Part shown: piece after piece, positions 1 through 26,196 of the stretch
How the letters are laid out: every line of letters starts with the position of its first letter
How positions within the stretch are numbered: the stretch's first letter is position 1
Virus record (IMG/VR): IMGVR_UViG_3300042898_003591
Location: 1 to 26,196 of that record
DNA: 26,196 nt
Source: a virus
Strand: one strand, 5' to 3'
Notes under the pieces: generated by a model
What the model saw: the letters and a program-made list of their open reading frames with translations, nothing else
What the model was told of the DNA's origin: nothing
The model's database searches: none
Made by a program: the position numbers and the translations under genes

Positions 1-143
1 TTAAGCCAACGCGCCGCGTCCAAGTTAGAAGTAGAGTTTTGCATTGCATAAAGTATCTGAGGTAAGCCTAAGTCATAGGCTAAAGATGGTCTGCCTTTCT
101 TAGGCTTAGACTGTCTAAAGGCATCGGTGCTGTTCTGTATCAT
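1..143 (-). CDS. Partial helix-turn-helix-like protein (N-terminal 47 residues)
   Basis: The reading frame opens at the ATG at 143 and is still open at the window edge, so only the first 47 codons are visible. The start is rich in Lys/Arg (KPKKGRP around residues 14-19). It is followed by a helix and an 'NLDAARWL' segment that resembles the first helices of a Fis or resolvase-type helix-turn-helix. Similar N-termini occur in phage DNA-binding proteins and endonucleases, but the domain that would settle this is outside the window. It follows a long AT-rich non-coding stretch and is more GC-rich than its neighbours, which may mean recent acquisition. Function beyond probable DNA binding is not assigned. 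Confidence 0.55.
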   Translation of the reverse strand, partial: MIQNSTDAFRQSKPKKGRPSLAYDLGLPQILYAMQNSTSNLDAARWL

Positions 144-149
144 GGTCTT

Positions 150-572
150 AATAAGAAAAAACTTGAAAATCTAAAAAAATCCGTAATAGCTTCCTTAAAC
201 ACACCTTAACATTTTTTCTGATTTGTACATACAGGTATTCTAATAAAAGTCATTGGGTCTTATTATAATTCACTAATAAATATACTTATTCAAGTATTTT
301 ACTTATACACTTATTTTAACGTTCTTATACGTAATCTGGATTAATGTAAATTTATAAGTATAATATACTTAATCAAGTTCTTTACATGTTCTTATATACT
401 TTAATACTGTAATATATGTATGAGCATATGCTTTAATATGACATGTATATATACTTGAATTATGTATTATATTAAGTCTCTTATATATACTTTTATGCTT
501 ACTGTTCCTTCGGAAGCAGATCCCGGAACATACTGTCCCTGTCAATTAGTTTGTAGTATTGTATACTAACGT
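150..572. repeat. AT-rich non-coding region with degenerate repeats
   Basis: About 420 bases without a convincing gene on either strand. The motif ATACTT(A/T)(A/T)TCAAGT occurs at 282-295 and again at 364-377. Shorter TATATACTT copies lie near 394, 449 and 486. The phrases 'GTTCTTATA' and 'TTTAC' also recur. On the minus strand the repeats read AAGTATATA. Such a block could be a control region, a recombination scar or a replication-associated site; nothing here decides between them. An ATATTTAT motif (276-283) is present upstream of the truncated gene. Confidence 0.5.
503..530 (-). other. Inverted repeat with alternative foldings
   Basis: TGTTCC (503-508) is perfectly complementary to GGAACA (525-530). 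A second pairing, TTCC (505-508) with GGAA (512-515), competes for the same bases. It is a GC-rich island in very AT-rich DNA, about 40-70 nt downstream of the stop of the 78-residue gene. There is no clear U tract, so it is not a textbook terminator; transcript-end processing or attenuation is possible. Confidence 0.35.
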
Positions 573-809
573 TTACTGTTCATACATCATTTCATTATAG
601 TTGTCCATTTCCCATTCCTCTTCCATCGCATTGTAGTCAATAATGGTTTGTTCATCATTCATAACTGGAATTGGATTACCATAATCGTCCCATGTCATTC
701 CTGTTGTGTTGTCTATTTTACTACGTTTGTGTACCATTTTTAATATTACTTCTTCTAATTTATTTAATCGTCTCATTGCTTCCGTAGGTTTCGTTGTAGT
801 ATTGTTCAC
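573..809 (-). CDS. Hypothetical small acidic protein (78 aa)
   Basis: Not recognised. The N-terminal third is basic and helical (around 'RRLNKLEEVILKMV'). The C-terminal half is strongly acidic and rich in Met, Asn, Asp and Glu. As drawn it overlaps the upstream 80-residue gene by 50 bp. Starting at the internal Met12 (ATG at 776) would cut the overlap to 17 bp and is a reasonable alternative. It is the last gene before the long non-coding region, so it probably ends the operon that begins at the promoter near 1277. Confidence 0.6.
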   Translation of the reverse strand: MNNTTTKPTEAMRRLNKLEEVILKMVHKRSKIDNTTGMTWDDYGNPIPVMNDEQTIIDYNAMEEEWEMDNYNEMMYEQ

Positions 810-1002
810 CAGTTATTGGTAGTGTACTTTCAGGATAATCAATTCCATGAACTGTTCCTTTGTTGTATGCAGTTTCAATTCTTTCCTTCTCCATTTCTTT
901 GGCTTGTTCAAGGGCATCATGCGCACCCTTACTGCTTTTACAAGCACCGGGGATTTGTCCAAATAACCACTCAACTGCCGTTTGTTGTTTATTGTTTGTC
1001 AT
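760..1002 (-). CDS. Small phage protein of the 'TAVEWL...EQYYNETY' type (80 aa)
   Basis: The layout is typical of a short protein often seen in phages of Bacteroidota: an N-terminal 'TAVEWLFGQIP', a central helix 'ALEQAKEMEKERIETAYNKG', and a C-terminal 'ITGEQYYNETYG'. The function of that group is unknown to me. The start is unusually well supported: the minus strand reads AGGAGG six bases before the ATG at 1002, a near-perfect Shine-Dalgarno sequence that almost all neighbours lack. It lies 17 bp downstream of the 77-residue gene and overlaps the next gene. Confidence 0.8.
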   Translation of the reverse strand: MTNNKQQTAVEWLFGQIPGACKSSKGAHDALEQAKEMEKERIETAYNKGTVHGIDYPESTLPITGEQYYNETYGSNETIK

Positions 1003-1014
1003 TTGTTGCCTCCT
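1003..1014 (-). promoter_or_regulatory. Strong Shine-Dalgarno sequence
   Basis: The minus strand reads AAAAGGAGGCAACAA directly before the ATG at 1002, giving AGGAGG with a 6-nt spacer. Most genes in this window start behind A/T-rich leaders without such a motif, as expected for Bacteroidota, so this one stands out. Confidence 0.6.
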
Positions 1015-1019
1015 TTTTT

Positions 1020-1253
1020 TTATTTTCTAAAATATACAATTTGATTCAACCTATCCGAATAAATTCCATCTTCATTTTCAAACCTAATGATGTTAGGGCT
1101 ACCGCCAAAAGTTGGATTTTTAATGTCAACGGCAAGTTTCATTTGTTTGCCCAATGCAATAATCTCATCGTTGCTCAAATTGTTTTGAACTGGGATGTTG
1201 ATGTAAGTCACATCTTCTTGGTAACTTTTGATTTTTAGAGTTAAGTTTTTCAT
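1020..1253 (-). CDS. Hypothetical protein (77 aa)
   Basis: Not recognised. The sequence alternates hydrophobic and polar residues at the N-terminus (MKNLTLKIKSY), followed by 'LSNDEIIALGKQMKLAVDI' and a C-terminal 'GIYSDRLNQIVYFRK'. This suggests a small soluble alpha/beta protein; no membrane segment is visible. It is the first gene behind the promoter at 1277-1319 and likely heads a three-gene operon with the two genes downstream. The leader between the -7 box and the ATG is about 23 nt and A/T only. Confidence 0.65.
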   Translation of the reverse strand: MKNLTLKIKSYQEDVTYINIPVQNNLSNDEIIALGKQMKLAVDIKNPTFGGSPNIIRFENEDGIYSDRLNQIVYFRK

Positions 1254-1276
1254 TTTTTATTATTTTTATTATGATA

Positions 1277-1319
1277 TAAAGATAATATCAATACTTCATA
1301 TTTCCAACCAAAATGTTAA
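1277..1319 (-). promoter_or_regulatory. Phage promoter TTAACATTT-N3-TTG-N20-TATCTTTA
   Basis: Read on the minus strand, TTAACATTT (1319-1311) is followed by TGG, TTG (1307-1305), exactly 20 nt, and TATCTTTA (1284-1277). The TTG/TAnnTTTA pair fits the Bacteroidota -33/-7 promoter form, and the upstream box is shared with seven other sites here. It drives the gene starting at 1253. Confidence 0.75.
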
Positions 1320-1323
1320 TAAT

Positions 1324-2097
1324 TTATTTATAAATTTGATTTCTAAAATTACTCATTACCCAATCCATTTTAATATCGTTTATCTCACGAACTTCATCTT
1401 TGATTATTACGTTTAAGTCTTTATCCCATTCACTTCTTTCAAATACACATTCTAAATCTACGGTCTTACCTGATTTAGTTGACTTAATTACCTTAATATT
1501 TTTTAAGCCGTATGCTGTCCATTTAGATGCAAATTCAAACCTATCATTAACATTCCAATCAACGCCGGTGGTCATTAATTCATTGATAATGTTTTGTTTC
1601 TTTTCTTCACTGATAAAATTTTCAATATTTCTTATTTCGCTCTCAGCTTTATACAACTTATCTTTAAGATCATTACATTGATCACTGTCTTTAGACTTAC
1701 TATTAATGACATGTAATATCGATTCTTGATTATAAAGAATTTTTTCAGACAACTTACCAATAAACATCATACGCTTAAATTCAAATTCGTTATCGCATCT
1801 AGTCATATAATAATTTAACTCAACTGATTTTACATTTGAATTTGACCGATAATATGATTCGGTTACTGAGGCAATCTCTTTGTTACCAATCATAAACATA
1901 ATATTCAATACATTCCATTTGCAAGTTTCAATTGAAACGCTTGGATATGATTTTAATTCATCGCTAAATACAATTTCAAATTCCTCAACCTTTTCTTTAG
2001 CTATAATACTTTCAATTTGTTCAATTTGGGTTTTCAACTCATTAACTACGTTAATGGCAACTTCTTTCTGGTCGAGCAACATTTCAATTTTTTTCAT
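1324..2097 (-). CDS. Hypothetical coiled-coil protein (257 aa)
   Basis: Not recognised. Residues 1-38 and about 137-175 are heptad-rich, charged helices likely to form coiled coils. Between them is a beta-rich segment with 'IETCKWNVLNIMFMIGNKEIAS' and paired aromatics. The last 90 residues look like a second alpha/beta domain (from 'TTGVDWNVNDRFEF'). It is monocistronic in appearance, with its own promoter at 2124-2166 and another promoter directly downstream. The product is probably a soluble cytoplasmic protein made soon after infection; that timing is inferred from the promoter class only. Confidence 0.75.
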   Translation of the reverse strand: MKKIEMLLDQKEVAINVVNELKTQIEQIESIIAKEKVEEFEIVFSDELKSYPSVSIETCKWNVLNIMFMIGNKEIASVTESYYRSNSNVKSVELNYYMTRCDNEFEFKRMMFIGKLSEKILYNQESILHVINSKSKDSDQCNDLKDKLYKAESEIRNIENFISEEKKQNIINELMTTGVDWNVNDRFEFASKWTAYGLKNIKVIKSTKSGKTVDLECVFERSEWDKDLNVIIKDEVREINDIKMDWVMSNFRNQIYK

Positions 2098-2123
2098 ATT
2101 TCTTTCTTATTTCTATTATGATA

Positions 2124-2166
2124 TAAAGATAATAGCTTTATTTCAGAAAACCTAGAAAAATGTTAA
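2124..2166 (-). promoter_or_regulatory. Phage promoter TTAACATTT-N3-TAG-N20-TATCTTTA
   Basis: TTAACATTT (2166-2158), TTC, TAG (2154-2152), 20 nt, TATCTTTA (2131-2124) on the minus strand. It lies 27 nt before the ATG at 2097. A weak hairpin GTTAA-AAAAG-TTAAC overlaps the upstream box just after the tRNA-like gene and may contribute to ending the previous transcript. Confidence 0.75.
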
Positions 2167-2182
2167 CTTTTTTAACTTTTAG

Positions 2183-2295
2183 TAGTCAGGACAGGATTCG
2201 AACCTACAAGCCCTGCTCGACAGCGAGGAATGGTTTTAATTAATGTGGGCTTCCTTCCCATTACCGTACTTGCGTGTGCCTTTCGCCACCTGACT
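2183..2295 (-). tRNA. tRNA-like gene, class II, oversized (113 nt), anticodon unclear
   Basis: The ends are clearly tRNA. The 7-bp acceptor stem AGTCAGG/CCTGACT (2295-2289 with 2190-2184) is perfect, with discriminator A at 2183. The T arm has stem GTAGG/CCTGT and loop TTCGAAT (2207-2191). The D arm, with stem GCG/CGC and a GG-containing loop (2286-2272), resembles tRNA-Leu. The middle is about 25 nt too long for a class II tRNA. It offers three helices: AATGG/CCATT (2262-2258 with 2233-2229), CTCG/CGAG (2227-2216) and AAGCCC/GGGCTT (2252-2247 with 2213-2208). No standard 5-bp, 7-nt anticodon arm can be placed. An intron, an unusual variable arm, or a decayed tRNA are the options. CCA is not encoded. 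Confidence 0.6.
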
Positions 2296-2302
2296 AATAT
2301 TA

Positions 2303-3925
<1,623 letters not shown>

Positions 3926-4576
3926 TTATTTTGTTTTATCGTTTAATATTGTTAATGATTTACCTTTATTCCAAGGAGCTTTTCCTTTTTTAGCATCTGA
4001 CATTTTTTTTCTAGTTTCGTCTGATATCCCTTGTTTACCTTTATTCCATGGCACTTGATTTTTATTTGCTTTAGATAAATTCTCAGAGTGTTCTTTAGTT
4101 CGAGGTGGTTTAGGTTTTCCTTTTAATGAATCACTTCGCTTTTGATTAGATTCTATACTCTGTGATTTTCCATACCAAAATCCTTTATCACCACGCTGTG
4201 AGTTGCCTATTTTTTTTCGCGTGTCCTCAGAATGATTAATAACTTGCAATTTTCTAGCAGCTTTAATTTTTTCACAAATTTCAGTTCGATTTGGATTATT
4301 TGTTATATTATCGCCGCCAAAACCACCTTCTCCTATATTATAATAATTTTCAGATACACACGCATTATGTATTGAAATCCAATATTTTTCTCTTTCCGCC
4401 ATATGGTCATCATTTTCACAATATTCTAAAATTTCTTTTTTGAAATTTTCTTTTCCGTATTTTTTTATAGCTTTCACTAAAAGCTTTCCGCTGCCTAGAT
4501 ATTCTGGATTATTATACTTATCTTTTCCAATATATAATTTTCCATTAATAAGATTAGTTGTTTTATAAATTATCAT
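3926..4576 (-). CDS. GIY-YIG homing endonuclease with NUMOD3-type repeats
   Basis: The N-terminal domain has the GIY-YIG signature as IIY (2-4) and YIG (15-17), followed by 'YLGSGKLLVKAIKKYG' and the acidic region 'AEREKYW' that carries the catalytic Glu in this family. The C-terminal half has the DNA-binding NUMOD3 pattern, including 'HSEDTRKKIG' and 'SDETRKKMSDAKKGK', with WNKGK motifs. At 216 residues it matches free-standing phage homing endonucleases such as the Seg group. It sits between a groEL N-terminal remnant and an intact groEL, implying groEL was its target. An ATATTTAT motif at 4590-4597 could give it its own expression. Confidence 0.93.
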   Translation of the reverse strand: MIIYKTTNLINGKLYIGKDKYNNPEYLGSGKLLVKAIKKYGKENFKKEILEYCENDDHMAEREKYWISIHNACVSENYYNIGEGGFGGDNITNNPNRTEICEKIKAARKLQVINHSEDTRKKIGNSQRGDKGFWYGKSQSIESNQKRSDSLKGKPKPPRTKEHSENLSKANKNQVPWNKGKQGISDETRKKMSDAKKGKAPWNKGKSLTILNDKTK

Positions 4577-4589
4577 AATTCTTTTATTA

Positions 4590-4597
4590 ATAAATAT
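4590..4597 (-). promoter_or_regulatory. ATATTTAT motif, possible late promoter
   Basis: The minus strand reads TCATATTTATTAAT 13 nt before the endonuclease ATG. The same motif precedes four probable virion genes in this window. Confidence 0.3.
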
Positions 4598-4601
4598 GAT
4601 A

Positions 4602-4619
4602 ATAGTTACTTTAACCGCA
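4602..4619 (-). pseudogene. Second groEL sequence tract (codons for NAVKVT)
   Basis: Just after the stop of the groEL remnant, the minus strand reads AATGCGGTTAAAGTAACT. In the frame of the endonuclease this encodes NAVKVT, the residues that precede LGPKG in Bacteroidota GroEL. The remnant immediately upstream already ends in DAVKVT (GAC GCA GTA AAA GTT ACG). The two tracts differ at the first base of the D/N codon and otherwise only at third codon positions, so they look like two alleles of the same groEL site placed side by side. Confidence 0.5.
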
Positions 4620-4715
4620 TTAGTGGGTCGTAACTTTTACTGCGTCAGCTAATGCATCTACACCACGTTTCAATCCATCGCGTGCATTTACATTAAAATC
4701 TATTTTCTTTGCCAT
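4620..4715 (-). pseudogene. groEL N-terminal remnant (31 codons)
   Basis: Translation from the ATG at 4715 gives 31 residues. The first 29 (starting MAKKIDFNVNARDGLK, ending DALADAVKVT) are an excellent match to the N-terminus of bacterial, especially Bacteroidota-type, GroEL. The frame then reads Thr-His-stop instead of LGPKGRN. It is the 5' end of a groEL disrupted at the codon where the endonuclease locus begins. It has a start codon behind an A/T-rich leader, so a 31-residue peptide could still be made. It differs from the intact downstream GroEL at about half of its residues, so it is not a simple local duplication. Confidence 0.85.
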
Positions 4716-4734
4716 ATTTTTTACTTTGTTTGTT

Positions 4735-5169
4735 TTAATATACTACGTACTTGTCTAAGTCTTCTAATTCACTATCCCAACTAGTTAATACAAATTTCAA
4801 TTCCAAACGTATGATTTTAGTTTTATTCTCATCACACCATGCCATCGCTACAAATCCACCAGTACTATTTTGAATACCTTCTAACCAATGTTCATCTTTA
4901 TATTCATATAATCTACTAAACGCAGCATCTTTAAGTAATCGATGTGCTTCATTTCTCAATTGATCAATTGTAGGTACGCCAATACCCGCCCACTTCCAAT
5001 CTAAAGCAAACATTGCATTTTGTACTTTAATAAAATCGAACTCATGTATGATATTGTTAATCATAACTTCAGTTGGATCAACTTTAGCTGTTTTAGGTTC
5101 CCCGGCCATTTTATTAAGCAAGGTCCTTAGCGTTTCTAATTCTTTAAAATTTAAATTTTCTGAATTCAT
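4735..5169 (-). CDS. Conserved phage protein (144 aa), function unknown
   Basis: The middle and end have the arrangement of a widespread phage protein of unknown function: 'FDFIKVQNAMFALDWKWAG' followed by 'VPTIDQLRNEAHRLLKDA', a 'GGFVAMAW' strand and 'LELKFVLTSWD'. The first 40 residues are a charged helix without a recognised domain. No membrane segment or nuclease motif is visible. It starts 3 bp after the 90-residue gene, so the two are probably co-transcribed and co-translated. Confidence 0.85.
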   Translation of the reverse strand: MNSENLNFKELETLRTLLNKMAGEPKTAKVDPTEVMINNIIHEFDFIKVQNAMFALDWKWAGIGVPTIDQLRNEAHRLLKDAAFSRLYEYKDEHWLEGIQNSTGGFVAMAWCDENKTKIIRLELKFVLTSWDSELEDLDKYVVY

Positions 5170-5172
5170 AAC

Positions 5173-5445
5173 TTATTTTATTTTAACTAATTCACTAATC
5201 ATTGTTGCTATATTATCAGGCGTGCAACTTGCCATTACATATGTTTCTTTATTGGCCAGTACATCCCAATTATTACCATTCCATTTCATCCAATCATTAT
5301 CATTATTCCAAGCTGCTACCTCAGCTGTTGTTTTTCCTGCATCGCAATAGCTTCGGCCATTAAATTGTACACTGATTGTACATTTATTATCGAATGTCAT
5401 TTGAAATCCATGATGCCAATCATTGTTTTCTGCTTTAAAATTCAT
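5173..5445 (-). CDS. Conserved phage protein (90 aa), function unknown
   Basis: Resembles a short family common in phages and their hosts. It has a 'MTFDNKCTISVQFN' strand pair, a Cys after 'GRSY', 'TAEVAAWN', and a C-terminal helix starting at 'TPDNIATMISEL' that in relatives is the part 'ADxVAxxIAxV'. Rich in Trp and Asn, small and soluble. It is followed after 3 bp by the 144-residue gene; the two families often appear in the same kind of accessory region. Role unknown. Confidence 0.82.
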   Translation of the reverse strand: MNFKAENNDWHHGFQMTFDNKCTISVQFNGRSYCDAGKTTAEVAAWNNDNDWMKWNGNNWDVLANKETYVMASCTPDNIATMISELVKIK

Positions 5446-5475
5446 ATTCTTTCTTGGTTTTTAAACTTTTTTAGA

Positions 5476-5619
5476 CTAGTCCATGTCCTTAGAATTGACA
5501 TACAATCCGGCTTTGATCTTTTGATGTATTTTTTCAATTTTTTGTCGACGACGCCTGGCTCTAATTGATATAATATTAATAACTAGAGCCATAACTACTA
5601 TAATAGCTATGATTATCAT
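5476..5619 (-). CDS. Very small membrane protein (47 aa)
   Basis: Found by reading the gap between annotated genes. The ATG at 5619 opens a 47-residue frame: residues 1-19 are almost purely hydrophobic (MIIIAIIVVMALVINIISI) and are followed by RARRRRQK, then a polar tail ending SKDMD. This is one membrane helix with a strongly basic cytoplasmic flank, so N-out/C-in is likely. Its ATG overlaps the TGA of the preceding 32-residue gene (ATGA), a strong sign of translational coupling. Role unknown; small phage membrane proteins often act in lysis control or superinfection exclusion. Confidence 0.75.
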   Translation of the reverse strand: MIIIAIIVVMALVINIISIRARRRRQKIEKIHQKIKAGLYVNSKDMD

Positions 5620-5714
5620 TTTTGTTTAAATTTACGTTGCAAGTAATTTTTGTTATAGGCCATAACACATAACCATATTAGGCCTATAACCATACACGAA
5701 ACTAATTCTGCCAT
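5616..5714 (-). CDS. Tiny membrane protein (32 aa)
   Basis: The frame opens at the ATG at 5714, which overlaps the TAA of the upstream 66-residue gene as TAATG. It closes with a TGA that overlaps the next ATG. Residues 4-20 (LVSCMVIGLIWLCVMAY) form one hydrophobic helix with two Cys, followed by a basic tail (YLQRKFKQK). Its size alone would not convince, but the precise overlap with both neighbours does. It probably acts in the inner membrane with the 47-residue protein. Confidence 0.65.
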   Translation of the reverse strand: MAELVSCMVIGLIWLCVMAYNKNYLQRKFKQK

Positions 5715-5914
5715 TACTTGTTTTCTAATTTAGCTTTATACTCCGCCCGCATCTTTGCAATTTCTTGTCGCCATGTATCTGGAAATTGTGCTCTAAGTAC
5801 TTCTAACAACGTCGCTGGAACTCGTGCAGCATTACCTTTAGATTTTTTCATGTACTTGTCCATTACATTGAACGCTTTGTCCGACCCGCTTTCGCCTTGA
5901 TAACCTTTTGCCAT
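5714..5914 (-). CDS. Hypothetical basic protein (66 aa)
   Basis: Not recognised by family. The sequence is helical and basic: a Gly/Ser-rich start, 'NVMDKYMKKSKGNAARVP', then 'LLEVLRAQFPDTWRQEIAKMRAEYKAKLENK', a probable amphipathic helix or short coiled coil. It is the first gene of a three-gene coupled set with two tiny membrane proteins, driven by the promoter at 5943-5985. Confidence 0.75.
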   Translation of the reverse strand: MAKGYQGESGSDKAFNVMDKYMKKSKGNAARVPATLLEVLRAQFPDTWRQEIAKMRAEYKAKLENK

Positions 5915-5942
5915 ATTTTATTTTTTATTTCTTATTATGATA

Positions 5943-5985
5943 TAAAGATAATAGCTTTATTTCAGAAAACCTAAAGCTTTTTTAA
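5943..5985 (-). promoter_or_regulatory. Phage promoter, variant upstream box
   Basis: TAG (5973-5971), 20 nt, then TATCTTTA (5950-5943) on the minus strand. The spacer TTTTCTGAAATAAAGCTAT is identical to the promoter at 2124. The upstream box is degraded (TTAAAAAAG instead of TTAACATTT). The -7 box lies 28 nt before the ATG at 5914. Confidence 0.7.
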
Positions 5986-5994
5986 CTTTTTTTG

Positions 5995-6765
5995 TTATAC
6001 TATAACTTTAGGAATAAATTCGTTATTATCATGAACTAAATAACCATTTGATTCCAATGCATCGATCATGTAATACTTTTCGCCCATAGACTTTTTAGAT
6101 GCGTTAACAGAATCAAATATACTTTTTACACCTGTATGTCCTACGATTTGAATTACTTGTTTCTTTAGACTAGTATCTTTATTTGCTGTTAGTAATGATG
6201 CAGGTCTAATCCAAATAGGAGTTTGATATACATTATCACCATATGGATCCCAGCCATCAAATTCAAAAATATTAGGTTTAGATATAAAGTAATCATTAAT
6301 CAAATCAACTACATATCGTACTCCTTCTAAATTATCACAATGCCATCCATATGCGGATTCATCTTTTGATTTACCAAATTTGTTTTCTAACCAAATCCAA
6401 CTGATCCCGGCGTGACTACATAATATGTTATTATGTAAATGAGCCATTTGCATATGTTCTAGGTTTTCTTGAATTGCTTCTTTGAACTGCCAAGCCAACG
6501 CTGACTGGTAACCTGAATATCCTATACCGGTGTAACCTGGCATATAATGATAATCATGATTACCAAAAAGCAATACTACTTCTTTATCAGAACTCTTTTT
6601 AAACTCTACAATTTCTTTAAAGTTATGCAATTGTATTACGCCTGATATATCAAAACTATCAAAGTAATCTCCTACGAATACAAACTTATCAGCATCTGAT
6701 TCAGTTTCAACGATTTGTTTCCATGTATCTCTTCCATGAATGTCTCCTATAAATACTGTTTTCAT
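5995..6765 (-). CDS. Calcineurin-like metallophosphoesterase (256 aa)
   Basis: All signature motifs of the binuclear metal phosphoesterases are present in order: GDIHGR (7-12), GDYFDS (32-37), GNHDYH (68-73), 'CSHAGIS' and 'VGHTGVKS' further on. The pattern is close to the Ser/Thr phosphatase or diadenosine tetraphosphatase type, which hydrolyse phosphomonoesters or dinucleotides in the cytoplasm. The substrate cannot be read from the sequence. It starts 1 bp after the 206-residue gene, so they are co-translated. A second, unrelated-looking member of the superfamily is encoded at 11328. Confidence 0.92.
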   Translation of the reverse strand: MKTVFIGDIHGRDTWKQIVETESDADKFVFVGDYFDSFDISGVIQLHNFKEIVEFKKSSDKEVVLLFGNHDYHYMPGYTGIGYSGYQSALAWQFKEAIQENLEHMQMAHLHNNILCSHAGISWIWLENKFGKSKDESAYGWHCDNLEGVRYVVDLINDYFISKPNIFEFDGWDPYGDNVYQTPIWIRPASLLTANKDTSLKKQVIQIVGHTGVKSIFDSVNASKKSMGEKYYMIDALESNGYLVHDNNEFIPKVIV

Positions 6766-6766
6766 A

Positions 6767-7387
6767 TTATTTGTTGTCGTTATCGTCTTCTAATTTATTT
6801 AAATGTTCCCAAAGGACATTTGAACTTTGCCAAGTTTCTTTAAACTCAGGCTCATATGTTTTAATTTGATCTATTAGATCTTCTCGGTAACCTACATCAT
6901 ACGTATGTTTTTCTATAGCATACGCTAATTCATTTAAATGCTTTGGCCCGGTTAAACTAATTCTTAAATCATAGTTATGCCATTTAGTTTTATAGTCCCA
7001 TAAAAAGACTCCGTTGGTTATCCTGTTATGTAATTGATTAAGAAATCTATTTCTAACTCGTACGATTGAATTATCATTACCAAATAAATGCAAGAACCGT
7101 AAAAACCATTTAGGACACCATCCTGGTCTAGCTTCACCATCCATCGCTATTACTAATGCATGTAACATGGTCTTTTCATCACTATAAGGTACCGATCCTA
7201 AATACGAATACTTTTCACTAAATGATTTAGGAAAGAAAATAGATCTGATATGATCCATTGTAATGTTTTGCGTATGAATCATACCTTTCTTCCTTCCTTT
7301 CCAAAACAATATACCATACTTGATATTATCTAACCGCTGTTCAAATGTCGGCGGCGTATAAAATTTACTATTTTTATTTATTTTCAT
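6767..7387 (-). CDS. Conserved phage protein (206 aa), function unknown
   Basis: The central segment 'ARPGWCPKWFLRFLHLFGNDNSIVRVRN' and the later 'WDYKTKWHNYDLRI' form a recognisable pattern of a phage protein of unknown function that I have met only as hypothetical. It is rich in aromatic and basic residues, with no signal peptide or membrane helix. The C-terminus is very acidic. It lies between the 88-residue gene and the phosphoesterase in one run (8 bp and 1 bp gaps), so it belongs to the operon started at 7667. Confidence 0.8.
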   Translation of the reverse strand: MKINKNSKFYTPPTFEQRLDNIKYGILFWKGRKKGMIHTQNITMDHIRSIFFPKSFSEKYSYLGSVPYSDEKTMLHALVIAMDGEARPGWCPKWFLRFLHLFGNDNSIVRVRNRFLNQLHNRITNGVFLWDYKTKWHNYDLRISLTGPKHLNELAYAIEKHTYDVGYREDLIDQIKTYEPEFKETWQSSNVLWEHLNKLEDDNDNK

Positions 7388-7395
7388 AATTGTTA

Positions 7396-7662
7396 TTAAT
7401 CTTGATATGGTTCATATTCATATTCATCAACTATCATTAAAGTTGATATATTACATTCCATTTCGCGGAAGAGATCAGGCATCATAACGTTTTTGATGTC
7501 ATTGGTTTTAAACCATACTCTACCATATTCATCATGATGGCATGTACATATATTAATAATTAATGCTAGTGATGGTTTGCAAATTACAAAATTGCAATAA
7601 TCAAGTACTTTGTCTTTCAACATGTAATTTCCATTTTCTAATTTCATATTTTTTATTTCCAT
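7396..7662 (-). CDS. Hypothetical protein (88 aa), possibly from a leaderless mRNA
   Basis: Not recognised. Short strands and helices with several Cys (DYCNFVICK, CTCHH) and a very acidic C-terminus; the Cys/His cluster CTCHHDEYG could bind a metal, but this is speculative. The -7 box of its promoter ends at 7667, only 4 nt before the ATG at 7662. This matches four other genes here whose ATG directly follows the promoter, so a leaderless message with this start is likely. The alternative Met6 (ATG at 7647) would give a normal 19-nt leader. Confidence 0.7.
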   Translation of the reverse strand: MEIKNMKLENGNYMLKDKVLDYCNFVICKPSLALIINICTCHHDEYGRVWFKTNDIKNVMMPDLFREMECNISTLMIVDEYEYEPYQD

Positions 7663-7666
7663 ATCA

Positions 7667-7709
7667 TAAAGATAATATCAATTATTCAAATAAACAAGAT
7701 AAATGTTAA
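7667..7709 (-). promoter_or_regulatory. Phage promoter TTAACATTT-N3-TTG-N20-TATCTTTA
   Basis: TTAACATTT (7709-7701), ATC, TTG (7697-7695), 20 nt, TATCTTTA (7674-7667) on the minus strand. The -7 box ends 4 nt before the first in-frame ATG, so the predicted transcript start is at or next to the start codon. Confidence 0.75.
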
Positions 7710-7718
7710 AAAAGTTTC

Positions 7719-7745
7719 AATAAAAGTAGTAGAGCTACTCACTAC
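7719..7745 (-). terminator. Intrinsic terminator
   Basis: On the minus strand GTAGTGAG (7745-7738) pairs with CTC and ACTAC (7734-7726) around a 3-nt TAG loop with one bulged U, followed by TTTTATT. The hairpin overlaps the stop codon of the 78-residue gene and lies just ahead of the next promoter, separating two transcription units. Confidence 0.7.
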
Positions 7746-7978
7746 ACTAGATCATCTACTGATACATTGCGTTGCGCTAGACATCGACGCAATTCATCAC
7801 GTACCGTTTCTAGAAGTTTATACTCGCCGTCAGTATACGCATCTCCATTGTATTTTGTTTGACTTCTTAAATACTGATCAAAGTCCCATAATGCTAATAA
7901 ATAGTTAACACCATTGTTAGCATAACGAAAGTCATTTTCTTCTTCCGGTAATTGATATTTTATAGTTAATTCTGGCAT
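7742..7978 (-). CDS. Conserved phage protein (78 aa), function unknown
   Basis: Matches the pattern of a short phage protein seen in many tailed phages: an N-terminal strand 'LTIKYQLPEEENDFRYANNG', a helix 'YLLALWDFDQYLRSQTKY' and a final helix 'LLETVRDELRRCL'. Function unknown. It starts 1 bp after the 86-residue gene and ends in a hairpin terminator that overlaps its stop codon. Confidence 0.85.
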   Translation of the reverse strand: MPELTIKYQLPEEENDFRYANNGVNYLLALWDFDQYLRSQTKYNGDAYTDGEYKLLETVRDELRRCLAQRNVSVDDLV

Positions 7979-7979
7979 A

Positions 7980-8240
7980 TTATCTTTGAGTTTTAAGAAG
8001 GTTACCTAAGTTTTTAATTTTTGGCATCGATGATTCAACGAACATATCACCAATTGCAATTTTCATTTCAGACCGCATATCAATAACCGGTCCAGATGGT
8101 GTCATTGACATTATAATGTGACCATAACCAAATTTTGTTCCTACTTTGGTTAATACTACCTCTCTAAATCCGTTAACTGATTTAAACATTACTACTGCGG
8201 CTACTTCCGGTTTTGCGTTTAATTTTTTAATTGTTTTCAT
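7980..8240 (-). CDS. Hypothetical protein (86 aa)
   Basis: Not recognised. A basic N-terminus (MKTIKKLNAK) is followed by alternating beta strands (VAAVVMFKSVNGFREVVLTKVG), a Gly/Met-rich middle, and a short basic end. It looks like a small soluble beta-rich protein. It is the first gene after the promoter at 8267-8309, with an A/T-rich leader of 26 nt, and is co-transcribed with the 78-residue gene. Confidence 0.7.
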   Translation of the reverse strand: MKTIKKLNAKPEVAAVVMFKSVNGFREVVLTKVGTKFGYGHIIMSMTPSGPVIDMRSEMKIAIGDMFVESSMPKIKNLGNLLKTQR

Positions 8241-8266
8241 ATTTCTTTCTTATTTCTATTATGATA

Positions 8267-8309
8267 TAAAGATAATAGCTTTATTTCAATTAAACAACCG
8301 AAATGTTAA
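8267..8309 (-). promoter_or_regulatory. Phage promoter TTAACATTT-N3-TTG-N20-TATCTTTA
   Basis: TTAACATTT (8309-8301), CGG, TTG (8297-8295), 20 nt, TATCTTTA (8274-8267) on the minus strand. From the -7 box into the leader it is nearly identical to the promoter at 2124, suggesting spread by duplication. Confidence 0.75.
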
Positions 8310-8318
8310 CTTTTTTTA

Positions 8319-8675
8319 TTATTTTAATAAATATTCTGCCGTTGCAATATTTGTAGCCAATAATACATCATGTACATTGCATATACGTAACAACATACTT
8401 ACATCTACTTGATGCGGATGTACATCTAATGGATCGATTAAGAAAATTACTAGGTCAATTTTACCCTCTACTATCATCGCAGCAATTTGTGCATCACCTC
8501 CCAACGGCCCACTTTTTAATTTTGTTACTTTAAGACTACCTACTTGTTCTATATGCGTACCGGTAGTGCCCGTTGCAATCAAATTAAAGTCTTTAAGTAT
8601 ATGAGCATACTTATGTACCAATCTAACCATTTCAGGTTTTTTGCCATCATGTGCAATACATGCAATTGTTTTCAT
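8319..8675 (-). CDS. mgsA: Methylglyoxal synthase
   Basis: A 118-residue protein with the methylglyoxal synthase pattern throughout: AHDGKK (8-13), ATGTTG (34-39), SGPLGGDAQ (55-63), 'LIDPLDVHPHQVDV' (79-92) and 'ATNIATAEYLL'. The catalytic acids of the E. coli enzyme correspond to D10, D61 and D91, with H88 also kept. It should convert dihydroxyacetone phosphate to methylglyoxal and phosphate in the cytoplasm. Compared with the about 150-residue host enzyme it lacks the C-terminal tail after the last conserved helix. The ATG at 8675 was chosen because it fits the family start and sits 1 bp after the upstream stop; an ATG at 8696 would add 7 residues inside the neighbour. Confidence 0.93.
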   Translation of the reverse strand: MKTIACIAHDGKKPEMVRLVHKYAHILKDFNLIATGTTGTHIEQVGSLKVTKLKSGPLGGDAQIAAMIVEGKIDLVIFLIDPLDVHPHQVDVSMLLRICNVHDVLLATNIATAEYLLK

Positions 8676-8676
8676 A

Positions 8677-9099
8677 TTAGTCCCACCAACCTTCAATTTT
8701 TTCTTCTATTATTTTAAATAATAAACGTCTGGCTTTATTATGGCTATCTATTACCGTTTGAAGTGCTTCAGGTGACCTTTCATCCAATTTATAAAGCTCA
8801 TCATAATATTCTTCATTTTGTAATTTATTAATTAACCTAACACATGTCATCATTAACTCAGCATCTCGTTTAGAACTTTCATGCCAATTTCTTTCACCTA
8901 AGTGTTTAGCTTGCTTTTCTAATTTGAATTTTAGTACCTGATAGATATAATGATGATCCCAATCCCGGTCTTTCCAAATTACCCAAAACCATTTGTATAA
9001 GTTCTTAACCCCATACTTAATGTACTTGTGTTGATAAGGTAATTCCCATCGTACCCACCTGTACAATCTCCAATACCATTCGTTATAATCTTTCGACAT
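8677..9099 (-). CDS. Conserved phage protein rich in Trp (140 aa)
   Basis: Has the features of a common phage protein of unknown function: 'KNLYKWFWVIWKDRDWDHHYIYQVLKFKL', then 'ERNWHESSKRDAELMMTCVRLI', ending in 'KLLFKIIEEKIEGWWD'-type sequence. Very rich in Trp and Tyr, mainly helical, with no clear membrane segment. It follows the 54-residue gene (17-bp overlap) and precedes the methylglyoxal synthase by 1 bp, so all are in one translational run from the RNA ligase onwards. Confidence 0.87.
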   Translation of the reverse strand: MSKDYNEWYWRLYRWVRWELPYQHKYIKYGVKNLYKWFWVIWKDRDWDHHYIYQVLKFKLEKQAKHLGERNWHESSKRDAELMMTCVRLINKLQNEEYYDELYKLDERSPEALQTVIDSHNKARRLLFKIIEEKIEGWWD

Positions 9100-9247
9100 A
9101 TTTTGGTTTCTTTAAAAGTCTATCGATATTTGTTTGGTTAAATTTAACTAATTCACGAATTTGTTTACCTAATTCAGTATCATCGTGAATTTCATGAACT
9201 AGATTATCTAATTTTTCTAAGTATAATTCTAAAACATTACTTACCAT
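9083..9247 (-). CDS. Small helical protein (54 aa)
   Basis: Found in a gap. The ATG at 9247 overlaps the TAA of the RNA ligase gene as TAATG, and the frame runs 54 codons to a TAA at 9083, overlapping the next gene by 17 bp. The protein is a charged helix ('LELYLEKLDNLVHEIHDDTELGKQ', then 'IRELVKFNQTNIDRLLKK'), probably a short coiled coil. Its position suggests a role next to the RNA ligase but nothing in its sequence proves it. Confidence 0.7.
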   Translation of the reverse strand: MVSNVLELYLEKLDNLVHEIHDDTELGKQIRELVKFNQTNIDRLLKKPKYVERL

Positions 9248-10383
9248 TAGTGCGAATCTCCAATGTTATGTTTTTCTCCATAGATCAAGTAGTCCGGATT
9301 AATTACTTTGGCTATGTTATTTCGTTCTCCACTGTAATGTTTAATTACAATACCTTCATGCGGTACTTTAGTATCTCCAATAAAGTTGTTGAATACATAC
9401 TTATCTTGTATTTCACGTGACCAGTTGCCATAGTATAAAATTGGAACATAGGATAACTCTAACTCGTTTGTAATAATATCCCAAGCATTATAAGTTGGCA
9501 TATAGTTACCATCTATCATGACATCAAATCCCATGAAGTCGGTTTCGTGTAAGTTATAATCATAATTCTTTTGAATACCGGCTCCATAAACCTCTCCATA
9601 TAAAACAATTCCTTTACCGATTGCATTAGGACCGCAATCTGTAGCATACATCCAAAGCTTTTCTTTAATACCCATACGCTTATTTATATCAGCCCATACA
9701 TCGGTATCGTAAAAACCTTGTGAATCAGATCCTTTTTCAACGTTATGCGAACCATATACATACTCATACTCAGCCCATTCATTACCAAAGAAACGTTTTA
9801 CTTTATCCCAAATAGACAATTTACTTTTCTTTACAATACCATAGCGGGCATTAGTACCATGCATCTTTCTAGTAATTTCAACTAAATCTTCTTCATTAAA
9901 CATATCATTAACGTTTTTCAAATTAGGAAATTTATAATATACATGAAAATTAGGGTTACTTTGATATCTAATTTTCTTACCAGATGTCAATGTAATTTGT
10001 TTTACTGGCGGCTCATATTTAAAGATTTTTAAAGTATCCATCATATCATCGCCTTCATCCCATTTAGTATTAGCATACCCGGTTGCTTTTTTAGCAAATT
10101 CCAATGGAATGATCAAGCACTCTGAATATACACCCTTTAACTTAACAGTTCGAACACGGCCGCCTTTTCTTAAGTAATTAGTTACATTCATTACATCAGA
10201 AAGGTCTTTTGGGATGACTGCATCGGTAGTTGCAATAACAACAAAACCACCAACTTTATATTGACCCTTTTGCACAATTGCTTGCCAACCACCAGCTAAT
10301 GCTACTTCAATATTATCTGCACCTGGAATTGGTACAATTTCACCGATACGTGCTACAAAACATACACTATTTTGATTTTCCAT
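9247..10383 (-). CDS. RNA ligase with N-terminal OB domain (Rnl5/DRA2301-like)
   Basis: Residues about 8-60 form an OB-like domain ('IGEIVPIPGADNIEVALAGGW', 'YKVGGFVVIATTDAVIP'). Then comes a nucleotidyltransferase core with motif I KMHGTN and adenylated Lys173, motif IIIa LYGEVYG (Glu264), motif IV HEGIVIK (343-348), and motif V IAKVI (Lys359). The 378-residue length and OB-first order fit the Deinococcus-type RNA ligase family, which seals 3'-OH/5'-phosphate nicks in duplex RNA. It stands next to a Cpp-REC protein, a P-loop kinase and a phosphoesterase, a set expected for repairing RNA cut by host defence nucleases. Confidence 0.92.
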   Translation of the reverse strand: MENQNSVCFVARIGEIVPIPGADNIEVALAGGWQAIVQKGQYKVGGFVVIATTDAVIPKDLSDVMNVTNYLRKGGRVRTVKLKGVYSECLIIPLEFAKKATGYANTKWDEGDDMMDTLKIFKYEPPVKQITLTSGKKIRYQSNPNFHVYYKFPNLKNVNDMFNEEDLVEITRKMHGTNARYGIVKKSKLSIWDKVKRFFGNEWAEYEYVYGSHNVEKGSDSQGFYDTDVWADINKRMGIKEKLWMYATDCGPNAIGKGIVLYGEVYGAGIQKNYDYNLHETDFMGFDVMIDGNYMPTYNAWDIITNELELSYVPILYYGNWSREIQDKYVFNNFIGDTKVPHEGIVIKHYSGERNNIAKVINPDYLIYGEKHNIGDSH

Positions 10384-10386
10384 AAT

Positions 10387-10812
10387 TTAGTCTATAATAG
10401 TTTCAATAGTATTCGGTACAATCCATCTAACACAATCTTGTGGTAAACGATTAATATGTTTATAATTGTTAATGTAACCCATCATATTAGCAGATCCAAT
10501 TGCGTTAGCTGAATGAACCATTACTTTACAAATAGGAGCTCCATTCATCCATTGGTCTACTAACCATTTAGTACAATCCATTCCGGTCTTTTCTTTAATG
10601 TTATCATAGTTCAAAGAAAAGTTATGATATACATTAGTATGCCATTCCATGATTGCGGTATCGCCTAGGTCATGGTCTAAAGATATTAATTCAATATTAT
10701 CTAATCCAATTTTAGTTACAGTATCTACAAACTCATCATAGTTTTTGACTACAACCCACTTTTCAGTGTCATTTGGAATTCTTATATCGTCTAAGTATAT
10801 ATTATATTTCAT
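10387..10812 (-). CDS. Cyclic-phosphate processing receiver-like protein (Cpp-REC)
   Basis: A stand-alone receiver-like fold of the type linked to RNA end processing. The first strand ends in the acidic pair of LDDIR (7-11), the second conserved block is 'LISLDHDLGD' (about 43-52), and the third is 'CKVMVHSANAIGSANMMG'. Missing kinase or output domains argue against classical two-component signalling. The family is thought to act on RNA 2',3'-cyclic phosphates, which fits the adjacent RNA ligase (3 bp downstream) and P-loop kinase. The promoter -7 box ends 5 nt before the ATG, so the mRNA is probably leaderless. Confidence 0.8.
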   Translation of the reverse strand: MKYNIYLDDIRIPNDTEKWVVVKNYDEFVDTVTKIGLDNIELISLDHDLGDTAIMEWHTNVYHNFSLNYDNIKEKTGMDCTKWLVDQWMNGAPICKVMVHSANAIGSANMMGYINNYKHINRLPQDCVRWIVPNTIETIID

Positions 10813-10817
10813 TATGA

Positions 10818-10860
10818 TAAAGATAATAGCTTTATTTCAATTAAACAAGAAAAATGTTAA
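10818..10860 (-). promoter_or_regulatory. Phage promoter TTAACATTT-N3-TTG-N20-TATCTTTA
   Basis: TTAACATTT (10860-10852), TTC, TTG (10848-10846), 20 nt, TATCTTTA (10825-10818) on the minus strand. It is 5 nt from the ATG at 10812. A weak hairpin (GTTAAA-CTTT-TTTAAC) overlaps the upstream box just after the preceding gene. Confidence 0.75.
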
Positions 10861-10866
10861 AAAAGT

Positions 10867-11283
10867 TTAACGAAGTTTAACTTCAAATCGATTTTCCATT
10901 TTATCTAATGTTTCTTCTGCAACGCCATGTATTGACTTATTACCATGGCGATTTTCTACAATCAAAGAAGTTACATTATACCCGTACGCAGCTGCTAAAT
11001 CTAAATAAGGTTGCATTTCTTTTTGTGTTGTAGTAGTATTTGATACTACAATTTCTGAAAAGTATTGTCCATTTGTTTCTGCATTACGTTGCATTGCAGC
11101 TTCGATTGAAGCAATACACCATTCATGTGCCTTATGAAGTTTAAATGCATCAAATATGTATTCACCTTCTTCATTGATAAAGTACTTATCAGCTTCGAAT
11201 ATAACTCCGGATTGCCAAATAAAATTAGCAAATGATGACTTACCAGCACCAGGCAACCCTCTAAGTATAATTAAATTTTTCAT
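10867..11283 (-). CDS. P-loop kinase, polynucleotide-kinase/N4BP2-like
   Basis: Begins MKNLIILRG, running into Walker A GLPGAGKSS (9-17). Then 'FEADKYF' carries the Asp that in polynucleotide kinases contacts the acceptor, 'IVVSNTTTTQKEMQPYLDLAAAYGY' is the second conserved block, and 'HGVAEETLDKMENRFE' forms the lid-like helix typical of the AAA_33/N4BP2 group. At 138 residues it is only the kinase half; the phosphatase domain of T4 Pnk is absent. The likely reaction is ATP-dependent 5'-phosphorylation of nucleic acid. It is flanked by a phosphoesterase and Cpp-REC, so an RNA-repair role is inferred. The -7 box ends 5 nt before the ATG. Confidence 0.82.
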   Translation of the reverse strand: MKNLIILRGLPGAGKSSFANFIWQSGVIFEADKYFINEEGEYIFDAFKLHKAHEWCIASIEAAMQRNAETNGQYFSEIVVSNTTTTQKEMQPYLDLAAAYGYNVTSLIVENRHGNKSIHGVAEETLDKMENRFEVKLR

Positions 11284-11288
11284 GTTTT

Positions 11289-11331
11289 TAAAGATAATAT
11301 CAATTATTCGTATTTCCTAATACTTTGTTAA
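11289..11331 (-). promoter_or_regulatory. Phage promoter, TAG/TATCTTTA type
   Basis: Upstream box TTAACAAAG (11331-11323), TAT, TAG (11319-11317), 20 nt, TATCTTTA (11296-11289) on the minus strand. The upstream box overlaps the last codon and stop of the phosphoesterase gene. Only 5 nt separate the -7 box from the ATG at 11283. Confidence 0.7.
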
Positions 11332-11978
11332 AAATTTTCATGATGATCATACGGTAATACAAGTGACCGATTAGGTTGATTTTTCATTAGTTTAAGTACT
11401 TCATCCATTCCAATTGGATACAGATTATTTCCATCTACTCCAACATCAACTGCTTTACCAGACGCAATACGTTTATTAGGCGGCAAATGTATATGTCCAT
11501 GTAAATGTATTACGCCGTCATTCATACCATCCCATGATGCAATAGGAAAATGCATTAATACGAACTTGTATTTATCCATTTCACCGTTTTTTACATGTGA
11601 TGGTCGTCTAACATCTAAGTTAATGTAATGTTGAACAGATAAGAACATTTGTTGAACGTCTCCCTTATTCCTCTCTATATGATGATCATGATTACCCAAC
11701 ACTAAGTGGATGTTCTTACAAACCAATCTAGACCTGAATTCTTCAATTTTTTCAAATCCACTAAATGACCAATCACCTAAGTGAATCAAAATATCATTTT
11801 CGCCTACTACTTCGTTAATATTATTAACGAGCGCGGCATTCATTGCATCTAATGATTTAAAGTCTCGAGCATTGTGACTATCAGTCCACCGAGTAGTAGC
11901 TTTACATATATTTGCGTGACTGTAGTGTGTATCTGAAGTGAAAAATAATTTTTGGTCTTTTTCTAACACTAATTTCAT
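11328..11978 (-). CDS. Calcineurin-like metallophosphoesterase, phage type (216 aa)
   Basis: The metal-binding motifs appear in order: SDTHYSH (15-21), GDW (68-70), GNHDHH (95-100), 'LMHFPIASWDG' and HLHGHIH (158-164), followed by 'VDVGVDGNNLYPI'. This is the compact phosphoesterase group often found in phages; relatives act on phosphodiesters or cyclic phosphates. It is upstream of the kinase, Cpp-REC and RNA ligase genes, each behind its own promoter of the same class. Removal of RNA end phosphates is therefore a fair hypothesis but unproven. Its ATG follows the -7 box by 4 nt. Confidence 0.92.
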   Translation of the reverse strand: MKLVLEKDQKLFFTSDTHYSHANICKATTRWTDSHNARDFKSLDAMNAALVNNINEVVGENDILIHLGDWSFSGFEKIEEFRSRLVCKNIHLVLGNHDHHIERNKGDVQQMFLSVQHYINLDVRRPSHVKNGEMDKYKFVLMHFPIASWDGMNDGVIHLHGHIHLPPNKRIASGKAVDVGVDGNNLYPIGMDEVLKLMKNQPNRSLVLPYDHHENF

Positions 11979-11982
11979 AGTA

Positions 11983-12025
11983 TAAATATAATATGAAATT
12001 TTCGTAATTCCTAATAAAATGTAAA
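11983..12025 (-). promoter_or_regulatory. Phage promoter, TAG/TATATTTA type
   Basis: Upstream box TTTACATTT (12025-12017), TAT, TAG (12013-12011), 20 nt, TATATTTA (11990-11983) on the minus strand. Only 4 nt lie between the -7 box and the ATG at 11978, implying a leaderless transcript. Confidence 0.7.
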
Positions 12026-12026
12026 T

Positions 12027-12314
12027 TTAATCTGGATCAGCGGCTACATACACTGTATCGTATATTACTGTAGCTTTACGTAACTTTACCTTTTTCATGT
12101 TATCAATAACGGTATTAAGCGAATCAATTGCATGTATATTATGTTCATGATGCTCATATAAACATATTACCTGTTCTTGCGTTTTAAGTGTCATTGAATC
12201 TAATCTCTTTAATGATGAATCTAATTCATTAAAAATGTTTGGATTTTCAACTGTATATGACTGAAGCATAATAAGTATAAATACCGCAGTTAACGTAGCA
12301 TATATTACTTTCAT
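12027..12314 (-). CDS. Membrane-anchored coiled-coil protein (95 aa)
   Basis: Residues about 4-20 (IYATLTAVFILIMLQSY) form a membrane helix or uncleaved signal. They are followed by a helical, heptad-like region (LDSSLKRLDSM through IDSLNTVIDNMKK) and a short beta-like tail. No lipobox Cys is present. Its ATG overlaps the TGA of the 67-residue membrane protein gene (ATGA). The pair looks like two small envelope proteins made together; spanin-like lysis proteins would have this appearance, but the outer-membrane lipoprotein partner is not recognisable. Confidence 0.72.
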   Translation of the reverse strand: MKVIYATLTAVFILIMLQSYTVENPNIFNELDSSLKRLDSMTLKTQEQVICLYEHHEHNIHAIDSLNTVIDNMKKVKLRKATVIYDTVYVAADPD

Positions 12315-12514
12315 TTACGTGTAATTATATAATTTTGTAAATCTAAAATTTGTTTTTCTAATTTATTGATTCGCTCCTGATAGTATTGTATTTGATTACT
12401 ATATGATCTTTTGTTATCTACATACAGATATGCCATTGCACATAAAGCTAAAAATAAAATAGCCTTTTCTGTGTTCTTAACAAACTCTTTAAATGAAACT
12501 AAAAACTTAGTCAT
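12311..12514 (-). CDS. Small membrane protein with coiled coil (67 aa)
   Basis: A basic N-terminus (TKFLVSFKEFVK), one membrane helix at about 18-33 (AILFLALCAMAYLYV), then a periplasmic heptad-rich segment ('QYYQERINKLEKQILDLQNY'). This topology resembles inner-membrane spanins such as Rz, though much shorter, and also many phage accessory membrane proteins. It lies 1 bp after the fibre-like gene and is coupled to the next membrane protein by ATGA. Function is inferred only as envelope-associated. Confidence 0.72.
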   Translation of the reverse strand: MTKFLVSFKEFVKNTEKAILFLALCAMAYLYVDNKRSYSNQIQYYQERINKLEKQILDLQNYIITRK

Positions 12515-12515
12515 A

Positions 12516-13517
12516 TTATACTAAATACATTCCAATAAACGAAAAATCATATGGCCCTGCTTGAGTACTTTCGAAAATAAGTTGATTACCTACTAATGAT
12601 TTTACAGCTATACCTGCCGATCCAGTACCGGTCGCCGTAACAAATACATTATAATATAATGTGCCTGATAATCCATTAACTGTAATTGGAGGTGATACTG
12701 TTGCTCCCGAATTAATTCGTCCGCCGCCGGCAAACATTGTAGCATTAGATGCAATGGATATCGTCGAACCACTTTGTACAACTTGAATTGTACTTAAATT
12801 ATTAGCTAATGTTGCATTAGTTGCTGATGCAGCTGATGTAGCATATGAAGCTGATATTGAATTTACTGCCCATGAACTAGTTCCAAACAATGATCCGGTG
12901 ATTCCACTTTGTACATTTAATGAACCTGTTAATAATGTAGGCCCTATTACATTAAATGACCCTGTTACTCGTAATGAACCAGTAACTAATGCAGTACCAC
13001 TATATGGAAATCCCGTACCAGAACCTCCTCCATTTAATGCATATGAAGCTGTTGTTGCAAATGAAGCAGATACTACGGCAGCTACATATGAAGCTGTTTG
13101 TGCAAATGACGAACTTATCGATGAATTACTAGTTAATGAATTACTAGCAAATGATGAACTTAAACTATATGAACTAGAAACACTATATGAAGAACTTACT
13201 GAGTAAGATGAACTTACACTTAATGAACTAGATAATGAATATGATGCTGATACAACCGAACCTAATAACGATCCCGTAAATGATCCTGTAAATGAGCCTG
13301 TTCTATAAGATGCTGATCCGGTCCATGTATTTAATGATGCAATAGAACTAGTAACACTAGAAATAGCTGTTATATTAGTCTGCGTAATTATTTTATCACC
13401 GCTTAAATACAATGAAGATAATACGGAACCAGTACCATCGGTTACTGTAGATCCACTAACCTGTAAAATTCGGTGGTAAGATTGTGAAATATAAAGATTA
13501 GTTAAATCGTATGCCAT
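12516..13517 (-). CDS. Serine-rich repetitive virion fibre-like protein (333 aa)
   Basis: After a short N-terminal segment the protein is built from low-complexity repeats: GSFTGSFTGS (74-83), then six-residue SSSYSV/L units from about 97 to 122, then 'SSSFAQTASY' and 'SASFATTASYAL' (136-161). A second repeat block of TGSL/TGSF motifs covers 173-230. The last 90 residues, after a GGG hinge at 264-266, look globular and beta-rich. Such Ser/Thr/Ala/Tyr repeats form elongated beta structures in tail-fibre and decoration proteins of marine and Bacteroidota phages. It is probably a virion surface protein; whether it binds receptor is unknown. It stands close to a large glycan cluster. Confidence 0.8.
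   Translation of the reverse strand: MAYDLTNLYISQSYHRILQVSGSTVTDGTGSVLSSLYLSGDKIITQTNITAISSVTSSIASLNTWTGSASYRTGSFTGSFTGSLLGSVVSASYSLSSSLSVSSSYSVSSSYSVSSSYSLSSSFASNSLTSNSSISSSFAQTASYVAAVVSASFATTASYALNGGGSGTGFPYSGTALVTGSLRVTGSFNVIGPTLLTGSLNVQSGITGSLFGTSSWAVNSISASYATSAASATNATLANNLSTIQVVQSGSTISIASNATMFAGGGRINSGATVSPPITVNGLSGTLYYNVFVTATGTGSAGIAVKSLVGNQLIFESTQAGPYDFSFIGMYLV
13158..13229 (-). repeat. In-frame 18-bp repeats encoding SSSYSV/L
   Basis: Residues 97-120 of the fibre-like protein consist of four tandem six-residue units of SSLSV/SSSYSV/SSSYSL type. The DNA repeats are only partly conserved, with synonymous changes between units. Recombination between units could change fibre length. Confidence 0.6.
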
Positions 13518-13531
13518 TTGTAATATTTCAT

Positions 13532-13539
13532 ATAAATAT
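13532..13539 (-). promoter_or_regulatory. ATATTTAT motif, possible late promoter
   Basis: The minus strand reads TATATATTTATATG 14 nt before the ATG of the fibre-like gene. No TNG box occurs at the distance seen in the other promoter class. Confidence 0.35.
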
Positions 13540-13561
13540 ATAAATGGCTAATAAAATAGAT

Positions 13562-13843
13562 TTAAGCCTCGCCTTTAGGAGTGTTAAACGGAGAATAATC
13601 ATCCCATATAAAGTCTGCTTCTTGCTTATTAGACTTTGTTTCATTTAATATATCAGCGATCTGATTATGAGAATTCGTAAGTTCATTAATATGACTATTC
13701 ATTTTAATAATAGCGTCTCTATATAATGTATTATTAGATTCTAATTTAACAATCTTATCTTCCAATGTCTTTACTCTATTACTTAACAGTACATATAGTA
13801 CGTATCCACTAAGTAATACTCCTATTACTAATATTATATCCAT
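13562..13843 (-). CDS. Membrane-anchored coiled-coil protein (93 aa)
   Basis: Residues 3-20 (IILVIGVLLSGYVLYVLL) form a membrane helix. A long heptad-rich helix ('VKTLEDKIVKLESN' to 'ILNETKSNK') follows, then an acidic aromatic tail (DFIWDDYSPF). Built like the two small membrane proteins at 12027 and 12311. It sits between the fibre-like gene and an intrinsic terminator, with its own TTTG-N19-TATATTTA promoter. The -7 box ends 4 nt before the ATG, so the mRNA is probably leaderless. Confidence 0.78.
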   Translation of the reverse strand: MDIILVIGVLLSGYVLYVLLSNRVKTLEDKIVKLESNNTLYRDAIIKMNSHINELTNSHNQIADILNETKSNKQEADFIWDDYSPFNTPKGEA

Positions 13844-13847
13844 AAAG

Positions 13848-13878
13848 TAAATATATGAAATTTAATTCAATAATCAAA
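13848..13878 (-). promoter_or_regulatory. Bacteroidota-type promoter TTTG-N19-TATATTTA
   Basis: TTTG (13878-13875), exactly 19 nt, TATATTTA (13855-13848) on the minus strand fits the classic TTTG/TAnnTTTG form of this phylum except for the last base. It overlaps the U tract of the terminator just upstream, which would reset transcription for the 93-residue gene. Confidence 0.65.
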
Positions 13879-13903
13879 AAAATAATTGGTCTGGATACCA
13901 ATT
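13876..13903 (-). terminator. Intrinsic terminator
   Basis: AATTGGT (13903-13897) and ACCAATT (13890-13884) form a 7-bp stem with a 6-nt loop, followed by ATTTTTTT on the minus strand. It lies 17 nt after the stop of the small basic gene. Confidence 0.8.
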
Positions 13904-13919
13904 AAATCCGTCATATGAA

Positions 13920-14060
13920 TCAACGACCCTGGCCTCGGTATCTTTTAGGTTTCTGGTCTTTTGGTCCCCAGGCTTTTTTTGCTCTGCCTTTTTTCTTTTC
14001 TCCGAAAGTGATTTTGATTGACCCTTTTGCATTACCTTTTGATTTTTTATCTTTTGCCAT
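13920..14060 (-). CDS. Very small, highly basic protein (46 aa)
   Basis: Too short to stand out, but clearly better than the longer overlapping frame. The ATG at 14060 lies 5 nt downstream of the preceding stop, and the 46-residue product has a coherent composition: MAKDKKSKGNAKGSIK, then 'FGEKKKGRAKKAW', ending 'KPKRYRGQGR'. It has very high Lys/Arg and Gly and few hydrophobic residues. The look is that of small ribosome- or nucleic-acid-binding proteins, and I have seen similar small proteins in Bacteroidota phages as hypothetical. It ends just before an intrinsic terminator. Confidence 0.8.
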   Translation of the reverse strand: MAKDKKSKGNAKGSIKITFGEKKKGRAKKAWGPKDQKPKRYRGQGR

Positions 14061-14064
14061 AAAC

Positions 14065-14352
14065 TTAGTAAGTTAAATTTCCCATTTGAGTAGCTTTGTC
14101 GAACTTGCCGAGCAAGTCTTGATTTGGCATAACCGCGATCCAATCATCGCCTCTATCAGTAACCGTTGCTCCTTTTTGAAGGGCATTAACTTTCCAAGCT
14201 TCGAATTCTTCGAATTTTCTATTTATGATGTCAGCATTGGCTTGTGTCTGCTCAACACCCATTGGCGAAAAGTAAATAAGTTCCTGTCCATATTCTTTAA
14301 TTATGGCAGAAACTTCTTCGCGAATAATTTGTATTAATTGTGATTTTTTCAA
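14065..14352 (-). CDS. Hypothetical protein with MKKxxLxxxIxxEV N-terminus (95 aa)
   Basis: Not assigned. The first 18 residues (MKKSQLIQIIREEVSAII) form an amphipathic helix of a kind repeatedly found at the start of head or virion proteins in large phages. The next gene upstream (14353) starts with the same pattern. The rest is alpha/beta, with a helix around 'ANADIINRKFEEFEAWKVNAL'. Packaging or targeting by the N-terminal helix is an inference. It abuts the upstream gene with no gap. Confidence 0.78.
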   Translation of the reverse strand: MKKSQLIQIIREEVSAIIKEYGQELIYFSPMGVEQTQANADIINRKFEEFEAWKVNALQKGATVTDRGDDWIAVMPNQDLLGKFDKATQMGNLTY

Positions 14353-14640
14353 TTAGAACTTAAATTTGGTTCTGTATTGAGAGATCATGTTCATGTAAGC
14401 TGATACTTCAGCTTTAGAAATGTCAAGTGCTAAACATATGTCATTAAACATTGCAGCTACTTGTGGTTTTGTTAAGTTATTAGACTTTTGTAATGAATCT
14501 ACTAACTTATCCATAGGCTGCTTAAGGGAAGATGGGTACTTAACGTCACTTAAATTATAAGTTTCATTTGTTAATTGTTTTTCACTTAAAGCAATTTTTA
14601 CTTCTTGCTCAATTAAATTTACTAATTCTTGTTTTTTCAT
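14353..14640 (-). CDS. Hypothetical protein with MKKxxLxxxIxxEV N-terminus (95 aa)
   Basis: Starts MKKQELVNLIEQEVKIAL, the same amphipathic helix as the gene immediately downstream, then diverges. The remainder is helical: 'LKQPMDKLVDSLQKS', 'TKPQVAAMFNDICLALDIS' and 'AEVSAYMNMISQYRTKFKF'. The two 95-residue proteins may be paralogues in their first 18 residues only, or may share a targeting signal. A purine-rich AAGGGAAG lies upstream of the ATG and might act as a weak ribosome-binding site. Confidence 0.78.
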   Translation of the reverse strand: MKKQELVNLIEQEVKIALSEKQLTNETYNLSDVKYPSSLKQPMDKLVDSLQKSNNLTKPQVAAMFNDICLALDISKAEVSAYMNMISQYRTKFKF

Positions 14641-14672
14641 CTTTATCTTCCCTTAGCAGGCTATTGGTTGTT

Positions 14673-14864
14673 TTACTTTTTAGTTGATTCTACAGAAGCT
14701 TTTTTGTAAGCAGTTACATGCTTCTTAAGTTCATTGATTGCTTTTCTTGCTCTACCTGCAGCGGATTTGTTTTCCTTTTCTACAAATGTAGCATGATTAG
14801 ATTTAAATGATTCCCATAACACTTCCATTTCAGTGTAAATTTCAAAAACTGTTTTGTTTTCCAT
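14673..14864 (-). CDS. Histone H1-like (Hc1-type) DNA-binding protein (63 aa)
   Basis: The central sequence 'NKSAAGRARKAINELKKHVTAYKKASV' closely follows the core of the bacterial histone H1-like Hc1 family, which binds and compacts DNA. That family is common in Bacteroidota. An N-terminal helix precedes it and a Lys-rich end follows. At 63 residues it is a full-length short form. In a phage it could condense the injected or packaged genome, or affect host chromosome structure. An ATATTTAT motif lies 32 nt upstream, like other probable virion genes. Confidence 0.8.
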   Translation of the reverse strand: MENKTVFEIYTEMEVLWESFKSNHATFVEKENKSAAGRARKAINELKKHVTAYKKASVESTKK

Positions 14865-14896
14865 AATTGATTTGTTTATTTGTTTAAAAATTTAAT

Positions 14897-14904
14897 ATAA
14901 ATAT
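14897..14904 (-). promoter_or_regulatory. ATATTTAT motif, possible late promoter
   Basis: The minus strand reads GATATTTATATTAAA upstream of the Hc1-like gene, with no TNG box 20 nt upstream. Confidence 0.35.
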
Positions 14905-14913
14905 CAAAAACCT

Positions 14914-15123
14914 TTAAAATTCATTGATTATAGTGTCTATTGAATTTAATTTATTCTTTAATTCAATGCATTTTTCAAAGTCTTCTGTATTACTGTAATA
15001 TTCGATCATTTTATTGATCAAAGTTTTTTGTTGGTCAGCTTCTAATTCAATTGGCCAGGCAATATATTTTGTATTAATTAGATCATATGTACGATCCATG
15101 ATGTAGCCAAAGTTATTATCCAT
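14914..15123 (-). CDS. Hypothetical protein with UVR-like motif (69 aa)
   Basis: Not recognised as a whole. The last third ('YYSNTEDFEKCIELKNKLNSI') resembles the short UVR motif of UvrB, UvrC and ClpA-type proteins, a helical hairpin used for protein-protein contact. The first half is aromatic-rich (FGYIMDRTYDLI). It lies 4 bp after the Ntn-hydrolase-like gene. A binding adaptor is possible; the motif is too short for certainty. Confidence 0.7.
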   Translation of the reverse strand: MDNNFGYIMDRTYDLINTKYIAWPIELEADQQKTLINKMIEYYSNTEDFEKCIELKNKLNSIDTIINEF

Positions 15124-15127
15124 AGTT

Positions 15128-16225
15128 TTAAATTGAGTCTAAAATAATAAACTTAAGTTTTGCTGTATAACCTTTAGGTAGTTTGTTTATGTATCCTTTA
15201 AACTCCGCCTTTGATTTATCTGCACGAAACGAAAGAGTCTTTTTATTTAAATTCATCATACATTGTGATGTAGTCCACATCTTATACTTGTTATCTCTTC
15301 GATATGGATTCATAAATGGATCACTAGTATACTGTTTAGACAATGCATCTAATACTTCAAAATCAGACTTAACTGTATTAAGCTTATCAGTTGCAATATT
15401 CATTCTAGATACTGATGAGTCTCGTTTAGTACCACCTGTATAACCTGTTTCAGGATATTCTATTCCGTGATTTGTTCTTACGGTAGTTTCTCCATCTTTT
15501 AATTGTTTAATAACAGGCAAGTGTTTAGATGTCATTTCAATCATATACGCGTATTTAGTATTAGCAACAATTGTCATTCCTTTTACACCTACGTCAGATT
15601 TGTCTTGTCCGACAAAGTATACTACTGACTTAATTGTTTCTGATAGTTTTGTTTTACTTAACGCAGTTCGAATCTTTAATCCATCAAATGAAGGTGTGAT
15701 TCCTTTCTTACCTTTATCCTTAGCTAAGTCTCCTTCTTTTTCATCAAAGTCAACCATTAAAGATGAATTAACAATACCTACTCCAAATTCATTAATACCT
15801 TCGGACCAATCTGTTAATGTATCATGTATATACAATACTTCAACATTGTTTATTATTTCATGTACTACTTCAATACTTGCTTTATATGCTCTATCTCTAT
15901 TCTTAGCTAAGATAGTATCATTATTTAAATTAACTTTAGCTACAACACATTCATTTATTTTAGATTCAAATGCAGGCCTAGGCACTACCGGTCCTAATGT
16001 TTTTATCATTTGATCTGATGACTTTGTTAATTGGTCACCTGGTTCATAGGTAGGTCCTGAATTAAGAACTTTATATGTTAAGTCTCCATTTGAATGTACA
16101 TATACTAATTCACCTTTTGATTTGTAATGTGTACATGTAGGATTGATATTTTTTACAATATCACCGGGCTGAAACTCATATGGCTTCGACACATTTAAAA
16201 GGTTATTCTCTAATTTCATTTCCAT
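15128..16225 (-). CDS. SH3-like domain fused to Ntn-hydrolase-like domain (365 aa)
   Basis: Residues 18-75 form a small beta-barrel-like domain seen in several large phages: GDIVKNINPTCTHYKSKG, 'NGDLTYKVLNSGPTYEPGDQLTKSSDQ'. From Cys93 the sequence looks like a C45/NRDE-type N-terminal nucleophile hydrolase: C93-VVAKVN, then 'ILAKNRDRAY' (105-114), 'GVGIVNSSLM' (148-157) and RTNHGIEYPETG (250-261). If Cys93 is the nucleophile, self-cleavage would release the front domain. Such enzymes cleave amide bonds; the substrate is unknown. The start at 16225 was kept, but Met3 (16219) gives less overlap with the upstream gene. Confidence 0.7.
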   Translation of the reverse strand: MEMKLENNLLNVSKPYEFQPGDIVKNINPTCTHYKSKGELVYVHSNGDLTYKVLNSGPTYEPGDQLTKSSDQMIKTLGPVVPRPAFESKINECVVAKVNLNNDTILAKNRDRAYKASIEVVHEIINNVEVLYIHDTLTDWSEGINEFGVGIVNSSLMVDFDEKEGDLAKDKGKKGITPSFDGLKIRTALSKTKLSETIKSVVYFVGQDKSDVGVKGMTIVANTKYAYMIEMTSKHLPVIKQLKDGETTVRTNHGIEYPETGYTGGTKRDSSVSRMNIATDKLNTVKSDFEVLDALSKQYTSDPFMNPYRRDNKYKMWTTSQCMMNLNKKTLSFRADKSKAEFKGYINKLPKGYTAKLKFIILDSI

Positions 16226-16700
16226 TATAAATATTAGTTCTCCAGGTAACTACATTATTTAATTGTTCTTGTGACCAATAATCATAATACGAAGTAGATT
16301 TAAATAATTTATCCGATTTACTAGTTAAATCATTTAAGTCTTGTACAATCCAAATATAACAATCTGGAAAATTAGTAACTACTCCATTTAAACTAAACGG
16401 CGTTCTAGGATCAGAATCTAATACTACTTTATTTAACGACATATACTGCTCATTTAAATATTTAGTCATATGTTCTAATGCTTCGACGGTATACTCTAAA
16501 TAATTTAATAAATAAAATATACAGACTTTATTATCTATTATATTACAATGGTCTATTTGAACATTGATTGTATTTAATTCACATGCTTCAACAGTAAATT
16601 GATTTGTGGCTGTTTTTGCATATGGACATATACTTTGATTACCTAACTCAATTTTTGGTACTTGAATATATTTAAACCATTTATGAATTTCATTTACCAT
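16203..16700 (-). CDS. Hypothetical protein with ICPYAK motif (165 aa)
   Basis: Not assigned. An N-terminal 'WFKYIQVPKIELGNQSICPYAK' resembles a phage and bacterial family starting with W..IPxxxLGxxxxCPFAxxA. The middle is beta/alpha, and 'DPRTPFSLNGVVTNFPDCYIWIVQDL' looks like a conserved loop. The Cys in CPYAK is a possible functional residue. It overlaps both neighbours (7 bp and 23 bp), so it is locked in the same translational run as the ADP-ribosyltransferase-like and Ntn-hydrolase-like genes. Confidence 0.75.
   Translation of the reverse strand: MVNEIHKWFKYIQVPKIELGNQSICPYAKTATNQFTVEACELNTINVQIDHCNIIDNKVCIFYLLNYLEYTVEALEHMTKYLNEQYMSLNKVVLDSDPRTPFSLNGVVTNFPDCYIWIVQDLNDLTSKSDKLFKSTSYYDYWSQEQLNNVVTWRTNIYNGNEIRE
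16227..16234 (-). promoter_or_regulatory. ATATTTAT motif, possible late promoter
   Basis: The minus strand reads TAATATTTATAATGG, ending at the ATG of the Ntn-hydrolase-like gene; it lies inside the 3' end of the upstream gene. Confidence 0.25.
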
Positions 16701-17488
16701 GGAAGATCATCATATGAATCAATTGGCGTAAATTTAGTGTTGTAATCTGTATGTTTTACAGCTAAGTCATACAAATCTACATCAGAGTCTTGTAGTGCAT
16801 TTGGCTTATAACCTTCTAAAATTTCATATAGTATTTGAAATATGTTATCAACATTATAGCTACTAATAACTAAATAAGTTTTAATGTCTTTACCAAAATG
16901 AAGCATTTCTGATTCACGTAAATCAGATAATTCATTTGAAGCACGTGGGTTCATAATAAACGAATCATCAACTTTAGTTATTAATATTAATTTACGTAGT
17001 CCGCCATCGGTAAACGTCTCAGCAACTGTTTCTATGCTAGACCAGGATTGTACGGGCGACTTAGGTTTATATTCATATGGAATAGCAACAACTGGTCCGG
17101 AATAATGTTTATTATGGTTCGTAACAATAAATACATTGGGACTGTTTTTTATTAATTCATATACATACTCATAGCTATTAGATATACTAGTACCTCGAAA
17201 TCCATATGAATCCGGCGTATCAAACACTTTCGGAAATTTCTTTTTTAACTTGAATAAATCCGTTTTTATTTTTTCAAATTCTTGTGATAAACGTCCGGTA
17301 TACTCACCTTGAGCGCCGACCGCACCTGGGTTACCTTCGAACCAACGTTTAAGTAAATTATATAATTCAGCCTCTGCCTGTGTATTATCTTCTTCGGGTG
17401 CATTTTGATACTTAGCCATACGCGGACTTTCTCCAAATGCTACATCGCCCATTGGAATATCCTCGAGTAATTTTTTAAGTCTAATCAT
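16694..17488 (-). CDS. Putative ADP-ribosyltransferase, possibly virion-associated
   Basis: Three separated motifs match the R-S-E class of mono-ADP-ribosyltransferases: FRGTS with Arg98, 'VQSWSSIETVAETF' with the Ser-x-Ser core (148-151), and RESEMLHFG with the E-x-E pair Glu192/Glu194. The family moves ADP-ribose from NAD to proteins; phage members such as T4 Alt and ModA modify host RNA polymerase and ribosomal proteins. The first 20 residues (MIRLKKLLEDIPMGDVAFGE) resemble N-termini of large-phage virion proteins, so injection with the DNA is possible. The ATG at 17488 is preferred over an upstream TTG two codons earlier. Confidence 0.65.
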   Translation of the reverse strand: MIRLKKLLEDIPMGDVAFGESPRMAKYQNAPEEDNTQAEAELYNLLKRWFEGNPGAVGAQGEYTGRLSQEFEKIKTDLFKLKKKFPKVFDTPDSYGFRGTSISNSYEYVYELIKNSPNVFIVTNHNKHYSGPVVAIPYEYKPKSPVQSWSSIETVAETFTDGGLRKLILITKVDDSFIMNPRASNELSDLRESEMLHFGKDIKTYLVISSYNVDNIFQILYEILEGYKPNALQDSDVDLYDLAVKHTDYNTKFTPIDSYDDLPW

Positions 17489-17494
17489 ATACAA

Positions 17495-17502
17495 ATAAAT
17501 AT
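17495..17502 (-). promoter_or_regulatory. ATATTTAT motif, possible late promoter
   Basis: The minus strand reads TAATATTTATTTGTAT, ending 6 nt before the ATG of the ADP-ribosyltransferase-like gene. Confidence 0.3.
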
Positions 17503-17741
17503 TACATGATTACTTTAAGACCCTGTATATCGGTTAAAAACTGCTCTACGGTTAATGATTTACCTTGATCTGTTTTAATAGTAACAGACAGTAATAGTTC
17601 AGGTGACCTATCTACCATTTTCATTAATGCTTTAAGTCCTAATCCCGCATAGAATGTTTTAAATGAAGCTTCTCCTAATAAGTTCGTGTCTTTGATACAG
17701 TCTTTTTCTGTATCACCTGGTAACATAATAAAATATTGCAT
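17502..17741 (-). CDS. Conserved phage protein (79 aa), function unknown
   Basis: The pattern 'YFIMLPGDTEKDCIKDTNLLGEASFKTFYAG' is distinctive and fits a short family I know only as hypothetical from large phages. It has a compact alpha/beta layout and no membrane segment. Its ATG overlaps the TAA of the 73-residue gene (TAATG), so they are translationally coupled. Confidence 0.78.
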   Translation of the reverse strand: MQYFIMLPGDTEKDCIKDTNLLGEASFKTFYAGLGLKALMKMVDRSPELLLSVTIKTDQGKSLTVEQFLTDIQGLKVIM

Positions 17742-17962
17742 TAGTCTGCTTGTGCCTTCATTAAATCTTTAAGAAATACAGTAACATACACGCCCTTAAC
17801 TGGAAAGTATATTTTATAATGTTCAGTAGTAGCGTATTCAGTAACTCCATCTTTATATGGATTCTTTTCCATTACATATCCTTTTCCATATTCAGGATAG
17901 ATTGGCCAATAGTACCATTCTTTAGCTGAATCCATTGTATCATTATTACTTGTAGAGTTCAT
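17741..17962 (-). CDS. Hypothetical protein (73 aa)
   Basis: Not recognised. A polar N-terminus is followed by 'AKEWYYWPIYPEYGKGYVMEKNPYKDG' and then two strands (HYKIYFPVKGVYVTVFLKDLM). Rich in Tyr, probably a small beta protein. Met10 is an alternative start. It is coupled to the next gene by TAATG and comes right after the glycan cluster. Confidence 0.7.
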   Translation of the reverse strand: MNSTSNNDTMDSAKEWYYWPIYPEYGKGYVMEKNPYKDGVTEYATTEHYKIYFPVKGVYVTVFLKDLMKAQAD

Positions 17963-17982
17963 ATATGGGCGTGTATTCTATA

Positions 17983-19047
17983 TTAATCGTTGTGTATTTG
18001 AACCAAATCATGAGATAAGTCATCTAATGAATTTACTGTAATTCTTAAAGATCCTATTTCAAAAGTTCCGGTATCATTTGTTTCTTTAACTATCTCATTC
18101 AAGTTCATAATAACATCAAAGTCATATTGTGTTAAACTGTTCATGTTAAACTCTACTTGTATTTGAAAGTCTTCAGCATTAATAGGATTAATTTCAGTAA
18201 ACCAATCATCTATCACGCTATTAGGTTTATAATTATAAATTACCGCGCATTTATTGTATACTGGAATTAAAATAGGATGTTGATTAGCATCATTCTTAAT
18301 CCAACTACCCCATTTCTTAATATAATACTTGCTAGCATTGTATTCAGCTTCAGTAAAATAATCATCATTCTTACCAATCTCACCTGTCCATCGATGCCCT
18401 CTACAAGTTAAATGATATACTAGAGCATCTCTAGATTGAACTAGTTCATATCCAGCTAACAACCATCTTTGAAATATATCAGAGTCTTCATATGGGAATG
18501 GAGCAAAACCCCAATCATGTCCACCGATAGCATTAAAGTCTTCTTTATAAATAACCCATGGAGCAAACATACTCTTTGAAGTAACTCCATTCATTGCTAC
18601 TTGTTCTTCATCTACAAATGATTCAAATCCTTCAATGTTTAATGAATCAAAGTCTAAACCAAAATCCATAACTATTTTTTCTGGACCTGCAGGATGCAAC
18701 GGCGGTTCAACTCTAGTACCACATACAACTGTTTTAGGTTTTAAATGCTTAATTGTATTTTCTACATAGTTCTGACCCATTATCATATCGGCATGCATTA
18801 TACCTACAATATCATTTGTAGCTAGTTGAATACCTAAATCATACAGTACTGTATGACCATCTCTAGTAGGACTTTTATATGGAATTACATTCGGATCATC
18901 TAACCCGATAATCCATTCCCATGTACCATCAGTTGATGCATCATCTAATAAAACTATTTCAGCATTAGGTGCATGTTTTTTAATTGAATTATATGCATTT
19001 TTTAAATGCCTTAAATTATTATGCGACGGTATTACTATTGATATCAT
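17983..19047 (-). CDS. Family 2 glycosyltransferase (354 aa)
   Basis: A GT-A fold enzyme: MISIVIPSHNN at the start, the nucleotide-sugar motif 'VLLDDASTDGTWEW' (32-45), a metal-binding HAD (85-87, in place of DxD), and a catalytic-base region 'FPYEDSDIFQRW' near residue 190, followed by 'LVYHLTCRGHRW'. About 100 extra C-terminal residues may contact the acceptor. It should transfer a sugar to a growing glycan in the cytoplasm. The ATG at 19047 was chosen because it forms ATGA with the upstream stop and gives the canonical family start; an ATG at 19071 would add 8 residues inside the neighbour. Confidence 0.93.
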   Translation of the reverse strand: MISIVIPSHNNLRHLKNAYNSIKKHAPNAEIVLLDDASTDGTWEWIIGLDDPNVIPYKSPTRDGHTVLYDLGIQLATNDIVGIMHADMIMGQNYVENTIKHLKPKTVVCGTRVEPPLHPAGPEKIVMDFGLDFDSLNIEGFESFVDEEQVAMNGVTSKSMFAPWVIYKEDFNAIGGHDWGFAPFPYEDSDIFQRWLLAGYELVQSRDALVYHLTCRGHRWTGEIGKNDDYFTEAEYNASKYYIKKWGSWIKNDANQHPILIPVYNKCAVIYNYKPNSVIDDWFTEINPINAEDFQIQVEFNMNSLTQYDFDVIMNLNEIVKETNDTGTFEIGSLRITVNSLDDLSHDLVQIHND

Positions 19048-19733
19048 GATTTTTGTATTGTTAGTCCCCAAATTACATTAGGTGAATATGGATTATAATG
19101 TTGATAGTACTGAGGGTGATTTATTTCCTTTGATGTTTCTGACCATTGATGAAAGTCTTCGGAAATATAAAACTTTTCATCTACTATAGTATAACCATTA
19201 CTAGTAAGTTCTTTTAAGATAAGTTCTTGTCGCTGTGTATCATAATATCTTAAAAATGGTTCTCCACTTGTTTCATAATTCATGAACGGCCCGGCCGGTA
19301 AAGTTATTATTAATTTAGATTTATTATCTTTAAGTAACTTGCAAGCTTTATTAATACCCCTAATATCATGATTCCATCTACATGAATCATCTTCAGCTAA
19401 TCCATTTGCCATTCTATTACCAGCAAACCAAAAGCCAAAATGTTCAAATACCGAAATTGATATTATATAATCAAATTTATTTGTTTCATCAAACTCAATG
19501 AAATCACTTTGTATATGATTCCAATCTGTATTTAATTTTAACCAAGCATTTTCTTCTACCGGAAGTATGTCTGTTGTTGTGACATTATTAAAACCTAACT
19601 CTTTTATAGTTTCACTTACACCCTCAACACCTCCCCATCGTTCTCCAATGATTAATATTGATTGTTCTTTACCTTCTAACTGATCAGCGAAGTATGGTAC
19701 TTCAACTATTTTTGTTCCTTTTAATTGTATCAT
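19044..19733 (-). CDS. SAM-dependent methyltransferase (229 aa)
   Basis: A class I methyltransferase: motif I 'ILIIGERWGGVEGV' (27-39), an acidic residue after the second strand (TTTDILP), and 'FDYIISISVFEHFG' as the motif IV/V region. 'KLIITLPAGPF' and a C-terminal beta hairpin follow. The glycine motif is altered (IGERWGG), so cofactor binding should be checked. It is linked by ATGA overlaps to glycosyltransferases on both sides, so it most likely methylates a sugar or acceptor of the same glycan. Confidence 0.8.
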   Translation of the reverse strand: MIQLKGTKIVEVPYFADQLEGKEQSILIIGERWGGVEGVSETIKELGFNNVTTTDILPVEENAWLKLNTDWNHIQSDFIEFDETNKFDYIISISVFEHFGFWFAGNRMANGLAEDDSCRWNHDIRGINKACKLLKDNKSKLIITLPAGPFMNYETSGEPFLRYYDTQRQELILKELTSNGYTIVDEKFYISEDFHQWSETSKEINHPQYYQHYNPYSPNVIWGLTIQKS

Positions 19734-20452
19734 AAACTGTATTGCTCTCCATATGTTCTTAAATTAAAATATAATGAATTATATTCAGAATTACTAAAGT
19801 AATTATACATTTGTGTTTCTGCTCTTTGACAAAATTCATTAATACCTATATTTACTTTGTTTTCTTTAAATGTTAATGAATTCATATGAGTGATAGTATT
19901 ATTATCTGATACTACAATTTTTAATCCTTTAGTTTCAGCTATACATCCTCCATAAAGATCCGTACCCCATCCATATATCAATTCGTCCGGGAACTGTTTA
20001 ATTTCTTCTAAAATGTCTCTTCTAAATAAAGGAGCTTGGAAATCAATCCATCGTACTTCACGCAATCCTTTACCCCAATTCCACATTTGTTTCCAATGAC
20101 ATTGTTCCATTGAAGCATTAATAATAGTAGGAGAATAAATACTAGCATTAGATTCTTTTGCTTCTCTTAAAGATGTAGTTAAAAACGAAGGTCCATGAAA
20201 TACTAAATCATTATTTAAAAAATACATGTATTCATGATTAGTTGTTAGAAAATATTCTACCGCAGCATTAATTCCTCCGCCAAAGAATATATTGGTTTCT
20301 AATTCATGTGTTGTTGATTTTGCTTTAGGTTCTGATGATCCATTGTCTATTACCATTAGTTCACATTCATTGAACATAGGATCTTGTTTTAATTGATTAA
20401 CTAAACTATCAGTCCAATTAGGTAAATTATGATTAAGTGTTACTATTAACAT
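19730..20452 (-). CDS. Family 2 glycosyltransferase, rhamnosyltransferase-like (240 aa)
   Basis: A compact GT-A enzyme: MLIVTLNHN start, 'MVIDNGSS' (33-40), 'GGGINAAVEYFL' helix (58-69), an NND metal motif in 'MYFLNNDLVF' (76-85), and the catalytic region 'YGWGTDLYGG'. The short length and NND motif suit GT2 rhamnosyl- or similar transferases. The ATG lies 20 bp inside the upstream gene and the stop overlaps the methyltransferase ATG (ATGA). The transferred sugar cannot be read from the sequence. Confidence 0.88.
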   Translation of the reverse strand: MLIVTLNHNLPNWTDSLVNQLKQDPMFNECELMVIDNGSSEPKAKSTTHELETNIFFGGGINAAVEYFLTTNHEYMYFLNNDLVFHGPSFLTTSLREAKESNASIYSPTIINASMEQCHWKQMWNWGKGLREVRWIDFQAPLFRRDILEEIKQFPDELIYGWGTDLYGGCIAETKGLKIVVSDNNTITHMNSLTFKENKVNIGINEFCQRAETQMYNYFSNSEYNSLYFNLRTYGEQYSL

Positions 20453-21275
20453 AGGGTGGGTATAATTGATTAAATGTATAATTCGTTTTAAATTTGTTTA
20501 ATAAATAATTGTATTTTGATTCTAAGTTATTATTAGATAACCATTGTGATTGATATGATATCAAATCTGTTCCATTCATACTAATACCATTTTCTATATA
20601 TGGAAAATAACCCGATCTTGATACTATGAAAGGAAATACGCCTTCAAAATAATATCGATCTAATTTTGTATTAAACCACGTATCACTAATTAGATCAAAA
20701 AATACATTAATTGGTTTTTTTGTAATTACATATAATGAATGTATATAAAATATATCCATATGCGCATATGGCAATTCTTTAATAATATCATTTTTCCATA
20801 AACTAATTTCTACATCTGTATCTGTATACGCTACATTTAAATTATATTCTAAACCTAACATTCCATACGACCCGACATCTTCGGTACTAATAAAATCTTC
20901 TATTGAATTACGTTTATTTAAAAAATTATTAATATACCATTCTCTTAAATAATCACTATGTGAATTAACGCCACTTTTAGTGTGAACAAACCAATAGTTA
21001 TCGTATTCCTTGCCAGAATCTCGAAGTAATTTTAATGCAGCTTGGTAAGCAGACGCATCACTTCTACTATATAATGACTCATTTACTTTAGCTATTTGAG
21101 TATTTAGTTCATATTCATTAATTATATCTTCTATATTATCTAAGCTGCCGGGGTTGATACCGACATATAAATCACTATCCAAAAACTTAGATTTAAATGT
21201 TTCAAGAAACTGTCTCAAAACAAATTCTCTATCTTTACTAAAGATTGAAGCAGCGAATATAATACAACTAGACAT
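20433..21275 (-). CDS. Possible glycan-synthesis protein, RgpF-like (280 aa)
   Basis: Uncertain. The block 'SGKEYDNYWFVHTKSGVNSHSDYLREWY' (87-114) resembles the 'xHTKxS...WR' region of rhamnan-synthesis F-type proteins, which act with glycosyltransferases in cell-wall polysaccharide assembly. The rest is mixed alpha/beta with many aromatic residues and no membrane helix. It could be a divergent GT-A/GT-B enzyme. Its neighbours and overlaps (TAATG with the upstream gene, 20 bp with the downstream one) firmly place it in the glycan cluster. Confidence 0.65.
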   Translation of the reverse strand: MSSCIIFAASIFSKDREFVLRQFLETFKSKFLDSDLYVGINPGSLDNIEDIINEYELNTQIAKVNESLYSRSDASAYQAALKLLRDSGKEYDNYWFVHTKSGVNSHSDYLREWYINNFLNKRNSIEDFISTEDVGSYGMLGLEYNLNVAYTDTDVEISLWKNDIIKELPYAHMDIFYIHSLYVITKKPINVFFDLISDTWFNTKLDRYYFEGVFPFIVSRSGYFPYIENGISMNGTDLISYQSQWLSNNNLESKYNYLLNKFKTNYTFNQLYPPYVNSNT

Positions 21276-21889
21276 TATTTTTTATAAATAAACGCAATAT
21301 CAGATACCAATGCTTTTTCAATATGTATTTCCATGACATTATTGTTTAAGTATTCTATTTCACTAGCAGATAAACAATTACTTTGTATAATACCCGTAGC
21401 CTTCCAATCTCGTAAAATTTCTAAAGTAGCTACATCGCCGGGTCTAGTATATGCAGAATTATTCGCTGTATGCAAATCTTCAATTACAAATATACCACCT
21501 GACTTTAAGACAGGGAACATATGACCTAATGTAATTTGTTGCTGATGTTGCCAATGACCGCCGTCGTCAATAATAATATCAAACTTATCATATGAATTAT
21601 CGACTACATTCTGTAATTGAGTGCGGTCTGATTGATCACATACTAAAATTTTAGTATCGGGCAATGATATATGAGATAAGTCTAATATATCAGCGCCTAC
21701 TAATTTACCTGCAGAAAAATATTCACGCCACATTCGAAGGCTTTCTCCCTCCCATAGACCTATTTCTAAAAAAGTATCCAATGTAGTACGATACTTGTTA
21801 AAATGTTTTTCATAGATGTCTAAATATCCATGATATACATTACCCTTATCTGATTTGTATTTCAGACTAATTTGTTCTAATGATTCCAT
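21275..21889 (-). CDS. SAM-dependent O-methyltransferase, macrocin/MycE-like (204 aa)
   Basis: Follows the pattern of sugar O-methyltransferases of the macrocin or MycE type: 'KSDKGNVYHGYLDIYEKHF' (12-30), motif I LEIGLWEGESLRMWR (41-55), 'GADIL', 'VCDQSDR' (83-89), and 'FDIIIDDGGHWQHQQQITL' (103-121) with the DDGGH metal-binding signature. It most likely methylates a hydroxyl on a sugar. The start at 21889 was chosen: it lies 8 nt after the upstream stop and avoids a 29-bp overlap, whereas an ATG at 21925 would add a non-conserved 12-residue extension. Confidence 0.88.
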   Translation of the reverse strand: MESLEQISLKYKSDKGNVYHGYLDIYEKHFNKYRTTLDTFLEIGLWEGESLRMWREYFSAGKLVGADILDLSHISLPDTKILVCDQSDRTQLQNVVDNSYDKFDIIIDDGGHWQHQQQITLGHMFPVLKSGGIFVIEDLHTANNSAYTRPGDVATLEILRDWKATGIIQSNCLSASEIEYLNNNVMEIHIEKALVSDIAFIYKK

Positions 21890-21896
21890 ATATTGT

Positions 21897-22676
21897 TTAA
21901 TATTCGCTAAGTGATGGCATTCCAATACCTAAATAAAGTTTAGATATTTTAGTTTGATTATAATTTGTAGGTTTGTCAAGTTCAAATTGATGAGCATAGT
22001 GATAGTTTTTAAATAACGGACCTTTTGGCATTAATCTAATAACTTGGCTGTATAAGAGCCATTCCCCGTACCATGTAAACTCTGATCCATTGACTTGTAT
22101 AAGATCACTAAATTTTAAATTATTAGGAATTATATAATTATCTTCTAATGATTTCCATACCTTACTAGACCAAATCGTAGGGCCTGGACCAAAGTCATAA
22201 ACCGCTCCTTCTCTTCCAAATAACTCCATGATATGTTTACGCTCCGCAACAAATGACTCATATGGGTCAAAGTGAAGAGGATGTTTTTCCATGAACTCAA
22301 AAAAAGACTTATATTCATGACATATAGTATATGGTGTCTCATCATCAAACATAAAGTCACTGATCTTAAAATCTTTAATAAAGAAACAATCAGAATCAAC
22401 ACATAGATAATTTTCGCATTGAATTAATTTCCAGAATTGACTTTTAACTACTTGCTGACCTTTCCATCCTTGATTAAATGTATCAATATCTTCGTCCTTT
22501 AAAAGAGTATAGTTACTTTCACCTAACTCTTTTTTAAATAAGTCCATATCAGCTTCGGGAACAGAAATATAAAATGGAATATTATCAACATTGTATTTAT
22601 TGATACTATCTAATAATTTTTTTGCTCGATGTACATCTAAATGATAACTTTTACAATATAATACTATCTTATCCAT
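21897..22676 (-). CDS. DUF6492-type glycosyltransferase-like protein (259 aa)
   Basis: The features of the DUF6492/GT-A group are clear: 'KIVLYCKSYHLDVHRAKKLL' at the start, 'FYISVPEADMDLFKK' (35-49), 'GQQVVKSQFWKL' (73-84), 'YLCVDSDCFF' with the metal-binding DSD (94-96), and 'FTWYGEWLLYSQV'. Members of the group are predicted nucleotide-sugar transferases in surface-glycan clusters. It begins the second half of the cluster, 22 bp after the deacetylase gene. Confidence 0.82.
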   Translation of the reverse strand: MDKIVLYCKSYHLDVHRAKKLLDSINKYNVDNIPFYISVPEADMDLFKKELGESNYTLLKDEDIDTFNQGWKGQQVVKSQFWKLIQCENYLCVDSDCFFIKDFKISDFMFDDETPYTICHEYKSFFEFMEKHPLHFDPYESFVAERKHIMELFGREGAVYDFGPGPTIWSSKVWKSLEDNYIIPNNLKFSDLIQVNGSEFTWYGEWLLYSQVIRLMPKGPLFKNYHYAHQFELDKPTNYNQTKISKLYLGIGMPSLSEY

Positions 22677-22698
22677 ATTTTATTTTTGTTTAATTGTT

Positions 22699-23331
22699 TT
22701 ATTCATATGCGGTTATAATCTTATAAGACTCTACAAATCCTTTACCTTTTTTCATACATTGAAAATTAGTATGAAATCCATTTACTACATCATCAGAAAA
22801 ATAAGGTCTATGTATTTGTGACTTAAACTGATTTAACATCTTCTTTTTAATATAATAAAATTCTTTCAAAGAAACAAATAAATTTGGTATCCATGTTTCT
22901 AAAGTAGATGGTGACTTGTATTGTATAATACTATATGGGTTTATTCTAGATAATGGTGCAGCTAAACTACTTACTATAACATGTTCGAAATGACTATCAT
23001 ATTCTGATGTCGTCATAATACAATCATAGTCAAACTTTTTAGTAAAGTTAGTTTCAATCCAATGGATCCATTGATCAACATCTTTATGCTTAAATAGTTT
23101 TTCATCACTAAAATGCAAATGACAATTTTCAGATTCCGATACCGACCAAGCATTTAATACTTCTTGAATACGACTTTCACCGGTGGTAGTATCACAATCA
23201 CCGCCTTGTGTTAAACATAATACATCGAAGTGAGTATCATGATGTTTTAAAATAACGCCGGCTACACTGTATTCAGCATCATCGGGGTGCGGTGCTAATA
23301 CCAAGACCCTATTAAAATTTAAAAATTTCAT
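22699..23331 (-). CDS. PIG-L/LmbE family deacetylase (210 aa)
   Basis: The metal-binding HPDDAE (15-20) in 'VLAPHPDDAEYSVAGV', the loop 'LCLTQGGD', and the second metal-site motif HFEH later in the chain identify the PIG-L superfamily, zinc enzymes that remove acetyl groups from N-acetylglucosamine-type sugars. The length is normal. It overlaps the acyltransferase stop as ATGA. A deacetylase beside an acyltransferase suggests that one sugar is N-deacetylated and then re-acylated differently. Confidence 0.9.
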   Translation of the reverse strand: MKFLNFNRVLVLAPHPDDAEYSVAGVILKHHDTHFDVLCLTQGGDCDTTTGESRIQEVLNAWSVSESENCHLHFSDEKLFKHKDVDQWIHWIETNFTKKFDYDCIMTTSEYDSHFEHVIVSSLAAPLSRINPYSIIQYKSPSTLETWIPNLFVSLKEFYYIKKKMLNQFKSQIHRPYFSDDVVNGFHTNFQCMKKGKGFVESYKIITAYE

Positions 23332-24155
23332 TTTCTATTTAAATTAAATTTGTATCCTTGCGGAGCATATACTCTAATTCCATAACGTCTAGCAAAATCT
23401 CTAAACGCATCTGTAATTGAATCATGCTCTCCTTTATATGAAAAGTCAATTAAATTGATTTCTAGTTTATTAATTGTTAATACCGGATAATCGTGAGTAA
23501 TAGAATATTCAGGTATATCATAGTACGACATTAAATCTTTAAAGTCAGCGACTAATCCATCTAACATTATAAACTTTTCTTCTAATGTAGTATCCGCAAT
23601 TGTTTTAATTAATTTAGCCGGCGAACCTGCATAAATTCCTTTCGGTATAGTTAATGATTTAGTTACTGTCGAATGCGATCCTATCACTACATTATCACAT
23701 ATATCTACTCCAGGCATAATAATTGACTTCCATCCTACTATTACATTATTACCTACATTAATGCCATTAAATGTTCTAGGATATCCGTCTAAGATATTAT
23801 ACCAAAAGCCATGTGTAATTAAATCGACATCATGAGACAACCCAACGTCATTGCCAATGTTAACCGGAGCGGCTAAATTGATATGACCAGTATGGCATAC
23901 CATTCCGGATCCTATTTTTAAATTAGCATATGGAAAGTTTGAACTACCTCCTCCGATAAGCATTCCTCGACTATCAGTAGGTCCATTATAAAAATACTCA
24001 CCTAAAGTAACATTTTCTGCATTAACAGTAAACCTATCACCTATAATACTATTATCGCCGATTTCTAAACGACCTCTAACTTTAATATTAATGTTTTTAC
24101 CAAATTTAACGTTATTACCAATAACTAACTCGCCGGCTTCAAGTACTCCTGTCAT
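23328..24155 (-). CDS. Left-handed beta-helix acyltransferase (275 aa)
   Basis: Imperfect hexapeptide repeats (IGxxxxI/V) run from about residue 11 to 170, forming a left-handed beta helix. 'GGGSSNFPYANLKIGSGMVCHTGHINL' and 'LSHDVDLITHGF' carry conserved His of the trimeric acyltransferases, and 'IPKGIYAGSPAKLIK' closes the fold as in WbbJ/maltose O-acetyltransferases. About 85 extra C-terminal residues form a further domain. Likely acetyl- or acyl-CoA dependent modification of a sugar. A GGAGGA just before the ATG is part of the SDR Gly-Gly codons, so its role as ribosome-binding site is unclear. Confidence 0.87.
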   Translation of the reverse strand: MTGVLEAGELVIGNNVKFGKNINIKVRGRLEIGDNSIIGDRFTVNAENVTLGEYFYNGPTDSRGMLIGGGSSNFPYANLKIGSGMVCHTGHINLAAPVNIGNDVGLSHDVDLITHGFWYNILDGYPRTFNGINVGNNVIVGWKSIIMPGVDICDNVVIGSHSTVTKSLTIPKGIYAGSPAKLIKTIADTTLEEKFIMLDGLVADFKDLMSYYDIPEYSITHDYPVLTINKLEINLIDFSYKGEHDSITDAFRDFARRYGIRVYAPQGYKFNLNRK

Positions 24156-24799
24156 ATAATTCCTCCGCTTATGTTTAAGTTTTGCCCTGTCATGTATCCT
24201 GTTTCAATTAGGTAATCAATTGTATTATATAACTCATCAATCGTTCCCCATCTTTTTGCTGGAATGTTATTTTTGATTGTTTCCCTAAAATCTTCTGGAA
24301 TTTTATAAGTCAATCCACCATCGAAGTATCCTAATTGTAGGCTATTACATGTGACATTTTTATTTGCATTTTCTAAGGCTACTGTTTTAGTAAAGCTATC
24401 AACAAACCCTTTACATCCTGCATACACACTCGTACTCATTACCGGATGATCTGCTAAGATAGAAGATACTAATATAACTCTACCGAATTGCTGTTCTCGC
24501 ATATAAGACAAGCAATTGGATACTATGTTAATTGTACCATTTATATTAACATTAATTTGTTTATCGATAGTCTCAATGTTAGATTCTGATATCTTATGTG
24601 CGAAGGTATCTGAGTTATAACCACTTAAGTTAATTACTATATCTACTTTATTAGCTTCGAAAAAAGTCTTAACCGTTGCAAAGTCAGTTACATCTACATC
24701 TATAGAACGTAATCCTAATACATTGTATTTATTTTTGAGTAGTGGTAGCAATTTACTTCCTAATCCTCCGCCTGCTCCGAATAATGCTATTGTTTTCAT
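24152..24799 (-). CDS. Short-chain dehydrogenase/reductase (215 aa)
   Basis: A Rossmann SDR: the cofactor motif GAGGGLG (8-14), 'DIVINLSGYN' (53-62) in place of NNAG, 'LVSSILA' with catalytic Ser112 or 113, and YAGCK with Tyr126 and Lys130. The C-terminal 'YMTGQNLNISGGI' matches the usual SDR end. It probably oxidises or reduces a hydroxyl of a nucleotide sugar or a precursor, using NAD(P). Coupled by ATGA to genes on both sides. Confidence 0.9.
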   Translation of the reverse strand: MKTIALFGAGGGLGSKLLPLLKNKYNVLGLRSIDVDVTDFATVKTFFEANKVDIVINLSGYNSDTFAHKISESNIETIDKQINVNINGTINIVSNCLSYMREQQFGRVILVSSILADHPVMSTSVYAGCKGFVDSFTKTVALENANKNVTCNSLQLGYFDGGLTYKIPEDFRETIKNNIPAKRWGTIDELYNTIDYLIETGYMTGQNLNISGGII

Positions 24800-25458
24800 C
24801 GCTTTGCTATAAAAATTTCTTGCGTATCTGCATATGAAAATCCATAGCCAGGTCCAAAATACTCACGTAGATCATTAAAATACTTTTCTTTATCTGCGAA
24901 GAATAGTGTATGAAGGCTTATATGCATATTAACATTTAAAGTCTTCCAAAAAGGATCTTTTAATAGTTCACTTTCATATCCTTCAATATCTATCTTAATA
25001 ACTGATATATCATCTTCTGTTAAGTTATATTTAGTAAAAATATCTTTGATTGATATCGTATCACACTCTATGCTATTCGCTGTTTTAGTAAAACTAGTAA
25101 CACCGCCGCCTAATTCATCTGCACCAATGGCTAACTTAGATTCAGAAGAAACAGCTACATTCTCACATATAATATTTTGAAAGTTGTTTGCTTTTACATT
25201 CTCTACTAAATACTTATAAGCACTCGGATCTGGTTCGAAACACAAACACTGCTTCGAATGTTGCTGTGCTACTAATGATATCGGTCCTTGCCATGCTCCT
25301 ATATCGATAAAGGTCTTGTTTTTATCTAGGTGTGGTATAATATCACTAAACGTGCTAGTTTCCCAAGATTCTTGATAAATAGTTCTCCAAAAATTATCTA
25401 AATCAGGCGTTGATGGAGTTACTACAAACTCTACATCTTGTTTTTTTATTGTTATCAT
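24796..25458 (-). CDS. FkbM-family methyltransferase (220 aa)
   Basis: The FkbM pattern is complete: 'KTFIDIGAWQGPISLVAQQ' (48-66) with the SAM-binding glycine loop, 'CFEPDPSAYKYL' (73-84), 'NVAVSSES', and 'VIKIDIEGYESELL' (153-166) with Asp157 and Glu159. FkbM enzymes O-methylate sugars and related small molecules. It is the third methyltransferase in this cluster, and all three come from different subfamilies, suggesting methylation at more than one position. Confidence 0.93.
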   Translation of the reverse strand: MITIKKQDVEFVVTPSTPDLDNFWRTIYQESWETSTFSDIIPHLDKNKTFIDIGAWQGPISLVAQQHSKQCLCFEPDPSAYKYLVENVKANNFQNIICENVAVSSESKLAIGADELGGGVTSFTKTANSIECDTISIKDIFTKYNLTEDDISVIKIDIEGYESELLKDPFWKTLNVNMHISLHTLFFADKEKYFNDLREYFGPGYGFSYADTQEIFIAKR

Positions 25459-26150
25459 TTTATTTCTACTTTACTTGACCAATTACTACTATTTTTATTC
25501 ATATGCGCTAGATAATACTTTTCATCTTCGGGCAAATTATTTGGATCATAATAAAATGGTGCATGTTTAACTATATAAGGAACACCTACCCTCAGTGTAT
25601 TATTAGACCATGTAGGTATCGTATTTGGAGCATGCACTGAGAACGTTGTATCAATAGGATGTGGATATAATTCTACACCTGACTCATCTATAATGCCATT
25701 TGTCCAATATGTTGATTCATAACTATACACCCATTCATTTAATGAATATGACCTGTCAATATCATCTATTTTGATTGACATACCAACTTTTGGTTTATTA
25801 TACTTTAAAGCAAATGCTATTAAATCTTCAATAAAATTATCCGGTACCGTATCTAATGGAATAATGTCACTGTCATTAAACACATACCAATCAGATACTA
25901 TTTCAATAAACTTAGGATGATTCATTTGAACTAAATCTCTAAATGCATGACATGAATTTTCTGTTATATCATTATGAAATACATCTACATTAGATGTTTT
26001 ATACCAATCTAATAAAGGTTGATATGTCGATTGGTTATCAATGATTATAATGTTAGTATAGCCCTTACTTTGAAGTGCATTAACTTGTTCTACGAGAGGA
26101 TGAAATCTATCTCTATTAAGAATTACTATTGGAATTTGTTTATTATTCAT
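25455..26150 (-). CDS. GT-A family glycosyltransferase-like protein (231 aa)
   Basis: The N-terminus 'IPIVILNRDRFHPLVEQVNAL' and 'NIIIIDNQSTYQPLLDWY' resemble a family of GT2-like proteins; 'WYVFNDSDIIPLD' carries a metal-binding DSD (93-95). The C-terminal part is Tyr/Trp-rich and lacks the usual catalytic helix, so the enzyme class is less certain than for the other transferases. Its stop overlaps the FkbM gene as ATGA. Confidence 0.8.
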   Translation of the reverse strand: MNNKQIPIVILNRDRFHPLVEQVNALQSKGYTNIIIIDNQSTYQPLLDWYKTSNVDVFHNDITENSCHAFRDLVQMNHPKFIEIVSDWYVFNDSDIIPLDTVPDNFIEDLIAFALKYNKPKVGMSIKIDDIDRSYSLNEWVYSYESTYWTNGIIDESGVELYPHPIDTTFSVHAPNTIPTWSNNTLRVGVPYIVKHAPFYYDPNNLPEDEKYYLAHMNKNSSNWSSKVEIK

Positions 26151-26156
26151 AATATA

Positions 26157-26196
26157 TTAATTAGGCATTGCAGGTCCAAATTGATCATATGTGTTT
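26157..26196 (-). CDS. Partial gene, C-terminal 12 residues
   Basis: A frame open at the right edge of the window encodes ...NTYDQFGPAMPN and stops at 26157, 6 bp before the next ATG. The spacing and the proline-rich end are consistent with the last codons of another gene of the cluster, but too little is visible to assign it. Confidence 0.45.
   Translation of the reverse strand, partial: NTYDQFGPAMPN

Follow-up and report, generated by a model that had tools for sequence, protein, structure and literature searches.

A conserved frame around an exchangeable tailoring cassette in aquatic phages, with a possible role in glycosylating phage proteins

Virion glycosylation and phage gene clusters resembling those for lipopolysaccharide (LPS) are both already known. 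Mycobacteriophages, which are tailed phages, encode their own glycosyltransferases, and known virion proteins of theirs, the subunits of capsid and tail tube, are reported to bear glycans (Freeman et al., 2023, Cell Host Microbe). In chloroviruses, the capsid protein is glycosylated in the cytoplasm by virus-encoded enzymes, most of them soluble, and the glycans consist of a conserved core with virus-specific decorations (PMC5408694). The fibril clusters of the Megavirinae comprise 6–33 virus genes, including those for glycosyltransferases, methyltransferases and rare-sugar enzymes, with a clade-specific content (PMC10117803). Glycosyltransferase clusters of unproven function are also carried by aquatic T4-like phages, such as cyanophages P-SSM2, S-SM2 and S-SSM7 and the pelagimyophages, and have been interpreted as serving host O-chain modification (PMC3037559, PMC7029224).

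The window analysed here is the whole 26,196-nucleotide stretch of the IMG/VR virus record IMGVR_UViG_3300042898_003591. At positions 17983–26150 it carries 11 open reading frames, all on the minus strand, which cover 99.6% of the cluster region as against 0% in shuffled sequence, in agreement with the eleven genes counted by an earlier, sequence-only reading. That reading had described almost all junctions as ATGA overlaps; as called, this holds for five of ten, and for six if the last gene begins at an internal ATG, the remaining junctions being overlaps of 1, 20 or 29 bp or a 22-bp gap. It had seen no internal promoter or terminator; sites resembling them occur no more often than in shuffled sequence (73 promoter-like sites vs 82 in shuffles, and 3 terminator-like sites vs 3.4). 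More than ten further contigs carry orthologues of all or most of these genes in the same order, with identities of roughly 45–87%. The eleven genes had been taken for one unit; the unit is larger, because the record stops at 26196 and in relatives the locus continues upstream for another five or six genes; what the window holds is a phage locus truncated to its 3′ portion. Past the record end (26151–26196), an exonuclease, two GT-B enzymes, a 154-aa protein, and the glycosyltransferases GT2b and GT2c are expected from the upstream gene order of five related loci (L003, L009, L013, L014 and L004).

Within the window, the first cluster gene (25455–26150) encodes a predicted GT-A fold glycosyltransferase of no known family (model pLDDT 83), the PDB matches of which include heparosan synthase, ColGalT1 and SunS/ThuS at E about 1e-5 to 1e-4. 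It is followed by an FkbM-family methyltransferase (24796–25458; PF05050, E 7e-14; TIGR01444, E 1e-22, above cut-off), a short-chain dehydrogenase/reductase presumed to act on sugars as an oxidoreductase (24152–24799; PF13561, E 1e-28) and a hexapeptide, left-handed beta helix acyltransferase (23328–24155; PF00132, E 4e-8), which has weak matches of the WcaF/WbbJ/galactoside O-acetyltransferase type and no tblastn match in isolated phages. Next come a PIG-L family deacetylase with a PHPDD motif (22699–23331; PF02585, E 5e-12), which has 15 IMG/VR relatives at 42–78% identity, and a DUF6492 protein (21897–22676; PF20102, E 2e-11), probably a glycosyltransferase judging by a DxD motif that we read as glycosyltransferase-like. 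The DUF6492 family has 50 members in the locus set, 23 bacterial relatives at 38–46% and no relative among solved structures. A Methyltransf_24-like SAM methyltransferase (21275–21925; phrog_21658 methyltransferase, E 2e-23, or 1.8e-23 unrounded) probably starts at an internal ATG 12 codons in, its relatives being 204–217 aa long. The protein at 20433–21275 is a probable GT-A glycosyltransferase of no known family (model pLDDT 75; weak GT-A/nucleotidyltransferase fold matches, E 6e-4), with no Pfam match at cut-off, no PHROG match and no tblastn match in isolated phages at E 1e-3. Towards the 3′ end lie a GT-A glycosyltransferase that is frequent in this position and forms the largest cassette family, GT_19730, with 59 members (19730–20452; PF00535, E 8e-5, just below cut-off), and a probable SAM methyltransferase (19044–19733; Methyltransf_23, E 0.006, below cut-off), an optional gene present in some relatives' loci and missing from others. 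The adjoining terminal frame glycosyltransferase of the GT2 family (GT-A; 17983–19071; PF00535, E 5e-19), the true start of which may be an internal ATG at codon 9, forms the conserved 3′ end of 44 complete loci, and its profile (A4) finds at least 435 relatives in IMG/VR. The deacetylase, acyltransferase and SDR of the sequence-only reading are thus borne out, as are its three methyltransferases, the third weakly. Its four GT-A transferases become four to five candidates, with 17983 clear, 25455 assigned by model, 19730 below cut-off, 21897 a DUF6492 protein and 20433 weakly GT-A-like.

The cluster had also been placed next to virion genes, but the neighbours at 14065–17494 carry no virion annotation by PHROGs and Pfam; the gene at 16203 has PHROG matches exclusively to families of unknown function, and the 16694 protein has no tblastn match in isolated phages. 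A single gene on the minus strand, at 12516–13517, is fibre-like, by composition: it encodes a Ser/Thr-rich repeat protein with 62% Ser/Thr within 50 aa vs at most 26% elsewhere. Homologous stretches occur in three related records (G001, G002 and G003), PHROGs and Pfam give no family match, and its role as an acceptor is speculative.

In relatives, the full locus runs in the order exonuclease, two GT-B, 154-aa protein, two GT-A, a variable tailoring cassette and the conserved terminal GT-A, and it is flanked, where examined, by the exonuclease gene on one side and holin/endolysin genes on the other. It comprises about 16–20 genes, with up to nine glycosyltransferases in one locus. Among the 44 complete loci, 18 types of cassette can be told apart, the ends being conserved and the middle swapped. 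The isolated Flavobacterium phage immuto (on strain LMO8) has the same frame, in which GT2b is KNV73_gp178 and the terminal glycosyltransferase gp169, with a different cassette, which includes aminotransferases, a PglD-like acetyltransferase and an epimerase; its ‘pilin glycosylation protein’, considered as a PglC-type phosphoglycosyltransferase, proved to be this PglD-like hexapeptide acetyltransferase. The immuto major capsid protein was inspected for a C-terminal tail rich in Ser/Thr that could serve as acceptor, and none was seen. Parts of the frame are present in the complete Microcystis phage Mel-JY01 and in the related record G006, and, Mel-JY01 excepted, protein searches of isolated phages gave no cyanophage or pelagiphage match. 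Discordant gene trees indicate that genes have been exchanged among these phage lineages: the trees of the terminal glycosyltransferase and of GT_19730 group the window with L004 at 100% support and reject its grouping with L003 (p 4e-5 and 5e-5), whereas the acyltransferase tree rejects the grouping with L004 (p 0.026). For the concatenated cassette genes, the AU test does not reject window plus L004 (p 0.11), so that the exchange is a mosaic rather than a clean block, and transfer of the entire cassette strictly as one piece is unsupported.

What the glycan is built on is suggested by the frame enzymes beyond the window edge. A GT2b profile searched against solved structures has its best match, over nearly the full length, in GmaR (E 2.8e-12), followed by SunS (1.6e-8), with saccharide glycosyltransferases close behind (chondroitin synthase, 1.9e-7), and six of ten GT2b members match the SunS family model. 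Taken singly, the G006 copy matches GmaR at 1.4e-7 and the L013 copy at E 0.08, so the affinity to GmaR rests on the profile and on the more distant members. Among GT2 enzymes of solved structure, GmaR and SunS come closest, and the resemblance is one of sequence. In GmaR, the N-terminal domain attaches GlcNAc to flagellin (PMC9638930). For each of the two frame GT-B profiles, the best solved relative is the chlorovirus protein B736L (2.6e-13 and 3e-5), which has no assigned biochemical function (PMC5408694).

On balance, we lean towards a locus that makes a glycan in the cytoplasm, independently of a lipid carrier, on phage proteins, probably those of the virion, with exchangeable ‘serotype’ cassettes. 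This carrier-free glycosylation of phage proteins is favoured because no polytopic cassette reading frame, no matching host locus and, in the records searched, no gene for hydroxymethylated bases was found, GT2b lies near GmaR and SunS, and the GT-B enzymes lie near a chlorovirus glycosyltransferase. In the proposed model, GT2b would start the glycan on Ser/Thr residues of the acceptor, the GT-B and GT-A frame enzymes would build a core, the variable cassette (here 25455–19044) would add further sugars and modify them by methylation, N-deacetylation, O- or N-acylation and oxidation or reduction, and the terminal GT2 enzyme (17983) would add another conserved residue. Since virion assembly is cytoplasmic, a lipid carrier and export would be unnecessary. 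Cassettes would be swapped among phages by recombination and would therefore give different glycans within one phage lineage, like serotypes. More tentatively, and with rather less than even confidence, the carriers can be seen as aquatic myoviruses, probably infecting Flavobacteriia, in which the outer enzymes of this ‘serotype locus’ start and finish an O-linked virion glycan and the cassette is exchanged between phage lineages as in O-antigen loci, so that diversifying selection would leave populations with many different sugar coats on their virions. The sequence-only reading had likewise proposed a glycan on the phage's own virion proteins; the protein acceptor gains indirect support from GT2b and from the lack of polytopic proteins, and the Ser-rich acceptor at 12516 stays a guess from composition.

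A different target, the lipooligosaccharide (LOS) or another surface glycan of the infected host, extended or modified in the cytoplasm, exported by the host's MsbA or Wzx and serving superinfection exclusion or cell shielding, strikes us as unlikely. LOS-core glycosyltransferases are soluble and a dedicated flippase is unnecessary, so a lipid acceptor is compatible with the absence of a flippase. Such a role is the published interpretation for the glycosyltransferases of pelagimyophage (PMC7029224) and cyanophage (PMC2984593). Bacterial genomes contain DUF6492 relatives, and about half of these have polytopic membrane proteins nearby (a protein with at least six hydrophobic segments in 12 of 23 neighbourhoods). 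On four Flavobacteriales chromosomes, GT2b and the terminal glycosyltransferase have distant homologues within one operon, with no polytopic gene adjoining. Against this stands the lack of export functions, already remarked on from the window and now supported for the phage-encoded pathway at large: in 641 cassette reading frames the number of hydrophobic segments never exceeds two, in contrast to the 12 bacterial neighbourhoods just mentioned, about 80 loci yielded no polytopic flippase, polymerase or transporter, no reading frame of a 173,789-bp relative has four or more such segments, and no initiating phosphoglycosyltransferase is among the scanned cassette proteins. Protein and peptide glycosyltransferases are also closer to GT2b than the LPS core enzymes of solved structure are. 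A match of the whole cluster to a host surface-polysaccharide locus, named beforehand as part of what would speak against the first reading, was not found: 23 of 24 loci from the genome collection share little beyond the DUF6492 gene, the remaining one (L053) carries the phage-type locus itself, and across 396 Flavobacteriales genomes the 20433 family is all but missing.

We regard as improbable a glycan on modified bases of the phage DNA, acting as anti-restriction armour. Some phage glycosyltransferases are able to hypermodify DNA, as cited from Pyle et al. (2024) in PMC12619734; mycobacteriophage Baee and Arthrobacter phage Klevey encode distant PIG-L relatives, next to which lies a TGT-like gene, or else a glycosyltransferase and a ParB-like gene; and 9 of 14 related records carry QueD of the 7-deazaguanine pathway, to which immuto adds DpdA and QueF. 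QueD is, however, missing from Mel-JY01 and G006, both of which have frame parts, and the two thymidylate-synthase-family proteins considered as dCMP hydroxymethylases (in G001 and G002) carry the true thymidylate synthase Asn, which rejects that assignment. An uncontrolled search for TET/JBP in the 14 related records, which may be incomplete, gave no match. We know of no DNA glycan that approaches up to nine glycosyltransferases per locus. That the genes are heaped, host-derived cargo or ‘stuffer’ DNA with no coherent function, as was proposed for cyanophage LPS clusters (PMC3037559), appears very improbable given the conserved order, near-continuous coding, a frame kept in contigs from many samples and a GC content that matches the remaining window.

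These aquatic phages probably use the locus to coat their own particle proteins, the putative target, with sugar chains peculiar to each virus. If so, tailed phages would have a surface-sugar polymorphism on a par with bacterial serotypes and independent of lipid carrier or export, the ‘LPS’ gene clusters of phages, for which a use has long been lacking, would acquire one, and predators, host lectins or antibodies recognizing virions would have a likely target. Because the isolated phage immuto has the same conserved frame, the reading is directly testable.

As virion glycosylation is known, the term ‘undescribed glycosylation system’ used earlier is unsupported. The locus differs from mycobacteriophage glycosylation, as reported, in its about 16–20 genes, swappable cassettes, other host phylum and putative acceptor. 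Chloroviruses, linked to it through B736L, are eukaryotic viruses with scattered glycosyltransferase genes and N-linkage to the major capsid protein (PMC5408694). Megavirinae are eukaryotic giant viruses, and the accessible text describes no conserved frame with cassettes swapped across lineages (PMC10117803). Cyanophage clusters lie near hli03, phoH or tRNAs (PMC3037559), and many of the pelagimyophage genes lie within the host-recognition region (PMC7029224). GmaR and SunS resemble GT2b, which is known by sequence, in domain size, and GmaR has additional TPR and anti-repressor domains. Compared with a Wzx/Wzy- or ABC-dependent O-antigen or capsule locus, the flippase, polymerase and ABC exporter are absent, whereas conserved flanks and an exchangeable middle cassette are present. 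The Bacteroidota LFG loci for protein O-glycosylation, likely from the same host phylum, share conserved ends, two conserved terminal glycosyltransferases, a variable middle and methyl and acetyl tailoring; in contrast to the phage locus, they have a Wzx flippase and non-cytoplasmic protein targets (PMC12871550). Against this background, the organization into a conserved frame and a variable cassette appears to be new.

The window comprises an entire IMG/VR virus record (26,196 bp), itself a fragment. The eleven ORFs that fill its positions 17983-26150, all on the minus strand, match the rest of it in GC content. Family searches bore out GT2 glycosyltransferase, PIG-L, hexapeptide acyltransferase, SDR and DUF6492 genes and three methyltransferases, one of them weak. 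Structure models were made for the two genes without a clear family, named by their start coordinates: the 25455 model (pLDDT 83) has glycosyltransferases and nucleotidyltransferases as top PDB matches (E about 1e-5; TM-scores of 0.4-0.5, supporting the fold level only) and is predicted to have a GT-A fold, and 20433, with a weaker model match, is probably GT-A.

The cluster belongs to a larger locus. Scanning with the PIG-L gene retrieved 15 contigs, 13 of which share gene order with the window at roughly 45-87% identity, missing genes allowed for; another (L010) is truncated at its end, and the last (L016) has frame genes and shares with the window only PIG-L and the acyltransferase, at lower identity. 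In relatives, the order beyond the window edge is a PD-(D/E)XK exonuclease, two GT-B genes, a 154-aa protein, a 207-aa GT2 (GT2b) and a 284-aa GT2 (GT2c), followed by window-type genes, the last being the terminal GT2 (17983-19071 in the window), after which one locus (L009) continues with holin and amidase/endolysin genes. Contig G003, the closest relative, has flanking genes in common with the window (e.g. 15128 at 83%) and a terminal GT of 70% identity; its middle differs, containing epimerase and dehydratase genes and additional methyltransferases.

Elsewhere in the window, a phage GroEL (2303-3922; PF00118) is 63% identical to the copies of Bacteroides phages DAC16/SJC03 and 53% to that of Flavobacterium phage immuto, is also found in the relatives G001 and G002, and lies directly beside a putative GIY-YIG/NUMOD-type homing endonuclease (3926-4576). 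A stand-alone methylglyoxal-synthase-like domain (8319-8696; PF02142, E 2e-15; G003 copy 83% identical) is unexpected for a phage, and an RNA-repair-like run (9247-11283) comprises an RNA ligase with a PHA02142 OB fold, a cyclic-phosphate-processing receiver domain (PF20274) and a putative P-loop kinase-like ORF.

Among 80 loci fetched from the 435 relatives found with the terminal GT, frame genes recur at both ends, and the 641 ORFs interspersed with these or lying between them make up 165 families, 94 of them singletons. The 44 loci that span GT2b through the terminal GT in full show 18 content types, the window's own type being over-represented since one scan started from it. The isolated phage immuto, which has T4-like gp20 and gp23 genes, carries the same frame (GT-B 57%, GT2b 61%, terminal GT 39%), and its cassette encodes two aminotransferases, a PglD-like acetyltransferase, an epimerase and a methyltransferase. 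The terminal GT and GT_19730 (19730-20452) trees group the window with L004, the G003 locus, at 100% support and reject a grouping with L003 (p 4e-5 and 5e-5, respectively), whereas the acyltransferase groups the window with L002 and L003 and rejects L004 (p 0.026). Grouping with L004 is borderline rejected for 20433 (p 0.046) and not rejected for the 21275 methyltransferase (p 0.15) or the concatenated genes (p 0.11). On these sequences, the pattern is one of mosaic recombination within the locus.

In bacteria, 23 loci from a DUF6492 scan share little beyond the DUF6492 gene itself, except for one distant 25455 homologue and one distant GT2b homologue. A complete phage-type locus (L053, DUF6492 71%) on a contig in an uncultured-bacterium MAG is probably a mis-binned phage. 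Across 396 Flavobacteriales genomes, the 20433 family is essentially absent and the terminal GT occurs in six, two of these apparently phage contigs. Four Flavobacteriales chromosomes (L164-L167) have a conserved operon of GT4, GT2b-like (about 40%) and terminal-GT-like (about 28%) genes, which in L165, the one operon annotated, adjoins the housekeeping genes gltX, accA and EF-Ts; the phage frame may descend from this operon.

The best-supported reading is that the acceptor is a protein, glycosylated in the cytoplasm. The nearest solved structure to frame GT2b is the glycosyltransferase domain of GmaR (E 2.8e-12, nearly full length), which places GlcNAc on flagellin (PMC9638930), with SunS second and its model matched by six of ten GT2b members. 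Both frame GT-B profiles have the putative chlorovirus glycosyltransferase B736L as first match; in chloroviruses the capsid protein is glycosylated in the cytoplasm (PMC5408694). No more than two hydrophobic segments occur in any of the 641 locus ORFs, and 12 of the 23 bacterial DUF6492 neighbourhoods contain a protein with at least six. A self-contained Wzx/Wzy or ABC pathway is excluded by this finding, with which growth on host LOS core would be compatible. That the enzymes act on host LOS seems unlikely, yet deserves more weight than the missing flippase implies, because LOS-core enzymes are also soluble. The natural candidate for a protein acceptor would be a virion protein, which was one of the ideas of the sequence-only reading, and composition alone makes the Ser/Thr-rich 12516 protein a candidate.

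With regard to DNA, hydroxymethyl-base enzymes were not found in related phages, the thymidylate synthase of two relatives having the synthase Asn, and TET/JBP gave no match in 14 related phage records in a search without a positive control. QueD is present in 9 of 14 records and absent from Microcystis phage Mel-JY01 and contig G006, both with parts of the frame. This gene of the 7-deazaguanine pathway is widespread whatever the cassette type (contigs of L013, L009, L004, L045, L078, L088 and L149). Distant PIG-L relatives in Mycobacterium phage Baee (L152) and Arthrobacter phage Klevey (L153) have as neighbours either a TGT-like gene or genes for a ParB-like protein and a glycosyltransferase, which suggests a DNA-modification context for that subfamily.

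Glycosylated virions are reported for mycobacteriophages (Freeman et al. 2023) and clade-specific glycan clusters for giant viruses (PMC10117803), and the clusters of cyanophages and pelagimyophages are mostly interpreted as modifying host LPS (PMC3037559, PMC2984593, PMC7029224). We found no published description of this frame-and-cassette arrangement in phages, an absence that is weak evidence since most subscription journals lie outside the coverage. The phage locus shares its conserved-ends plan with the O-glycan loci of Bacteroidota, which, in contrast to the phage locus with its lack of polytopic membrane proteins, include a flippase (PMC12871550).
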